Shown here: positions 1 through 64,000 of the stretch, piece by piece
Numbering within the stretch: the first letter of the stretch is position 1
Layout of the letters: every line of letters begins with the position of its first letter
Assembly: GCA_015067525.1 (NCBI GenBank)
Contig: SVMH01000002.1
Span: 25,080-89,079 of the forward strand
Length of the DNA: 64,000 nucleotides
DNA from: Oscillospiraceae bacterium
GTDB taxonomy: Bacteria; Bacillota; Clostridia; Oscillospirales; Oscillospiraceae
Reading direction: 5' to 3'
Translations under genes and position numbers: made by a program
The notes under the pieces: generated by a model
The model's database searches: none
What the model was told of the DNA's origin: nothing
Seen by the model: only the letters and a program-made list of their open reading frames with translations

Positions 1-546
1 GAGGTGGCAGATCGCTGCATGAAGGAGATCTTCGTGCCCACCATCGAGGCCATGAAGGCCGAGGGCCGTCCCTTCAAGGGCTGCCTGTACTTTGGCCTGA
101 TGATCACCAAGGATGGCCCCAAGGTCATTGAGTATAACTGCCGCTTCGGCGATCCCGAGACCCAGGTGGTGCTGCCCCTCCTCAAGAGTGACCTGCTGAC
201 CATCATGCAGGCCGTGTCCGAGGGCAAGCTGGCCGAGACCGCCGTGGAATTCTCCGACGGCGCCGCCTGCTGCGTGGTCATGGCCTCCGGCGGCTATCCC
301 GGCTCCTACGAGAAGGGCCACGCCATCACCATTCCCGAGGATTTGAGCGCCGAGGTGTTTGTGGCCGGCGCCGCTCTGAAGGACGGCAAGCTGGTTACCA
401 GCGGCGGCCGCGTGCTGGGCGTCACCGCTACGGCGGACACGCTGGCAGACGCCGTTGCCAAAGCATACGAGAATGTGGAGAAGATCACCTTTGAAAAGGC
501 GTTTTATCGCCGCGACATCGGCCGCCGTGCCCTGGAGGTAAAATGA
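1..546 (+). CDS. purD: Phosphoribosylamine-glycine ligase, C-terminal part (truncated by window edge)
   Basis: ORF runs off the 5' edge; ATP-grasp C-terminal sequence 'GCLYFGLMITKDGPKVIEYNCRFGDPETQVVLPLL'; directly followed by purL. Confidence 0.93.
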   Translation, partial: EVADRCMKEIFVPTIEAMKAEGRPFKGCLYFGLMITKDGPKVIEYNCRFGDPETQVVLPLLKSDLLTIMQAVSEGKLAETAVEFSDGAACCVVMASGGYPGSYEKGHAITIPEDLSAEVFVAGAALKDGKLVTSGGRVLGVTATADTLADAVAKAYENVEKITFEKAFYRRDIGRRALEVK

Positions 547-3500
547 TTTACAGAGTTTATGTAGAAAAGAAAGCCGGCCTCGACAACGAGAGCCGTGCCC
601 TGCTGAGCGAGATCAAGGGCATTCTGGGTATCGAGAGCGTCACCGGCGTACGCGTGCTCAACCGCTACGATGTGGAGCACATTGACGAAGCCCTGTTCAA
701 TGCCTGCGTCACCACCGTGTTCTCCGAGCCCCAGACCGACGATGTGTATTTTGTCCAGCCCGCCCACGAAGGCGTGGTCTTTGCCGTGGAGTATCTGCCC
801 GGCCAGTTTGATCAGCGCGCCGACTCCGCCGCCCAGTGCGTGCAGATGATCGCTCAGTGCGACCGTCCCACCGTCCGCAGCGCCCGTGTCTATCTCATCG
901 AAGGTGACGTCAGCGCCGAGGATGTGGCCGCCATTAAGCACCATGTCATCAACCCCGTGGAGTCCCGCGAGGCCGCCTTGGCGCTGCCCGAGACGCTGGA
1001 TATGGAGTACACCGTGCCCGAGGCTGTGGCCAGCATCGAAGGCTTTACCGAACTGGACGACGCCGGCCTGCAGGCTATGATCGCCGACATGGGCCTTGCC
1101 ATGGACCTGGCCGACATCCGTATGGTGCGTGACTATTTCCGCAGTGAGGGCCGCCAGCCCACCATCACCGAGATCCGCGTGCTGGATACTTACTGGTCCG
1201 ACCACTGCCGTCACACCACCTTTAACACCATCATCGACTCCGTCTCCTTCGAGAGCGAGGAGATCCAGAAGACCTGGGATGCCTATATCGGCACCCGCAA
1301 GGATCTGGGCCGCACCAAGCCCATCTGCCTGATGGATCTGGGTACCATCGCTGCCAAGGCGCTGAAGAAGTCCGGTCAGCTGACCAAGCTGGACGAGAGC
1401 GAGGAGATCAACGCCTGCACCGTGAAGATGAAGGTGACTGTGGATGGGGAAGAGCAGGATTGGCTGCTCCTCTTTAAGAACGAGACCCACAACCACCCCA
1501 CCGAGATCGAACCCTTCGGCGGTGCTGCCACCTGCATTGGTGGCGCCATCCGCGACCCGCTGTCCGGCCGCAGCTATGTCTATGCTGCTATGCGTGTCAC
1601 CGGTGCTGCCGATCCCACCGTGCCCGTTTCCGAAACCATCTCCGGCAAGCTGCCTCAGCGTACCATCGTGACCAAGGCTGCCGCCGGTTATTCCTCCTAC
1701 GGTAACCAGATCGGTCTGGCTACCGGCTTGGTGGATGAAATCTATCACCCCGGCTATGCTGCCAAGCGTATGGAAGTGGGTGCTGTGATCGCTGCTGCTC
1801 CCGCTGCCAATGTCCGCCGCGAAGTGCCTGCTGACGGCGATGTGGTCATCCTGCTGGGCGGCCGCACCGGTCGTGACGGCTGCGGCGGTGCCACCGGTTC
1901 CTCCAAGGCCCACACCGAGGAGAGCCTGACCACCTGCGGCGCTGAGGTGCAGAAGGGTAACGCCCCCGAGGAGCGCAAACTCCAGCGTCTGTTCCGCAAC
2001 GCCGAAGCCAGCCGCATGATCAAGCGCTGCAACGACTTCGGCGCCGGTGGCGTATCCGTTGCCGTTGGCGAACTGGCAGACGGCCTGAACATCAACCTCA
2101 ACGCCGTGCCCCGTAAGTATGAGGGCCTGGACGGCACCGAGCTTGCCATCTCCGAGTCTCAGGAGCGTATGGCAGTCGTCGTCGCCGCCGAGGATGCCGA
2201 GCGTTTCGCCGCTCTGGCCGATGAGGAGAACCTGGAGTCCACCCTGATCGCCAAGGTCACCGCCGAGCCTCGCCTGGTGATGCACTGGAACGGCCAGACC
2301 ATCGTGGACCTGTCCCGCGCCTTCCTGGATACCAACGGTGCAGAGAAGCATGTGGACATCGAAGTTGCCGCTCCTGCTGTCTATGAAGCTGTGAAGCCTG
2401 AAAGCTTTACTACTGGCATGGAGACTGTGTCTGCCGATCTCAATAGTTGCGTCAAGCGCGGCCTCGTGGAGCGCTTTGACTCCACCATCGGTACCGGCAC
2501 CGTGATGATGCCCTTCGGAGGCAAGCATCAGCTGACGCCCTCTCAGTGCATGGTCCACCGTGTCAGCGTGGAGAAGGGTCATACTGATGACTGCTCCTAC
2601 ATGGCATGGGGTTATGATCCCTACATCAGCGAGAAGAGCCCCTATCACGGCGCTTATCTGGCCGTGGTGGAATCCGTCAGCAAGATGGTGGCTGCCGGCG
2701 CCAAGTTCGAGGATGTGTACCTGAGCTTCCAGGAATACTTCGAGCGTCTGCGCACCGAACCCAAGCGCTGGGGCAAGCCTCTGGCCGCTCTGCTGGGTGC
2801 CTACAAGGCCCAGATGGAACTGGGCATCGCTGCCATCGGCGGTAAGGACTCCATGTCCGGCTCCTTCGAGAAGCTGGATGTGCCCCCCACGCTGATCTCC
2901 TTCGCTGTCACCACCGGCAATGTCAACGAGGTGGTGTCCGGCGAGTTCAAGGCTGCCGGCCGCCGTGTGGCATGGCTGCGCCCCCAGCTGGGCGAGGATG
3001 GCCTGCCCACCGCCGAGAGCCTGAAGGACTGCTTCGCCAAGGTCTACGGCTGCGCCAGGACCGCCGTTTATACCCCCACCCGTACCGGCGTGGCCGATGC
3101 CGTGGCCAAGATGTGTTTGGGTAACGGTCTGGGCTTCCGCTATGCCGACGGCATCGCACTGGAAGAGATCTTCGCCCCCGCCTTCGGCTCCTTCATCATC
3201 GAGACCGAGGATGACATCGGCGTGACGCTGGGTTACACCACCGACGACGGCGCTTTGACCTTCGGCGGTGAGCAGGTGGAAATGTCCAAGTTGCTGGCCA
3301 TCTCCGAAGGCAAGCTGGAGGATGTGTATCCCACCCGTGCCGGCAAGCCCTATGAGGTCAGCAATGTGACCTACACCGATGGCTGCACCGTGGCTCCTGC
3401 CATCAAGGCTGCCAAACCCCGTGTGCTGATCCCTGTGTTCCCCGGCACCAACTGCGAGTATGACACCGCCCGCGCCTTCCGTGAGGCCGGTGCCGAGCCC

Positions 3501-4211
3501 GAGATCTTTGTGGTGCGCAACCTGACCGCTTCCGCCGTGTCCGAGAGCGTGGAAGCTTTCGCCAAGAAGCTGCAGCAGGCCAACATCGTATTCCTGCCCG
3601 GTGGCTTCTCCGGCGGCGACGAGCCCGACGGCAGCGGCAAGTTCATCACTGCGTTCTTCCGCAACGGCGCTGTGGCTGACGGTGTGCGCGAGCTGCTGAA
3701 CACCCGCGACGGCCTCATGGGCGGTATCTGCAACGGCTTCCAGGCCCTCATCAAGCTGGGCCTTGTGCCCTACGGTGATATCCGCGATATGGATGATGCC
3801 TGCCCGACCCTGACCTTCAATACCATCGCCCGCCACCAGTCCCGTATCGTCCGCGTCCGCGTGGCTTCCAATCTGTCTCCCTGGCTGCAGGAAGCTCAGG
3901 TGGGCGGCGTGTATAATGTGCCCATCTCCCACGGTGAGGGCCGCTTCCTCGCCAGCGATGAGCTGGTGGCAAAGCTGGCTGCCAACGGCCAGATCGCCAC
4001 GCAGTACGCCGATCTGGACGGCAATGCTACTGACAACATCCTCTTCAACCCCAACGGCTCCGTGCTGGCGGTGGAGGGTATCACCTCTCCCGACGGCCGT
4101 GTCTTCGGTAAGATGGGCCATGCCGAGCGCTTTGTGAAGGGCCTGTATCAGAACGTGCCCGGTGACTATGACATCGGCATGTTCCGCAGCGCTGTGAAGT
4201 ATTTCAAGTAA
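543..4211 (+). CDS. purL: Phosphoribosylformylglycinamidine synthase, single-chain form
   Basis: 1222 aa; 'FKNETHNHPTEIEPFGGAATCIGGAIRDPLSGR' and C-terminal glutaminase 'VFPGTNCEYDTARAF...GICNGFQALIKLGL'; overlaps purD stop. Confidence 0.97.
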   Translation: MIYRVYVEKKAGLDNESRALLSEIKGILGIESVTGVRVLNRYDVEHIDEALFNACVTTVFSEPQTDDVYFVQPAHEGVVFAVEYLPGQFDQRADSAAQCVQMIAQCDRPTVRSARVYLIEGDVSAEDVAAIKHHVINPVESREAALALPETLDMEYTVPEAVASIEGFTELDDAGLQAMIADMGLAMDLADIRMVRDYFRSEGRQPTITEIRVLDTYWSDHCRHTTFNTIIDSVSFESEEIQKTWDAYIGTRKDLGRTKPICLMDLGTIAAKALKKSGQLTKLDESEEINACTVKMKVTVDGEEQDWLLLFKNETHNHPTEIEPFGGAATCIGGAIRDPLSGRSYVYAAMRVTGAADPTVPVSETISGKLPQRTIVTKAAAGYSSYGNQIGLATGLVDEIYHPGYAAKRMEVGAVIAAAPAANVRREVPADGDVVILLGGRTGRDGCGGATGSSKAHTEESLTTCGAEVQKGNAPEERKLQRLFRNAEASRMIKRCNDFGAGGVSVAVGELADGLNINLNAVPRKYEGLDGTELAISESQERMAVVVAAEDAERFAALADEENLESTLIAKVTAEPRLVMHWNGQTIVDLSRAFLDTNGAEKHVDIEVAAPAVYEAVKPESFTTGMETVSADLNSCVKRGLVERFDSTIGTGTVMMPFGGKHQLTPSQCMVHRVSVEKGHTDDCSYMAWGYDPYISEKSPYHGAYLAVVESVSKMVAAGAKFEDVYLSFQEYFERLRTEPKRWGKPLAALLGAYKAQMELGIAAIGGKDSMSGSFEKLDVPPTLISFAVTTGNVNEVVSGEFKAAGRRVAWLRPQLGEDGLPTAESLKDCFAKVYGCARTAVYTPTRTGVADAVAKMCLGNGLGFRYADGIALEEIFAPAFGSFIIETEDDIGVTLGYTTDDGALTFGGEQVEMSKLLAISEGKLEDVYPTRAGKPYEVSNVTYTDGCTVAPAIKAAKPRVLIPVFPGTNCEYDTARAFREAGAEPEIFVVRNLTASAVSESVEAFAKKLQQANIVFLPGGFSGGDEPDGSGKFITAFFRNGAVADGVRELLNTRDGLMGGICNGFQALIKLGLVPYGDIRDMDDACPTLTFNTIARHQSRIVRVRVASNLSPWLQEAQVGGVYNVPISHGEGRFLASDELVAKLAANGQIATQYADLDGNATDNILFNPNGSVLAVEGITSPDGRVFGKMGHAERFVKGLYQNVPGDYDIGMFRSAVKYFK

Positions 4212-4236
4212 AATTTCGAAAGGGAGGACTACGATT

Positions 4237-4347
4237 ATGTACAAGAGCGATATCGAGATCGCCCAAGCTTGTACGATGTAGCCCATCACCGAAATTGCCA
4301 AAGTGGCCGATGTGGACGAAACCGGCAAGATCAACGGTTTGTTCTAA
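4237..4347 (+). pseudogene. Internally deleted relic of formate-tetrahydrofolate ligase (fhs)
   Basis: Translation [35 protein letters not shown] matches the first ~26 codons of intact fhs ([29 protein letters not shown]) fused to its last ~9-10 ([11 protein letters not shown]); retains SD (AGGGAGG) and ATG; in-frame TAG at codon 15. Confidence 0.9.
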
Positions 4348-4356
4348 ATCCTATGG

Positions 4357-4393
4357 ACGAGGTCTGTGCCTAAAAGCACAGACCTCGTTTTTT
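4357..4393 (+). terminator. Rho-independent terminator after purL/fhs relic
   Basis: ACGAGGTCTGTGC-CTAAAA-GCACAGACCTCGT then T-tract. Confidence 0.9.
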
Positions 4394-4555
4394 GCATACC
4401 CAAAAATTACAGGCCAGACAAGTAATTCAAAAAAACCTTACGCCTATAGAGACACTCTAACGGAGATCGATTCTTTATATCTTTCTTCTGTGCAATTTGC
4501 ATAATCACTTTCCAAATCTACCTTGACAATCTCTCACAATTTTGATATAAATAAG

Positions 4556-4664
4556 TTGACTGTATGACTGACGGAAGTGGAGTGACCACACGGAGTACAG
4601 TTGCGGAATACCGCTATTGCCGACCGTCTGGGCGTACTACACATTGTAGTGCGTCCTTTTTTGT
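4556..4664 (+). promoter_or_regulatory. ZTP (pfl-type) riboswitch with overlapping intrinsic terminator, upstream of fhs
   Basis: Conserved-looking 'GACTGACGGAAGTGGAGTGACCACACGGAGTA ... GCCGACCGTCTGGGC' followed by GGCGTACTACA-cat-TGTAGTGCGTCC-TTTTTT hairpin that overlaps the CTGGGC element; located in fhs 5' leader. Confidence 0.85.
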
Positions 4665-4709
4665 TTTCACAGGAAGGACGCCACAAAAGAAAAAACGGAG
4701 GAATACATT

Positions 4710-6383
4710 ATGGAATTCAAGACCGACATCGAAATCGCCCAGGCTTGTACAATGCAGCCCATCACCGAAATTGCTAAAGTGGCCGGTGTGGAAGAGAAAT
4801 ATCTGGAGTTGTACGGTAAGTATAAGGCCAAGGTGGACTATAACCTGCTGCGCGAAACGGACCGTAAGGACGGCAAGCTGATCCTGGTCACCGCCATCAA
4901 CCCCACCCCTGCCGGTGAGGGTAAGACCACCACCACCGTGGGCCTGGCCGATGGTCTGCGCCGTCTGGGCAAGAATACGCTGGTGGCTCTCCGTGAGCCT
5001 TCCCTGGGCCCCGTGTTCGGCGTCAAGGGCGGTGCTGCCGGCGGCGGCTATGCACAGGTGGTGCCCATGGAGGACATCAACCTCCACTTCACCGGTGACT
5101 TCCACGCCATCGGTGCTGCCAACAACCTGCTGGCCGCCATGCTGGATAACCACATTCAGCAGGGCAACAGCCTGGGTATCGACGTTAAGCGCATCGTCTG
5201 GAAGCGCTGCGTGGATATGAACGATCGCCAGCTGCGTAACGTCATCGACGGTCTGGGCGGCCGCATGCAGGGTGTGCCCCGTGAGGATGGCTTCGACATC
5301 ACCGTGGCCAGCGAGATCATGGCAGTTCTGTGCCTGAGCGCCGATATCCCCGACCTGAAGGCCCGCCTGGGCCGCATGGTGGTGGCTTACACCTTCGACG
5401 GTAAGCCTGTCACCGCCCATGACCTGAAGGCCGAGGGCGCTATGGCGGCCCTGCTGAAGGACGCCCTGAAGCCCAATCTGGTGCAGACCCTGGAAGGCAC
5501 GCCTTCCTTCATCCACGGCGGCCCCTTCGCCAATATCGCCCATGGCTGCAACAGCGTCATGGCCACCAAGATCGCTCTGAAGCTCTCTGATTACTGCGTC
5601 ACCGAGGCCGGCTTTGGTGCCGACCTGGGCGCAGAGAAGTTCCTGGACATCAAGTGCCGTCTGGCCGGCCTGACTCCTGCCGCTGTTGTGGTGGTGGCCA
5701 CCGTCCGCGCTCTGAAGAACCATGGCGGCGTACCCAAGGCTGAGCTGAACAACGAGAATCTGGAAGCGCTGGAGAAGGGCCTGCCCAACCTGCTGCAGCA
5801 TGTGGAGAACATCACGCAGGTCTACGGTCTGCCCTGCGTGGTGGCTATCAATGCTTTCCCCACTGATACCGCCGCCGAGCTGAAGCTGGTGGAGGATAAG
5901 TGCCGCGCTCTGGGCGTCAACGTCGCTTTGAGTGAGGTTTGGGCCAAGGGCGGCGAGGGCGGTATGGCTCTGGCCGAGGAAGTGGTTCGCCTGTGCGAAC
6001 AGCCCTCCAACTTCACCTTCGCCTATGATGTGGAGGACAGCATTGAGGATAAGCTCAACGCCATCGCCAAGAAGATCTACCACGCCGACGGTGTGGCGCT
6101 GACTCCCGGTGCCCGCAAGCAGATGAAGGAGCTGGAGGCCAATGGTTTCGGCAACCTGCCCATCTGCATGGCCAAGACCCAGTATTCTTTCTCTGATGAT
6201 CCCGCTCTGCTGGGTGCACCCCGCGGATTTACCGTCACCGTGCGCAACCTGAAGGTCAGCGCCGGCGCCGGCTTCCTGGTGGCCCTGACCGGCGATATTA
6301 TGACTATGCCGGGTCTGCCCAAGGTCCCCGCTGCCGAGAAGATCGACGTGGACGAGACCGGCAAGATCACCGGCCTGTTCTAA
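4710..6383 (+). CDS. fhs: Formate-tetrahydrofolate ligase
   Basis: 557 aa; '[28 protein letters not shown]', '[36 protein letters not shown]'. Confidence 0.98.
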
Positions 6384-6387
6384 AAAT

Positions 6388-6425
6388 GTAAGAGACCTGC
6401 GAGGATTCGCAGGTCTCTTTTTTTG
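6388..6425 (+). terminator. Rho-independent terminator of fhs
   Basis: AGAGACCTGCGA-GGAT-TCGCAGGTCTCTTTTTTT. Confidence 0.9.
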
Positions 6426-6518
6426 TGTCCGGGCGGGAAAAGATGGAAATTCTGTCTTGAGATGCGGCGGACAAAAGGGTATACTGAAGAAAACACAGGA
6501 AAGAAGGGGGGGGAGCGC

Positions 6519-7544
6519 ATGAAAGACCGCAGCATCATCGACAGGGAAGTGCCCCAGTATAAGGGCAATTTCCACCTGCACACCAACCGCTCGTGGGACG
6601 GCACCGTTTCGCCGCAGGAGGCACTGCAGGCCTACCGCGACCGGAGCTATGATTTCTGCGCCGTGACCGACCACGAGGTGTACTGGGACAGTGCGGAGTT
6701 GAGTGACGAACATTTCATTGCCCTGTCCGGTATGGAGAGTGCCTTCATCCCCGAGGACGAGCTGCCCCGCTGGCTGCTGGATCGGGATCGGTTCGGCTCA
6801 CTGCACATCAACCTCCTGTGGGATATGACGGCCGGCCCCAACGGCTTTTACCATGGCGAGGTGCGGATGCGCCCCCGCGATCTGGGTCTGGACAGCTGGA
6901 ACCGCTACATTGACTTCTGCCACCGGCAGAATCAGCTGGTCATTATCAACCATCCCGGCTGGTCGCGGATGGAGCCGGAGATCTTTCTGGGTATCCACGG
7001 CGCTTTCGCATTTGAGATTTGGAACAGCGGCTGCGTGCGCAACGGCGGCTGCAGCAGCGACGAGGCGCTGTGGGACTATTGCCTTACCCGCGGTAAGCGC
7101 ATCTGGGCCCTGACCGGCGACGATACCCACAAATATATTCCCGAAAATCACGCCTGCGGCGGCGGGTTTACCATGGTTTCCACAAAGGATTTCAGCCACG
7201 AGGGCCTGATCCGTGCCATCAAGCGGGGCGAATTCTACCCCTCCACCGGCCCGCGGATCCACGATATGCGCATCGTGGACAATACGCTCTATATGGATTT
7301 CGACCCTGCGGCCGGTGTTCGCATCGTGGCGCGGGATTTTCTGGGCAAGGCCTTTACGGCGCCTGACGGCCAGACTATCAGCCATATCGAGTGGCCCATC
7401 AAGGAAGGACTGAAGTATTTCCGCGTGGAGATCCGCGATCCCAAGGGCGGCATCGCCTGGTCCCAGCCGGTATTCCCCAACGATTGGGACGGCGATGAAC
7501 CCGCCCTGCGGGAAGATCCTCATACACCTATTCCGGAGACGTAA
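6519..7544 (+). CDS. PHP-domain (CehA/McbA-like) metal-dependent phosphoesterase/hydrolase family protein
   Basis: 'KGNFHLHTNRSWDG', 'AVTDHE', 'IINHPGW', 'LTGDDTHKY' PHP metal motifs; start set at ATG 6519 after a G-rich SD. Confidence 0.8.
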   Translation: MKDRSIIDREVPQYKGNFHLHTNRSWDGTVSPQEALQAYRDRSYDFCAVTDHEVYWDSAELSDEHFIALSGMESAFIPEDELPRWLLDRDRFGSLHINLLWDMTAGPNGFYHGEVRMRPRDLGLDSWNRYIDFCHRQNQLVIINHPGWSRMEPEIFLGIHGAFAFEIWNSGCVRNGGCSSDEALWDYCLTRGKRIWALTGDDTHKYIPENHACGGGFTMVSTKDFSHEGLIRAIKRGEFYPSTGPRIHDMRIVDNTLYMDFDPAAGVRIVARDFLGKAFTAPDGQTISHIEWPIKEGLKYFRVEIRDPKGGIAWSQPVFPNDWDGDEPALREDPHTPIPET

Positions 7545-7608
7545 AAGAGGGGATGAGCCCCTTGGAGCAGCGTCTGCATGATATGAGAAACCAGAAGGAG
7601 GAGCTCTC

Positions 7609-8886
7609 ATGATCCATCTGCAATTTCCTTACGGGAAAGAACATAAAGAACTTAGTCTGCCCCGCCGTCAGGTGAAGGCTGTGCTGACCTCCGAACTGGA
7701 GCGTTACCGGCCCGACTGCGACGCCGAGACGCTGGTGCGCCGCGCACTGGAAGCGCCCATCGGCTCGCTGCCGCTGCACGAGCTGAGCCGCGGCAAGCAG
7801 CGCGTCACCATCATTGCCAGTGACCATACCCGCCCTGTGCCCAGCAAGCTTTTGATGCCGCAGCTGCTGCGTGAGATCCGCACCGGTAACCCGGAGGCGG
7901 AGATCACCATCCTCATCGCCACCGGCTGCCACCGCGAGACCAGCCGCGAAGAGCTGATCGCCAAATTTGGCGAGGAGATCGTGGCGCAGGAGAAGATCGT
8001 GGTGCATGACTGCGACGATGTGGAGAACATGGTGCTCCTGGGCACGCTGCCCTCCGGCGGCGAGTGCTGGGTCAACCGTCTGGCCTGCGAGGCAGATCTT
8101 CTGGTGTCGGAAGGCTTTATCGAACCCCACTTCTTTGCCGGATATTCCGGCAGCCGCAAGGCGGTGCTGCCCGGTGTGGCGGGCCGCAGCACCGTGCTGG
8201 CCAACCACTGCGCCGAGTTTATCGACCATCCGGCCTCCCGCGCCGGCAGTCTGCAGGAAAATCCCATCCACCGCGATATGGTGTGGGCCGCCCGCAAAGC
8301 GGGTCTGGCCTTTATTCTCAACGTTGTGCTCAACGGCGAGAAGGAGAACATCCACGCCGTGGCAGGTGATATGGAAGCTGCGCACGAAGCGGGCTGCCGT
8401 TTTCTGGAGGGCCTGTGCGGCGTGGAAGCTGCCATGGCCGACATCGTCATCACCACCAACGGCGGCTACCCGCTGGATCAGAACATCTATCAGGCCGTCA
8501 AGGGTATGACGGCGGCGGAAGCCACCGTGAATCAGGGCGGCGTCATCATCATGATGGCCAAGTCCAATGACGGACACGGCGGCGAAGCCTTCTGCCGCGA
8601 ACTGATGGCCGGCGACGATATGGACGCCTTGATGGCCGATATCCTGCGCCGCGGAAGAGGGGAGACGCTGCCCGATCAATGGCAGGCCCAGATCATGATC
8701 CGCATTCTGCAGCGCGCCCGTGTGGTGTACATCTCCGACGCGGATGACGCGCTGGTCAGCAAGCTCCACATGACACCGGCCCACTCGCTGGAAGAGGCCA
8801 TGGTGCTGGCATCGCAGCTGCTGGGCAAGGAGGAACCTACGGTTACCGCCATTCCCGACGGCGTCGGCGTGATCGTTCATTCCTGA
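7609..8886 (+). CDS. LarA-family (nickel-pincer) 2-hydroxyacid racemase/epimerase homologue
   Basis: DUF2088/LarA sequence; residues R75, H108, H174, K184, H200 fall at the positions I recall for L. plantarum LarA active-site residues. Confidence 0.88.
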   Translation: MIHLQFPYGKEHKELSLPRRQVKAVLTSELERYRPDCDAETLVRRALEAPIGSLPLHELSRGKQRVTIIASDHTRPVPSKLLMPQLLREIRTGNPEAEITILIATGCHRETSREELIAKFGEEIVAQEKIVVHDCDDVENMVLLGTLPSGGECWVNRLACEADLLVSEGFIEPHFFAGYSGSRKAVLPGVAGRSTVLANHCAEFIDHPASRAGSLQENPIHRDMVWAARKAGLAFILNVVLNGEKENIHAVAGDMEAAHEAGCRFLEGLCGVEAAMADIVITTNGGYPLDQNIYQAVKGMTAAEATVNQGGVIIMMAKSNDGHGGEAFCRELMAGDDMDALMADILRRGRGETLPDQWQAQIMIRILQRARVVYISDADDALVSKLHMTPAHSLEEAMVLASQLLGKEEPTVTAIPDGVGVIVHS

Positions 8887-8900
8887 GAGGAGCGCATGCC

Positions 8901-10022
8901 ATGAAACAGATTATTATAATCCCCGATTCCTTCAAAGGTACCCTTTCTGCCGTGGAATTCTGCCAGTTGGGCAGGGAAGTGGTGGAGAAGCATCTTCCCG
9001 ACTGCCGCGTGCTGACCATCCCTGTGGCTGACGGCGGCGAGGGCACGGTGGACTGCTTTGTCCATGCGCTGCAGGCCCGCCGCGTCTGCGTCGCGGTAAC
9101 AGGCCCCTGGGGCGAGAAAGTGCAGGCGGAATATGCCGTGCACGAGGACACGGCTTTCGTAGAGATGGCCCAGGCCGCCGGCCTTCCCATGGTGGGCGAG
9201 CGGAAAGATCCGTCCCTGACCACCACCTACGGCGTGGGCGAGCTGATCCGCCACGCGGTGGAACACGGCTGCCGGAACATTGTGGTGGGCCTTGGCGGTA
9301 GCTGTACCAACGACGCCGGTACCGGCGCCGCGGCTGCGCTGGGTGTCCGTTTCCGGGACGAGAGCGGCGCGGAATTTGTGCCCACCGGCTCTACCATGTG
9401 CCGTATCGCCGGCTATGACACGTCGGCGGCGCAGCAGCTCCTTTCCGGCTGCACCGTGACGGCTATGTGCGATATTGACAATCCCATGTACGGCCCCCAG
9501 GGCGCGGCCGCCATCTTCGGCCCGCAAAAGGGCGCGGATGAGGCTATGGTGGAGCGTCTTGACGCAGGCCTGCGCAGCCTTGCCGCCGTGATGCTGCGCC
9601 AGAGCGGCAGAGAGATTGCCGCCATTCCCGGTGCCGGTGCCGCCGGCGCGTTTGGCGCCGGTATCGTGGCTTTTACCGGCGGCCATTTGAAATCCGGTAT
9701 CGAGACGGTGCTGGACTGCGTGCAGTTTGACGAGCTGCTGCGTGACACGGATATGGTGTTCACCGGCGAAGGCCAGCTGGACAGCCAGAGTCTGCGGGGC
9801 AAGGTAGTCATCGGTATTGCCCGCCGCGCAGCAGCGCAGCACGTGCCGGTCACGGCCATCGTGGGCAGCGTGGGTGAGGGTGCCGAGGGCGCTTATGACT
9901 TGGGCGTCACGTCGGTTTTCAGCATCAACCGCCGCGCGGAGGACTTTTCCGTGTCCCGCCACAAGACGAAGGAGAATTTCACGGCCACCATGGACGCCAT
10001 CGTCCGTCTGCTGGCAAGATGA
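8901..10022 (+). CDS. Glycerate kinase (GlxK/GarK family)
   Basis: 'IIIPDSFKGTLSAVEFCQ', 'VADGGEGTVDCF', 'GLGGSCTNDAGTGAAAALG', 'FTGEGQLDSQSLRGK'. Confidence 0.93.
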   Translation: MKQIIIIPDSFKGTLSAVEFCQLGREVVEKHLPDCRVLTIPVADGGEGTVDCFVHALQARRVCVAVTGPWGEKVQAEYAVHEDTAFVEMAQAAGLPMVGERKDPSLTTTYGVGELIRHAVEHGCRNIVVGLGGSCTNDAGTGAAAALGVRFRDESGAEFVPTGSTMCRIAGYDTSAAQQLLSGCTVTAMCDIDNPMYGPQGAAAIFGPQKGADEAMVERLDAGLRSLAAVMLRQSGREIAAIPGAGAAGAFGAGIVAFTGGHLKSGIETVLDCVQFDELLRDTDMVFTGEGQLDSQSLRGKVVIGIARRAAAQHVPVTAIVGSVGEGAEGAYDLGVTSVFSINRRAEDFSVSRHKTKENFTATMDAIVRLLAR

Positions 10023-10030
10023 GTTACCGA

Positions 10031-10068
10031 TGAAGGGATGGGCTGATGGCCTGTCCCTTCATTTTTTG
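10031..10068 (+). terminator. Rho-independent terminator after glycerate kinase
   Basis: TGAAGGGA..GGGC-TGAT-GGCC..TCCCTTCA followed by TTTTTT. Confidence 0.75.
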
Positions 10069-10186
10069 CGCCAAATATGGGAAAACTTTTTCCAAAGACT
10101 GGAGTTCGGGTGCAAACTGTGCTATAGTTATCTTGGATTATTATCTGTGCGCAAGTGCACATCAAATACGTTTTGCGAGGTGCAAA

Positions 10187-13100
10187 ATGAGTGAGATGAA
10201 CTATCAGAATGAGGAACTGCGCCGCGTATTGCAGCAGCTGAGCGCGGAAGTGCCGGCAGCCGGCGCGCTGCTGGCGGACGAGGCTCTTATGGCGCAGCTG
10301 GAAGCGGTGGGCGGTCATGAAAGCGATGCCTGCCTCCGTACGCTGGAGCTGTGCACTGCCGTAATGGTGCAGCGCCCTGCGGATATAAAGCAGTGGCTCA
10401 GCGACCTTTGCGACCGCCTCAGCGACAATATGTTTCCCGATGCCCAGCACCCCCGCCGCGACCTGACAGAGGATGAGCGGCTGTATCTGGCGGTGCTGGA
10501 GAATGTACTGCCGCAGCACGTTGCAGAGTTTGACCCGCTGACGGATGTACTGCGCTTTGAAGAGGAGGCTCTACACCGTAGCCGCGTAGCCAAGGAATAC
10601 GCCCGCTACCGCCGCGCCATCGTGGCCGCCCACGTGCTGCCTCTGATGCGTATCAGCCGCGAGATCCGCCCCTTTGACCCGGCCTCCCATACCATCGGCG
10701 TGCACAATGTGGCGCTGCACACCGCCATCATGGCGGACAAAGCCGGCATCGCTGTGGACCTGCCGCTGGTCAGTGCCGCGGCCTTTGGCCACGATATCGG
10801 CAAGTTTGGCTGCCGCGGTGACGATGCCCGCCGCATTCCGTATCTGCACTACTACTATACGTGGCAGTGGTTCAGCGAACACGACATGGAGGAACTGGGC
10901 CACGTGTCGGCCAACCACTCCACGTGGGATCTGGAGTTTGAGAACCTGCCGGTGGAGTCGCTGCTGCTGATCTATGCCGACTTTCGCGTCCGTGGTACCC
11001 GCGGGGCGGACGGTAAGGAGCAGATTCGCATCTATACGCTGGCCGAAGCTTATGAAATGATCTTCTCCAAGCTCTACGACATGACACCGGAGAAACAGAA
11101 GCGCTACCAGACTGTTTACTACAAGCTGCGCGATTTTGAGCGGCTGCTGTGCTCGGCCGGTGTGCCGACCGATATGGGCGAGGATACGCTGCGTGCGGCC
11201 GATACCCGGGATGAATCCCTGCTTTCCGCGGAAGACGCTTTGCAGGCGCTGCGGAACATGGCTCTTTCCGGTTCCATGCGATTGATGCGTACCATCACCA
11301 CCGATCACTCCTTTGAGCAGCTCCTGGAGCAGGCCAAGGGCGAGAAGAACCTGCAGCGTATCCGCACTTACCTCATGCTGCTGCAGGAATACAGCACCTA
11401 CATGACCAAGTCCAACAAGAAAAAGACGCTGCTGCTGCTCTATGAGCTGCTGATGCATCCTGACGGCGATGTGCGCCGTATTGCCGGTCAGATCATGGGC
11501 CAGATTCTGGCCAACAGCGGCCCTAAATACCGCAAGGAGCGCCCGCAGGGCGCCAAGCGGGGCGTCATGATCCCCACCATGATGGCGCTGCTGGATGAGT
11601 CGGTGGTGCTGTGGGAGACGTATATCGAGGCCTGCCTCCATCCCGACCGCAAAATTGCGCCCAAGCACGCTCTGCGCATCTCCAACAGTCTGAAAACGCT
11701 GTGTGAGTCTCTCTTTGCCAGCAGCGATCCCAAGGAGTCCCGCCAGATGGTGGAGCCGATCCTGCGCCGTCTCTATGACGCACAGGGTGCGGACCGCTTT
11801 GTGCTGGTGGACGCCCTGACCATGATCCCCTATGAGCATATCCCGGAGGAACACCGCATTTCCATCGTGGAATCGCTGGGCGCCATGCTGAGCGAGGATG
11901 AGATCCGCCTGCAGCTGACGGCCCTGCGCTGTCTGGAATCGCTGCGCGTCCATCCGGAAGTTGTGTGTAAAGTGGAAGAGGTTGTCAATGCTTTTGATAC
12001 CTCGTTTTATAGCGACCGTGAGGTGCTGGAATACCGCAAACGCTGCGCTCTGGGCCGGCGTGAGGACAAGCTGGACGAGGACAGCGCTTCCCGTATCTAC
12101 CTCAGTAACCTGAAGAGCGCCGTTCACTGGACGGTGAAGCTGACCCAGATCGATATGCTCTGCGACCATGCCAGAGCCTGCCCTGAAACGGCGTTTCACA
12201 CGGCCATGCACCTTTCCAACGTGCTGTCCGTCAGTGAGCATTTCCCCGTGCGCCAGTCTGCCGGCCAGCATTTGCTGGAGATCGCGCCGCTGCTGAGCGT
12301 TGACCATATCAACGAGATCACCATCGACCTGCTGCGCGAACTGGAGACCGGTCAGGATGAGATCTCCTACGTGATCCCGCCGTATCTGGGCGGTTTGATG
12401 TGCCTGCTGCCGGAGAAGGAGCTGTGGGAAGCTGAGGACTATCTGGAGCAGCTGGCGCGCGGCAGCGCTATTCGCCCCGCCCGCGTGGCACTGCATGTGG
12501 TGGGTGAGATGCTCAACACGCTGCCGGAGCGCGAAAGTGCCATGATCGACCGGACGCTGGGTCTTCTGATGACCGGCATCTGCCACTACGAGCCCACCAT
12601 CCACCAGAGCGCGCTGGCCGTACTGTGCCGCGACGTGCTGGGCAGCAGCCGCATTGCGCTGCAGCGCCGCGCGGACATGTTCGTCCACCTGCACAAAAAG
12701 CTGCTGACGGTGCTGGCGGAGGCGCAGCAGGACCAGCTGTCCTTCTTCAACAGCGCCGCCATGCTCAACCACCTTTACCGCTTTATTGTGCGCCGTGAGG
12801 TGGACTGCGGCGAGTTTGCCTTCCCGGCACCCAAGCCGGCGGCCTTCTTCCCCGGCACCTTTGACCCCTTCTCCGTGGGCCATAAGCAGATCGTAGAAGA
12901 GATCCGCCGTATGGGCTTTGAGGTGTACCTGTCGGTGGATGAGTTCTCTTGGTCCAAGATGCCGCTGCCCAAGCTGCTGCGCCGTCAGATCGTCAGCATC
13001 TCGGTGGCCGACCAGTGGGATACCTATCTCTTCCCGGATGATATTCCTGTCAACATCGCCATGCCGGAGGATCTGGCCAAGCTGCCCCGGTTGCTGCCGG

Positions 13101-14875
13101 ACCGTCCGCTGTATCTGGTGGCAGGCAGCGATGTGATCTATAACGCCTCTGCCTACCGTGGCGCCCAACCGGGCAGCGCGGCGGAGTATAACCATATCAT
13201 TTTCTGCCGCAATCTCAGTGAGCAGGCGGAGCATTCTGCCTTGAAGGAGATCATTCGCGGCGATCTGAAGATCCTGTCGCTGCCGCCGTTCTATGAGTCG
13301 GTCAGCTCCACCCGTATCCGCCAGTTTATTGACCGCAAGCTGGATATCTCCATGCTGGTGGACCCTGTGGTGCAGTCCTTTATCTATGAGTACGGTTTCT
13401 ATGTCCGCTCTCCTGAGCTGAAGAACGTGATGAAGCCGCAGGACGTCTATTTCTCCCGTTACCGCGAGGCGGATGCTGCGCTGCCGGAGGAACTGAACGC
13501 CACCATCTCCGCCCTGAGTAAGCCTCTGGCGGTGACGCTGCGGGAAAGACCCGATACCATGCTGGGTTGGGCGGTTGGCCATACACTGCAGGCGGCGGAT
13601 CTCTATGACGCCCTGCACTCTCTGGAGGCGGCCCGCTATGTGCGCCGCTACGCTTCCGGCCGCATCCTCATGATCGATGAGGTATATACCGGCGAAACGC
13701 GCACCATGGAACGGTGCCGCATGCAGGTCAACGAGCTGCTGGCCCGCAGTCTGGCCAATGACCACACCTATGCCCTGTGCCGCTGCACGCCGGAGGATAC
13801 GGCGCTGCGTGAGGCGCTGGAGCAGATGGGCTTCCAGCCGGTGGCAGACTGTGAAAATACCTTCTGCGTGGATATGCGCGCGCCGGTCATGCTGCTGCAG
13901 GACGTGCTGCTGTGGCTGAAAAAGCCCCATCAGGACGATGCCGACGTGAAAAAGGCGGTGCTGCGCACCCGCCCGAAGATGCGCCGCGCCCTGTGCGATA
14001 TGTTCCCGGGCCAGCTGGTGCTGTGCTTTGACTCGGAGATGCTCAATCAGGCGGTGATGGAGCGGGTGCAGCAGGTCAACGGCGTGCAGGATGTGCCCGC
14101 CGGCGTGCGCCGTCTGGGCCCCTATATGTGTGTGCCCTACGGTAAGATCCTCTCCAACGAGATCGTGCCCAATACGGTGACCAAGACGCTCCATGCCGAA
14201 AAGTGCTTCGACTCCGAGATCGAGAACTTCGACATCGTGGAATATCCCGGCTATTCCCAACTCCATACCCAGGCCCGGACGCTGCGCTCGTTCCGCCGCC
14301 CGCTGCTGCTGGTGGATGATTTCCTCCACAAGGGCTATCGGATCGAGAAGCTGGATAAGGTCTTCCGTGAGGAGCAGCTGACCATCGACCGCATTATCGT
14401 GGGCATCATGTCCGGCAACGGCAAGGATCTGATGCAGGTCCAGGGCCGTCAGGCAGAGTGTGAGTATTTTATCCCCAATCTGCGCTACTGGCTGACGGAG
14501 AGTCTTCTCTATCCCTTTGTGGGCGGTGACAGCGTGGGTCAGCAGACCATGACGGAGCATATGCTGCCGTCCATCAACCTGATCCTGCCGTACTACTATC
14601 CCAACTTCATGCCGGAGGTCAGTGAAAAGAACATCCGTAGCTTCAGCCGTGTGGCGCTGGAAAACGCCCTGACCATCATGCGGGAGCTGGAGCGCTGCCA
14701 CCAGCGCATTTTCAACACCTCGCTGACCATCCGCCGACTGGGCGAAGCGCTGCAGCAGCCCCGCCTGCCGGATAAGGGCGACTGCATGAAATATGACTTC
14801 AGCCGTCCGGCTTCGGATTATCTGGTGGAGGACCTGCGGCAGATCCAGCGTATCTGCCGCCGTGAAAAGGAGTAA
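10187..14875 (+). CDS. ~1562-aa multidomain protein: N-terminal HD domain, central HEAT-like helical region, NadD/CoaD-type nucleotidylyltransferase domain, possible GNAT-like segment, C-terminal PRTase-like domain
   Basis: HD: 'VHNVALHTAIMADKAGI..AAAFGHDIGKFG...IYADFRVRG'; nucleotidylyltransferase: 'AAFFPGTFDPFSVGHKQIVEE' and 'SVSSTRIRQFI'; PRTase-like: 'RRPLLLVDDFLHKGYRIEKLDKVF'; start set at ATG 10187 with GAGGTG SD. Confidence 0.85.
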   Translation: MSEMNYQNEELRRVLQQLSAEVPAAGALLADEALMAQLEAVGGHESDACLRTLELCTAVMVQRPADIKQWLSDLCDRLSDNMFPDAQHPRRDLTEDERLYLAVLENVLPQHVAEFDPLTDVLRFEEEALHRSRVAKEYARYRRAIVAAHVLPLMRISREIRPFDPASHTIGVHNVALHTAIMADKAGIAVDLPLVSAAAFGHDIGKFGCRGDDARRIPYLHYYYTWQWFSEHDMEELGHVSANHSTWDLEFENLPVESLLLIYADFRVRGTRGADGKEQIRIYTLAEAYEMIFSKLYDMTPEKQKRYQTVYYKLRDFERLLCSAGVPTDMGEDTLRAADTRDESLLSAEDALQALRNMALSGSMRLMRTITTDHSFEQLLEQAKGEKNLQRIRTYLMLLQEYSTYMTKSNKKKTLLLLYELLMHPDGDVRRIAGQIMGQILANSGPKYRKERPQGAKRGVMIPTMMALLDESVVLWETYIEACLHPDRKIAPKHALRISNSLKTLCESLFASSDPKESRQMVEPILRRLYDAQGADRFVLVDALTMIPYEHIPEEHRISIVESLGAMLSEDEIRLQLTALRCLESLRVHPEVVCKVEEVVNAFDTSFYSDREVLEYRKRCALGRREDKLDEDSASRIYLSNLKSAVHWTVKLTQIDMLCDHARACPETAFHTAMHLSNVLSVSEHFPVRQSAGQHLLEIAPLLSVDHINEITIDLLRELETGQDEISYVIPPYLGGLMCLLPEKELWEAEDYLEQLARGSAIRPARVALHVVGEMLNTLPERESAMIDRTLGLLMTGICHYEPTIHQSALAVLCRDVLGSSRIALQRRADMFVHLHKKLLTVLAEAQQDQLSFFNSAAMLNHLYRFIVRREVDCGEFAFPAPKPAAFFPGTFDPFSVGHKQIVEEIRRMGFEVYLSVDEFSWSKMPLPKLLRRQIVSISVADQWDTYLFPDDIPVNIAMPEDLAKLPRLLPDRPLYLVAGSDVIYNASAYRGAQPGSAAEYNHIIFCRNLSEQAEHSALKEIIRGDLKILSLPPFYESVSSTRIRQFIDRKLDISMLVDPVVQSFIYEYGFYVRSPELKNVMKPQDVYFSRYREADAALPEELNATISALSKPLAVTLRERPDTMLGWAVGHTLQAADLYDALHSLEAARYVRRYASGRILMIDEVYTGETRTMERCRMQVNELLARSLANDHTYALCRCTPEDTALREALEQMGFQPVADCENTFCVDMRAPVMLLQDVLLWLKKPHQDDADVKKAVLRTRPKMRRALCDMFPGQLVLCFDSEMLNQAVMERVQQVNGVQDVPAGVRRLGPYMCVPYGKILSNEIVPNTVTKTLHAEKCFDSEIENFDIVEYPGYSQLHTQARTLRSFRRPLLLVDDFLHKGYRIEKLDKVFREEQLTIDRIIVGIMSGNGKDLMQVQGRQAECEYFIPNLRYWLTESLLYPFVGGDSVGQQTMTEHMLPSINLILPYYYPNFMPEVSEKNIRSFSRVALENALTIMRELERCHQRIFNTSLTIRRLGEALQQPRLPDKGDCMKYDFSRPASDYLVEDLRQIQRICRREKE

Positions 14876-14877
14876 CC

Positions 14878-16107
14878 ATGCTGAAACGATGGAATGATAT
14901 CTGCCTGTGCGGGGAAGAGGAACAGCTCTTTCCCGCCGGCGCTCAGCCGGTAACGGAGCTGTTTGCGCCGCTGGTGTTTCTGGTGCGGCGCGACGGCATG
15001 ACGTGCCGCGGCATCTGGGCCATCAACTCCCTTGCTGAGTTGGCGGAAGAGGAGGGCGTGCGCTGCCTGCTGCCCTGTGCCGACACGGAGACAGACGAAT
15101 TGGCGGACTTTGTGCACTGCCACGGTGCCACGGTGGCCAATGTGACCTTTGGACGCGTATTTGACCTGCTGCCCCGCATTTTGTTTCCCAAAACGGACGG
15201 TTTTCGTGTGACGCTGGTAGGTTTGGGCGATGTGGGCGGCACGGTGCTGACCGGCTTAAAGCTGCTGGGCCGCGAGATCGATGAGATCGCTGTCTTTGAC
15301 CCCAACGAGGCCATGTGCCGCCGCTATGAGATGGAGCTCAATCAGGTGCTGCCGGAGCATCCCGGCGGATATATGCCCCGGGTGAGCATCTGCAGCGAAG
15401 AACAGCTTTTCAACTGCGATGTGTTCATCTTCACCGCTTCCCGCGGTGTGCCCGCATTGGGCAGCGGCGTCAAGGACGTGCGTATGGCCCAATTTGAGGC
15501 CAACCGCGCCATGCTGGGTGTGTACACCCGTAAGGCCCGTGAGGCGGGCTTTGAGGGATTGTTCTGTCAGGTGTCCGATCCGGTGGATCATCTATCCCGC
15601 GAGGTGTTTCTGCACTCTAACCGCGATGACACCGGCGCCTGCGATTTCGCCGGCCTCCTGCCGGAGCAGGTGCAAGGCTTCGGCCTTGGCGTGATGGCGG
15701 CCCGCGCTGCCTATTACGCGGAGAAAGAGGGCGTTCCCTTCGAAAAGGGACGGGTCTACGGCCCCCACGGTCAGGGACTGATCGTGGCCAATTGCCCCGA
15801 TGCCGGTTACGATGACGCCGCCTCCTGCCGTTTGACCGACCTGACACGCACGGCCAATCTGGCGGTGCGTGAGCTGGGCTTCAAACCCTATATCGCCCCG
15901 GGCCTTTCCTCGGCGGCGGTATCCATCCTGCGCCTGCTGCGCGGCGAGGTGCATTACGGCGCCGTGCCGCTGGGCGGTGCGTATTTTGGCTGCACCAGCC
16001 GTATGACGCGCCGCGGCGTGGAACTGCAGCGCGAACCGGTCTGTGAGACTTTGCTGCAGCGTCTGGAGGAAACTCACCGCGCACTGCGTGAGTTTGATTA
16101 CGCATGA
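14878..16107 (+). CDS. LDH/MDH-like Rossmann-fold dehydrogenase family protein with N-terminal extension
   Basis: 'VTLVGLGDVGGTVLTGLKLLG', 'DVFIFTASRGVPALGSGVKDVRMAQFEANRAML', 'VSDPVDHLSREVF'. Confidence 0.75.
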   Translation: MLKRWNDICLCGEEEQLFPAGAQPVTELFAPLVFLVRRDGMTCRGIWAINSLAELAEEEGVRCLLPCADTETDELADFVHCHGATVANVTFGRVFDLLPRILFPKTDGFRVTLVGLGDVGGTVLTGLKLLGREIDEIAVFDPNEAMCRRYEMELNQVLPEHPGGYMPRVSICSEEQLFNCDVFIFTASRGVPALGSGVKDVRMAQFEANRAMLGVYTRKAREAGFEGLFCQVSDPVDHLSREVFLHSNRDDTGACDFAGLLPEQVQGFGLGVMAARAAYYAEKEGVPFEKGRVYGPHGQGLIVANCPDAGYDDAASCRLTDLTRTANLAVRELGFKPYIAPGLSSAAVSILRLLRGEVHYGAVPLGGAYFGCTSRMTRRGVELQREPVCETLLQRLEETHRALREFDYA

Positions 16108-17153
16108 GCGGCGCCGTGTATGTGCTGCGCCTTGGCCGCAGCCCCCGACTGGAAAAGATGCTGGATGCGGCGCTGTGCGGCCGCGAAGTGAAAGAACTGA
16201 CGTCGGACGCACTGGCACAGGGTATTTACGACCGCCGCATTCTGTTCGCCGTTGCCGTGGATGAACTGGGCGTGGATGAAACGTTCCTGCGTGCGCTGCG
16301 GACGCTGCGCAGCAGCGGACAGTGCCTGCGCGGCTGCGTGGGCGGCATCATTGTGGATGGCGCGGATGAGCTTTACACCAAATCCGCGGCGCAGGAATTG
16401 GCGCTCAGCGCCAATCAGGTCGGCTGTACGTTCCCCGGAAAGCCGCTGGTGGAGGGCACGGGCTCTCTTTATAACCAGCACATTCTGGCCCAGCGGCTGG
16501 GCCTGAGCTGGGAGGAGACCTATTTCGCCCGCGGCAGGGAACTGGTGGAGCGGATCCTGGCCTTTGAAGCGCCGAAATTCGATAACCCCAAGATCCTGAT
16601 GCTCCACGCGTCGGATAATCTGCGCTCCAACACGGTCTGGCTGGGCCGGCAGCTGCTGCAGCGGCTGCCGGAGAATTTCTCCGTGCGGGAGATCTCACTG
16701 CAAAACGGCACCATCCACGATTGCCGCGGCTGCTCCTATGCAGCCTGCCTCCACTTTTCTCAGAGCGGCACCTGCTTTTACGGCGGCACCATCTCGCAGG
16801 AGGTGCTGCCGGCCATTCGGGAATGTGACGCCATGCTCTTTTTGTGCCCCAACTACAATGACGCAGTCAGTGCCAATCTGATGGCCCTCTTTAACCGCAT
16901 GACCAACCTTCTGGTGCAGCAGGAACTGATGGATAAGCACCTGTTCGGCGTGGTGGTTTCCGGCTATTCCGGTAGCGATCTGGTGGCCCGCCAGCTGCTG
17001 GGTGCGCTGTGCTTCAACAAGACGGTGACGCTGCCGGCTCAATTCTGCATGATGGAAACGGCGCACGACCCCGGCTCTGCGCAGAAGCTGGCTGGCGTAG
17101 AGCAGCGTTTGGATGCGTTTGCCGCCCATATGGCGCAGACTTTGCAAAAATGA
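16104..17153 (+). CDS. Flavodoxin-like / NAD(P)H-dependent FMN reductase-fold protein with extra N-terminal domain
   Basis: 'PKILMLHASDNLRSNTVWLGRQLLQRL...ISLQNGTIHDCRGCSYAACLHFSQSGTCFYGG...AMLFLCPNYNDAVSANLMALFNRM'; 4-nt ATGA overlap with upstream gene. Confidence 0.75.
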   Translation: MSGAVYVLRLGRSPRLEKMLDAALCGREVKELTSDALAQGIYDRRILFAVAVDELGVDETFLRALRTLRSSGQCLRGCVGGIIVDGADELYTKSAAQELALSANQVGCTFPGKPLVEGTGSLYNQHILAQRLGLSWEETYFARGRELVERILAFEAPKFDNPKILMLHASDNLRSNTVWLGRQLLQRLPENFSVREISLQNGTIHDCRGCSYAACLHFSQSGTCFYGGTISQEVLPAIRECDAMLFLCPNYNDAVSANLMALFNRMTNLLVQQELMDKHLFGVVVSGYSGSDLVARQLLGALCFNKTVTLPAQFCMMETAHDPGSAQKLAGVEQRLDAFAAHMAQTLQK

Positions 17154-17190
17154 GAAAACACACGCAGACACGGTCTGCGTGTGTTTTTTG
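17152..17190. terminator. Bidirectional terminator between convergent genes
   Basis: AAAACACACGCAGAC-ACG-GTCTGCGTGTGTTTTTT. Confidence 0.9.
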
Positions 17191-17198
17191 CGCCGCGA

Positions 17199-18341
17199 TC
17201 AATCCGCAGCCACCGCCAGAATTGTTTCGGCAAAGCCTTTGGCAAAGTAGCGCGCACCCATAATGGCCTCATCCAGCGAGTTGCCGGCGGCCCCGATCTC
17301 CACCAGCAGCGAGCCGGAACACATCTGCTGGTTGTAGCGATACCCCCTTGCGGCGATGGGCCGCATCAGTGTGGGGGAGAGGGCGTTGAGCTGTTGCTGC
17401 ACGGCGACCGCCAGCTGCAGGTTATCCTTCCAGCCGTCGTGGCCAAGCCCCATCACAAGGCAGCACTGCGCCACGCGGGGGTCTTCACCGGTGATCAGCT
17501 TATACTGGTTGCCGTTGGCGTCCTGAATGGCGTCACGGTGCAGATCCAAAACATAGGTCAGAGTGGGATACTTCTCCAGATAGCTCTTTATGGACTGCAG
17601 ACTGCTGTTGTAGGCGTCATTATAGCTGGCGGCGTCGTGCAGCGTGCGGTCGTGCAGCACCGATATGCCGTAGCCGGAGAGAACAGCGGCCACCTCATCG
17701 CCGATGCGCACCATGTTGCAGGAGGTGTCCCGTGTGCGGTAGGTACCGCTGGGATCGTATTCCTGTCCTTTGGGCATGGTGTATGCCTCGGTGGCATGGC
17801 TATGGACGATGAGCACCTGCGGCCCTTCCGTGCCCAGACGGGCCGAAAAACTGCCGCCGCTCAACTCTTCCGCATCCAGCGTGCGGGACGAGGTATTTTT
17901 GATGTAGGCACTGCCTGCCACCGTGTAGCTCTTCGGATTGGAGGGGATCACGGTTTGAGAGGGAACGCCGTTATCCGCAAAAGCAAGATCGTCACTCTTG
18001 ATATCCACTGCCGGTGTCGATGGCGGAGGGGAGGGGGCGTCTGGTTCATCCTCATCCTCCGGCGTCTGTGTGATCAGCTGCGCCATCAAAGGCACGATGG
18101 TGCTTCGCTGCTGCATCAGCAGCGGGGACTGGCACAGCGCCAACACGTTGACTGCGGTGAGCATGTCTGTGCCGAAGAGGTCTCCCAGCTCCCAGCGCAG
18201 GATCAGCTGGGCCGGTGAGGTGTTGGCGGCGGCTTCCACGGCGGCGCGAAGGGAATCACTGTCTGCCGTGATGACGGCAGTCCATAAGGTCAGCAGGGAA
18301 CAGACGAGGGCGGACAGGCGGCGGAATAGCGGTTTTTTCAT
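17199..18341 (-). CDS. spoIIP: Stage II sporulation protein P
   Basis: 'VLIVHSHATEAYTM', 'YVLDLHRDAI', 'LLVEIGAAGNSLDEAI'; start set at MKKPLFRR (18341). Confidence 0.92.
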   Translation of the reverse strand: MKKPLFRRLSALVCSLLTLWTAVITADSDSLRAAVEAAANTSPAQLILRWELGDLFGTDMLTAVNVLALCQSPLLMQQRSTIVPLMAQLITQTPEDEDEPDAPSPPPSTPAVDIKSDDLAFADNGVPSQTVIPSNPKSYTVAGSAYIKNTSSRTLDAEELSGGSFSARLGTEGPQVLIVHSHATEAYTMPKGQEYDPSGTYRTRDTSCNMVRIGDEVAAVLSGYGISVLHDRTLHDAASYNDAYNSSLQSIKSYLEKYPTLTYVLDLHRDAIQDANGNQYKLITGEDPRVAQCCLVMGLGHDGWKDNLQLAVAVQQQLNALSPTLMRPIAARGYRYNQQMCSGSLLVEIGAAGNSLDEAIMGARYFAKGFAETILAVAAD

Positions 18342-18493
18342 GGCGTTGCTCCTTGCCTCAGGTGTTTTCGTAGACAAGCCTATGCTCGAATTTGCATTTT
18401 ATGACCGGTAAAAGAAAAAATATTTCGGTTATGATTGCATTTTTTCGAACATGCTGTATAATGTAACCAACAATACCGAAGGAGGCACCTATC

Positions 18494-18823
18494 ATGGAAG
18501 AAAAGGATATCGTCATGACCGAAGCTACGGAGGAAACGGTGCAGCAGCCCGCATGGGAAGTAGTTCCCGATCCCGTGAATCTGGATGCAGTGGAAGAGAA
18601 GCTGGAAGAAGTGGAAGAGGCCGTTGAGGAAGTGCTGGATGACGCTGAGGAAGAGCTCAAGCGCGGCGTTGCTGCCGTGAAGGAGTGGCTGAGCAACACG
18701 CTCTATGAGGCCGGCCGCGTGTTCCAGGAGCACAAGATCGCCATTCTGGCCATCATCGGCGCCATCGCCACCGCAGTGACTGTGGCCGGCATCGTGTTTG
18801 CCGTGCTGAAGAAGAAAAAGTAA
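18494..18823 (+). CDS. Small acidic, coiled-coil-like protein with C-terminal transmembrane segment
   Basis: 109 aa; Glu-rich N-terminal two-thirds, then 'IAILAIIGAIATAVTVAGIVFAVLKKKK'; SD GAAGGAGG upstream. Confidence 0.7.
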   Translation: MEEKDIVMTEATEETVQQPAWEVVPDPVNLDAVEEKLEEVEEAVEEVLDDAEEELKRGVAAVKEWLSNTLYEAGRVFQEHKIAILAIIGAIATAVTVAGIVFAVLKKKK

Positions 18824-18954
18824 GTAAAAAAGGACAAAACAGGGAGCCTTCCGCTCCCTGTTTTTCTTTGTAACCAAGCTGTCATCTTTCCTTTCTTGAC
18901 AGAATCCGACAGCCCTCTATAATAAAGACAATGAGTTTTCCGGGAGGGTCCAAT

Positions 18955-20397
18955 ATGAAAAAGAAAGTGTTGTGGGCCGTCGGCGGCGTGCTGTTGCTGG
19001 CTGTGCTGCTGATCGGCGTTCTGAGTGCCGTAAACGGCTATTTTATTTTGGCTCCGTCTGTGCAGCTGCAGCTCAACGGCGAGGCAGCGGTTGAGATCGC
19101 AGCCCACAGCGAATATGCGGATGCCGGCGTCGTGGCACGCCGCGGCAAGGAGGATCTGAGCGCGCAGGTGGTCACGGACGGCACTGTGGATGTGACGAAG
19201 CCGGGTACCTATACCGTTACGTACCGCCTGACGGTGCGGGATAAGGAATATGTGCAGCAGCGCACGGTAACTGTGGTGGACCGCGAGGCGCCGGTTCTGG
19301 AGCTGCTGGGCGACGCGCAGATGACCGTCTCGGCCCGAAAGTTCTATGAAGAACCCGGCTTTACCGCCACGGACCGCTGCGACGGCGACCTTGCCGCTGC
19401 GGTGCAGGTGACGGAAGCCGTGGAAGGGGAAACGCTGACGCTGACCTATACGGTCAAGGATGCTGCCGGTAACGAAAGCAGCGTGCAGCGCGTTGTTACT
19501 ATCCGCGATGAGACGGCACCGGTCATTTCGCTTAAGGGCAGCAGCACGGTGTATGTGACGCTGGGCGGTACCTATCAGGAGCGAGGCTGCAGCGCGACAG
19601 ATGATGTGGACGGCGATGTAACGGGCGCAGTGGTGCGCAGCGGCAGCGTGGATACTTCCACCGCCGGAACCTACACCATCCGCTACAGCGTCAAAGACAA
19701 GGCGGGCAACAGTACAAGTGCCACAAGAACTGTAAAGGTATATACCTATACGCCAAATTCCGCCGACAGAGTCTACCTCACCTTTGATGACGGCCCCAGC
19801 ACCAATGTTACGCCCCGGATCCTGGACATTCTGGCCGAGCATAACGTGAAGGCAACATTCTTTATCCTCAACTATTCGGAAAGCACCAAATATCTGGTGG
19901 GACGTATGATCAATGAGGGCCACACCGTGGCCATCCACGGCTATTCTCACGACTATGCCACCATCTACGCCAGCGACGAGGCCTTTATGCAGAACGTCTA
20001 TCGTCTGCGGGATAAGCTGCTGGCAGACTTCGGCTATCATGCCACCATTATCCGATTCCCCGGCGGCAGCTCCAACACCGTCAGCAAGTCTTATAATAAG
20101 GGAATTATGAGCCGCCTTGTCAAGCGGGTGGAACAGGGAGGCTTCGTCTACTTTGACTGGAACATCTCCAGCGGTGACGCCAGCGCAGCAGGTCTCAGCA
20201 GCACGCAGATCTACAGCAATGTGACAAGCCGCTTGGGTCGCGGCCGAAACAATGTGGTGCTGATGCATGACAGCAGCGCCAAGGGAACCACGGCGGATGC
20301 GCTGGAGAATATCATCATTTACGGCAAGGCCAACAACTACACCTTTGCACCTCTGACGCCGTCTACCAGACCGGTGCATCACGGCGTGGCCAACTGA
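18955..20397 (+). CDS. Polysaccharide deacetylase with N-terminal membrane anchor and tandem Ig-like (DUF5011/HYR-type) domains
   Basis: 'VYLTFDDGPSTNVTPRILDIL', 'IHGYSHDY', 'IIRFPGGSSN'; repeated '..APVLELLGDAQMTVSARKFYEEPGFTATDRCDGDL..' and '..APVISLKGSSTVYVTLGGTYQERGCSATDDVDGDV..'. Confidence 0.92.
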   Translation: MKKKVLWAVGGVLLLAVLLIGVLSAVNGYFILAPSVQLQLNGEAAVEIAAHSEYADAGVVARRGKEDLSAQVVTDGTVDVTKPGTYTVTYRLTVRDKEYVQQRTVTVVDREAPVLELLGDAQMTVSARKFYEEPGFTATDRCDGDLAAAVQVTEAVEGETLTLTYTVKDAAGNESSVQRVVTIRDETAPVISLKGSSTVYVTLGGTYQERGCSATDDVDGDVTGAVVRSGSVDTSTAGTYTIRYSVKDKAGNSTSATRTVKVYTYTPNSADRVYLTFDDGPSTNVTPRILDILAEHNVKATFFILNYSESTKYLVGRMINEGHTVAIHGYSHDYATIYASDEAFMQNVYRLRDKLLADFGYHATIIRFPGGSSNTVSKSYNKGIMSRLVKRVEQGGFVYFDWNISSGDASAAGLSSTQIYSNVTSRLGRGRNNVVLMHDSSAKGTTADALENIIIYGKANNYTFAPLTPSTRPVHHGVAN

Positions 20398-20492
20398 GGG
20401 TTTACAAAAGTTTCACATACGTACTCTTGTTGAAGACGCGGTAAACTGCTATAATGTCGTTAAGAATATCCGGAAAGGAAGGAAATGACACC

Positions 20493-21413
20493 ATGCGCGT
20501 GATCGATCTGGAAAATATCAACTACAATATGCGCAATGAAACGCAGTTTGTGCTGCGCTGCGAGGAGGTCTATCATGACAAGATCAGCGCCGCCGTCGGC
20601 ACGATTTTGTCCAGCCGTAAGCCCTTCGTGGCGCTGACCGGCCCCTCCGGCAGCGGCAAGACCACCACGGCCATGCGCCTGCGGGAGTATCTGGAGAATC
20701 TGGGCGTGCAGGTGAATGTCCTGAGCATGGACAATTTCTTCCTGCCGCTGGATCAGCGCCCTCCCGAGGCATCGGACTGGGAATCCCCCTATTGCGTCAA
20801 CATCGACCTGCTGGTCTCCACGCTGCACCGTCTGGCCGACGGGGAAGAGGTGGATGTACCCTGGTACGATTTCAAGACCGGTATGACCGGTGGTTATAAC
20901 AAGGTGCAGGGCCATAAGGGCGGCATTATTCTGGCCGAGGGTATTCACATGCTCAACCCGCTGATTTTTGACAAGATCCGCGACGAGGCCCACGGCGTGT
21001 ATGTGGCACCCCGTACCCGTATCATCACCAATGACGACAAGATCGTCCGGCCCGAACAGCTGCGCGTGGCCCGCCGCATGATCCGCGATTACTATACCCG
21101 CGGACACTCCCTGCGCGATACGGTGATGCGCGCCGAGAGCGTGGACCGCGGCGAGGTGCAGTATATTCAGCCCAACAAGAAGAACGCCTCCATCCACATC
21201 GATACCTTCCACGACTATGAGCCCTGCCTGCTGGCCAAGGCCTTCGCCGAGCTGCCGGCTTTCCGCGAGGAACTGGACGATGCCTTCGTGGAAGAGCACG
21301 GCCTGACCGACCTGATGAAGGTGGTGCGCGGCGTGGAGCCTCTGCGCACGCCCTATGTGCCCCGCAATTCCCTCATTCGTGAGTTTGTGGGCGGCAGCGT
21401 ATTTGAGTATTAA
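20493..21413 (+). CDS. Uridine kinase / phosphoribulokinase family P-loop protein
   Basis: 'LTGPSGSGKTTTAMRLREYL', 'VLSMDNFFLPLDQRP', 'GGIILAEGIHMLNP'. Confidence 0.85.
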   Translation: MRVIDLENINYNMRNETQFVLRCEEVYHDKISAAVGTILSSRKPFVALTGPSGSGKTTTAMRLREYLENLGVQVNVLSMDNFFLPLDQRPPEASDWESPYCVNIDLLVSTLHRLADGEEVDVPWYDFKTGMTGGYNKVQGHKGGIILAEGIHMLNPLIFDKIRDEAHGVYVAPRTRIITNDDKIVRPEQLRVARRMIRDYYTRGHSLRDTVMRAESVDRGEVQYIQPNKKNASIHIDTFHDYEPCLLAKAFAELPAFREELDDAFVEEHGLTDLMKVVRGVEPLRTPYVPRNSLIREFVGGSVFEY

Positions 21414-21416
21414 GGA

Positions 21417-21452
21417 TTTGAAAAACACCGCCGGTATCGGCGGTGTTTTTTC
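21417..21452 (+). terminator. Rho-independent terminator
   Basis: AAAACACCGCCG-GTAT-CGGCGGTGTTTTTTC. Confidence 0.85.
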
Positions 21453-21530
21453 GTCTGCGGCATTGTGGAATATTTGACAAGGGACGCAGGGAGGAGTATA
21501 ATAAGACCAGTTAATAAAGGGGGAGTATCA

Positions 21531-22145
21531 ATGAAGATCATTACTATCAGTCGTGAATTTGGCAGCGGAGGCCGTGAGCTGGGCAAACGTCTGGCTGATG
21601 AACTGGGCATCCCCTGCTATGACCATGAGATCATTGAAATGATCGCCAAGGAAAACGGCTTTGATGAGCGCTATGTGGCCAACGTCTCGGAAAAGAGCAT
21701 TGAAGCGGCCTATCCGCTGACCATCGGCCACCGCTTCGCCATGCCGCCTCTGCAGATCATGGATCAGCCCATCCGTGTGGCAGCTGCCCAGCGGCAGATC
21801 ATTGAAAACTTTGCCAAGCAGAGTGACTGCGTCATCGTGGGCCGCTGCGCCGACGTGATCCTGGAGGATATGAAGCCGCTGAACCTGTTTGTCTATGCCG
21901 ATATGCCGTCCCGCCTGCAGCGCTGTAAGGACCGCGCGCCGGAGGGTGAGAACCTGACGGATACCGAACTGATGCGCATGATCCGCCAGATCGACAAGCA
22001 GCGCCTGCAGCACCACCAGATGTACAGCGATATGAAGTGGGGCGCCAAGGAGGCATACCATCTGTGCGTCAACACCTCCGGCAAGGAGATTAAGTCGCTG
22101 ATCCCGGCACTGGCTGCCTATGTCCGCGCTTGGTTCGAAGCATAA
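21531..22145 (+). CDS. Cytidylate kinase-like family protein
   Basis: 'MKIITISREFGSGGRELGKRLADELGIPCYDHEII'. Confidence 0.9.
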   Translation: MKIITISREFGSGGRELGKRLADELGIPCYDHEIIEMIAKENGFDERYVANVSEKSIEAAYPLTIGHRFAMPPLQIMDQPIRVAAAQRQIIENFAKQSDCVIVGRCADVILEDMKPLNLFVYADMPSRLQRCKDRAPEGENLTDTELMRMIRQIDKQRLQHHQMYSDMKWGAKEAYHLCVNTSGKEIKSLIPALAAYVRAWFEA

Positions 22146-22156
22146 ACAATAGGAAG

Positions 22157-22196
22157 AAAAAAGGACCTGAAATCTTGGGATTTCAGGTCCTTTTTT
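22157..22196. terminator. Bidirectional terminator between convergent genes
   Basis: AAAAAAGGACCTGAAATC-TTGG-GATTTCAGGTCCTTTTTT. Confidence 0.9.
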
Positions 22197-22824
22197 ATCG
22201 AATGAAGTTGGTGCGTGCGCCGGTCTCGTGGAGCGGCCGTTCCACACCGGCAGTCTTACCGGCCTGGATGCATTTGAGGAGATACGCCATATTCAGGCCG
22301 ATGTTGTGCATGATCTGCATGCCCTCCTCGTCCTGCATCACCTCGCCGCGCTTGGCACCGAAGGCCATGTTCCAATAGCTGGAGGAGACCAGCGGCATGT
22401 GGCCGTAGGTAATGTACTTGTTGATGCGGTCCAGAGAAGCGGAAGTTCCGGCGCGGCGGGCCACCGTAATGGCGGCAGCGGGCTTCATATAAAGCGTCTT
22501 GCCGTCGCTGACGCAGGAGTAGAACAGCCGGTCCATGAAAGAGCAGAAATTACCGGCGGGGCCTGCGAAATGGACGGGGGAGCCAAAGACAAAGCCGTCG
22601 GCTTCCTGTGCCAGCGTCTGAAACTCCGTGACGATGTCATCAAGGGTGCAGCGTCCCGTTTTGCGGCAGCCGCCGCACATAATGCAGCCGTTGATGGGCT
22701 CGTTGCCCAGCCAGAAGATCTCCGTTTCCACACCCTGCGCCTCCAGCGTGTTGGCGACCTCACGCAGCGCCAGATAGGTGTTGCCCTCCTTGCGGGGACT
22801 GCCGTTGACCAATAGAACTTTCAT
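22195..22824 (-). CDS. Flavodoxin family / NADPH-dependent FMN reductase
   Basis: 'MKVLLVNGSPRKEGNTYLALREV', 'GCIMCGGCRKTGRC', 'GFVFGSPVHFAGPAGNFCSFMDRLF'. Confidence 0.88.
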   Translation of the reverse strand: MKVLLVNGSPRKEGNTYLALREVANTLEAQGVETEIFWLGNEPINGCIMCGGCRKTGRCTLDDIVTEFQTLAQEADGFVFGSPVHFAGPAGNFCSFMDRLFYSCVSDGKTLYMKPAAAITVARRAGTSASLDRINKYITYGHMPLVSSSYWNMAFGAKRGEVMQDEEGMQIMHNIGLNMAYLLKCIQAGKTAGVERPLHETGARTNFIR

Positions 22825-23054
22825 ACTGTGGCCTCCTTGCCGTATTTTTCTTATCATACACCATTTCCGGCACAGCTGTCCAGAGAAATACGATAAAAGA
22901 GAAATACTGCCGCCGGGCAGCAACGAAGGAAACAGCTGCCGCCGGTGTGTCAGAAATTTTGGTAAAAAGTGACTGTTTTCCTTGAAAAACGGATAAGCTT
23001 TTGGTACAATATACATGTGTTATATTCTGCGCATTTCGGAGAGGAGGCGTATGT

Positions 23055-23543
23055 ATGTACCTGGTAGGCGATAAAGTGGTGCACCCCATGCACGGAGCCG
23101 GTGTGATCGAAGGCGTCACCGAGGAGCGGATCGCAGGCCGTAAGGCCAGCTACTATGTGTTCCGCATGCCTGTGGGCGGTTTGGTGCTGAAGATCCCCAC
23201 GGAGAACTGTGGGGTCATCGGTGTGCGCGCGCTGTCCTCTGCCGATGAGATCGGGGAAGTACTGCGTCAGATCCCGGAGATGGACGCTGAAATGACGGCC
23301 AACTGGAACCACCGCTACCGGGAGAATATGCAGCGCATTAAAAGCGGCGATTTGCTGGAAGTGGCCCGGGTCATCAAGGGCCTGATGTGGCGTGACGCCC
23401 AGCGCGGCCTTTCCAACGGCGAGCGCAAAATGCTGCACACAGCCAAGCAGATCCTTATTTCCGAGATCGTGCTGGTGCAGGACCGGATGTATCAGGAAGC
23501 AGAGCGCTGCCTGAATGAAACCATGATGGCAGGAGCGAAGTGA
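23055..23543 (+). CDS. CarD/CdnL-TRCF-domain transcriptional regulator
   Basis: 'MYLVGDKVVHPMHGAGVIEGV...YYVFRMPVGGLVLKIPTENCGVIGVR'; directly upstream of ispD. Confidence 0.9.
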   Translation: MYLVGDKVVHPMHGAGVIEGVTEERIAGRKASYYVFRMPVGGLVLKIPTENCGVIGVRALSSADEIGEVLRQIPEMDAEMTANWNHRYRENMQRIKSGDLLEVARVIKGLMWRDAQRGLSNGERKMLHTAKQILISEIVLVQDRMYQEAERCLNETMMAGAK

Positions 23544-23544
23544 T

Positions 23545-24285
23545 ATGGCTGGATTTTGGGATAAGATCAGAAAAGCGCAGGACAGCTGCCGCCCTCTGTG
23601 CACGGCGATCGTGCCTGCGGCGGGCACATCCTCCCGTATGGGCAGCGAAAATAAGCTTTTTATGCACCTGAACTGCGTGCCGGTGCTGACGCGGACGCTG
23701 CAGGCCATCGACAAGGCGGAGCTGGTGGATGAGATCATCGTGGCCACCCGGCAGGAATTGCTGGAAGAGGTGGCGCAGCTTTGTGCGCAGGCAGGCCTTC
23801 GCAAAAAGGTGAAGGTGGTGCTGGGCGGTGCGACCCGTACCGAATCGGTATTGGCTGCCGCCATGGAGGCCAATCCCAAGGCACAGCTGCTGGCGGTGCA
23901 TGACGGCGCCCGCCCGCTGGTGCTGCCGGAGGATTTTGACCATGTGATCCGCTATGCCTGCAACACCTATGCCGCGGCACCGGCCGTTCCTGTGACGGAT
24001 ACGGTGAAGGTGGCGGATGAGACCGGTCTTGTCACGGCCACACCCAACCGCAGCACTCTTTTTGCGGTGCAGACACCTCAGGTTTTTCAGGCCGATCTTC
24101 TGAAGGCTGCGCTGCAGGCTGCGGTCAGCGAAGGTGCCGCCGTAACGGACGATTGTGCTGCTGTGGAGCGGCTTGGCAAGCAGGTTTACTTGACACAGGG
24201 TAACCGCGAAAATATCAAGATCACCACGCCGGTTGATATTGCCATCGCCGAGGCGATCCTGCAGCGAAGGGAGTTGGGCAGATGA
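23545..24285 (+). CDS. ispD: 2-C-methyl-D-erythritol 4-phosphate cytidylyltransferase
   Basis: 'AIVPAAGTSSRMGSENKLF', 'VHDGARPLV', 'AVPVTDTVK..VTDDCAAVERLG'. Confidence 0.95.
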   Translation: MAGFWDKIRKAQDSCRPLCTAIVPAAGTSSRMGSENKLFMHLNCVPVLTRTLQAIDKAELVDEIIVATRQELLEEVAQLCAQAGLRKKVKVVLGGATRTESVLAAAMEANPKAQLLAVHDGARPLVLPEDFDHVIRYACNTYAAAPAVPVTDTVKVADETGLVTATPNRSTLFAVQTPQVFQADLLKAALQAAVSEGAAVTDDCAAVERLGKQVYLTQGNRENIKITTPVDIAIAEAILQRRELGR

Positions 24286-24764
24286 CCAATCTGCGCGTAG
24301 GCCACGGATATGACGTCCACCGCCTGGTGGAGGGAAGACCTCTCATTCTGGGCGGCGTGACGGTACCTTATGAAAAGGGGTTGCTGGGTCATTCGGACGC
24401 GGATGTGCTGACCCACGCGGTGATGGATGCGCTGTTGGGCGCTGCAGGTTTGCCGGATATCGGCAGCCTCTTTCCCGACAACGACAAGGCATTTTTGAAC
24501 ATCTCCAGCATTTATCTGCTGCAGCAGGTGGCGCAGAAGCTGCAGCAGAGCGGCGTGCAGGTGGTAAACATCGATGCCACACTCATCGCGCAGGCGCCCA
24601 AGGTGGCGCCGTACCGTCCCGCTATGCGGCAGAATATCGCCGCGGCGCTGGGAATCGACGTGGCGCTGGTGGGCGTCAAGGCCACCACGGAGGAGCATCT
24701 GGGGTTTACCGGCGACGGTTCCGGCATGGCGGCCCACGCTGTGGTGCTGGTGGAAAAGGAATGA
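24282..24764 (+). CDS. ispF: 2-C-methyl-D-erythritol 2,4-cyclodiphosphate synthase
   Basis: 'RVGHGYDVHRLVEGRPLILGGV', 'GLLGHSDADVLTHAVMDALLGAAGLPDIGSLFPD'. Confidence 0.97.
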   Translation: MTNLRVGHGYDVHRLVEGRPLILGGVTVPYEKGLLGHSDADVLTHAVMDALLGAAGLPDIGSLFPDNDKAFLNISSIYLLQQVAQKLQQSGVQVVNIDATLIAQAPKVAPYRPAMRQNIAAALGIDVALVGVKATTEEHLGFTGDGSGMAAHAVVLVEKE

Positions 24765-24853
24765 AAGTAAGAGCGGACTGCTTTGATGAGCGGTCCGCTT
24801 TTTTGCACCCCTTTTCTGCGCCTGACATACACTGGGGCGTGAGGAGGAGTACC

Positions 24854-25105
24854 ATGGAATATGTTTTGCTGATGGCCGGCTCCATCACCCACGCCCAGCG
24901 TATGGCTGCGGTGCTGGAAAACCGGGGGATCCGTTCCTTTATCGCCCGCGCGCCGGAGGGCACCGATCCGCGGGGCTGCGGCTACGGTGTGCGGCTGCTG
25001 CGCGACAAGGCGGTACAGGCGCGGGAGATCCTGCGCCGCGCCGGCATCACGGTGCGGGCAGTTTACGAAAAGACAGAAGCGGGATGGCGGGAGGCGGCTC
25101 TATGA
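24854..25105 (+). CDS. DUF3343 (putative Se/S carrier-like) protein
   Basis: 83 aa 'EYVLLMAGSITHAQRMAAVLENRGIRSFIARAP...GCGYGVRLLRDKAVQAREILRRAGI'; overlaps NifS-like gene. Confidence 0.75.
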   Translation: MEYVLLMAGSITHAQRMAAVLENRGIRSFIARAPEGTDPRGCGYGVRLLRDKAVQAREILRRAGITVRAVYEKTEAGWREAAL

Positions 25106-26238
25106 TCTATCTGGATGCCTCGGCCACCACGCTGGAAAAGCCGGAAGCAGTCCGGCAGGCGGTGGCAGAGGCGGTGCGCGCCATGAGCTCGCCCGGGCGG
25201 GGAGACTATCCGGCCTCCCGCCTTGCCGAAGAAACGGCTTTCCGCTGCCGCAGTGCGGCGGCGGAGCTGTTTGATGTGGACACGCCGGAAAAGGTGATTT
25301 TCACCGCCAACGCCACCCATGGCCTGAATATCGCCATCCGCACGCTGGTCAAACCGGGTGGGCGCGTCATCATCTCCGGCTACGAGCACAACGCGGTGAC
25401 GCGTCCGCTCCATGGCATTGCGAATGTGGAACTCACGGTGATCGATGCGCCGCTGTTCCGTCCGCAGCGGATGGTGGAGGAGTGGCGGGCTGCGCTGCGG
25501 CAGGGGGCGGATGCTGCGGTCTGCACCCACGTTTCCAACGTGTTCGGTTATATTTTACCCATTGATGAGATCGCCGCGGAATGCCGCCGCTGCGGCGCGC
25601 CGCTGATCGTGGACGCCTCTCAGTCTGCCGGCGTGCTGCCGGTGTCGCTGAGCCGATGGGACGCGGCGTTCGTGGCGATGCCCGGGCACAAGGGCTTGTA
25701 CGGGCCGCAGGGCACGGGCCTTTTGCTGTGCGGCGGCGAGGCCGAGCCGCTGCTGCGGGGCGGAACAGGCAGCGCCTCTCGCAGTCAGGAAATGCCGCAG
25801 GAGCTGCCGGACCGGCTGGAAGCCGGCACCCACAACATGCCGGGCATCGCGGGACTTTTGGAGGGGCTGCGCTTTGTGCGTCGGCAGGGAACAGACACGA
25901 TCGCCCGCCACGAATACACCATGATGCGCAGGGCGGCGCAGCAGATCGGCGCGATACCGGGGATGCACCTGTACACCGCAGAGGAGGAAACGCTGCAGAC
26001 AGGCGTACTGTCCTTTGCGCCGGAAAACCTGAGCTGTGAGGAAGTGGGGGAGCGGCTGGCCACGCTGGGCGTGGCGGTGCGCGCAGGCCTGCACTGTGCG
26101 CCGCTGGCCCATCGGACCGCACAGACTTTGGAGCGCGGAACGATCCGTGTGAGCCCGTCTGCGTTCACCTCACCGGAACAGATCGACCGGTTCTGCACCC
26201 TGCTGGGCCGTGTAATTCGTGAAAGTGCAAGATTTTAA
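25102..26238 (+). CDS. Cysteine desulfurase / aminotransferase class V family protein
   Basis: 'MIYLDASATTLEKPEAV', 'MPGHKGLYGPQGTGLLL' (PLP lysine), 'VRAGLHCAPLAHRT' (candidate catalytic Cys). Confidence 0.92.
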   Translation: MIYLDASATTLEKPEAVRQAVAEAVRAMSSPGRGDYPASRLAEETAFRCRSAAAELFDVDTPEKVIFTANATHGLNIAIRTLVKPGGRVIISGYEHNAVTRPLHGIANVELTVIDAPLFRPQRMVEEWRAALRQGADAAVCTHVSNVFGYILPIDEIAAECRRCGAPLIVDASQSAGVLPVSLSRWDAAFVAMPGHKGLYGPQGTGLLLCGGEAEPLLRGGTGSASRSQEMPQELPDRLEAGTHNMPGIAGLLEGLRFVRRQGTDTIARHEYTMMRRAAQQIGAIPGMHLYTAEEETLQTGVLSFAPENLSCEEVGERLATLGVAVRAGLHCAPLAHRTAQTLERGTIRVSPSAFTSPEQIDRFCTLLGRVIRESARF

Positions 26239-26332
26239 TTGACGTTTTTATTGCAATCTTCCAAAAAATTTTATATAATCTATAGTATCTATTGGTATGC
26301 GTATAGACATGCGAAAGCAGAAAGGAAACGAT

Positions 26333-27226
26333 ATGGAATCGGTCTTGTCTGTATTAGAGAATATTGGAAGATTTTTACTGCTGATCCGTCCGGCGGATAT
26401 TGTGGACGTGGCCATCATGGCCTTTGTGGTGTATAAGCTGCTGGGTCTGATGAAATCCACGCGAGCGGGAAATCTGGTCAAAGGCGTTGCCGTATTTCTG
26501 GTGGCTCTGTGGCTGTCGTCTTCGTCGGTGTTCAACCTGCGGGGCGTCAACTACATTCTTGGCCACGTGCTGGAATGGGGCGTTTTGGCGCTGGTCATTT
26601 TGTTCCAGCCGGAGATCCGCCAGCTGTTGGAGACGCTGGGCGCCCGCAACATCAAGCTGCTGAAGTTCCTGACACCGGAGCATAAGATCACGGAAATGGA
26701 GCAGGCCATCGAACAAACGGTGGTGGCCTGCACCGAAATGTCCAAGAGTCGGACAGGCGTTCTCATCGTGTTTGAGCGCAAGCTCCGTCTGGACGATATC
26801 GTGGGCAGCGGCACCACGCTGGACGCCGCTGTGTCCGGTGAGCTGCTTAAGAACATCTTCTTTGTCAAGGCGCCGCTGCACGACGGCGCGGTCATCATCC
26901 GTGACGGACGCATTCAGGGTGCCGGCTGCATGCTGCCCCTGTCCAAGAATGCCAACCTCAGCCGTGATCTGGGTATGCGCCACCGTGCCGGTATCGGCAT
27001 GAGTGAGAACTCCGACGCGGTGGTGGTTATCGTTTCGGAGGAGACAGGCTCTATTTCGGTGGCTCTGGGCGGCATGCTCAAGCGCCACCTTAAGCCGGAA
27101 ACGCTGGACCAGCTGCTGCGCAACGAACTGATGCCGCAGCCGGAGGAAGAGACGGAGAAGCCTCGCTTTACCCTGGCCGATCTGCTTCGTATTCGCAGAA
27201 AGGAGGAGCAGGATGGAGAAGAATAA
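26333..27226 (+). CDS. cdaA: Diadenylate cyclase
   Basis: N-terminal TM segments; DAC motifs 'APLHDGAVIIRDGRIQGAGC' and 'LGMRHRAGIGMSE'; followed by YbbR-domain gene. Confidence 0.95.
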   Translation: MESVLSVLENIGRFLLLIRPADIVDVAIMAFVVYKLLGLMKSTRAGNLVKGVAVFLVALWLSSSSVFNLRGVNYILGHVLEWGVLALVILFQPEIRQLLETLGARNIKLLKFLTPEHKITEMEQAIEQTVVACTEMSKSRTGVLIVFERKLRLDDIVGSGTTLDAAVSGELLKNIFFVKAPLHDGAVIIRDGRIQGAGCMLPLSKNANLSRDLGMRHRAGIGMSENSDAVVVIVSEETGSISVALGGMLKRHLKPETLDQLLRNELMPQPEEETEKPRFTLADLLRIRRKEEQDGEE

Positions 27227-28589
27227 GCGGGAAGAAAGGACCATTGATACGGTGAAGGGCCGTAAGATCATTCAGATCATCTGCTCTATTCTGGTGGCAG
27301 TGGCGTTTTGGATCTATGTGGACGAAGAGAAGACCATCAACGTCAATATGCACGTCAACGACCTGCCGGTGGAATTCTCCGGCGAGGATACGGTGCTGGC
27401 CGATAAGGGCCTGATGCTGCTGTCCGGCTTTGACACCACGGTGGACCTGACGCTGAAGGGCCCGCGCAAGGTGCTGTGGAAGCTGAACAAAAGTGAGATC
27501 CGTATTGTGGCGGACACTGCCTCTGTGCAGGATATCGGCACCCAGACGCTGGAATATGCCGTCGTGTTTCCCGATAATGTGCAGCGCAGCCAGATCGAAG
27601 TGGCCAAGGCCAGTATCTATTCGGTGACCGTTACGGTGGGTGAGCTGTTTACCAAGAAAGTGCCGATCCAGTGCGAGGTGACCGGTCAGGTGGCCGGCGG
27701 CTTCGTGGCCGAAGAGATGCAGCTCGACCCGGTAGAGCTGGAGCTGCGCGGCCAGCGCGACGACCTGCTGAATGTCAGCTATGCCAAGATCCATGTCAGC
27801 ATTGCCGGTGCCAGAGAAACGGTGCTGCAGGCGGTGGAATACCAGCTTTACGATGATAATAACATTCCCATTACCAACAGCAATGTCCGCGCCTCCACCA
27901 AGCTGGTGCAGGTGACTATGCCGGTCAAGACGGTGAAGGAAGTGCCGCTGCGTCTGAACTTTGTGGAGGCACCCGGCTCCACCATGGCACAGGTGACCTA
28001 TTCTCTTGACTATGATTCTGTACGGCTCAAGGGTGATGCGGCGGTACTGGACGATATCGACAGCATCGTACTGGACACCATCTATCTGCAGGATCTGAAG
28101 GAATACCAGACGCTCAACTATACCATTTCTGTACCGGCGGATACCCAGATCGTGGATGATTTCGCCGCGGTGACAGTTACCATCACGGTCAGCGGTGTTT
28201 CTGAGCGACGTGTTACCACCTCCGCCTTTGCCTGTGCCAATGTGCCGGAAGGCCATGAGGCTGTTGTGGTGACAGAGAGTCTGTCGGTTCTGCTGCGCGG
28301 TCTGACAGAAGAACTGGATGCACTGACCGGTGAACATCTGCAGATCACGGCAGATCTGAGTGGGATCACCGGTCCGGGCAGCTTCACCGTGCCGGTGAGC
28401 GTCCGTATCAACGGTTACTCCAATGTGGGCGTCAAGGGCAGCTATCAGGTCATCGTCAATGTGACCCAGTCGCAGGTGGCGCCTGAAGGCCGGACGGTGC
28501 CGGAGGGAACGGGCGATGCTGCTGTGCAGCCGGCATCTGTGATCGACGTGCCGGATAACAGCACGGATACGCAGGCACATAACGCCTGA
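27213..28589 (+). CDS. cdaR: YbbR-domain protein (CdaR)
   Basis: Overlaps cdaA; N-terminal TM and repeated YbbR-like segments. Confidence 0.88.
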   Translation: MEKNKREERTIDTVKGRKIIQIICSILVAVAFWIYVDEEKTINVNMHVNDLPVEFSGEDTVLADKGLMLLSGFDTTVDLTLKGPRKVLWKLNKSEIRIVADTASVQDIGTQTLEYAVVFPDNVQRSQIEVAKASIYSVTVTVGELFTKKVPIQCEVTGQVAGGFVAEEMQLDPVELELRGQRDDLLNVSYAKIHVSIAGARETVLQAVEYQLYDDNNIPITNSNVRASTKLVQVTMPVKTVKEVPLRLNFVEAPGSTMAQVTYSLDYDSVRLKGDAAVLDDIDSIVLDTIYLQDLKEYQTLNYTISVPADTQIVDDFAAVTVTITVSGVSERRVTTSAFACANVPEGHEAVVVTESLSVLLRGLTEELDALTGEHLQITADLSGITGPGSFTVPVSVRINGYSNVGVKGSYQVIVNVTQSQVAPEGRTVPEGTGDAAVQPASVIDVPDNSTDTQAHNA

Positions 28590-28603
28590 AAGGAACGAGA
28601 AAT

Positions 28604-29008
28604 ATGACCCAAATTGCAACCATTGAAGAGATTTTGAGCGGCGGCTACGCTCTTATTTCCGTGCCGCGCAAGTCGGCCTGCGGCCACGACTGTGAACAGT
28701 GTGCCGGCTGCGGTATGACGGGCGCCGCCATCAAGGCGAAGGCGAAAAATCCTGTGGGCGCGCAGCCGGGCCAGAAGGTGATCGTAGAGAGCAGCACCAA
28801 AAAACTGCTGGGCATCGTGGCTCTGGTCTATATGCTGCCGGTGGTGTTCTTCCTGCTGGGCTACTTCCTGTCGGAAGGTCTGGGTGAGGGGGTGCGCTAT
28901 GCCATCGCCATTGGCGCGGCGGCGCTGACCATGGTACCCATTGTGCTCTATGACCGGCATGCGCGGCGCACCGATGCGCTGACGTATACGATTCTGCGTC
29001 TGCTCTGA
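28604..29008 (+). CDS. RseC/MucC family SoxR-reducing-system-like membrane protein
   Basis: 'CGHDCEQCAGCGM' cysteine cluster plus two TM helices. Confidence 0.85.
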   Translation: MTQIATIEEILSGGYALISVPRKSACGHDCEQCAGCGMTGAAIKAKAKNPVGAQPGQKVIVESSTKKLLGIVALVYMLPVVFFLLGYFLSEGLGEGVRYAIAIGAAALTMVPIVLYDRHARRTDALTYTILRLL

Positions 29009-29907
29009 TGTTTGGCTATGTAAGACCGTCTGCAGAGCGGCTGAGTGAAGAAGAGCAGAAGCGCTTCACTGCGGCCTACTGCGGCCTGTGCCACACGCTC
29101 AAGCGCCGGTACGGACTGGCTGCCAGAATGATCCTCAACTATGATCTGGCGTTTCTGGCCATTTTGCTGGATGAAGGCGGTACCTGTCACAGCTGTGAAA
29201 AGCGCTGCATGGTGCATCCCATCCGGAAGCGGCCCTGCGCCCAGCCCTCGGCGGCGCTGGAGACAGCGGCGGATTACAGCGTGATTCTGACGTGGTGGCA
29301 GCTGCGCGACGGTGTAGCGGACCACGGCTTCTGGGGCGGGTTGAAATACCGCGCGGCTTCACTGCTTTTGCGCCGAGCCTACCGAAAAGCCCGTGCCGCG
29401 CAGCCGGTATTTGATGAAAGCACCAAGCGCCATCTCAATGCACTTGCTGCACTGGAAAAGGCGCGCTGCGAGTCCATTGACCGACCGGCGGATACCTTTG
29501 CGGCGCTGCTGGCCGGCGCAGCGGAAGGCGTGGAGGATCCCATCCGCCGCCGCGTGCTGCAGCAGATGTTTTACCATCTGGGCCGCTGGATCTATCTGAC
29601 GGATGCGGCAGACGATTTGAAAAAAGATTGGAAAAGTGGCAGCTATAACCCGCTGATCCCGCGTTTTGCGCTGAAAGAGGGTAAACTGACACAGGAGAAT
29701 CAACAGGAATTGGCGGCCACCATGGACCGGTCTGTGGAAATGATGGCAGCAGCCTTTGAACTGCTGGATTTCGGCGATTGGGCCGGGATCATCCGCAGCG
29801 TTGTGTATGAGGGGCTGTACGCGGTGGGCAATGCGGTGCTTAACGGCACTTTCCGCAAGCGGCCAAAGAGAGAGGAAAGAAACCCTACACGAAAGGCAGG
29901 ACCTTAA
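29008..29907 (+). CDS. DUF5685-type conserved hypothetical protein
   Basis: '[36 protein letters not shown]'. Confidence 0.8.
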
Positions 29908-29908
29908 T

Positions 29909-30550
29909 ATGCGTGATCCCTATCAGGTATTGGGCGTTTCCAGTACGGCTACCGACGAGGAGATCAAAAAAGCGTACCGCAATCTGGCCCGGAAATACCA
30001 TCCGGACAACTATCACGATAACCCGCTGGCCGATCTTGCGCAGGAGCGCATGAAGGAGATCAACGAGGCCTACGAGGCTGTGCAGAACCAGCGTAAGGGT
30101 AAGACTGCAGGCGGCGCCTATGGCGGCACCTCCGCTTACAGCGCCTATGGAGGATCGACCGGATACGGCGGCTATACCAATACCGGCGCCACGCGCTTCC
30201 AGCGGGTGCGCCAGGCCATCAACGAGGGCGATCTGAACATGGCCGATGAGCTGCTCAACGCCAGCAGTGACCGCGGCGCGGAGTGGCATTACCTCAAGGG
30301 TGTGATCTGCTATCGCCGCGGCTGGATGGATGAGGCTAAGCGTTACTATCAGGCAGCCCTGCAGATGGAACCCAACAACGTGGAATACGTCCGTGCATGG
30401 CAGCTGGTCAACGGCGGCAATACCTACCGGCCCGATGGCTACGACACTGTGCATACGGGCGGCTGCGACTCCGGCTGCAGCCGGTTCTGTCTGGCGTGGC
30501 TGTGCTGTAATATGCTGGGCGGCGGCGGATACTATTTCTGGTGCTGCTAA
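29909..30550 (+). CDS. J-domain protein with Gly/Tyr-rich linker, TPR-like region and Cys-rich C-terminus
   Basis: '[35 protein letters not shown]' (HPD motif); C-terminus '[30 protein letters not shown]'. Confidence 0.9.
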
Positions 30551-30583
30551 AGGTTTGGAATACGAGAAAGAGAGGATAGAGCA

Positions 30584-31462
30584 GTGGTCAAAAGTATGAC
30601 CGGCTACGGCCGGGCAAGAGAGACGCTGAACGGACGGGATATCACCGTGGAGGTGCGTTCCGTCAATAACCGGTATCTGGACTGCACCGTCAAGATGCCG
30701 CGTACCTATGTGTTTGCCGAGGATGCCATCAAGTCCCGCGTCCAGAAGGCCATCTCCCGCGGTAAGGTGGATGTCTATGTGACCATCGACACCACGGCCG
30801 CCGATGTCAGCGTGGTGGCGGTCAACGAGCCGCTGGCCCGCAGTTACTATGAGGCGCTGATGAAACTGAAGGAGACCTTCTCTCTGGAAGGTGAGATCAC
30901 CCCCATGGCACTGGCCAAGTTCCCCGATGTGCTGGCCGTGACCCGCGCAGAGGAGGATCTGGAGACGGTGGCCGCGGATATCTGTGCTGTGCTGGAGCAG
31001 GCGCTGCAGGCCTACAACGAGATGCGCGCCGTGGAAGGCGAGCGTCTGGCTGCCGATATTTCCGGCCGCGTGGCCACCATTGAGTCCGTTGTGTCCAAGG
31101 TGGAGGAGCGCTCGCCCCAGACGGTGGCGGAGTACCGCGCCCGCCTGACCAATAAGATGACCGAGGTGCTGCAGTCCACCACCATCGATGAAAGCCGCAT
31201 CCTGACGGAAGCCGCCATCTTTGCCGATAAGATCGCCGTGGATGAGGAGACCGTTCGCCTGCGCAGCCACATTGCACAGCTCCGCGCCATGCTGCAAAGC
31301 GATCAGCCCGTGGGCCGCAAGCTGGATTTCCTGATCCAGGAGGTCAACCGCGAGTGCAACACCATCGGCTCCAAGTGCAACGACCTGACCATTGCGCAGG
31401 ACGTGGTGAACATGAAGGCCGAAGTGGAGAAGATCCGCGAGCAGGTGCAGAACATCGAATAA
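30584..31462 (+). CDS. YicC/YloC family endoribonuclease
   Basis: '[33 protein letters not shown]' and C-terminal '[24 protein letters not shown]'. Confidence 0.95.
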
Positions 31463-31472
31463 GGAGGCGCCT

Positions 31473-31733
31473 ATGCACTTGATCAATATCGGTTTTGGTA
31501 ATCTGGTGTCTTCCCAGCGTTTGCTGGCCATCGTCAGTCCGGATTCCGCCCCCATCAAGCGTCTCATTCAGGAATCCCGCGACCGCGGTATGCTGATCGA
31601 CGCCACTTACGGCCGTAAAACGGCGTCGGTGCTGATCATGGACAGTGACCATGTGGTGCTCTCTGCATTTTCCACAGAGAAGCTGGCGCCCCGCCTTGGC
31701 TTGAAGGCGGAGGATTTTGCACAGGAGGAATAA
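31473..31733 (+). CDS. remA: RemA-family (DUF370) extracellular matrix regulator homologue
   Basis: '[63 protein letters not shown]'; yicC-remA-gmk-rpoZ order. Confidence 0.92.
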
Positions 31734-31736
31734 GCC

Positions 31737-32339
31737 TTGGAACAGGTAAGAAGAGGTAAGACCTTCATTATTTCCGGACCTTCCGGCGTGGGTAAGGGTA
31801 CGGTACTCAAAGAATTATTCAAAACGCGCGACATGTACTATTCCGTTTCCGCCACCACCCGCGCACCCCGCGACGGTGAGGTGGACGGTGTACATTACCA
31901 CTTCATGGACGCCGAAGAATTCCGTACCATGATCGCTGAGGACGCTCTGTTGGAGCATGCCGAATATGCCGGCAACTACTATGGAACGCCCAAGCGCTAT
32001 GTGGACGAGGCGATGGACAGCGGCCGCGATGTCATTCTGGAGATCGAGCTGCAGGGTGCCCGACAGGTGCACGCCAAGCGCCCCGAAACGGTCCGCATTT
32101 TTATCGGCCCTCCCTCCTGGGAGGAGCTGGAGCGCCGTCTGGTCTCCCGCGGCACCGATACGCCGGAGAAGATCGCACAGCGATTGCAGCGCGCCCGCAT
32201 CGAGCTGGAGAGCGCCGATGAGTATGACTATCTGATCATCAATGACACGGTGGAGAAGGCTGCAGCAGAGCTGGACGCCATTCTGTGCGCCGAACATTGC
32301 CGCGTCGACGACCGGCTGGATCAGATCCTGGGTAAGTAA
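31737..32339 (+). CDS. gmk: Guanylate kinase (TTG start)
   Basis: 'FIISGPSGVGKGTVLKELF', 'YSVSATTRAPRDGEVDGVHYHF'. Confidence 0.97.
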   Translation: MEQVRRGKTFIISGPSGVGKGTVLKELFKTRDMYYSVSATTRAPRDGEVDGVHYHFMDAEEFRTMIAEDALLEHAEYAGNYYGTPKRYVDEAMDSGRDVILEIELQGARQVHAKRPETVRIFIGPPSWEELERRLVSRGTDTPEKIAQRLQRARIELESADEYDYLIINDTVEKAAAELDAILCAEHCRVDDRLDQILGK

Positions 32340-32393
32340 AACAAGTATAATTGAGGAAATTACGCCGAAAAGGCAGATAGGAAGTTGATTATT

Positions 32394-32609
32394 ATGATGC
32401 TGTATCCCGCTATGAACAAGCTGACCGAGTATGTGCCCAACCGTTACATGATGGTGAACGTTGTGGCCCGCCGCGCCCGCCAGATCGCCACCGAGGCTGA
32501 GATCCAGGGCGAGCACCTGAGCGAGAAGCCCGTGACGCTGGCCATCCACGAAGTGGCTGAGGGTAAGTTTGACGCCAAGACCATCGACACCACCATCGCC
32601 GAGGCCTGA
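32394..32609 (+). CDS. rpoZ: RNA polymerase omega subunit
   Basis: 'MMLYPAMNKLTEYVPNRYMMVNVVARRARQI' between gmk and priA. Confidence 0.9.
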   Translation: MMLYPAMNKLTEYVPNRYMMVNVVARRARQIATEAEIQGEHLSEKPVTLAIHEVAEGKFDAKTIDTTIAEA

Positions 32610-32641
32610 GCAAAAACCGCAACGAGAAGGAGGGAGAGTCA

Positions 32642-35071
32642 ATGCCGCTGATCGCCAAGATCGCTGTATCCGCTGCGACCTATGCCATTGACAAACCCTA
32701 TGACTACCTGCTGCCGGAAGAGCTGGAGGCTGCGGTGGGCTGCCGCGTGCTGGTTCCCTTTGGACGGGGCAACCGCACCTGCGAGGGTGTGGTTCTCTCT
32801 GTCAGCCGCGGTGTGCCGGAGCGGCCGCTCAAGGCGGTGCGTCAGCTGCTGGACGATGAGCCGGTGCTGACGGGCAAGCAGATCAAGCTGGCGCTGTGGA
32901 TGCGCCAGCGGTATTTCTGCACCGTTTATGATGCGATCCATACCATTTTGCCGGCCGGCGTGTGGTATCGATATCGCGAAACATGGCAAATTTGTGCGGA
33001 TGCGGCATGGGACGACCTTTCCGAGAGGGAGGCGTCCATTTGTCGTTTTTTGACCGAGGCGCCCCGTGAGCTGGAGGAGCTGAAAAAGACCTTTGGCGAG
33101 GACATTTCCGCGCTGCTGCACCGTCTGGAGAAGCGGGGGATCGCAAGTGTTGCGGTGGAGAGCAGCCGAAAAGTCCACGACAAGGTGGTGCAGCTGGTAT
33201 CCCTTGCGCTTGACACCGAGTCGGCTGCGGAATATGCCGAACAGCGGAGAAAAAAAGCGCCGCGTCAGGCGGAAGCGATCGAGTTTCTCTCTCGTTACGG
33301 GCAGACGCCGCTGCACGAGCTGTGCTATTTTACCGGCGTCTCCCGTCCGGCGATCCGCCAGCTGGAAAAGCTGGGCATCATTGCCCTGACGCAGCAGGAT
33401 GAATACCGTATTTCAGAAAAAGACTACGCTGTAAAGGCAGTTCCCATTACACTAAATGAAGAGCAGCAGGATGTTTTTGAAACGCTGCTGACCCAAACGG
33501 AGCGCGGCAGCGCAGGCGTTACGCTGCTGCAGGGCGTGACCGGAAGCGGCAAAACACTGGTGTATATCCGTCTGGCGCAGGAATTGCTGGCGCGCGGCAA
33601 GTCCGTCATGATCCTTGTGCCGGAAATCGCGCTGACACCCCAGATGATGGCACGCTTTACCGCCTATTTCGGTGATGAAGTGGCGCTGCTGCACAGCGGC
33701 CTTCGTATGACGGAGCGGTACGACCAGTATAAACGCATCCGCCGCGGCGAGGCCCATATCGTGCTTGGCACCCGCTCGGCCGTGTTTGCGCCGCTGGAAG
33801 ATCTGGGACTCATCATTCTGGATGAGGAGCAGGAGAGCTCCTACGAGTCGGAAAATGCCCCCAGCTACCACGCCCGCGACATTGCCAAATATCGCTGCGC
33901 GCAGGAAGGGGCGCGGCTGCTGCTGGGCAGCGCCACCCCCACGGTGGAAACATCGTGGCACGCCAGAAACGGCGATTACCAGCTGGCGCTGCTGCGCAGG
34001 CGCTATAACCAAAAGCAGCTGCCCCAAGTGATGATCGCAGACCTGCGGCAGGAGCTGCGGCAGGGCAATATGGGCGTCATCAGCCGCGTGCTGCGGCAGG
34101 AGCTGGAAAAGAACATCGCCGCAGGGGAGCAGAGTATTCTCTTCCTCAACCGCCGCGGCAGCAGCCGGCAGCTGCTGTGCGGAGAATGCGGCTATGTTCC
34201 CCAATGTCCCCGCTGCAGCGTGTACTTGACCTACCACTCCGCTAATGAGAGACTCATGTGCCATTACTGTGGCTACTCGGAAAAGGTGGGAGAGTCCTGC
34301 CCCGACTGCGGAGGCGTGATGAAACACGTGGGCTTTGGCACCCAGAAGGTGGAAGAGGAGCTGCGTGAGCTGTTTCCGGGTGTGGAGATCCTGCGCATGG
34401 ATGCCGACACTGTTGGCGGCGGACACGAAAAGCTGCTGCGCAAATTTGAAGAGGAAAAAGTTCCCATCCTGCTGGGCACCCAGATGGTGGCCAAGGGATT
34501 GGATTTTGAAAACGTGACGCTGGTGGGCGTGCTGACCGCCGATCTGTCACTGTATGTAGACCACTACCGCGCTTCGGAGCGGACATTCTCTCTGCTGACG
34601 CAGGTGGTGGGCCGCGCGGGACGCGGCGAAAAAGCGGGACGAGCCGTGATACAGACCTATACGCCGGAGAACGATGTGATTCTGGCGGCTTCCCGGCAGG
34701 ACTATGACCGCTTCTATGATGCGGAGATCCGCCTGCGCAAGCTGCGGCTGGATCCGCCCTTTGCCGACCAGTTCGTCATTACGGTGACGGGCGCTGAGGA
34801 GAGCACTGTGCTGCGCGCCAGCGCACAGGTGCGGGATGGGCTGGCCGAGATGGCGCGCAAAAAGGCATACAGCGCGCTGGGCTGGGAAGTGCTGGGGCCT
34901 GCGCCGGCACCGGTGGTGAAGGTGAATAACCGCTACCGCTACCGTATCACCGTGATTGGAAAGAACGATAAAACGCTGCGCGATGTGATCGCCGACTTTA
35001 TGCGGCAGTTCGCTGCGCGCAGCGAGAACCGCGGCATGAGTATTTACGCCGACTGTAATCTGATGGACTAA
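32642..35071 (+). CDS. priA: Primosomal protein N' (replication restart helicase)
   Basis: 'LLQGVTGSGKTLVYIRLAQELL', 'LDEEQESSYESE', Zn-finger 'CGECGYVPQCPRC..CHYCGYSEKVGESCPDCGG'. Confidence 0.97.
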   Translation: MPLIAKIAVSAATYAIDKPYDYLLPEELEAAVGCRVLVPFGRGNRTCEGVVLSVSRGVPERPLKAVRQLLDDEPVLTGKQIKLALWMRQRYFCTVYDAIHTILPAGVWYRYRETWQICADAAWDDLSEREASICRFLTEAPRELEELKKTFGEDISALLHRLEKRGIASVAVESSRKVHDKVVQLVSLALDTESAAEYAEQRRKKAPRQAEAIEFLSRYGQTPLHELCYFTGVSRPAIRQLEKLGIIALTQQDEYRISEKDYAVKAVPITLNEEQQDVFETLLTQTERGSAGVTLLQGVTGSGKTLVYIRLAQELLARGKSVMILVPEIALTPQMMARFTAYFGDEVALLHSGLRMTERYDQYKRIRRGEAHIVLGTRSAVFAPLEDLGLIILDEEQESSYESENAPSYHARDIAKYRCAQEGARLLLGSATPTVETSWHARNGDYQLALLRRRYNQKQLPQVMIADLRQELRQGNMGVISRVLRQELEKNIAAGEQSILFLNRRGSSRQLLCGECGYVPQCPRCSVYLTYHSANERLMCHYCGYSEKVGESCPDCGGVMKHVGFGTQKVEEELRELFPGVEILRMDADTVGGGHEKLLRKFEEEKVPILLGTQMVAKGLDFENVTLVGVLTADLSLYVDHYRASERTFSLLTQVVGRAGRGEKAGRAVIQTYTPENDVILAASRQDYDRFYDAEIRLRKLRLDPPFADQFVITVTGAEESTVLRASAQVRDGLAEMARKKAYSALGWEVLGPAPAPVVKVNNRYRYRITVIGKNDKTLRDVIADFMRQFAARSENRGMSIYADCNLMD

Positions 35072-35089
35072 AGAAAGAGGTAGAACATT

Positions 35090-35602
35090 ATGGCACTGAG
35101 AACGATCGTAAAGCAGGGTGACGACTGCCTGAAGAAGGTTTGCCGCCCCGTGACGGAATTCAACAGCCGCCTGCATACGCTGCTGGATGACATGACCGAA
35201 ACGCTGGTGGATTCCGGTGGTGTGGGTCTGGCCGCCCCTCAGGTGGGCGTGCTGCGCCGCGTGGTCGTGGTGATGAACGACGATGAGGAGATCATCGAGC
35301 TGGTCAACCCCGAGATCGTATTCACCGAAGGCGAGCAGACCGGCCTTGAGGGTTGCCTGAGCGTGCCCGGTCGCTTCGGCATCGTGACCCGCCCCTACGT
35401 GGTGCGTGTCCGCGCACAGGACCGCGACGGCAACTTCTTTGAGGTGGAGGATGAGGATTTGACGGCCCGCTGCTTCTGCCACGAGCTGGAGCACCTGGAC
35501 GGCCACCTGTTTGTGGAGCGCGCCGAGAAGATGCTCAGCGACGAGGAGCTGGAAGAGTATATCCGCCAGATGGAAGAAGAAATGGAAGAGGACGAGGACT
35601 GA
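35090..35602 (+). CDS. def: Peptide deformylase
   Basis: 'GVGLAAPQVG', 'EGCLSVPG', 'CHELEHLDGHLF'. Confidence 0.97.
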   Translation: MALRTIVKQGDDCLKKVCRPVTEFNSRLHTLLDDMTETLVDSGGVGLAAPQVGVLRRVVVVMNDDEEIIELVNPEIVFTEGEQTGLEGCLSVPGRFGIVTRPYVVRVRAQDRDGNFFEVEDEDLTARCFCHELEHLDGHLFVERAEKMLSDEELEEYIRQMEEEMEEDED

Positions 35603-36522
35603 TGCGAATTCTCTTTATGGGGACGCCGGAATTTGCCGTTGCGTCTTTGAAGCGTCTGGTGGAAGACGGGCACGATGTGTGCGGCGTCTTTACCCAGCCC
35701 GATAAGCCGAAGAACCGGGGCATGAAGATGATGTTCTCCCCGGTGAAAGAGTATGCCCTGAGCCAGAACCTCACGGTGTATCAGCCGCTGAAAATGCGCG
35801 ACGGTGAGGCACTTGGCATCGTGCAGCAGCTGCAGCCGGAGCTGATCGTGGTGGCTGCCTACGGCCGCATTCTGCCCGAGGAGATCCTCAATGCGCCCCA
35901 ATACGGCTCCATCAATGTCCACTCCTCGCTGCTGCCTCAGTATCGCGGCGCGGCGCCCATCAACTGGGCCATTTTGGATGGACTGGACGAGACCGGTGTG
36001 ACCATTATGTACATGGCCAAGGAACTGGACGCCGGCGACATCATCCACACGGTGAAAACCACGATTGATATCGACGAAACGGCGCAGGAACTGACGCTGC
36101 GTTTGGCCGATCTGGGCGCGCAGGCGCTGAGCGAAACGGTGGACATGCTGGCCGCCGGTACTGCTGTCCGCACGCCGCAGGAGCATGAAAAGCACACCTA
36201 TGCCCCCATGCTCAGTAAGGCCTTGTCCCCCATTGACTGGACCAAGTCCGCCCGCCGGATCCACGATCAGGTGCGCGGTCTGATCCCGTGGCCCTGCGCC
36301 AGCACGGTGGTGGGCGGCAAGAATGTGAAGGTTTTCAAGACCGCGTTCGGTGCCGAAACGGCGGCTGCACCGGGTACGGTGGTTTCTGCCGGCAAGCAGG
36401 GCATCGAGATTGCCTGCGGCGACGGCAAGACCCTCTATATCACCCAGCTGCAGGCCGAGGGCGGCAAGCGCATGGCCGCGGCCGACTATCTGCGCGGCCA
36501 CAGCGTGCAGGTGGGCGTATGA
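35602..36522 (+). CDS. fmt: Methionyl-tRNA formyltransferase
   Basis: 'MRILFMGTPEFAVASLKRLVEDGHDV', 'INVHSSLLPQYRGAAPINWAIL'. Confidence 0.97.
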   Translation: MRILFMGTPEFAVASLKRLVEDGHDVCGVFTQPDKPKNRGMKMMFSPVKEYALSQNLTVYQPLKMRDGEALGIVQQLQPELIVVAAYGRILPEEILNAPQYGSINVHSSLLPQYRGAAPINWAILDGLDETGVTIMYMAKELDAGDIIHTVKTTIDIDETAQELTLRLADLGAQALSETVDMLAAGTAVRTPQEHEKHTYAPMLSKALSPIDWTKSARRIHDQVRGLIPWPCASTVVGGKNVKVFKTAFGAETAAAPGTVVSAGKQGIEIACGDGKTLYITQLQAEGGKRMAAADYLRGHSVQVGV

Positions 36523-37853
36523 AAGAAGTCAGGAAGCTGGGCGCCCGCGACGTGGCGCTGGAAGTGCTGATGCAGGTGGACCGGGCCAACGCATGGTCGG
36601 ACGGCAGTCTGAAACGTACGATCGCCAAGAATAAGCTGGACAGCCGCGAAGCGGCGCTGGCCACCCGACTGAGCTACGGCGTCATCCAGAACAAGCTGCT
36701 GCTGGACTACTACATCAGCTGTTACTGCACCCAGAAGGCGGAGAAGCTGGAGAGCGTCATCCGTAATATTCTGCGCATCGGCGGCTATCAGATCCTGTTC
36801 ATGGACAAGATCCCCCATCACGCCGCTGTGAATGAAGCGGTGGAGATGACCCGCCGCGCCAATCGCCCTAAGGCCGCCGGTATGGTCAACGCCGTGCTGC
36901 GCAAGTTTGTGGCCAACTGGATGAATATGCCGGCCCTGCCCGGCGCTACGGCGGACTATCTGTCGGTGCGCTACAGCCATCCCAAGTGGCTGGTGGAGCG
37001 CTTGATGGAGCTGCTGGGCCCGGAAGAGGCGGAGGCATATTTCCGCATGAACAACGAGATCGTGCCCACTACCATCCAGACCAACACGCTGAAGACTACG
37101 GCGGAAGAATTGGAAAAGGAACTGCGTCACGCCGGCGTCACAGTGGAAAAGCATCCCTGGCTGCCCGGCTGCTTTGAAGTGAGCGCCACCGGCGATCTGG
37201 AGAGCCTGCCGGCCTTTACCGAGGGCCGCTTTATGGTGCAGGATGCCGCGGCGCGGCTGGTGGCGACCATTGCGCAGCCTGCGCCGGATGCCAAGGTAAT
37301 GGACGTGTGTGCTGCACCCGGCGGCAAGTCCTTTGCGCTGGCCATCGATATGAAGGACCAGGGGCAGATCGTCTCCTGTGATATCCACCCCCATAAGCTT
37401 AAGCTGATCGAAAGCGGCGCGCAGCGTCTGGGCATCACCAGTATCCGCGCCGCACAGGCCGACGGGCGGGAGCCCCATGCCGCATGGCAGCAGACCGCCG
37501 ATCTGGTGGTAGCCGACGTGCCCTGCTCCGGTCTCGGTATCATCCGCAAGAAGCCAGATATCCGCTATAAAAACCCCAAGGAGCTGGCGCAGCTGCCGGC
37601 CATTCAGCTGGCCATTCTGAAAAACGCCTCTACCTACGTCCGCAGCGGCGGTACGCTGATCTATTCCACCTGCACGGTGCTGCCGGAGGAGAATGAGGCG
37701 GTCACAGAGGAATTTCTGGCCAAACACATTGATTTTGAACTGGAAAGCTTTGCCCTGCCGCTGCCCATCGGCAAGCAGAAGGGTCACCTGACCCTCTGGC
37801 CTCAGCGGTTTGGCACAGACGGATTCTATATCTGCCGTATGCGCAGGAAATGA
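36519..37853 (+). CDS. rsmB: 16S rRNA (cytosine967-C5)-methyltransferase
   Basis: 'MDVCAAPGGKSFALAIDM', 'VVADVPCSGLGIIRKKPDIRY', 'LIYSTCTVLPEENEAV'. Confidence 0.95.
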   Translation: MKEVRKLGARDVALEVLMQVDRANAWSDGSLKRTIAKNKLDSREAALATRLSYGVIQNKLLLDYYISCYCTQKAEKLESVIRNILRIGGYQILFMDKIPHHAAVNEAVEMTRRANRPKAAGMVNAVLRKFVANWMNMPALPGATADYLSVRYSHPKWLVERLMELLGPEEAEAYFRMNNEIVPTTIQTNTLKTTAEELEKELRHAGVTVEKHPWLPGCFEVSATGDLESLPAFTEGRFMVQDAAARLVATIAQPAPDAKVMDVCAAPGGKSFALAIDMKDQGQIVSCDIHPHKLKLIESGAQRLGITSIRAAQADGREPHAAWQQTADLVVADVPCSGLGIIRKKPDIRYKNPKELAQLPAIQLAILKNASTYVRSGGTLIYSTCTVLPEENEAVTEEFLAKHIDFELESFALPLPIGKQKGHLTLWPQRFGTDGFYICRMRRK

Positions 37854-37863
37854 GGATGTATTC

Positions 37864-38901
37864 ATGACCGACATCAAATCCATGACATTGGAAGAGATCA
37901 CGCAGGCCTGCCGTGACATGGGCGAACCCGCCTTTCGCGGCAAGCAGATCTTCACATGGCTTCATAAGGGTGTGACCTCTTTTGACGGCATGAGTAACCT
38001 CTCCAAGGCCCTGCGGGAAAAGCTGGCGGCGCAGTACTATATCACCGCGCCCACCGTGGCCCGCAAGCAGATGTCGAAACTGGACGGTACCATCAAGTAC
38101 TTGTGGGAACTGGGCGACGGCAACTGTATTGAGACGGTGCTGATGCAGTATAAGCATGGCAACACGGTCTGCATTTCCTCGCAGGTGGGCTGCCGTATGG
38201 GCTGCGCCTTCTGCGCCTCCACCATTGCCGGCAAGCTGCGCGATCTGCGCCCCTCCGAAATGGTGGATCAGGTGCTCTTTACCCAGCTGGACAGCGGTCA
38301 GGAGATCTCCAACATCGTGCTCATGGGCATTGGTGAGCCGCTGGACAACATGGATAATGTCCTGCGCTTTCTGGAGCTGATCAACCATGCCGACGGCATG
38401 AACATCGGTATGCGGCATATCAGCCTGTCTACCTGCGGTGTCATTCCGGGTATCGACCGTCTGGCGGAGCTGCAGCTGCAGCTGACGCTGTCTGTTTCGC
38501 TCCACGCACCGGACAGTGAGACCCGCTCGCGCATCATGCCGGTGAACCGGGCCTACGATGTGGAGGAGCTGTTCGCCGCCTGCCAGCGCTATTTTAAAAA
38601 GACCGGCCGCCGCATTTCCTTTGAGTATTCCATGATCGACGGTGTCAACGACAACGATTGGCAGGCGGATCTCATCGCCAAGCGGATCGCCGGTATGCCG
38701 GGTCATGTGAATCTGATCCCGCTCAATGACGTGGTAGAGAGCCCGTTCAAACCCAGCAAACGGATCGCAGCCTTCCAGAAACGACTGCAGTCCCACGGCG
38801 TCACCGCTACGGTGCGCCGGAGTCTGGGCGGAGATATTGATGCATCCTGCGGCCAGCTGCGCCGCAAAGCGATGGAGGAAAGGGGAGAGCTTCCGAAATG
38901 A
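37864..38901 (+). CDS. rlmN: 23S rRNA/tRNA adenine C2-methyltransferase (radical SAM)
   Basis: 'CISSQVGCRMGCAFCAST', 'NIVLMGIGEPLDNMDNV', 'GGDIDASCGQLRRK'. Confidence 0.97.
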   Translation: MTDIKSMTLEEITQACRDMGEPAFRGKQIFTWLHKGVTSFDGMSNLSKALREKLAAQYYITAPTVARKQMSKLDGTIKYLWELGDGNCIETVLMQYKHGNTVCISSQVGCRMGCAFCASTIAGKLRDLRPSEMVDQVLFTQLDSGQEISNIVLMGIGEPLDNMDNVLRFLELINHADGMNIGMRHISLSTCGVIPGIDRLAELQLQLTLSVSLHAPDSETRSRIMPVNRAYDVEELFAACQRYFKKTGRRISFEYSMIDGVNDNDWQADLIAKRIAGMPGHVNLIPLNDVVESPFKPSKRIAAFQKRLQSHGVTATVRRSLGGDIDASCGQLRRKAMEERGELPK

Positions 38902-39629
38902 GATCGTGGGGAATCACGGATGCCGGCGTGGTCCGGCATGAAAATCAGGACTCCTATGATGTGCGGACTGTTGCCAGCTTTACTTCCGCCATTGTGTGCG
39001 ATGGCATGGGCGGTGTGGCCGGCGGTCGTTTGGCCAGCTCCATCGCTGTGGAGCGCTTCCAGAATGAGATCGAGCAGGTGCTGCAGGAAAGCATGAGCTT
39101 GCAGCAGATCGGTCAGGCGGCGGACTACGCCGTGTCTCTTGCCAATGACGCCATCCGCAAGCGGGCGGCGGAGGAGGCGGCTTATCAGCACATGGGTACC
39201 ACCTTGGTGTGCGCTCTGGCGCGGGACAAGCAGGTGGTCATCATCAATGTGGGTGACAGCCGCGCTTATCATATCAGCCGTGACGGCATCCGCCAGATCA
39301 GCCGCGACCACTCTCTGGTGGAGGTGTTGGTGGAGCGGGGTGACCTGACGCCGGAGGAGGCCAAGCATCATCCCCAGCGCAATTTGATTACAAGGGCCTT
39401 GGGCCCCGATGCGTCCGTGCAGACGGACAGCTTTTATGTGGAATGGAAGCAGGGTGATTTTCTCCTGCTGTGTTCCGACGGTCTGGTCAATACGGTATCG
39501 GACCAGGAGATCTTGTTTGAGGTGATCCATAATGGAGAACCGGACACCTGTCTGGCGCGGCTCGTCGCCCTGTCCAGACAGCGTGGGGCGCCGGATAACG
39601 TGACGGCAGTCCTGCTGATGAACATTTGA
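38898..39629 (+). CDS. prpC: PP2C-family Ser/Thr phosphatase
   Basis: 'TDAGVVRHENQDSYDV', 'VCDGMGGVAGG', 'NVGDSRAYHIS'; precedes prkC. Confidence 0.94.
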   Translation: MRSWGITDAGVVRHENQDSYDVRTVASFTSAIVCDGMGGVAGGRLASSIAVERFQNEIEQVLQESMSLQQIGQAADYAVSLANDAIRKRAAEEAAYQHMGTTLVCALARDKQVVIINVGDSRAYHISRDGIRQISRDHSLVEVLVERGDLTPEEAKHHPQRNLITRALGPDASVQTDSFYVEWKQGDFLLLCSDGLVNTVSDQEILFEVIHNGEPDTCLARLVALSRQRGAPDNVTAVLLMNI

Positions 39630-39660
39630 TCTGTCAACAAGACGAAAGGAACGGTCATTT

Positions 39661-41571
39661 ATGGATCAGTACATTGGAAAAATGCTGGACAACCGATATG
39701 AGCTGCTTGAGCTGATCGGAAGCGGCGGCATGGCCAACGTCTATAAGGCCAAGTGCCACCGTCTCAACCGCATGGTCGCGGTGAAGATCCTCAAGAGCGA
39801 TCTGGCTGACAGCGCGGAGTTCCGCCGCCGTTTCCGGGATGAGTCCCAGGCGGTAGCCCAGCTGTCGCATGCCAATATCATGTCCGTTTACGATGTTTCC
39901 CGCAACAGTGAGCTGGAATACATTGTTATGGAGCTTATCGAGGGTATTACCCTCAAGCAGTATATGGAGCGCCGTGGCCAGATGGACTGGCGCGAAGCGC
40001 TGCACTTCATCGCGCAGATCATGCGCGGTCTCAGCCACGCCCACAGCCGCGGTATCATCCACCGCGACATCAAGCCCCAGAACATCATGATTCTGCGGGA
40101 CGGAAGCGTGAAGGTGGCCGATTTTGGTATCGCCTGCCTTGCTGACACCACGCAGACCCTGACGCAGGAAGCGCTGGGCAGCGTGCACTATATCTCTCCC
40201 GAACAGGCCCGCGGCGACCGGATGGACGCCCGCTCCGACATTTACTCCGCCGGCGTGGTGCTCTACGAAATGCTGACAAACCGTCTGCCTTTTGAGGGCG
40301 ACAGTGCGGTGTCGGTGGCCATCCAGCACCTGAGCTCTGTGCCTCTGGACCCCCGCGAGATCAACCCCGATGTGCCCGAGGCGCTGGAGCTGATCTGCAA
40401 GAAGGCCATGAGTCCCAGTCTGGAGAAGCGCTATGCTTCGGCGGATGCCATGCTGGAGGATCTGGAGCGGTTCCGCAAGGACCCGGCCACGGATTTTGCC
40501 TATATCCGCGCCGACCTGCAGGAGCAGCAGGATACTGAGCCCACCCAGCCCATCGCGGCAGCCGAGGTAGTCGCCGCCACCAAAGCGGTGCGGGATAAGC
40601 AGGCCGCTGACGCCGCGGCGGAAGAGAAAAAGCGCAGAAATAAGATGCTTTTCATCATTCTGGGCGCATTTGCCGCCTTGCTGCTGCTGATTTTCGTCAT
40701 TTTCAAAATCGCCTCCGGTTTTGGCGAGAAGGAGCCGGACTCCTTCGAAGTGCCGAATCTGCTGGGTAAGACCGTGGAAGAGGCGGAGCTGATGCCGGAG
40801 ATCAACGGCATCTTCACCATTGAAGTGGCGGGCAGCAAGATCAATCCCTCCTATGAGCCCGGCCAGATCATCGATCAGGATCCCAAGGCCGGTGTGACCC
40901 GCAAGACAGACCTTCTCATTACGGTCTATGTCTGCGTGGAGGAGGAAACGGAGATCATGCCCGACGTGCTGGGTAAAAAATTCCAGGAGGCCAAGGTTTT
41001 TCTGAACAACATGCAGCTGGACCTCAAGTATATCCAGAACACGGACTATTCCGACAAGTATCCGGAAGGCGAAGTCATGGCCACCCAGCCCACCAAGGGT
41101 GAACCGCTGCGGGAAGGCGACACTGTGGTGCTGACGGTCAGTAAGGGCCCGAAGCTGCTGATGCCCAACTTCGTGGGCAAGACCATCGAAGAGGCTGCGC
41201 TGACAGCTGAGAGCATGGGCCTGATCGTAAAGGAGCATGTACTGCAGTTCAGCAGCAAGCCTGCCGGCACGGTGTTGGAGCAGTCGTTGGCGGCCAGTGC
41301 GGAGATCAAGGCGGGTGACGAGGTCACCTTCACCGTCAGTCAGGGCCCGGAGATGGTGACATATGCCTACGAGTACACCATTCCCGACCAGTATACCGGT
41401 ACGGTGCAGGTGGAATTCCGTCTTGACGGCGCGGTGATCGGCAACGTAGAAGTGGATGCCGATGCCAGCCGTACCGGCACTTATACCTTCAGCGGTGAAA
41501 AGGGCGCAAAGGCCATTGTTGCCATTTTGATCAATGGAACACAGGAAATCGGTGAGGAGATCACATTTTGA
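39661..41571 (+). CDS. prkC: Ser/Thr protein kinase with PASTA domains
   Basis: 'GSGGMANVYKAK', 'IIHRDIKPQNIMI', TM segment, then three PASTA-like repeats. Confidence 0.96.
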   Translation: MDQYIGKMLDNRYELLELIGSGGMANVYKAKCHRLNRMVAVKILKSDLADSAEFRRRFRDESQAVAQLSHANIMSVYDVSRNSELEYIVMELIEGITLKQYMERRGQMDWREALHFIAQIMRGLSHAHSRGIIHRDIKPQNIMILRDGSVKVADFGIACLADTTQTLTQEALGSVHYISPEQARGDRMDARSDIYSAGVVLYEMLTNRLPFEGDSAVSVAIQHLSSVPLDPREINPDVPEALELICKKAMSPSLEKRYASADAMLEDLERFRKDPATDFAYIRADLQEQQDTEPTQPIAAAEVVAATKAVRDKQAADAAAEEKKRRNKMLFIILGAFAALLLLIFVIFKIASGFGEKEPDSFEVPNLLGKTVEEAELMPEINGIFTIEVAGSKINPSYEPGQIIDQDPKAGVTRKTDLLITVYVCVEEETEIMPDVLGKKFQEAKVFLNNMQLDLKYIQNTDYSDKYPEGEVMATQPTKGEPLREGDTVVLTVSKGPKLLMPNFVGKTIEEAALTAESMGLIVKEHVLQFSSKPAGTVLEQSLAASAEIKAGDEVTFTVSQGPEMVTYAYEYTIPDQYTGTVQVEFRLDGAVIGNVEVDADASRTGTYTFSGEKGAKAIVAILINGTQEIGEEITF

Positions 41572-42449
41572 GCAGAGGCAGAATTGAAAAAGCACTCAGC
41601 GGCTTTTACTATGTCAATATCGGCTCGGAGGTGCTGCAATGCCGCGCCCGCGGCAAGTTCCGTCGGGAGGGCATGTCCCCTCTGGTGGGCGACTGGGTCG
41701 AGGTTCGGGAACTGGGCGGCGGCGAAGGCTTTGTTGAGGCCGTGGAGGAGCGAAAGAATGTATTCTCCCGTCCCGCGGCCGCCAATATCGACCAGCTGGT
41801 CATCATCGCCTCCGGCGCCATTCCTGTCACCGATCCCTATCTGATCGACCGCATTTCCGCCATTGCGGCGCTGAAGGGCTGTCAGGTGCTGGTGGTGCTG
41901 AATAAGTGCGATCTGGACCGTGCCGAAGAACTCTATGAGATCTATCGAGCCTCTGCCATCCCTGTGCTGCGCGTCAGCGCAGAAACGGGTGAAGGTCTGG
42001 AAGATCTTCGTGCCGCAATCGCTGGAAAGCTCAATGCCTTTACAGGAAATTCCGGTGTGGGCAAGTCCAGTATCCTCAATTCGCTCGATCCGGCGTTCTC
42101 ACTGCCGGTGGGTGAGGTGAGCAAGGCGCTGGGCCGCGGACGCCATACCACGCGCCATGTAGAGATGTTTTCTCTGGGTGACGACACCTACGTCATCGAT
42201 ACACCGGGCTTTTCCTCCTTTGACACCGAGGAACTGAATCTGGAACTCAAGCAGCGTCTATCGGAGACCTTTCCGGAGTTTGCGCCCTATACGGATGACT
42301 GCCGCTTTGTCGGCTGCCGTCACGTGAAGGAGAAGGGCTGCGCTGTGCTGCAGGCGGTGAAGGATGGAAAGATCCCCCGCGCCCGCCACGCCAGTTATGT
42401 GCGTCTGGCAGAGGAGCTCAAAGGCGTTAACGAATGGGATAAGAAATAA
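41568..42449 (+). CDS. rsgA: Ribosome small subunit-dependent GTPase A
   Basis: OB-fold N-terminus, 'FTGNSGVGKSSILNSL', 'GRGRHTTRHVEMF', C-terminal Cys/His Zn motif. Confidence 0.96.
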   Translation: MSRGRIEKALSGFYYVNIGSEVLQCRARGKFRREGMSPLVGDWVEVRELGGGEGFVEAVEERKNVFSRPAAANIDQLVIIASGAIPVTDPYLIDRISAIAALKGCQVLVVLNKCDLDRAEELYEIYRASAIPVLRVSAETGEGLEDLRAAIAGKLNAFTGNSGVGKSSILNSLDPAFSLPVGEVSKALGRGRHTTRHVEMFSLGDDTYVIDTPGFSSFDTEELNLELKQRLSETFPEFAPYTDDCRFVGCRHVKEKGCAVLQAVKDGKIPRARHASYVRLAEELKGVNEWDKK

Positions 42450-42482
42450 AAAAGAGGAGTGCCGTGCACTCCTCTTTTTTTG
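42449..42482 (+). terminator. Rho-independent terminator after rsgA
   Basis: AAAGAGGAGTGC-CGT-GCACTCCTCTTTTTTT. Confidence 0.88.
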
Positions 42483-42514
42483 CGCACATATACTATGACA
42501 GAGGAGGGGCGAAT

Positions 42515-42667
42515 ATGAGAAGAAACGATTGTGGTACCGTGATCGGTATATGTGCGTTGGGGCTGGGGTTAGGAATTCTGGTGGCCGCTGTGTTCCCCGT
42601 GGGAGCTCTGATGTTCATCGTGTCGTTTCTGCTGATCGCCTGCGGATGCTGCTGTCTGAAACGTTGA
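42515..42667 (+). CDS. Small (50 aa) hydrophobic membrane protein with Cys-rich end
   Basis: MRRNDCGTVIGICALGLGLGILVAAVFPVGALMFIVSFLLIACGCCCLKR; SD GAGGAGGGG upstream. Confidence 0.65.
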   Translation: MRRNDCGTVIGICALGLGLGILVAAVFPVGALMFIVSFLLIACGCCCLKR

Positions 42668-42679
42668 GGAGGGATAGGG

Positions 42680-42754
42680 ATGAAAATCGTGGTCTGGAAG
42701 GCGCCTAAATTGCTGCGCGGTATTCTGGCGCGAATTTTTGCCGTTGGGGAATAA
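42680..42754 (+). CDS. spoVM: SpoVM-like 24-aa amphipathic sporulation peptide
   Basis: MKIVVWKAPKLLRGILARIFAVGE aligns with B. subtilis SpoVM MKFYTIKLPKFLGGIVRAMLGSFRKD (shared M1,K2,K7,P9,K10,L12,G14,I15); SD GAGGAGGG; downstream of prpC-prkC-rsgA as in Bacillus and upstream of sipL-like gene. Confidence 0.82.
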   Translation: MKIVVWKAPKLLRGILARIFAVGE

Positions 42755-42819
42755 GCTGCCTTATGAATTCATACTCTGGAACAGCACAGGAAGTACATGT
42801 GATCGAGAGGGTATGATAT

Positions 42820-44322
42820 ATGGAACTTGAACTGAATATGAAGGAGCTGGAATGCTGCGAAAAGACGCAGCGTCTGGTGATCAGCCACGAGGAAGCCACC
42901 GAGATGGCCATACCGGAGTATTGCCCCGATATTACGCGCGTTGTGGATGCCGTGGGGCAGCTGAAAGTGCGGGAGAAAAAGTTGTCCGGTACGCAGCTGT
43001 TGGTCAGCGGCACGGTGAAGGTGAGCGTGCTGTATACTTCGGAGGAAAGCGCCGGCTTACGCAGCTTAGTGGTGTCTGTGCCGTTTTCCTGCACAGTGGA
43101 CGACCAAAGACTGGCCGGCTGCCGCAGCATCTGCGCCAGCGGACACCTGCAGCTGGTGGAGGCGCGTGCGGTTGCAGCGCGCAGGGTATATGTGCGGGTG
43201 ATGCCGGAATTCGAGGTGGAGGGCATCCGCTGTCTGCGGCACAACTTATGCGAGGACACGGCGCAGGAGCCGACACTGCATCTGAAAAGAGAAGAAAAAG
43301 AAGCGCAGCTGCTGACCGGTGTACTGGAACGCAGCTTCCTTTACAATCAGGAGTGCATGCCGGAGCCGGGCCGCGGTGTACCGGAAGACTTATTGTTGGA
43401 CCGCATTGCCCTGCGAGTTACGGCCTGCCAGCGTCTGAGCAGTAAGCTGATCCTGAAGGGTGAAGCGGCGCTGAGTCTGTTGTACCGGACAGAAGCGCAG
43501 GATTTGAACTGCTGCGAGACGGTCCTGCCTTTCTCGCAGATCATGGACGGCATGGACCTGCCGGAAGACGCCACATATCAAGTGGAGGTCTGGGCAGAAG
43601 AGAGTGATGTCCGGCTGATCCGAACAGAAGCGGGGGCGGGATTCGGTGTTTCCATGCGGATCGGCGTTCTGGTCAAGATCTACGAAAGGAAGAAACTGTG
43701 TTACATAAGCGATCTTTACAGCACAAAGTATGACGCGGATGCACATTGTCAGGCCCAGACGATCCTTGCGCCGCAGCCGGCGCAGACACTGCGCCATGAG
43801 GTGACGCAGCAACTGGAATTCGGGCAGGGGAGACCCTTTGCCTGCGTCAGCGGCATGGAGTGCAGCGGCGTAACCATGACGGCGGAGGGGGATCAAACAT
43901 CACTCCATACCAATCTGCGCGTGAAAATCCTGTATCTGGATGAATCCGGCACGCCGGTCAGCACGGAACGCACTGTACAGGCAACGGTACAGCTGCCCTA
44001 TTTGCCGGAAGCAGCGCGGGCGAGCTGCGCGCCGGTGGTGGTGAACATGGGCAGCAACAGCTGTGAGCTGCGCATTCCGGTTGATTTTTTCGCGGAGCAG
44101 ACACGAAAGATCCGCCTTAACACGTTGGAGCGGGTGGAACTGTCGGAACCGGAAGAGATACAGCGCCCCTCTGTTGTGCTCTGTCGCGTCAGCGAGAACG
44201 CGGCGCTGTGGGATATTGCCAAAGCCTACCGCACCGATCCGGCGGTCATCGAGCGCGTAAACGGCTTGGAGACCGGCGCACCGCTGCCACAGGGCATGCT
44301 GCTGATCCCCAGAGTGCGATAA
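42820..44322 (+). CDS. sipL: DUF3794 + LysM spore morphogenesis protein (SipL-like)
   Basis: Three DUF3794-like repeats and C-terminal LysM 'RVSENAALWDIAKAYRTDPAVIERVNGLETGAPLPQGMLLIPRVR'. Confidence 0.85.
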   Translation: MELELNMKELECCEKTQRLVISHEEATEMAIPEYCPDITRVVDAVGQLKVREKKLSGTQLLVSGTVKVSVLYTSEESAGLRSLVVSVPFSCTVDDQRLAGCRSICASGHLQLVEARAVAARRVYVRVMPEFEVEGIRCLRHNLCEDTAQEPTLHLKREEKEAQLLTGVLERSFLYNQECMPEPGRGVPEDLLLDRIALRVTACQRLSSKLILKGEAALSLLYRTEAQDLNCCETVLPFSQIMDGMDLPEDATYQVEVWAEESDVRLIRTEAGAGFGVSMRIGVLVKIYERKKLCYISDLYSTKYDADAHCQAQTILAPQPAQTLRHEVTQQLEFGQGRPFACVSGMECSGVTMTAEGDQTSLHTNLRVKILYLDESGTPVSTERTVQATVQLPYLPEAARASCAPVVVNMGSNSCELRIPVDFFAEQTRKIRLNTLERVELSEPEEIQRPSVVLCRVSENAALWDIAKAYRTDPAVIERVNGLETGAPLPQGMLLIPRVR

Positions 44323-44323
44323 A

Positions 44324-44354
44324 AAAAGCCACCCCTGCGGGTGGCTTTTTTCTA
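44324..44354. terminator. Bidirectional terminator between convergent genes
   Basis: AAAAAAGCCACCC-CTGC-GGGTGGCTTTTTT. Confidence 0.9.
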
Positions 44355-44361
44355 TGCGGTT

Positions 44362-45132
44362 TTACTGCGCGGCAAAACGGGACAGAAACTGACGGGTGCG
44401 CTCCTCTTTGGGATTGCTGATGACCTCCTTGGGATCGCCCTGTTCCACGATGACGCCGCCGTCCATGAAGATGACGCGGTCGGCCACATCGCGGGCGAAG
44501 GCCATCTCGTGGGTGACAATGACCATGGTCATGTTTTCGTCTGCCAGCTGGCGGATGACCTTGAGGATCTCGCCAGTCAGCTCGGGGTCGAGGGCGGAGG
44601 TGGGCTCATCAAAGAACAAAATTTGGGGATCCATGGCCAGAGCGCGGGCGATGGCTACGCGTTGCTGCTGTCCGCCGGACAGTTCGCAGGGATAGGCACT
44701 GCCCTTGTCTGCAAGGCCCATCTTTTCCAGCAGCGCTTCGGCGCGACGGGTGGCTTCCTCCTTGCTGCGGCCCAGCACGCAGACCTGTGCGTCCGTCAGA
44801 TTCTTCATGACGGAGTAGTGGGGGAAGAGGTTGAAGTTCTGGAACACCAGACCGAAGCAGCTGCGGATCTTCTTGAGCTGCTCTTTACCGGCATAAACGC
44901 TCCTTCCGGCGGCGTCATTTTTGGCGGCGTAGTCGCCCATGTAGATGAGATCACCGCTGTCCATCTCGGTGAGCAGCGTGGCGCAGCGCAGCAGGGTGGA
45001 CTTACCGGAGCCGGAGGGGCCGATGATGGCCACCACTTCGCCCTCTTCCACGGTCAGGGAAATGTCTTCCAGAACGTGCAGCGTCTGATCGTTGAAGGCT
45101 TTTTTGATGTTTTTGATTTCCAATACGTTCAT
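44362..45132 (-). CDS. Polar amino-acid ABC transporter ATP-binding protein (GlnQ family)
   Basis: '[15 protein letters not shown]', '[35 protein letters not shown]'. Confidence 0.95.
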
Positions 45133-45146
45133 GTTGCGGCACCTCC

Positions 45147-45803
45147 TTACTGATAATAGCTCAAGCGCTTTTCGATGCGCTCCATGACCCATGCCACCAC
45201 AAAGTTAAAGACGTAGTAGAAAAGACCGGCTACGAACAAAGTGATGATGCCGGGGGAGTCGGGAGCAACAGCGATCTGCTTGGCGCGGGTGAACATCTCC
45301 ACCACGCCGATGACATAGACCAGAGAGGTGTCTTTCACCAGCGTGATGACCTCGTTGGTGACGGAGGGCAGTACACGCTTGACCATCTGGGGCAGAATGA
45401 TCTTGATAAAGGTCTGGCTCTTGCTGTAGCCCAGCACCTCGGCGGCCTCATACTGGCCAACAGGGATGGACTCAATGCCGCCGCGGTAGATCTCGGCAAA
45501 ATAGGCGGCGTAGTTGATGACAAAGGCCACAATGGCGGCAGTAAAGCGCCAGTTGGAGGGAACAGGCAGGTTAAAAATCAGATTGGGGCCATAGAACACC
45601 ACGATCAGCTGCAGCATCAAAGGTGTGCCGCGCATGATGGAGATGTAGAACTTGATGAATGCCTGCAGGGGCAGGAACTTGCTGCGCCGGCCAAAGGTGA
45701 CTAGCAGGCCTAGCGGAAGGGAGCCCAGCAGCGTCAGCACAAAGATGGACAGCGTGGTGCCAAATCCTTGTGCCAGCTGGCTTACCATGGTTTGAAAGGT
45801 CAT
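45147..45803 (-). CDS. Amino-acid ABC transporter permease (HisM/GlnP family)
   Basis: 'FYISIMRGTPLMLQLIVVFYG', 'YFAEIYRGGIESIPVGQYEAAEVLG'. Confidence 0.95.
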   Translation of the reverse strand: MTFQTMVSQLAQGFGTTLSIFVLTLLGSLPLGLLVTFGRRSKFLPLQAFIKFYISIMRGTPLMLQLIVVFYGPNLIFNLPVPSNWRFTAAIVAFVINYAAYFAEIYRGGIESIPVGQYEAAEVLGYSKSQTFIKIILPQMVKRVLPSVTNEVITLVKDTSLVYVIGVVEMFTRAKQIAVAPDSPGIITLFVAGLFYYVFNFVVAWVMERIEKRLSYYQ

Positions 45804-45901
45804 AAAAGTGTCCTCAATTCCTTCGTTTATTGTTTCGTTAAACCGCCGAATTGGGCGGAGGCATAGCCCCCACCCAATTCAAACCCATTTTTTGATTTAG
45901 C

Positions 45902-46705
45902 TTACTTGCACATGCACAGGTTATCCAGCACCAGACCGGCATCCACGTAGTTCTCGGCGATCTTCATCATGGTGCCATCGTCGGCCATCTTCTTCAGCTC
46001 GGCGTTGACGGCGTCACGCAGCTCGGTGTTGCCCAGCAGGAAGCCAACGGCATACTGCTCGGTGGAGATGGCCTCGTCCAGCATCACGTAGTCGCTGCCA
46101 TTCTTGGAGATCTGATAGGCGGCCACGCCGATATCGGCGGCGATGGCATCCACAGTACCCTGCTTCAGCTCAGTGAAACCGGTGTTGTAGTCGGGCAGCT
46201 CAATGACTTCCTTCAGGCTGGACTTGAATGCTTCGTTGGCGTTGATGGCGTCCACAGCAGAGGAGGCAGCCTGAGCCATCACGGTCTTGCCGGCCAGATC
46301 AGCCAGCGTCTTGATTCCAGAGTCGGACTTGACAACGATGACGATGCTGTTGTCCACATAGGGATCAGACCAAGTGTAGTCATTCTCGCGGCCGTTATAG
46401 GTGAAGCCGTTCCAGATGCAGTTGATGTTGCCGGTCTTCAGCTCGGTATCCTTGCTGTTCCAGTCGATGGCCACGGCCTCGAACTCCCAGTCCAGACGCT
46501 TGCAGACTTCCTCGGCCATGGCCAGGTCAAAACCGTCATAGCTGCCGTCAGCTGCCAGGAAACCGTAGGGGGGGAACTCGGCGTCGAAGCCGACGATCAG
46601 CTTCTGCTTGCCGCTGTCCTTGCTGCCGCAGGCGGCCAGGAGAGAAACGGTCATTACCAGTGCCAGAGCCAGACTCAGGATCTTCATCATCTTTTTCATT
46701 TTCAT
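45902..46705 (-). CDS. Amino-acid ABC transporter substrate-binding lipoprotein
   Basis: Lipobox 'VSLLAACGSK', then 'IVGFDAEFPPYGFLAADGSYDGFDLAMAEEVCKRL'. Confidence 0.95.
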   Translation of the reverse strand: MKMKKMMKILSLALALVMTVSLLAACGSKDSGKQKLIVGFDAEFPPYGFLAADGSYDGFDLAMAEEVCKRLDWEFEAVAIDWNSKDTELKTGNINCIWNGFTYNGRENDYTWSDPYVDNSIVIVVKSDSGIKTLADLAGKTVMAQAASSAVDAINANEAFKSSLKEVIELPDYNTGFTELKQGTVDAIAADIGVAAYQISKNGSDYVMLDEAISTEQYAVGFLLGNTELRDAVNAELKKMADDGTMMKIAENYVDAGLVLDNLCMCK

Positions 46706-46867
46706 ATCCTCCATTTAATGAAGTGAGACGCTGTTTGCGTCTTTTGTTGTTGTCATCATATTAGCACTTTAGCGCGATAATGTAAAGAAGTAAAGTGCAA
46801 AAATAGGAACAAAATTTAGCGGTTGTATTTGTGCACAACGTACAAAAAGAGGGTGGAGGCAAAAGGA

Positions 46868-46898
46868 GAGGCCGCCAGCGGTCCACGCTGGCGGCCTC
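46868..46898 (-). terminator. Terminator of rnpB
   Basis: On minus strand: GAGGCCGCCAGCG-TGGAC-CGCTGGCGGCCTC then TCCTTTTG. Confidence 0.75.
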
Positions 46899-46906
46899 GT
46901 ATCGCA

Positions 46907-47251
46907 GTGCGAGCAAGTCTGTAAGCCGGGTTCTGTATTTGACAGTCATCTATCTAGCCGTACCGTTGCCGATACGGTCAAGCCACCCCGGGAGCGGCCG
47001 GGCAAGCCTGTTGCTCCCATAGCGGTGTTGCTCCGGATAGAGTTTACAGCGACGGACACTCTCGAGCCGTCGGGTGAGCTCTTACCTCGCCTTTCCACCC
47101 TTACCTCAAATGAGGCGGTATATCTCTGTTGCACTTTTCCTGAAGTCGCCTTCGGCGGGCGTTACCCGTTATCCTTGCCCTGTGGAGCCCGGACTTTCCT
47201 CATGAACAGGCTTTCGCCTTGTTCCCGCGACTGTCTGGCTTACTCGCAAAG
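46907..47251 (-). ncRNA. rnpB: RNase P RNA (bacterial class A)
   Basis: Minus strand: 5' GCGAGTAAGCCAGACAGTCGCGGG..., GAGGAAAGTCCGGGCTCC, ...3' GACTGTCAAATACAGAACCCGGCTTACAGACTTGCTCGC; P1 ends pair (GCGAG/CTCGC). Confidence 0.95.
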
Positions 47252-47372
47252 CTATTTTACAAAATGTCAGCGGGAAAGTCAACGCCCGCATGCGGAATTT
47301 CATTGAACTGGAGGGGAAGTTGGAGTATAATATAATTTGTATAAAAATGATTTTCTCCGGGAGGAACGAACC

Positions 47373-48755
47373 ATGACTTTGCAGGAGTATTTGCATTCTT
47401 TGAAAAATAAAACGGTGGCTGTCATCGGCATCGGCGTGAGCAATACGCCGCTGCTGCGTCTGCTGCTGCAAAACGGCATTGCGGTGACCGCCTGTGATAA
47501 GCGTCTGCGCGCGGATCTGGGCGAGCTGGCTGACGAGCTGGAGCAGGGCGGTGCCAAGCTGCAGCTGGGCCCTGACTATCTGGAGGATCTGGATCAGGAT
47601 GTGATCTTCCGCACGCCCGGCATGCGCCCCGATGTGCCGCAGCTTCTGGCGGCCCGGGAGAAGGGAAGCGTCATCACCTCCGAGATGGAAGTCTTTTTTG
47701 ATGTGTGCCCCTGCAGCATCATCGCCGTGACCGGCAGCGACGGTAAGACCACGACCACCACCATGATCGCCGAGCTCCTGCGTGCCTCCGGCCGCACCGT
47801 CCATGTGGGCGGCAATATCGGCAAGCCCTTGCTGGCAGAGGCCGGTGATATGGACAGCAGCGACAGCGTGGTGCTGGAGCTGTCTTCCTTCCAGCTCATG
47901 ACCATGCACAAGAGCCCCCATATCTGCGTGGTGACCAATCTTTCCCCCAACCATCTGGATATGCACAAGGGTATGGAGGAATATGTGGCCTCCAAGGAGA
48001 ACATTTTCCTGCACCAGTGCAGCGCCGACGCAGCGGTATTCAATTGGGATAACGACATCACCCGTGAGCAATCCACCCGCGCCAAGGGCGCTGTGCGGCT
48101 GTTCTCCCGCCGCGGAAAGGTGGAAAACGGCGTTTATCTGCGCGGCGATGAGATCGTCCGCTGCCGTGACGGCGCCGAGACGGTGGTCATGACCCGTGAG
48201 GACATCAAGCTGCCCGGCATCCACAATGTGGAGAACTATATGGCTGCCATTGCTGCGCTGGAGGGTTTGGTGGACGATGAGACCATCCGCACCTTTGCCC
48301 GTGAATTTGGCGGTGTGGAGCACCGCATTGAGCTGGTGCGCACGCTGGACGGTGTGCGGTATTATAACGACTCCATCGCCTCCAGCCCCACCCGAACCAT
48401 TGCAGGTCTGCGCTCTTTCAGCGAGAAAGTGATCCTCATCGCCGGTGGCTATGATAAGAATATTCCCTTCGATGAACTAGGTCCCGAGGTAGTGGAGCGC
48501 GTGAAGCTGCTGGTGCTGTGCGGTGCCACGGCTGACAAGATCCGCGCCGCTGTGGAAGCGGCACCTGCCTATGCAGATGGTGCACCGGCGATCCTGACGG
48601 CGCAGTCCCTGCAGGAGGCTGCGGAGCTGGCCCGCAGCAGGGCTGTGGAGGGCGATGTGGTCACCCTGTCGCCTGCCTGCGCCTCCTTTGACCAGTTCCC
48701 CAACTTCATGGCCCGCGGTAAGGCATTCAAAGCCATCGTCAACGGCTGGCAGTAA
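47373..48755 (+). CDS. murD: UDP-N-acetylmuramoylalanine-D-glutamate ligase
   Basis: 'VIGIGVSNTPLLRLL', 'IAVTGSDGKTTTTTMIAELL', 'ITNLSPNHLDMH'-type motifs, 'DSIASSPTRTIAGLRSF'. Confidence 0.94.
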   Translation: MTLQEYLHSLKNKTVAVIGIGVSNTPLLRLLLQNGIAVTACDKRLRADLGELADELEQGGAKLQLGPDYLEDLDQDVIFRTPGMRPDVPQLLAAREKGSVITSEMEVFFDVCPCSIIAVTGSDGKTTTTTMIAELLRASGRTVHVGGNIGKPLLAEAGDMDSSDSVVLELSSFQLMTMHKSPHICVVTNLSPNHLDMHKGMEEYVASKENIFLHQCSADAAVFNWDNDITREQSTRAKGAVRLFSRRGKVENGVYLRGDEIVRCRDGAETVVMTREDIKLPGIHNVENYMAAIAALEGLVDDETIRTFAREFGGVEHRIELVRTLDGVRYYNDSIASSPTRTIAGLRSFSEKVILIAGGYDKNIPFDELGPEVVERVKLLVLCGATADKIRAAVEAAPAYADGAPAILTAQSLQEAAELARSRAVEGDVVTLSPACASFDQFPNFMARGKAFKAIVNGWQ

Positions 48756-48791
48756 CAAATCCCGGCTGCACGGCATACACTGAAAACGGGG

Positions 48792-49496
48792 GTGTGTGCT
48801 GTGCGGAGGTGGCGTTATATTCGGCTGAGCGGAAAACAGCGGCTGCTGATCTGGCTTTCGCTGATCACGGTGCTGGTGTCGGCAGTTCTCATCGTGGCCA
48901 TTGTCCATATGGAGCCGATTTTGGTCAGTATGGCGACCGCCCGCGCGTCCAACACGGTGAACCGCATTGTGGTGGAGGCGGTCAACGATGCCATTCAGGG
49001 CGGTGAGATCGACTATAGCGTTCTGGTGGCCTTTGAGAAGGATGCCCAAGGCCGCGTAACGGCTCTCAAGAGCAACATGGCAGCCTTCAACCGGCTGCAG
49101 GCCCGTATTGCGGATGATATTCTCCTGCGGCTTTCGGAGGTGTCCACCACCACGCTGTCTATCCCCATCGGCACGCTGACGGGTTCCTCTTTGCTGGCCG
49201 GCCGCGGGCCGACGGTGAAGGTGAAGATGCAGTCGGTGGGTTCTACCACCGCCAGCTTTCGAAACACGTTCAGTTCTGCCGGCATCAATCAGACCCGCCA
49301 CCAGATCTTGCTGGATGTGACAGTCAACGTCAGTATCCTGCTGCCCGGGTTTCGTACTTCCACAAAGGTAAGCAACGAGATTTCGGTGGCAGAGACGGTG
49401 ATCGTAGGCAGCGTGCCGGAGAATTATACCTATTTCAGTACAGCACCCGACGAAGCAGACAATTACGCAGAAGAATATATTATGAACAACGGATAA
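48792..49496 (+). CDS. yunB: Sporulation protein YunB (GTG start likely)
   Basis: TM anchor then 'ARASNTVNRIVVEAVNDAI' and 'IPIGTLTGSSLLAGRGPTVKVKM'. Confidence 0.88.
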   Translation: MCAVRRWRYIRLSGKQRLLIWLSLITVLVSAVLIVAIVHMEPILVSMATARASNTVNRIVVEAVNDAIQGGEIDYSVLVAFEKDAQGRVTALKSNMAAFNRLQARIADDILLRLSEVSTTTLSIPIGTLTGSSLLAGRGPTVKVKMQSVGSTTASFRNTFSSAGINQTRHQILLDVTVNVSILLPGFRTSTKVSNEISVAETVIVGSVPENYTYFSTAPDEADNYAEEYIMNNG

Positions 49497-49505
49497 GGTG
49501 AACTT

Positions 49506-51479
49506 ATGGATTACAGGGAAGAAATGAAGCAGTTGAGGGACGACCTCAACGCCCACGGTTACCGCTACTATGTGCTGGATGATCCCACGATCTCCGACTA
49601 TGAATATGACCATATGCTGCGCCGTCTGGAGGATCTGGAGCGCGATCACCCCGAAGAGATCACGCCCGATTCGCCCACCCAGCGTGTGGGCGGCCCTGCG
49701 CTGACCCAGTTCGGTCAGGTAGAGCACGCCGTGCCGCTGGAGAGCCTGCAGGACGTGTTTGACGGAGACGAGGTGAAGGATTTTCTCGAGCGCGTGGCGG
49801 AGACCATCGGCAACGCCGCCTACAGCGTGGAGCCCAAGGTGGACGGCCTCTCTGTGGCGCTGGAGTACCGGGACGGCGTGTTTATCCGCGGCGCCACCCG
49901 CGGTGACGGCCGTGTGGGTGAGGATGTGACGGAAAATCTGCGTACCATCCGCTCCATTCCCATGACGCTGCCGGAAAAGCTGCCGCGCCTGATCGTGCGC
50001 GGCGAGGTGTATATGTCCCGCTCCGTGTTTGAAGAGCTCAATGCCCAACGCGAGATCGCAGGACAGCCCCTGATGGCCAATCCCCGCAACGCGGCGGCCG
50101 GCTCGCTGCGCCAGCTGGATCCCAAGATTGCAGCCAGCCGCAAGCTGGATATCGCCATCTTCAATCTGCAGCTGGCGGAAGGGAAGAGCTTTGCCACCCA
50201 TACGGAGACCATCGAGTATCTGGCCAGCCAGCATTTTAAGGTGATCCCCAACCGCTGTCTCAGCGGTGCGGACGAGCTGCTGGCGGAGATCGAGCGGCTC
50301 AATGACATCCGCATGGAGTTCCCCTTTGACATGGACGGCGCCGTTATCAAGCTCAATGATCTGGCGCTGCGCGAGACGCTGGGCAGCACCGCCAAGTGCC
50401 CCAAGTGGGCCATCGCCTATAAGTATCCGCCGGAGCAGAAACCCTCTGAACTGGTGGACATCGTGGTGCAGGTGGGCCGCACCGGTGTGCTGACGCCCAA
50501 AGCGGTGCTCAAACCTGTCCGTCTGGCCGGTACCACTGTTACCAACGCTACGCTTCATAATCAGGACTATATTACGGAAAAGGATATCCGCATCGGCGAC
50601 ACGGTCATCGTGCAGAAGGCCGGCGAGATCATCCCCGAGATCGTGGAAGTGGTGAAGGACAAGCGTCCCGAGGGCGCAGTGCCGTACTTTCTGCCCGAGA
50701 CCTGCCCGGTTTGCGGCGCGCCTGTGTCACGCGACATCGATGGCGCTGCTGTACGCTGTACCGGTGCAGAGTGTCCGGCCCAGCTGCTGCGCAACCTCAC
50801 CCATTTTGCCAGCCGCAGCGCCATGGATATTGACGGTCTCGGTCCCGCTGTCATCAGCCAGTTGGTGGAGAATGGTCTCGTTTCCACGGCGGCAGATCTT
50901 TATGATCTACAGGCGGAGGAGATCGCCAAGCTGGACCGCATGGGCGAGAAATCGGCGGATAACGCCGTCAAGGCTATCGCTAAGTCCAAGGAGAACGACC
51001 TGTGGCGCCTTATTTTCGCCCTGGGCATCCGTCAGGTGGGCGAGAAGGCGGCCAAGGTGCTGGCTGCCAAGTTCGGCACGATGGATGCACTGGCGGCGGC
51101 AAGCGAAGAGGAGCTGACCGCCACCAACGACGTGGGTCCCATCACGTCGGCTTATATCCGAAGCTGGATGGACAACCCCCAGTCTCAGGATCTGATGGCG
51201 CGGCTAAAGGCTGCCGGCGTCAACATGGAGTGTAAAGAACAACAGCTTGACAACCGTTTTGCCGGAATGACTTTCGTGCTCACCGGTGCGCTGGAACGCT
51301 TTACCCGGGAAGAGGCCGGCGAAATGGTGGAGAAGCGGGGCGGCAAGGCGGCATCTTCCGTTTCCAAAAAAACCACCTGTGTGGTGGCCGGCCCCGGTGC
51401 GGGTTCCAAGCTGCGTAAGGCGCAGGAACTGGGGATTCCGGTGCTGAGTGAAGAAGAGTTTCTGGAAATGCTGCAATAA
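49506..51479 (+). CDS. ligA: NAD-dependent DNA ligase
   Basis: 'YYVLDDPTISDYEYDHMLRRL', 'EPKVDGLSVALEYRDG', C-terminal BRCT. Confidence 0.98.
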   Translation: MDYREEMKQLRDDLNAHGYRYYVLDDPTISDYEYDHMLRRLEDLERDHPEEITPDSPTQRVGGPALTQFGQVEHAVPLESLQDVFDGDEVKDFLERVAETIGNAAYSVEPKVDGLSVALEYRDGVFIRGATRGDGRVGEDVTENLRTIRSIPMTLPEKLPRLIVRGEVYMSRSVFEELNAQREIAGQPLMANPRNAAAGSLRQLDPKIAASRKLDIAIFNLQLAEGKSFATHTETIEYLASQHFKVIPNRCLSGADELLAEIERLNDIRMEFPFDMDGAVIKLNDLALRETLGSTAKCPKWAIAYKYPPEQKPSELVDIVVQVGRTGVLTPKAVLKPVRLAGTTVTNATLHNQDYITEKDIRIGDTVIVQKAGEIIPEIVEVVKDKRPEGAVPYFLPETCPVCGAPVSRDIDGAAVRCTGAECPAQLLRNLTHFASRSAMDIDGLGPAVISQLVENGLVSTAADLYDLQAEEIAKLDRMGEKSADNAVKAIAKSKENDLWRLIFALGIRQVGEKAAKVLAAKFGTMDALAAASEEELTATNDVGPITSAYIRSWMDNPQSQDLMARLKAAGVNMECKEQQLDNRFAGMTFVLTGALERFTREEAGEMVEKRGGKAASSVSKKTTCVVAGPGAGSKLRKAQELGIPVLSEEEFLEMLQ

Positions 51480-51490
51480 GGAGAATTCAA

Positions 51491-52780
51491 ATGGCAAAGA
51501 ACACCAAGCTTGATCTGCGCGGACAGCTGATGTATTCCGTGTTTGTCCGTAATCATACCAAAGAAGGTACCTTCCGCGCCCTGGTGGACGATTTGGACCG
51601 TATTGCGGCGCTGGGTACCGATATTATCTGGCTCATGCCCATCCATCCCATCGGCAAGGTGGCGCGCAAGGGTGAACTGGGCAGCCCCTATGCTATTAGC
51701 GACTATCGCGGCATCAATCCCGAGTACGGTACGAAGGAGGATCTCATTCATCTGGTGCAGCAGATCCACGAGCGCGGAATGAAGTGCATCATCGACGTGG
51801 TCTACAACCACACCGCGCCTGATTCTGTGCTGGCGGATATCCATCCGGAGTATTTCTTCTGTGATGCCGACGGTCATCCCAGTCGCCATGTGGCCGATTG
51901 GTGGGATATTGTGGACCTGCAGTATACCGACCGCGGACTGTGGGATTATCAGATCGAAACGCTGAAAATGTGGGCCGGTATTGTGGACGGTTTTCGCTGT
52001 GATGTGGCCAGCATGGTACCGGTGGATTTCTGGTGCGAGGCGCGAGAGGCTGTGGCACAGGTGAATCCTGAGTGCATCTGGCTGGCGGAGAGCGTGTTCC
52101 AGGACCATGTGCGCGGTATGCGCGCCCAGGGAGCCTACAGCGCCACGGACAGTGAGCTGTACGCTGCCTTTGACATCACCTATCCTTACGATGTGTGGGA
52201 TGCGTTTGATGGGTACTTCAACGGCACCAACACGTTGGGCGAATATATTCGCGTGTTGAACTTCCAGGAAGGTGTGTATCCCGGCAACTATGTGAAGCTC
52301 CGCTGCCTGGAAAACCACGATCAGCCCCGTTTTGCCGGCCGCGTGGAAAGTGATGCCGAGCTGCGCAGTTGGATGGCCCTGAGTTATTTTGAGCGTGGAA
52401 CTACCATGCTGTATGCCGGTGAGGAGTTCGGTGCCGAAAAGGCTGTGGGCCTTTTTGACAAGGATGACAATTTCGGAGACATTCGCGAGGATTGGCAGGC
52501 CTACCTCAAGCTGCTGCGTCAGATGAAGCGGCGCCTGCCGCTGACAGGTGAGTACCGTCTGGACTGCCGCGGTGAGGAGTTCGTGGTGGGCAAGTACAAC
52601 AGCCCCGAGGGCAAGGTGCGCGGCATCTTCAGCATGAAGGGCGCCTCCGGAGATCTGTTTGTTGACCTGCCTGACGGCGTATACCGCGATCTGGTGGACG
52701 GCAGGGAAGTGGCCGTCTGCGGCGGTTTCGCGCATACGGACGGTGAGCCGGTGATCATTGCTAAGGAGGAAGCCAAATGA
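51491..52780 (+). CDS. GH13 alpha-amylase family glycosidase (no signal peptide)
   Basis: 'DVVYNHTAPDS', 'GFRCDVASMVP', 'IWLAESVFQDH', 'CLENHDQPRFAG'. Confidence 0.93.
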   Translation: MAKNTKLDLRGQLMYSVFVRNHTKEGTFRALVDDLDRIAALGTDIIWLMPIHPIGKVARKGELGSPYAISDYRGINPEYGTKEDLIHLVQQIHERGMKCIIDVVYNHTAPDSVLADIHPEYFFCDADGHPSRHVADWWDIVDLQYTDRGLWDYQIETLKMWAGIVDGFRCDVASMVPVDFWCEAREAVAQVNPECIWLAESVFQDHVRGMRAQGAYSATDSELYAAFDITYPYDVWDAFDGYFNGTNTLGEYIRVLNFQEGVYPGNYVKLRCLENHDQPRFAGRVESDAELRSWMALSYFERGTTMLYAGEEFGAEKAVGLFDKDDNFGDIREDWQAYLKLLRQMKRRLPLTGEYRLDCRGEEFVVGKYNSPEGKVRGIFSMKGASGDLFVDLPDGVYRDLVDGREVAVCGGFAHTDGEPVIIAKEEAK

Positions 52781-53322
52781 TGAAAAGAGTACTTACCCTG
52801 CTGCTGGCTCTGCTGCTGAGCCTGTCTATGATGGGCTGCAGTGTGCTGAGTGAAGTGGACTGGGAAGAGGTGGGCAACGCCATCGAGCAGGCCCAGACCG
52901 GCCAGGGCAATACCGATAACGCAGGCAGCAATGACGACGACCCGCTGGCGGTCAATGAGGACGGCAGCTATACCTCCAAGGACGATGTGGCTCTTTACCT
53001 GTGGGTCTACGGCCATCTGCCGGAGAATTTCATTACCAAGAATGAGGCCCAGAAGCTGGGCTGGTCCGGCGGCTCGCTGGAGCCCTACGCCCCCGGCTGC
53101 TGCATCGGCGGTGATCGGTTTGGCAACTACGAGGGCATCCTGCCGGAGGGACCCACCTATACCGAGTGCGATATTGGTACCATGGGTGCCAAGAGCCGCG
53201 GCGCCAAGCGTATCGTCTTCTCCAGCGACGGTTACATCTACTACACGGACGACCACTATGAGTCCTTCACGGTGATTTGGTTCACCGATGACTACGAGAT
53301 GAAGGAGGCTGAGGTCAAGTGA
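52777..53322 (+). CDS. Barnase-like ribonuclease with lipoprotein-type signal sequence
   Basis: 'DVALYLWVYGHLPENFITKNEAQKLGWSGGSLEPYAPGCCIGGDRFGNYEGILPEGPTYTECDIGTMGAKSRGAKRIVFSSDGYIYYTDDHYESFTVI' aligns along the length of barnase, keeping K27, E73, R83, R87, H102 equivalents; N-terminal 'LLLSLSMMGCS'. Confidence 0.9.
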   Translation: MMKRVLTLLLALLLSLSMMGCSVLSEVDWEEVGNAIEQAQTGQGNTDNAGSNDDDPLAVNEDGSYTSKDDVALYLWVYGHLPENFITKNEAQKLGWSGGSLEPYAPGCCIGGDRFGNYEGILPEGPTYTECDIGTMGAKSRGAKRIVFSSDGYIYYTDDHYESFTVIWFTDDYEMKEAEVK

Positions 53323-53573
53323 AGCGCGTAGAACTCATTGCCTCGCAGCTCACCGAAAAAGAAACGCTGCATGATGTTCTTGCCAGAGAACTGCAGCTGC
53401 CGGAGTGGTATGGCCGCAATCTGGACGCGTTGTACGACTGTCTGACGGAACTGAAGGACGTGGAGCTGGTGCTGATCGGTTGGCCGGATGAGGGGTATCT
53501 TGCCAAGGTGCGCCGTGTGATCGTGGATGCCGTCTGGAACAACGAGCATGTGACGTTGAGGAGTATTGATTAA
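53319..53573 (+). CDS. Barstar-family RNase inhibitor
   Basis: 'RELQLPEWYGRNLDALYDCLTELKDVELVLIGW' vs barstar '[29 protein letters not shown]'; overlaps barnase-like gene by 4 nt. Confidence 0.92.
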   Translation: MKRVELIASQLTEKETLHDVLARELQLPEWYGRNLDALYDCLTELKDVELVLIGWPDEGYLAKVRRVIVDAVWNNEHVTLRSID

Positions 53574-53579
53574 CAAAAA

Positions 53580-53626
53580 GAAAAAGAGTCTGTCAGCTGT
53601 TCACACATCCGACAGACTCTTTTTGA
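53580..53626. terminator. Bidirectional terminator
   Basis: AAAAAGAGTCTGTC ... GACAGACTCTTTTT. Confidence 0.85.
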
Positions 53627-53637
53627 TAAAGAAAGTT

Positions 53638-53847
53638 TTAAGGTTCTCTTTGCTCTTTTCTGTAGCGCTTGAGATTCTTGATCGCTTCAAAGAGGTTCAT
53701 CACCGTTACAGCGCCAAAGAAGATCGGGACGATGGGAGCGCTGCCTTCGGCCATCAGCGAAACAAAGAAAAGAACGGCCCACAGGACAGTGGTGGCAAAG
53801 CAAATAATGGGGGAGAGGATGGACAGTTTGGGTCTGGGGCGCTTCAT
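53638..53847 (-). CDS. Small (69 aa) two-TM membrane protein
   Basis: MKRPRPKLSILSPIICFATTVLWAVLFFVSLMAEGSAPIVPIFFGAVTVMNLFEAIKNLKRYRKEQREP; SD GGAGAA. Confidence 0.65.
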   Translation of the reverse strand: MKRPRPKLSILSPIICFATTVLWAVLFFVSLMAEGSAPIVPIFFGAVTVMNLFEAIKNLKRYRKEQREP

Positions 53848-53994
53848 ACAGGATTCTCCTTTGCCTTTACATATTGACATTATTATAATCCCAATCACCC
53901 TGTGATTCAATAGTGAATGAAAAAAGAATTTCGTGCACCATTGTCATCTTGACAAAGCGAAAAGCAGGCATTATACTATAACAGCATATGAAAA

Positions 53995-54260
53995 AAGCAA
54001 CGATGGGAAGCAGTAAGCGGTTAGTGGATGCCAAGAGAGGGAGCGGTTGGTGTAAGCTCCCGTGAAGCGCCGCCCAAGTCGTCCCGGAGCTCTGCAGGTG
54101 AAATCCAGTAAGCTGCAGCGGAGGTCCACCGTTATCGGGATTCGGTACATTATAATATGTATCGGCCAAGTGCGGGAGATATCCCGAATACAGGTGGTAC
54201 CACGGACTGACGTTCGCCCTGTTTTGCAAGCAGCAAAACGGAGCGGACTTTTTATTTTGT
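53995..54260 (+). promoter_or_regulatory. T-box leader (Val specifier GUC) with terminator upstream of valS
   Basis: Stem I AGTA...AGAGAGGGAGCGGTTGGTGTAAGCTCCC, specifier region CCCAA-GTC-GTCCCGGAGC, T-box AGGTGGTACCACGG, terminator GTTCGCCCTGTTTTGC-aagca-GCAAAACGGAGCGGAC-TTTTT. Confidence 0.93.
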
Positions 54261-54288
54261 CAAATCATCCGAGAAAAGGAGAAACAAT

Positions 54289-56922
54289 ATGCTGAAAGAA
54301 TTACCCAAGGTGTATGATCCCCGGGATGTGGAACCCCGGATCTACGACATGTGGATGGAAGGTGGCTGCTTTAAGGCCGAGCCCAATCCCGACAAGAAGC
54401 CTTTCTCCATTGTCATGCCCCCTCCCAACGTCACCGGCCAGCTGCACATGGGTCACGCCATGGACGCTACACTGCAGGACATTCTGATCCGCTTCAAGCG
54501 CATGCAGGGCTACGAAGCTCTGTGGCTGCCCGGTACTGACCACGCCGGTATCGCCACCCAGATCAAGGTGGAGGAGAATCTGCGCGTGGAAGAGGGCCTG
54601 ACCCGTTACGATCTGGGCCGCGAGAAGTTCCTGGAGCGCGTGTGGCAGTGGAAGGAAAAGTACGGCAACCGCATTGTCGAGCAGCAGAAGAAGATGGGTT
54701 CCTCCTGCGATTGGGACCGTTCCCGTTTTACCATGGACGAAGGCTGCTCCAAGGCCGTGCGCGAGACCTTCTGCGAGCTGTACGACAAGGGCCTTATCTA
54801 CAAGGGCAGCCGCATCATCAACTGGTGCCCCAACTGCCTGACCGCCCTGTCCGACGCCGAGGTGGAGTATGTGGACAAGCCCGGCAACCTGTGGTATATC
54901 CGCTATCCTCTGGCCGATGGCAGTGGCGATATCGTGGTGGCTACCACCCGTCCCGAGACCATGATGGGCGATACCGGCGTGGCCGTGAACCCCGAGGATG
55001 AGAAGTTCAAGCATCTGATCGGCAAGAAGTGCATTCTGCCCATCATGAACCGAGAGATCCCCATTGTGGGCGACGAGTACTGCGAGATCGGCTTTGGTAC
55101 CGGTGCGGTGAAGATGACCCCCGCCCATGACCCCAACGACTTCGAAGTGGGTCTGCGCCACGGTCTGGAAGTGCTGCGCGTCATCAACGATGACGGTACG
55201 ATCAACGAAAACGGCGGCAAGTACAACGGTATGGACCGCTATGAGTGCCGCAAGGCCATCGTGGCCGATCTGGAAGCTGAGGGCTATCTGGTCAAGACCG
55301 AGCCCTATTCCCACAACGTGGGTACCTGCTATCGCTGCCACAACGACGTGGAGCCTCTGATCAGTGCCCAGTGGTTCGTGAAGATGAAGCCTCTGGCCGA
55401 GGAAGCTATCCGCGTGGTCAACGATGGCACCATCAAGTTTGTGCCCGAGCGTTTCACCAAGACCTACACCAATTGGATGGAGAACGTCCATGACTGGTGC
55501 ATCTCCCGTCAGCTGTGGTGGGGCCATCAGATCCCTGCGTGGTACTGCGACGAGTGCGGCCACATCAATGTCAGCCGCGAAGATCCTACGGCCTGCAGCA
55601 AGTGCGGCTGCACCAAACTGACCCGTGAGGAAGACGTGCTGGACACCTGGTTCTCTTCCGCGCTGTGGCCCTTCTCTACCATGGGCTGGCCCGATCTGAA
55701 CGCTGCCGACCTGAACTACTGGTATCCCACTTCCGTTCTGGTCACCGGCTACGACATCATCTTCTTCTGGGTGGCCCGCATGATCTTCTCCGGCATGGAG
55801 CAGATGAAGAAGGAGCCCTTCAAGACCGTCTTTATCCACGGTCTGGTCCGTGACGATAAGGGCCGTAAGATGTCCAAGTCTCTGGGCAACGGTATCGATC
55901 CTCTGGAGATGGCCGACAAGTACGGCGCCGACGCGCTGCGCTTCAACCTGATCACCGGCAACAGCCCCGGTAACGACATGCGCTTCTTCGTGGAGAAGTG
56001 CGAGGCCATGCGCAACTTTGCCAACAAGATCTGGAACGCATCCCGCTTCGTGATGATGAACCTGACCATCGACAAGGTGCAGCTGCCCGAGAAGCTGGAG
56101 CTGGAGGATAAGTGGGTCCTGAGCAAGCTCAACACGCTGATCCGCGAGGTCACCGACAATCTGGAATCCTATGAGCTGGGCGTTGCTTCGGCCAAGATCT
56201 ATGACTTTATCTGGGATACCTACTGCGACTGGTATATCGAGCTGACCAAGACCCGCCTCAACGGCGAGGACAAGGCTGCCAGCGAGGCTGCTCAGAACGT
56301 GCTGTGCTACGTACTGCTGCGTATTTTGGAGCTGCTGCATCCCTTTATGCCCTTCATCACCGAAGAGATCTGGCAGGCTCTGCCTCACGAGGGTGAGTAT
56401 CTGATCCGTGCCCAGTGGCCCGAGTACAGCGAGGCGCTGAACTTCAAGGCGGATGAGACCGCCATGGAAGCCGTCAAGGATGCCATCTCCGCTGTCCGTG
56501 CCCGCCGCGCCGAGATGAATGTTCCTCCTTCCAAGAAGGCCCAGATGATCATTGTCACCTCCACGCCCGAGAACTACGAGGAAGGCAAACACTTCATCAC
56601 CCGTATGGCCTATGCCAGCGAAGTGGCTGTCACCGACGCTGCTCCCGCTGACCTGACCGGCATGGTCACCGTGGTCACCCACAACGCCAATGTCTATATG
56701 CCTCTGGCCGAGCTGGTTGACTTCGAAAAGGAGTTGGAGCGCATCGCCAAGGAGCGCGCCAAGGCCGTGGAGAATCTGGAGCGTATCGAGAAGAAGCTGG
56801 CAAACGAGAGCTTCGTCTCCCGCGCCCCCGAGGCTGTGGTCAATGCCGAGCGTGAGAAGGCCGATAAGTGCCGCGCCCTGATCGCCAAGCTGGACGAGTC
56901 CGCTGCCGCCATGAAGGCGTAA
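54289..56922 (+). CDS. valS: Valyl-tRNA synthetase
   Basis: '[22 protein letters not shown]', '[19 protein letters not shown]', C-terminal coiled coil. Confidence 0.98.
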
Positions 56923-56974
56923 ATTTCACGCTTTTCGCAGCAGTTTTCGACAAAAAAAGGAATCAATAAACGAT

Positions 56975-57014
56975 ATAATCACCGTAGATCACTGATCTGC
57001 GGTGATTATTTTTT
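56975..57014 (+). terminator. Rho-independent terminator-like hairpin between valS and spoIIAA
   Basis: ATAATCACCGTAGATCA-CTGATCTGCGGTGATTATTTTTT. Confidence 0.8.
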
Positions 57015-57033
57015 GCACAAAGGAGAGCAGAGC

Positions 57034-57339
57034 ATGGAGATCCACGTGAACAGGGAAGGGCGGCGGCTGGAAATATATTTGAAGGGCGAACTGGATCATC
57101 ACGGCGCGAAAGGATTAATGGCGCGTTTGGATCGGGAGATGGAAATCGCACTGCCGCTGCAAACAGTGCTGGATTTCGGTGCCGTGACGTTTATGGACAG
57201 CTCCGGCATTGCGGTGGTGATGCGCGCCCGACAGCGAGCGCGGGAACTAGGCGGTACGCTCAAACTCCGCAAGGCGGCGCCGCAGCCGCGCAAGGTGTTT
57301 GACGCAGCCGGCATCAGCCGGTTGGTGGAAATGGAATAA
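57034..57339 (+). CDS. spoIIAA: Anti-sigma F factor antagonist
   Basis: STAS protein 'VTFMDSSGIAVVMRARQRARELGGTLKL'; first gene of spoIIA operon. Confidence 0.95.
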   Translation: MEIHVNREGRRLEIYLKGELDHHGAKGLMARLDREMEIALPLQTVLDFGAVTFMDSSGIAVVMRARQRARELGGTLKLRKAAPQPRKVFDAAGISRLVEME

Positions 57340-57353
57340 GGAGGGGTACATAG

Positions 57354-57797
57354 ATGAAAGGTGACAATTATGTTGTGGTAGAGTTTCTCAGCCGCAGCAG
57401 CAATGAGAGTTTTGCCCGCATGGCGGCGGCCGGCTTTGCAGCGCAGCTGGATCCCACACTGGACGAGCTGGGTGACATCAAAACGGCGGTCAGCGAGGCG
57501 GTGACCAATGCCATCGTTCATGCCTATCCGGACAGGCTGGGAAAAATCGTCATGAAAATGCGGATACTGGATGGGCAGCTTCTGGAGATCGCCATTCGCG
57601 ACTGGGGCTGCGGCATCGACGATGTGGAGCAGGCGCGTCAGCCGCTCTATACCACCGGCGGTGAGGAGCGCAGCGGCATGGGCTTTACCATCATGGAGAG
57701 CTTTACCGACCGCCTGCAGGTCAAATCGGTGATGGGAAAGGGAACGACGGTCACCATGCGTAAGCGCATTTCGCAGCGCCTTTCCGCTAAAAGATGA
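57354..57797 (+). CDS. spoIIAB: Anti-sigma F factor (GHKL kinase)
   Basis: 'VEFLSRSSNESFARMAAAGF...LGDIKTAVSEAVTNAIVHAYP...GGEERSGMGFTIMESF'. Confidence 0.97.
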   Translation: MKGDNYVVVEFLSRSSNESFARMAAAGFAAQLDPTLDELGDIKTAVSEAVTNAIVHAYPDRLGKIVMKMRILDGQLLEIAIRDWGCGIDDVEQARQPLYTTGGEERSGMGFTIMESFTDRLQVKSVMGKGTTVTMRKRISQRLSAKR

Positions 57798-58504
57798 GCA
57801 GCGCGGAATTGTTCGCTCTGCTGGATCGCGCGCAGAACGGAGATGATGCGGCCTGCCAGCAGGTGCTGACCGAAAATGCCGGCCTCATCTGGTCTATTGT
57901 CAAGCGCTATTACGGCTGCGGTGTGGAGGTGGATGACCTCTATCAGCTGGGATGTATTGGTTTCATCAAGGCTGTAAAGGGGTTTGACCTCACATACGGA
58001 ACACAGTTTTCCACCTATGCTGTGCCCAAAATCGCGGGGGAGATCCGGCGCTTTCTGCGCGATGACGGGGCTATTAAGGTGGGGCGCAGTGTGCGGGAAA
58101 AGGGGCAAATGCTCTGGAGCGTGCGGGAGCGGCTGCGCCAGCAGTTGGGCCGCGACCCCAGACTTTCGGAAGTGGCGCAGGAATCGGGACTGAGCGTCGA
58201 GGAGATCGCCAGCGTAGATCTGGCTAACGGCGCGCCGGAATCCTTGCAGCAGGAAACGGCGGAAGGTCTGACGCTGGAGTCCACCTTGGGCACGGCGGGA
58301 CCGGAGGAGAGCCTGATTGAAAAAATCGCGCTCCGGGAGGCCATTGATGCCTTACCGGAGCGCGAGAAAATGACGATTCTTCTTCGATTTTTCAAAGGGC
58401 TGACACAGCAGCAGACAGCGCGTATCCTGCAGGTCTCACAGGTACAGATCTCCCGTTTGGAGCGCCGCGGACTGAAACAGCTGCGCCAGCTGATGGAGGA
58501 GTGA
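57794..58504 (+). CDS. sigF: RNA polymerase sporulation sigma factor F
   Basis: 'DDLYQLGCIGFIKAVKGFDLTYGTQFSTYAVPKIAGEIRRFLRDDG', C-terminal region 4. Confidence 0.97.
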   Translation: MSSAELFALLDRAQNGDDAACQQVLTENAGLIWSIVKRYYGCGVEVDDLYQLGCIGFIKAVKGFDLTYGTQFSTYAVPKIAGEIRRFLRDDGAIKVGRSVREKGQMLWSVRERLRQQLGRDPRLSEVAQESGLSVEEIASVDLANGAPESLQQETAEGLTLESTLGTAGPEESLIEKIALREAIDALPEREKMTILLRFFKGLTQQQTARILQVSQVQISRLERRGLKQLRQLMEE

Positions 58505-58507
58505 GCT

Positions 58508-59311
58508 TTACGATATGCGCGGAACATCAGCGCCCACAGGGAGCTGCCCTTCCTTCTCGTGCTCGGTGGGCAGGAACTCCGTCATGGTGCCGCGGTAGCG
58601 CTTGGGCAGGAAGGAGTTCTGGCAGCGGGGATTGGTACGCTCCTTAATGGCGATGGTCTCGTAAAACCGCTTCCACAGTGCGCGGTAATGCACTTCCTCT
58701 TCACCGGGCAGCGAGAGCTGCAGGCTGTCCACCGGAATGATGCGGGAGCGGCCCTTGGCGTAAAGCAGCAGCTCCTTATGCGTGCGGTCGTAGATAAACA
58801 GAGATTCGTTAGCATAGCGGCTGCAGAAGTGATGCCGCAGCAGGGGAAGAACACGGTTTTTCGGCTCGATCTCCGCACCGAGAACACCGCTATAGTCAGA
58901 AAAGCGAACGAATCCACGCAGCTTCTCCACCTCGCCATTCATATGACGGACGGCCTTGGCAACAGGATGATAGACCTCGTCAGCCTGATTCTTCAAAAAA
59001 GCGGCGCCCTCACGATAGAGCTTGCGGATAAAGGCATAAAGGTGCAGTTCTTTATCTTCCAAGCAGGTGAGAAAGGCTTTGCGTAAAAGCTGTGCCGCAG
59101 CGGGCGAGACTTTGACAAGACTGCGATATACCCGCTGGGCGTGTTCGGCAACCGTGTTGACCGTGCGCACAGAATAAAAAGACAGGACACATCCCTCCTC
59201 ATCGCTGTAAAAGGCGATGGGGAATTCTTTATGCACATAGCTGTCAAATACGCAGCACAAAAAGCCGTCAAAGGTGCCGTCATATTGGAAAACAACCTGC
59301 TCCCAGGCCAT
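58508..59311 (-). CDS. DUF4130 / TIGR03915-type putative DNA metabolism protein
   Basis: 'QYDGTFDGFLCCVFDSYVHKEFP...VYRSLVKVSPAAAQLLRKAFL...LLRHHFCSRYANESLFIYDRTHKELLLY'; paired with radical SAM gene. Confidence 0.85.
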   Translation of the reverse strand: MAWEQVVFQYDGTFDGFLCCVFDSYVHKEFPIAFYSDEEGCVLSFYSVRTVNTVAEHAQRVYRSLVKVSPAAAQLLRKAFLTCLEDKELHLYAFIRKLYREGAAFLKNQADEVYHPVAKAVRHMNGEVEKLRGFVRFSDYSGVLGAEIEPKNRVLPLLRHHFCSRYANESLFIYDRTHKELLLYAKGRSRIIPVDSLQLSLPGEEEVHYRALWKRFYETIAIKERTNPRCQNSFLPKRYRGTMTEFLPTEHEKEGQLPVGADVPRIS

Positions 59312-59315
59312 AGAA

Positions 59316-60584
59316 TCACCCCGCGGGATCAAATAGTGAAAGCTGCTGCATCTGTGAAGCGGGAAGGAGACCTCGCTCAATATCCTCCATTTGGCGAACG
59401 ATGGTAGCGGCGGAGAACCGGAGTCCTTCGCGGACGCGTCCACCGCAGGTGATGAAAAACTGTGCCCGCTTCACCACGACGCCCAGCTTCTTCAAATCTT
59501 CAAACCGCAGCGTTCCCGTGCGTCTGGCGGAGATGATACGCTTGGCACTGGTGGGGCCGATGCCGGGCACCCGCAGCAACGTTTCGTAGTCCGCGCGCAT
59601 GATTTCAACAGGGAAGTGATTCAGATGGCCGATGGCCCAATTGCACTTGGGATCGATCAGCGGATTGAAGTCCGGGTGCTCTTCATCCAGCAGCTCCTCT
59701 GCTCGGAAACCGTAGAAACGCAGCAGCCAGTCCGCCTGATACAGCCGGTGCTCGCGCAGCAGCGGCGGCTTGGTGTCTATGCTGGGGAGCAAAGAGTGCT
59801 CCACTACCGGCACATAGGCGGAGTAGAACACTCGTTTCAACTGATATTGGTCGTACAGCGACTGGGTCAGATGCAGGATGTGCCGGTCCGTATCTCGGGT
59901 AGCGCCGACAATGAGCTGCGTGCTCTGTCCGGCCGGAGCAAAGACGGGCGCGTGTTTGTATTTCACGAGCTCCGCCTTGCTCTGACGGGCCTGATCGCGG
60001 ATCTGGCCCATGGGGCGAAGAATAGCCTGCTTCGTCTTATCCGGCGCCAGCATCTGAAGGCCTGCCTGTGAGGGCAGCTCAATGTTGACGCTGAGCCGGT
60101 CCGCCAGCAACCCTAACTGCTGCACCAGTTCCGGCGCAGAACCGGGGATGGCCTTGGCGTGGATGTATCCGTTAAAGCCATAGTCCTGCCGCAGGATACG
60201 CAGCGCATGGATCATCTGTTCCATGGTATAGTCCGGACTGCGCAGCACACCGGAAGAGAGGAAGAGTCCCTCAATATAATTGCGGCGGTAGAACTGGATC
60301 GTCAGTTCAGCCAGTTCCTTGGGCGTAAACGCAGCGCGGCGCGTATCGTTGGAACGGCGGTTGACGCAGTACTTGCAATCGTACACGCAGCAGTTGGTCA
60401 TCAGCACCTTCAGCAGCGTAATACAGCGCCCATCCGCCGAAAAGCTGTGGCAGCAGCCGGCGATAGAGGAAGTGGTATTACCGATTTTGCCGGGCTGAAA
60501 GCCGCGGCGCACACCGCTGGACGTACAGGCTGCGTCGTACTTGGCTGCATCTGACAGGATCGTCAGCTTATCCAGCAGCTCCAT
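59316..60584 (-). CDS. Putative DNA modification/repair radical SAM protein (TIGR03916-type)
   Basis: Radical SAM 'CCVYDCKYCVNRR' (CxxxCxxC) and C-terminal HhH 'LLRVPGIGPTSAKRIISARRTG'. Confidence 0.9.
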   Translation of the reverse strand: MELLDKLTILSDAAKYDAACTSSGVRRGFQPGKIGNTTSSIAGCCHSFSADGRCITLLKVLMTNCCVYDCKYCVNRRSNDTRRAAFTPKELAELTIQFYRRNYIEGLFLSSGVLRSPDYTMEQMIHALRILRQDYGFNGYIHAKAIPGSAPELVQQLGLLADRLSVNIELPSQAGLQMLAPDKTKQAILRPMGQIRDQARQSKAELVKYKHAPVFAPAGQSTQLIVGATRDTDRHILHLTQSLYDQYQLKRVFYSAYVPVVEHSLLPSIDTKPPLLREHRLYQADWLLRFYGFRAEELLDEEHPDFNPLIDPKCNWAIGHLNHFPVEIMRADYETLLRVPGIGPTSAKRIISARRTGTLRFEDLKKLGVVVKRAQFFITCGGRVREGLRFSAATIVRQMEDIERGLLPASQMQQLSLFDPAG

Positions 60585-60591
60585 ATCTATG

Positions 60592-60699
60592 TCAGGCGGC
60601 GCGGCGGGAAGTATGTTCCATCCGCTCGAACAGGCGCATCAGATTCACGGCAACAGAACCGGCACCCAGCAAAGTGATCAGCAAACCGAAAGTCGTCAT
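60592..60699 (-). CDS. 35-aa single-TM peptide in front of the radical SAM gene
   Basis: MTTFGLLITLLGAGSVAVNLMRLFERMEHTSRRAA; SD GGAGGT 9 nt upstream of ATG; LexA-like boxes upstream. Confidence 0.6.
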   Translation of the reverse strand: MTTFGLLITLLGAGSVAVNLMRLFERMEHTSRRAA

Positions 60700-60715
60700 G
60701 ATAAGTACCTCCTAT

Positions 60716-60787
60716 GGAACTTTTGTTCTATATGCATTATAAATCGAACAACTGTTCTTGTCAATAGAAAATCGAACAAAAATTCGA
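60716..60787. promoter_or_regulatory. Three LexA/DinR-like operator boxes
   Basis: GGAACTTTTGTTCT (60716-60729), CGAACAACTGTTCT (60745-60758), CGAACAAAAATTCG (60773-60786), matching the Gram-positive SOS box core GAAC-N4-GTTC (third box has one mismatch). Confidence 0.8.
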
Positions 60788-60863
60788 TTTATTTTTAGCG
60801 GTAGTTGACCGAAGGGGAAATCTGTATTAAAATAGGTGCAAGCAAAGAAAAAGAGAGGCAGCT

Positions 60864-63293
60864 ATGAACGACTTGCAGAAACGTTTTATCAAGGCGCGCC
60901 GTCAGGCGATCGCTTTGGAATACAGTCATTTGAACCCTCGGCAGCGCGAAGGCGTACTGGCAACAGAGGGGCCGCTGCTGCTGCTTGCCGGTGCAGGCAG
61001 CGGTAAGACCACGGTGCTCATCAACCGCGTGGCAAACCTCCTGCGCTACGGCCGCGGCAGCGACTGTGAGGAGATCCCCATGCCCATCACCATCGATGAG
61101 GTGGAGTTTCTCGAACAGTATGTGCAGCAGCCCGATCCGGAGCATAAGCCACTGGCGCAGTATTTGTGCGCAGTAGAGCCGGCGCGGCCTTGGGAGGTGC
61201 TGGCCATCACCTTCACCAACAAGGCGGCAGGGGAGCTGAAGGAGCGTCTGGAACGCATGCTGGGCGAGGATGCCCGCGACGTGTGGGCCGCTACGTTCCA
61301 CTCCGCCTGCGTGCGGATCCTGCGGCGGGACATTGACAAGATCGGCTTTGACCGCAGCTTTACCATCTACGACACCGATGACAGCAAGCGCGTCATCAAG
61401 GATGTGCTGAAGGAGCTGAATCTGGACGAGAAGTCTTTCCCGGTACGGGAGGTGCTGTCGGTCATCTCCGGCGCCAAGGACAAGATGCAGTCCGTCAGCG
61501 AGTTTACTGCGCAGGCAGAGAGCAAGGGCGACTGGCGCAAGACGCGCATTGCCAAGGTCTACGCCATGTACAACCGACGCCTGCGGGACGCCAATGCGCT
61601 GGATTTTGACGATATCATTCTCCACACGGTGCATCTGCTGCAGGAGAGCCGCGAAACGCTGGAGTATTATCGCAATAAGTTCCGTTATATCTTGATTGAC
61701 GAGTATCAGGATACCAACCAGATGCAGTATATGCTGGCCAGTCTCCTGGCCGGTGGACACGGCAACATCTGTGTGGTGGGTGACGACGACCAGAGCATTT
61801 ACCGTTTCCGCGGCGCCGATATCGGCAATATCCTCAGCTTTGAAAAGCAGTACCGCAAAGCTCGTGTGATCCGTCTGGAGCAGAACTACCGCAGCACCCA
61901 GAACATTCTGGACGCGGCCAACGCGGTGATCCGCAACAATCAGGGCCGCAAGGGAAAAACGCTGTGGACAGAGAATGGCAGCGGCGATGTGGTAACCATC
62001 AAGACAGCCTTCAATGAAGGTGACGAGGCCAACTTCGTGGTGGGGCAGATCATGATGAACTACAATCGCGGTGCCAACTGGCGGGATCACGCTGTTTTGT
62101 ACCGCACCAACGCACAGTCCAACGCACTGGAATATGCGTTCAAGCGCAACGGCGTGCCCTACAAGGTTATCGGCGGCATGAAGTTCTTTGACCGTGCCGA
62201 AGTCAAGGACATGCTGGCGTATCTTTGCGTGATCAACAACCCCGCAGATGACCTGCGCCTGCGCCGCATCATCAATGTGCCTTCCCGTAAGATCGGCGCG
62301 GCCACCATTGACAAGGCGCAAAGCCTGGCTATGTCCTACGGCGTGCCATTGTACGATATTCTCCGCAAGGCGGACAGCTATCCGGAACTGAAGGCAAGCG
62401 CTGCAAAGCTAATTGCCTTTACAGATACGATCGTGGAAATGCAGCGTGTGGGCCAGAGTATGGGGCTGGTGGAGTTCTACGAATATGTCTGCCAGCGCAC
62501 CGGCTATGTACAGGCGCTGCAGGATAAGGACGATATGGAGAGCCGCGGCCGTCTGGAGAACGTGCAGGAGCTTGCGTCCAGCATTCTGGCCTTTCTGGAG
62601 AACGATCCGGAGAATCCGACGCTCTCCGGCTTTCTGGACGAGGTGGCCCTCTACACGGATCTGGACAGCCAGAGCGACGCGGATAACTGCGTGACCATGA
62701 TGACCATGCACAGCGCCAAGGGACTGGAGTTCCCGCAGGTGTTTGTGGTAGGCATGGAGGAGGGGCTTTTCCCGGGAAATCGCGCCATGGGCGACCCGGA
62801 GGAGATGGAAGAAGAACGGCGCCTTTGCTACGTGGCCATGACCCGCGCTAAGGAGAAGCTGACCATGACCAACGCCCGTCAGCGCACGCTGTACGGCCGC
62901 ACCACGCCGGCTGCAGCCTCCCGCTTTCTCAATGAGATTCCGGAAGCCAACCGTGAATGGCTCAGTAAACCCGAGCCCCGTCCCGCGCCGAGCCGCTGGG
63001 ATGACTGGTCCGACGACGGCAGCACAGTCAGCTATGTACCCACGCAGCCTGCGGCCAACGTGCCCAAGAAGCCCATGGCGGAGGCGGGCGGTGTGCGCCG
63101 GAGTGCTGCATCTTCCGCGCCGCTGATGAAGCTGCAGCCCGGCGAAAGCGTCAGTCATGACGCGTTCGGCAAGGGTATGGTGCTCAGTGTGAGGCCTATG
63201 GGCAACGACGCCCTGATCGAGGTGGCCTTTGACAAGGTAGGTACCAAGAAGCTGATGCTCAAGGCGGCAGGCAGCCATTTGACAAAGATGTAA
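60864..63293 (+). CDS. pcrA: UvrD/PcrA-family DNA helicase
   Basis: 'LNPRQREGVLATEGPLLLLAGAGSGKTTVLINRV', 'VVGDDDQSIYRFRGADIGNIL', 'TMHSAKGLEFPQVFVVGMEEGLFP'. Confidence 0.97.
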   Translation: MNDLQKRFIKARRQAIALEYSHLNPRQREGVLATEGPLLLLAGAGSGKTTVLINRVANLLRYGRGSDCEEIPMPITIDEVEFLEQYVQQPDPEHKPLAQYLCAVEPARPWEVLAITFTNKAAGELKERLERMLGEDARDVWAATFHSACVRILRRDIDKIGFDRSFTIYDTDDSKRVIKDVLKELNLDEKSFPVREVLSVISGAKDKMQSVSEFTAQAESKGDWRKTRIAKVYAMYNRRLRDANALDFDDIILHTVHLLQESRETLEYYRNKFRYILIDEYQDTNQMQYMLASLLAGGHGNICVVGDDDQSIYRFRGADIGNILSFEKQYRKARVIRLEQNYRSTQNILDAANAVIRNNQGRKGKTLWTENGSGDVVTIKTAFNEGDEANFVVGQIMMNYNRGANWRDHAVLYRTNAQSNALEYAFKRNGVPYKVIGGMKFFDRAEVKDMLAYLCVINNPADDLRLRRIINVPSRKIGAATIDKAQSLAMSYGVPLYDILRKADSYPELKASAAKLIAFTDTIVEMQRVGQSMGLVEFYEYVCQRTGYVQALQDKDDMESRGRLENVQELASSILAFLENDPENPTLSGFLDEVALYTDLDSQSDADNCVTMMTMHSAKGLEFPQVFVVGMEEGLFPGNRAMGDPEEMEEERRLCYVAMTRAKEKLTMTNARQRTLYGRTTPAAASRFLNEIPEANREWLSKPEPRPAPSRWDDWSDDGSTVSYVPTQPAANVPKKPMAEAGGVRRSAASSAPLMKLQPGESVSHDAFGKGMVLSVRPMGNDALIEVAFDKVGTKKLMLKAAGSHLTKM

Positions 63294-63328
63294 AGGGAAT
63301 ACACTACACAGATCGCTGAGGGAATAAA

Positions 63329-63697
63329 ATGTTTGAATTGATGTTTAACGTGATGGGCGTTGTTGTTCCGTTGATGTCGATTGCGATTTTCGGCCTTGCC
63401 TTTTTCATGATTTTCAGAGGGTTGAAGCAAGAACGGAGCAATGACCGCTCGCCCCGTCTGACGGTGGAAGCGCGGGTGATCGGCAAGCGCACGCAAATGG
63501 GCCATAATCGCCATTCCAACAGCAGCATGAGCCACGGCTATACCCGCTATTTTGTTACCTTCGAGGTGGCCAGCGGTGACCGGATGGAGCTGATGGTGCC
63601 GGGCTCTGAGTCCGGACTGATGGTAGAGGGGGATTTCGGCGATCTGACGTTTCAGGGAACGAGATTCCTTTCTTTCGACCGAAAGATGCCGGAATGA
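63329..63697 (+). CDS. DUF2500-type small membrane-anchored protein
   Basis: N-terminal TM then 'LTVEARVIGKRTQMGHNRH...YTRYFVTFEVASGDRMELMVPGSESGLMVEGDFGDLTFQGTRFLSFDR'. Confidence 0.8.
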   Translation: MFELMFNVMGVVVPLMSIAIFGLAFFMIFRGLKQERSNDRSPRLTVEARVIGKRTQMGHNRHSNSSMSHGYTRYFVTFEVASGDRMELMVPGSESGLMVEGDFGDLTFQGTRFLSFDRKMPE

Positions 63698-63735
63698 GAA
63701 AAACCCGACTTTGCAGATGCAAAGTCGGGTTTTCT
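63698..63735 (+). terminator. Rho-independent terminator
   Basis: AAAACCCGACTTTGC-AGAT-GCAAAGTCGGGTTTT. Confidence 0.88.
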
Positions 63736-63748
63736 GATACCAATGTAA

Positions 63749-63779
63749 AAAGCCCTGTGCAATGCACAGGGCTCTTGCT
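63749..63779 (-). terminator. Terminator of rpmB
   Basis: Minus strand: AGAGCCCTGTGCATTGCACAGGGCTTTTT. Confidence 0.85.
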
Positions 63780-63788
63780 TGTCCAAGG

Positions 63789-63977
63789 TTAGATCGCTCT
63801 GGTAACTTTACCGGAACGCAGACACCGGGTACAAACATACACATGGCGGGGCGTGCCATTGATCATTGCCTTAACGCGCTTGACATTGGGCTTCCAGGGA
63901 CGATTGGAACGTCTGTGGGAATGGGAAACCTTGATACCGAAGGTTACGCCCTTGTCGCAGAATTCGCACTTAGCCAT
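63789..63977 (-). CDS. rpmB: 50S ribosomal protein L28
   Basis: 'MAKCEFCDKGVTFGIKVSHSHRRSNRPWKPNVKRVKAMINGTPRHVYVCTRCLRSGKV'. Confidence 0.97.
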   Translation of the reverse strand: MAKCEFCDKGVTFGIKVSHSHRRSNRPWKPNVKRVKAMINGTPRHVYVCTRCLRSGKVTRAI

Positions 63978-64000
63978 CCGTTGCACCTCCTTGCTGTGAC

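Follow-up and report, generated by a model that had tools for sequence, protein, structure and literature searches.

What might a bacterial protein of 1562 aa do when it carries HD, helical-repeat, nucleotidylyltransferase, GNAT-fold, and phosphoribosyltransferase (PRTase)-fold parts on one chain? Its gene lies at positions 10187 to 14875 (+ strand) of the 64-kb stretch of Oscillospiraceae DNA analyzed here (the window). The initial annotation had read it as a single frame of about 1562 aa, and the sequence agrees. The + frame has no stop codon from 10046 through 14875, and full-length relatives exist. We placed the start at the ATG at 10187, which has GAGGTG immediately 5′, because relatives begin at the same point and the ribosome site is good. 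An antisense open reading frame (ORF) at 10571 to 14701 overlaps the gene on the opposite strand. We rejected it as a gene because it is a high-GC shadow of the + frame, which is conserved (35 to 77% identity) and has the G+C bias of coding DNA (0.65, 0.38, and 0.79 at codon positions 1, 2, and 3). The chain is uninterrupted wherever the contig permits. A candidate natural split in the single-contig genome G538 (L204, G538:C1:319000-326800) consists of two overlapping ORFs produced by a frameshift in a GA run and is probably an assembly error.

No model in Pfam, NCBIfam, or PADLOC covers the full-length protein, in keeping with the initial view that its whole architecture has no characterized example. 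The nucleotidylyltransferase is the only domain that scores above a Pfam cut-off, and PADLOC returned no family at E ≤ 0.1 for the giant protein or either of the two partner proteins described below. Open-access papers yielded nothing relevant on the five-part architecture and its partners. The single domains and the pairing of NadD with HD have precedents; no library family corresponds to the chain of five parts with its two partners. Alignments of the giant protein were built from 60 to 64 relatives. AlphaFold models of its two halves (mean pLDDT of 90.1 and 90.0; pTM of 0.88 and 0.89) were searched with Foldseek.

The HD motif set noticed at the start belongs to a domain at 10568 to 11182 (+; residues about 128 to 332) that matches HD domains in profile-profile comparison (hhalign, P = 3e-9). 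All six metal ligands of the dinuclear pattern H...HD...H...H...D are present, and these residues (H168, H202, D203, H221, H244, and D265) are identical in 69/69 sequences covering them. The six-ligand motif is the mark of dinuclear HD enzymes, YqeK among them (PMC8177086). Judged by its residues, the domain looks catalytic, and its ligand arrangement is also compatible with dinuclear phosphodiesterases and with other chemistries of HD domains. The helical middle of the chain, suspected of being repeat-like, turned out to be a HEAT/ARM-like solenoid (11231 to 12808, +; residues about 349 to 874). Its model is all-helical with a pLDDT of 90, and a Foldseek search with the first half of the protein retrieved ARM/HEAT proteins at 4e-6; the scaffold matched an engineered repeat protein, CAND1, and the PP2A scaffold.

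Is the nucleotidylyltransferase that follows related to NadD or to CoaD, both of which had been named for its signature? The domain (12824 to 13411, +; residues about 880 to 1075) is above the cut-off for Pfam PF01467 (CTP_transf_like), and the best Foldseek matches in the PDB were NadD, at 4e-9. Sequence scores were likewise highest against NadD models, reaching 2e-13 among the relatives, which places the domain in the NadD class rather than the CoaD class. All these scores fall below the NCBIfam NadD equivalog cut-off of 112 to 150 bits, with 28.6 to 29.2 bits for the window protein and at most 50 for relatives. The motifs GTFDPF-(S/T)x(G/S)H and SST(R/Q)IR (SSTRIR in the window protein) agree with the NadD pattern GxFxP..(H/T)xGH and ISSTxIR. 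G890, D893, H899, S1040, S1041, and R1045 are identical in 70/70 sequences, and the G preceding H899 is replaced by S in 29 of the 70. An unusual DEFSWSK stretch is invariant, and Y990, placed by eye, stands at the position of the NadD nicotinate-stacking Trp. On these residues, this domain also looks catalytic.

The last two domains were assigned from fold and from weak sequence scores, neither from a curated cut-off. In the PDB, NadD entries took up the Foldseek list obtained with the second half of the protein, so fold support for these two domains comes from a viral library and from profiles. The region at 13436 to 13924 (+; residues about 1084 to 1246) had been described as possibly GNAT-like, and its fold may well be: hhalign matched it to GNATs at P = 6e-4, and Foldseek to viral N-acyltransferases at 4.5e-4. 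The Q/RxxGxG/A acetyl-CoA loop of GNAT acyltransferases is absent, both from residues 1084 to 1246 and from the relatives' consensus, and this is the least conserved part of the giant protein. The following region (13934 to 14626, +; residues about 1250 to 1480) contains VDDFLHKGYR and matched PRTases at P = 2e-4 (hhalign). Control comparisons of the GNAT region with PRTases and of the PRTase region with GNATs gave P values of 0.26 and 0.62. All nine PDB profile matches of the PRTase region at E < 10 were PRTase-fold enzymes, and HGPRT and OPRT were among its Foldseek matches. Each of these lines is weak; together they are consistent with a type-I PRTase fold.

The C-terminal segment had also been likened to a PRPP loop, a comparison that holds for the fold and the acidic pair but not for the phosphate loop. 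The giant protein shares fold and the acidic pair VDD with type-I phosphoribosyltransferases (HGPRT, APRT, and OPRT), and the pair is essentially invariant among 69 to 70 sequences. In contrast to the standard VDD-xxx-TGxT, its 5′-phosphate loop reads VDD-LLH-xGxR, so that the T/S residues of the PRPP motif DD..(T/S)Gx(T/S) are lost and only DD is kept; scores are below the family cut-offs. Given the missing acetyl-CoA loop and the altered PRTase loop, both domains may, to judge from their motifs, bind rather than catalyze.

The strongest clue to function is a pair of partner genes that the initial annotation did not contain. In the window, the giant gene is the first of a three-gene unit. It is followed after 2 bp by a gene for a 409-aa LDH/MDH-fold NAD-dependent dehydrogenase-like protein (partner 1; 14878 to 16107, +) and then, with a 4-bp overlap, by one for a 349-aa FMN-reductase-fold protein (partner 2; 16104 to 17153, +). 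Directly after the third gene, a pattern scan found a terminator-like 15-bp hairpin (17155 to 17187) that closes the unit and faces the convergent spoIIP (17199 to 18377, −); it would serve as a bidirectional terminator common to both. The Rossmann NAD-binding half of partner 1 matched a PDB LDH profile at E = 5.6e-9. Compared with L-lactate/malate dehydrogenases, this half aligns (E = 6e-9) and R202 and the GPHG histidine are conserved, whereas the protein has an N-terminal extension of ~100 residues and a second half too divergent for significant alignment. Within the catalytic Asp-Arg-His set, R276 and H297 are invariant and the Asp position is apparently Met, in an alignment made there by eye. 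Partner 2 matches PF03358 (E = 4.4e-15), as do 30/30 relatives. It shares this fold and a cysteine cluster with NADPH-dependent FMN reductases and iron-sulfur flavoproteins, from which it differs in having ~160 additional N-terminal residues. The compact cysteine motif of the iron-sulfur flavoprotein Isf is CX2CX2CX4-7C; partner 2 instead has CX2CX4CX8C, formed by the invariant C207, C210, C215, and C224.

Among 80 flanked giant-gene loci, the dehydrogenase was found in 72 and the FMN-reductase-fold protein in 71, almost always immediately 3′ and on the same strand; missing cases were mostly contig ends. The same association is seen across 401 genomes of the window's family. The counts are 65 genomes for the giant protein (a 66th match, a 52-residue fragment, was left out), 65 for the dehydrogenase, and 64 for the flavoprotein. 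The 65 genomes with the giant gene include 64 with the dehydrogenase and 62 with the flavoprotein, compared with 1 and 2, respectively, of the 336 genomes without it. Most genomes that break the pattern have fragmented assemblies. G260 carries the giant gene mid-contig and the two partners together on a different long contig; in the L092 genome, the giant gene is likewise apart from the partner pair. Since co-occurrence holds even where the genes are unlinked, the tie between the giant protein and its partners is likely functional, not merely positional. Pairwise distances within the trio correlate (r = 0.84 to 0.92), part of which common ancestry alone would account for. In the L111 genome, the giant gene is present and neither partner was detected.

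Beyond the trio, no neighboring gene is conserved across clades. Directly upstream in the window are lactate racemase LarA (7609 to 8886, +) and glycerate kinase (8901 to 10022, +); we rejected a link to the giant gene, as other clades do not conserve the pairing. Farther upstream are a single-chain PurL-type FGAM synthase (543 to 4208, +; 1222 aa, with AIRS and glutaminase domains) and formate-tetrahydrofolate ligase (4710 to 6380, +). Past spoIIP lie a polysaccharide deacetylase (18931 to 20394, +), preceded in its chain by several bacterial Ig-like domains, and adjoining uridine kinase-like (20454 to 21410, +) and cytidylate kinase-like (21465 to 22142, +) genes. Riboswitch control of the operon was also considered and rejected, as no NAD or other riboswitch lies immediately upstream in 19 loci.

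How widely is the giant protein shared? Its relatives number in the hundreds, are about 35 to 77% identical, and are patchily distributed across Clostridia from gut and soil. The protein also occurs, at full length, in 2/197 genomes of the order, and it was found in 7/398 other genomes sampled from the phylum. When GTDB species were scanned, 563 stretches matched, and each of the best 79 loci belongs to Clostridia or to unspecified Firmicutes/Bacillota. In the protein tree, copies fall into two deep clades and largely track genus lines. The window's own genus carries both versions (L208 and L209 versus L007 and L014), which are ~38% identical and belong to different deep clades. Plasmid carriage was dismissed: the sole match labeled as a plasmid (L125, NZ_CP154629.1) is a chromosome-like 2.6-Mb record of Acetoanaerobium noterae. 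This record has the complete trio.

The closest known system is the NadD-YqeK fusion (e.g., JCVISYN3A_0380; PRK07152), in which YqeK hydrolyzes NaAD and the wrong-base analogues made by NadD and so proofreads NAD synthesis (PMC9426524). Like the giant protein, the fusion carries a NadD-class adenylyltransferase and a six-ligand HD hydrolase on one chain, and the comparison first drawn with NadD and YqeK was apt in both respects. Unlike the fusion, which runs NadD then YqeK over about 360 aa, the 1562-aa giant protein has the reversed order, with HD N-terminal, a HEAT scaffold of ~520 residues in between, and the GNAT- and PRTase-fold domains after the nucleotidylyltransferase. Its family's best score against PRK07152 is 33 bits, far from the cut-off of 315. 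By analogy, its likely chemistry is an extension of that of NadD-YqeK. The genome of the window encodes a separate NadD-YqeK fusion, which rules out the giant protein as the housekeeping NadD.

We tentatively favor an explanation in which the giant protein is a HEAT-scaffolded multienzyme that would form and edit a NAD-like (di)nucleotide for its two redox partners. The analysis establishes the domains, the conserved HD and nucleotidylyltransferase motifs, and the joint occurrence of the trio; the substrate, the order of the steps, and the roles of the partners are what we infer. The NadD-like center would transfer a nucleotidyl group onto a mononucleotide-like substrate, and the PRTase-fold domain might make or hold that phosphoribosyl substrate. 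The dinuclear HD domain would remove faulty or excess product by hydrolysis, the task that YqeK performs for NadD. That product, either a NAD-type dinucleotide or a modified one, would serve, or be processed by, the LDH-fold and FMN/Cys4 partners. That the protein might build, break, and exchange a cofactor, as first suggested, is plausible. Supporting the multienzyme explanation are the near invariance of the HD ligands, the nucleotidylyltransferase core (GTFDPF, H899, and SSTxIR), and the PRTase acidic pair in 69 to 70 sequences. The NadD-best scores and structures, the NadD-YqeK precedent, and the co-occurrence of the trio, including where the genes are unlinked, also argue for it. Against it stand the loss of the PRTase T/S residues, the absence of the GNAT loop, the lack of a riboswitch in 19 loci, and the fit of the HD domain to other chemistries. 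The separate NadD-YqeK fusion also counts against it, since NAD itself is already made; for the same reason, the product is probably other than plain NaAD. It is doubtful that the trio makes and uses a novel NAD-like dinucleotide cofactor, with the giant protein forming the mononucleotide, adenylating it, and proofreading it on a single scaffold, and the LDH-fold and FMN/Cys4 proteins as its dedicated redox users.

Could the same domains serve repair rather than synthesis? The nucleotidylyltransferase and HD domains might recycle damaged dinucleotides of the existing NAD/NaAD pool while the redox partners restore damaged forms. The precedent of YqeK, which sanitizes NaAD analogues (PMC9426524), the two redox partners, and the patchy, accessory distribution all suit such salvage. 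However, patchy occurrence would be odd if a universal cofactor were repaired, and no known damaged form suits all domains, so we consider it rather unlikely. Signaling is improbable, although YqeK is an Ap4A hydrolase (PMC8177086): here the nucleotidylyltransferase would make an Ap4A-type dinucleotide alarmone that the HD domain destroys, and the GNAT and PRTase folds, whose altered-looking loops would be expected in sensors, would sense ligands on the HEAT scaffold and control the redox partners. Those partners resemble metabolic enzymes, and no transcription regulator or signaling partner is conserved near the giant gene.

Redox partners would also suit a pathway that builds a peripheral metabolite. 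There the nucleotidylyltransferase would activate a phosphate that is not a nucleotide, and the redox steps would fall to the LDH-fold and FMN proteins. The first histidine of the nucleotidylyltransferase motif is replaced by S or T, a feature shared with CoaD (TxGH), but the scores of the domain favor NadD and no further biosynthetic gene is conserved next to the trio; we give this account a low probability. An anti-phage or conflict system is very improbable. A large multidomain protein, a patchy distribution, and two versions inside one genus might suggest one, yet copies mostly track genus lines, the partners are redox enzymes, and no defense neighbors are conserved. The giant family had no match in 50,697 phage records and none in PADLOC, and we rejected it as a phage or defense gene on these results.

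The giant protein represents an undescribed family, widely shared in anaerobes, whose catalytic motifs are mostly intact and whose two partners are faithful. These features predict a missing three-gene pathway in nucleotide-cofactor metabolism. Discovery of a dinucleotide product would broaden the NadD-YqeK idea of synthesis and proofreading on one chain, and it could bring to light a cofactor or signal new to the biology of gut bacteria.

Follow-up and report, generated by a model that had tools for sequence, protein, structure and literature searches.

This locus of an Oscillospiraceae bacterium raises the question of what three closely packed genes, which combine nucleotide chemistry with two redox folds, might do together. 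In the window, the 64,000-nucleotide stretch of DNA that was analysed, P1 (10187..14875, + strand) encodes a 1562-aa five-domain protein, P2 (14878..16107, +) a 409-aa LDH-fold protein and P3 (16104..17153, +) a 349-aa protein with an alpha/beta N-terminal domain and an FMN_red domain. A 2-nt gap separates P1 from P2, and P2 and P3 share a 4-nt ATGA overlap. An upstream intrinsic terminator (about 10029..10068, +), consisting of a hairpin and a T run, lies 3' of a glycerate-kinase-like gene, and a second one (about 17153..17189, no strand assigned), formed by a near-perfect inverted repeat, lies between P3 and the convergent gene that comes next. Folding gave -25.1 kcal/mol (z -4.5) for the upstream hairpin (about 10029-10063, with its T run) and -25.3 kcal/mol (z -6.3) for the downstream one (about 17153-17189), values that not one of 200 shuffled sequences reached. 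The ORF check and the shuffled folding confirmed the coordinates, gap, overlap and bounding terminators given in the initial annotation. A Shine-Dalgarno-like GCGAGGTG is present at 10175-10182, 5' of the P1 start, and the start at 10187 was backed by the orthologues L002 and L005, which align from residue 1. A longer P1 ORF from 10046 is unlikely to carry the true start because that start falls inside the upstream terminator.

Riboswitch control of the trio was ruled out, as an Rfam scan gave no match immediately 5' of P1, either in the window or at the seven loci scanned; the FMN riboswitch in L053 sits 5' of another ORF. Elsewhere in the window, a ZMP/ZTP riboswitch (4554-4640, +) was found immediately 5' of an ORF (4710-6383) resembling formate-tetrahydrofolate ligase, and 7609-10022 (+) holds a LarA/DUF2088 racemase-family-like ORF followed by the glycerate-kinase-like gene, both named by inspection.

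A gene-neighbourhood survey bore out the earlier proposal of a conserved, dedicated trio joining nucleotide chemistry to two redox folds, as opposed to genes only sporadically adjacent: P1 and P2 were linked in fixed order at 72 of 75 informative loci. This arrangement was seen in no fewer than 11 families, from Clostridia and related groups (f1, f22, f25, f43, f45, f59, f65, f67, f84, f111 and f136). P2 and P3 follow P1 in 25 of the first 28 P1 loci; of the other three, one is cut off by the end of its contig and two (L056 and L068) are additional P1 paralogs. Six of seven further distinct loci had P1-P2-P3 linked (L092 and L004 being one and the same locus). The seventh, genome G803, has P1 in mid-contig, on a different contig from its P2-P3 pair, and makes up the three linkage exceptions together with the two paralogs. 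L053 and L054, which we counted as linked, carry an insert of ~5.5 kb between P1 and P2. Protein distances were correlated (r 0.90-0.95).

P3 usually follows P2, yet is dispensable in one family, f59. Among the f59 loci examined, P2 follows P1 in 40 of 40 and P3 follows in 29, and a genome-wide search (E <= 0.001) did not find P3 in the 11 of 40 genomes without a linked copy. At the P3-less loci L188, L189, L190, L196 and L197, the P2 alignment covered mainly the LDH-fold part, the N-terminal region being different. P1 was spread over several frames in L185 (8075-12881) and L186 (7139-12044), with P2 intact in both and P3 also in L185; the split may reflect decay or sequencing error.

P2 was detected in 13 of 32 genomes of the window's own genus, and the presence of the trio is therefore patchy. 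Full-length P1 turned up in 2 of the 247 other genomes sampled within its order; in a class sample of 246 genomes, 21 besides the window's own carried it, either complete or in sizeable fragments. The trio is unnamed in Pfam, NCBIfam and PADLOC, and we found nothing on it in open-access text, an absence that is no proof. Each part has a known fold; it is the system and its architecture that appear to be new, and the trio is apparently undescribed. A defence system was rejected on the lack of any PADLOC model match (E <= 0.01). A phage or viral origin was also rejected, P2 having neither a match in phages nor a confirmed relative in viral contigs, as was a plasmid-borne location, for which the single match was a 2.6-Mb entry, labelled a plasmid and probably a chromosome. 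The spore-related role offered in the initial annotation did not hold up, since SpoIVA is missing from 6 of 24 carriers and present in 21 of 22 non-carriers.

The domains of P1 are arranged in the order HD–HEAT–NadD-like–GNAT fold–type I PRTase fold, and among 28 members Pfam matches were obtained to CTP_transf_like in 25, HD in 13 and HEAT in 10. The HD domain (10574..11176, +; about residues 130-330) has the di-metal ligands H168, H202, D203, H221, H244 and D265, all six invariant in the 74 covering sequences (one locus counted twice). An extended H...HD...H...H...D motif is the mark of dinuclear HD sites (PMC8177086). The Arg that HD phosphohydrolases typically carry three residues before the first His is absent; at this position, residue 165, the window's P1 has Asp and 20 of the 28 members have Thr, with Arg in none. 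We rejected the HD domain as a YqeK, given that it compared with the YqeK profile at 40% probability over only 39 columns (hhalign) and that P1 was not among the matches of a TIGR00488 (YqeK) search. The DVU_1551 nucleotidyltransferase-HD fusion family weakly matched 22 of 28 HD domains (A6; best E 3.1e-7). The HEAT-type repeat region that follows (11219..12811, +; about residues 345-875) comprises about 530 residues.

The NadD-like nucleotidylyltransferase domain (12836..13426, +; about residues 884-1080) aligned with the canonical NadD of the same genomes at 99.3% (hhalign, E 3.2e-20). In an AlphaFold2 model of P1 residues 874-1562 (mean pLDDT 87.5), this domain matched M. tuberculosis NadD with a TM-score of 0.78. 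The GTFDP, K924, GSD and SST.IR motifs are retained, and in HxGH the first His is replaced by Ser, Thr or Asn while the second is kept in 74 of 75 sequences. P1 domains scored at most 59 bits, below the TIGR00482 equivalog cut-off of 112.45 bits, a threshold that the canonical NadD encoded elsewhere in these genomes exceeds. Of 20 carriers, 19 had canonical NadD and YqeK scoring above the respective cut-offs; G298, perhaps through an assembly gap, had neither. P1 was rejected as the housekeeping NadD on the basis of this coexistence. In the window's own genome, NadD and YqeK matches fall in one 437-aa frame (G000:C26:19433-20584), apparently a NadD-YqeK fusion. HIGH-type nucleotidylyltransferases act on small-molecule substrates as a norm.

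The remaining two folds of P1 have departed from the motifs of their families. The modelled C-terminal half also matches GNAT proteins such as AtaT, and the GNAT-fold domain (13439..13876, +; about residues 1085-1230) lacks the acetyl-CoA loop motif, with no conserved pyrophosphate-loop motif (Q/RxxGxG/A) at residues 1168-1200. Xanthine and uracil phosphoribosyltransferases were matched by Foldseek at E about 1e-4, and Pribosyltran was found in 13 of 28 P1 C-terminal parts (best E 0.0012), in agreement with a type I PRTase-fold domain at 13964..14626 (+; about residues 1260-1480). The PRPP loop reads VD[D/N/T]xxxKGYR, against a canonical acidic pair followed by TGxT. With K-G-Y-R in the loop and a second acidic residue that varies (D/N/T), base transfer may therefore be lost. 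To our knowledge, the phosphoribosyltransferases of NAD synthesis (NadC, PncB and NAMPT) do not have the type I fold, and the nicotinamide-type cofactor proposed earlier is therefore not directly implied.

The predicted extra domains and motifs of both redox proteins were found where the initial annotation had placed them. P2 has an N-terminal extension of about 105 aa ahead of its Rossmann domain, with GLGDVG from residue 115 and VSDPVD at 232-237, and its family profile aligned end to end with clostridial LDHs (hhalign 97.7%). R109, R171 and H195 of LDH correspond to R202, R276 and H297 of P2, while D168 is replaced by M273 and N140 by D234, the D168/R171 register being taken from the motif alignment. 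R202, D234, M273, R276 and H297 are invariant in 73 of 73 sequences. With Met in place of the catalytic Asp of LDH, P2 may therefore not be a dehydrogenase. P3 consists of an N-terminal alpha/beta domain (residues 1-157) and FMN_red (PF03358, 162-321), which scored 56 bits against a Pfam cut-off of 24 and was found in 25 of 25 members (E <= 0.01). C207, C210, C215 and C224 are invariant and form a CX2CX4CX8C loop at 207-224. The modelled P3 fold (mean pLDDT 89.4, the Cys loop at 206-225 being of low confidence) matches azoreductase and NQO-type flavoproteins. In the model, the alternating alpha/beta order of the N-terminal domain is suggestive and consistent with a flavodoxin-like fold. Duplicated flavodoxin halves were not accepted, as the profile comparison was weak (7.8%, E 0.0045) and only the order of elements was suggestive.

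The two extra P1 paralogs, L056 in genome G388 and L068 in G428, lack P2 and P3 and have altered NadD motifs, with replacements at K924 and S1041 in L056 and at G890, G980, D982, S1040 and R1045 in L068; their HD and PRTase motifs are intact. The NadD domain identity to trio members of the family was 0.60 for L056 and 0.51 for L068, compared with 0.73 among the members, and the HD domain identity was 0.71 and 0.66, compared with 0.76. In G803, in which P2-P3 are present although unlinked, the NadD motifs of P1 are intact. No further P1 paralogs without P2 were recovered in the family and order of G388. Together with the intact motifs in G803, this decay is consistent with a need of P2 for NadD-type chemistry, with the proviso that L056 and L068 are related and may represent one event. 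Both genomes also hold an intact P1, and redundancy alone could therefore explain the decay.

An NADP-glutamate dehydrogenase gene adjoins the trio in f1, f22, f43 (four genomes) and f59; its side and orientation vary, and most loci lack it as a neighbour. In two f45 genera, three archaeal-type glutamate-synthase-like genes and an ammonium-transporter-like gene, named by inspection, lie between P1 and P2, and L064 has a gltA-type gene 5' of P1. The pattern was picked out after the fact and is suggestive; on the leading explanation given below, the trio probably works within the NADP(H)/glutamate metabolism of anaerobes. We found no transporter or catabolic enzyme consistently linked at the trio loci. 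At f59 loci such as L185, L186, L204 and L215, a small putative lipoprotein (about 160 aa) is often present 5' of P1 and a PHP-type hydrolase is often present downstream.

The leading explanation is tentative: the three genes would together make up a self-contained module dedicated to a single small nucleotide cofactor or metabolite. In its specific form, which we regard as possible though short of probable, P1 builds and removes a NAD-like dinucleotide for P2, with P3 as the electron partner. The PRTase-fold domain would bind or form a phosphoribosylated moiety, and the NadD-like domain would join this moiety to AMP from ATP, giving a NAD/NaAD-like adenine dinucleotide. The di-metal HD domain would then hydrolyse wrong or surplus dinucleotide in the manner of YqeK beside NadD; in a NadD-YqeK fusion, the HD domain of YqeK has been shown to hydrolyse NaAD and mis-made analogues of it (PMC9426524). 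The HEAT repeats might hold the partners, and P2, with its GxGxxG site, would use or transform the dinucleotide in a putatively rewired centre, where the His-Asp dyad would have become His-Met and the NADP-side Asn an Asp. Where present, P3 with its four invariant cysteines would exchange electrons with P2. This tentative reading draws on the conserved linkage and order, the correlated distances, the NadD fold and motifs, the presence of a PRTase fold, the HD ligands, the YqeK-NadD precedent, the occurrence of P1 in addition to canonical NadD and YqeK, the paralog decay, the intact NadD motifs in G803 and the glutamate dehydrogenase neighbours, but has against it the lost first His of HxGH, the altered PRPP loop, the PRTase fold being of type I, the Asp to Met change in P2 and the missing HD Arg. 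That the product is an undescribed NAD-like adenine dinucleotide cofactor with a base other than nicotinamide, made through the PRTase and NadD-like modules and served by a dedicated, rewired P2, is quite unlikely.

The main rival is a regulatory complex, which we judge somewhat unlikely. The NadD-like, PRTase and GNAT folds of P1 would serve chiefly as sensors of nucleotide, PRPP or NAD(P) levels, the HD domain would add or remove a nucleotide signal, and the HEAT repeats would dock target enzymes such as NADP-glutamate dehydrogenase or GOGAT, leaving P2 and P3 as redox read-outs; it might work loosely like GlnD, a nucleotidyltransferase plus HD, in nitrogen control. The degenerate GNAT and PRTase motifs, the length of the HEAT-type region, the glutamate dehydrogenase genes adjoining in f1, f22, f43 and f59 and the GOGAT/Amt genes in f45 all point this way, as does the weak match of 22 of 28 HD domains to a nucleotidyltransferase-HD fusion family. 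However, conservation is strict both in the NadD motifs and among the pocket residues of P2, HIGH-type nucleotidylyltransferases are from general knowledge normally small-molecule enzymes, and most loci have no glutamate dehydrogenase neighbour.

It is unlikely that the trio instead proofreads or repairs metabolites, recognising damaged or mis-made NAD(P), NaAD and related dinucleotides and hydrolysing, rebuilding or re-reducing them, as a possibly more elaborate form of the NadD-YqeK arrangement. HD and NadD do share a single chain, YqeK has been shown to remove mis-made NaAD analogues (PMC9426524), the redox partners have dinucleotide and flavin folds, and the trio coexists with canonical NadD and YqeK. 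That same coexistence means that a canonical YqeK is already at hand, whereas the P1 HD domain is not a YqeK, and presence in 13 of 32 genomes of the genus would be odd for general repair. A catabolic side pathway linked to amino-acid fermentation, in which P2 is active as a 2-hydroxyacid/2-oxoacid dehydrogenase for an unusual substrate, is reoxidised by P3 and yields a product that P1 activates, is very unlikely: P2 retains R109, R171 and H195, and contexts or carriers include glutamate dehydrogenase, GOGAT, serine ammonia-lyases and a Stickland organism, but Met replaces the catalytic Asp168 in every P2 sequence and the loci have no transporter or catabolic enzyme as a constant neighbour.

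Like the NadD-YqeK pair or fusion, P1 holds NadD-type and di-metal HD domains in one polypeptide, but its HD domain is N-terminal and not YqeK, HEAT, GNAT and PRTase parts are added, the first His of HxGH is replaced, and it coexists with the canonical pair and has the fixed partners P2 and P3. P2 resembles lactate/malate dehydrogenase in its full-length fold match, R109, R171, H195 and GxGxxG site and differs in Asp168 to Met and Asn140 to Asp throughout and in its N-terminal extension, whereas P3 resembles NADPH-dependent FMN reductases and flavodoxin-like quinone reductases (FMN_red above the Pfam cut-off; azoreductase/NQO-type fold) and adds to them its alpha/beta domain and invariant Cys loop. 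Compared from general knowledge, GlnD shares with P1 opposing nucleotidyl-transfer and HD modules and, in some families, nitrogen-metabolism neighbours, but the P1 nucleotidyltransferase belongs to the unrelated HIGH-type superfamily, and P1 has no ACT domains and has redox partners.

The genes have been kept together in at least 11 anaerobe families with fully invariant catalytic-type residues. If the trio supplies a dedicated NAD-like cofactor, it would be among the very few pathways of this kind; if it is regulatory, it would represent a new point of redox or nitrogen control in Clostridia. For experiments, natural contrasts are available in the genomes that lack P3 and in the altered P1 paralogs, and Acetoanaerobium noterae, a named, cultured carrier, has the full trio.
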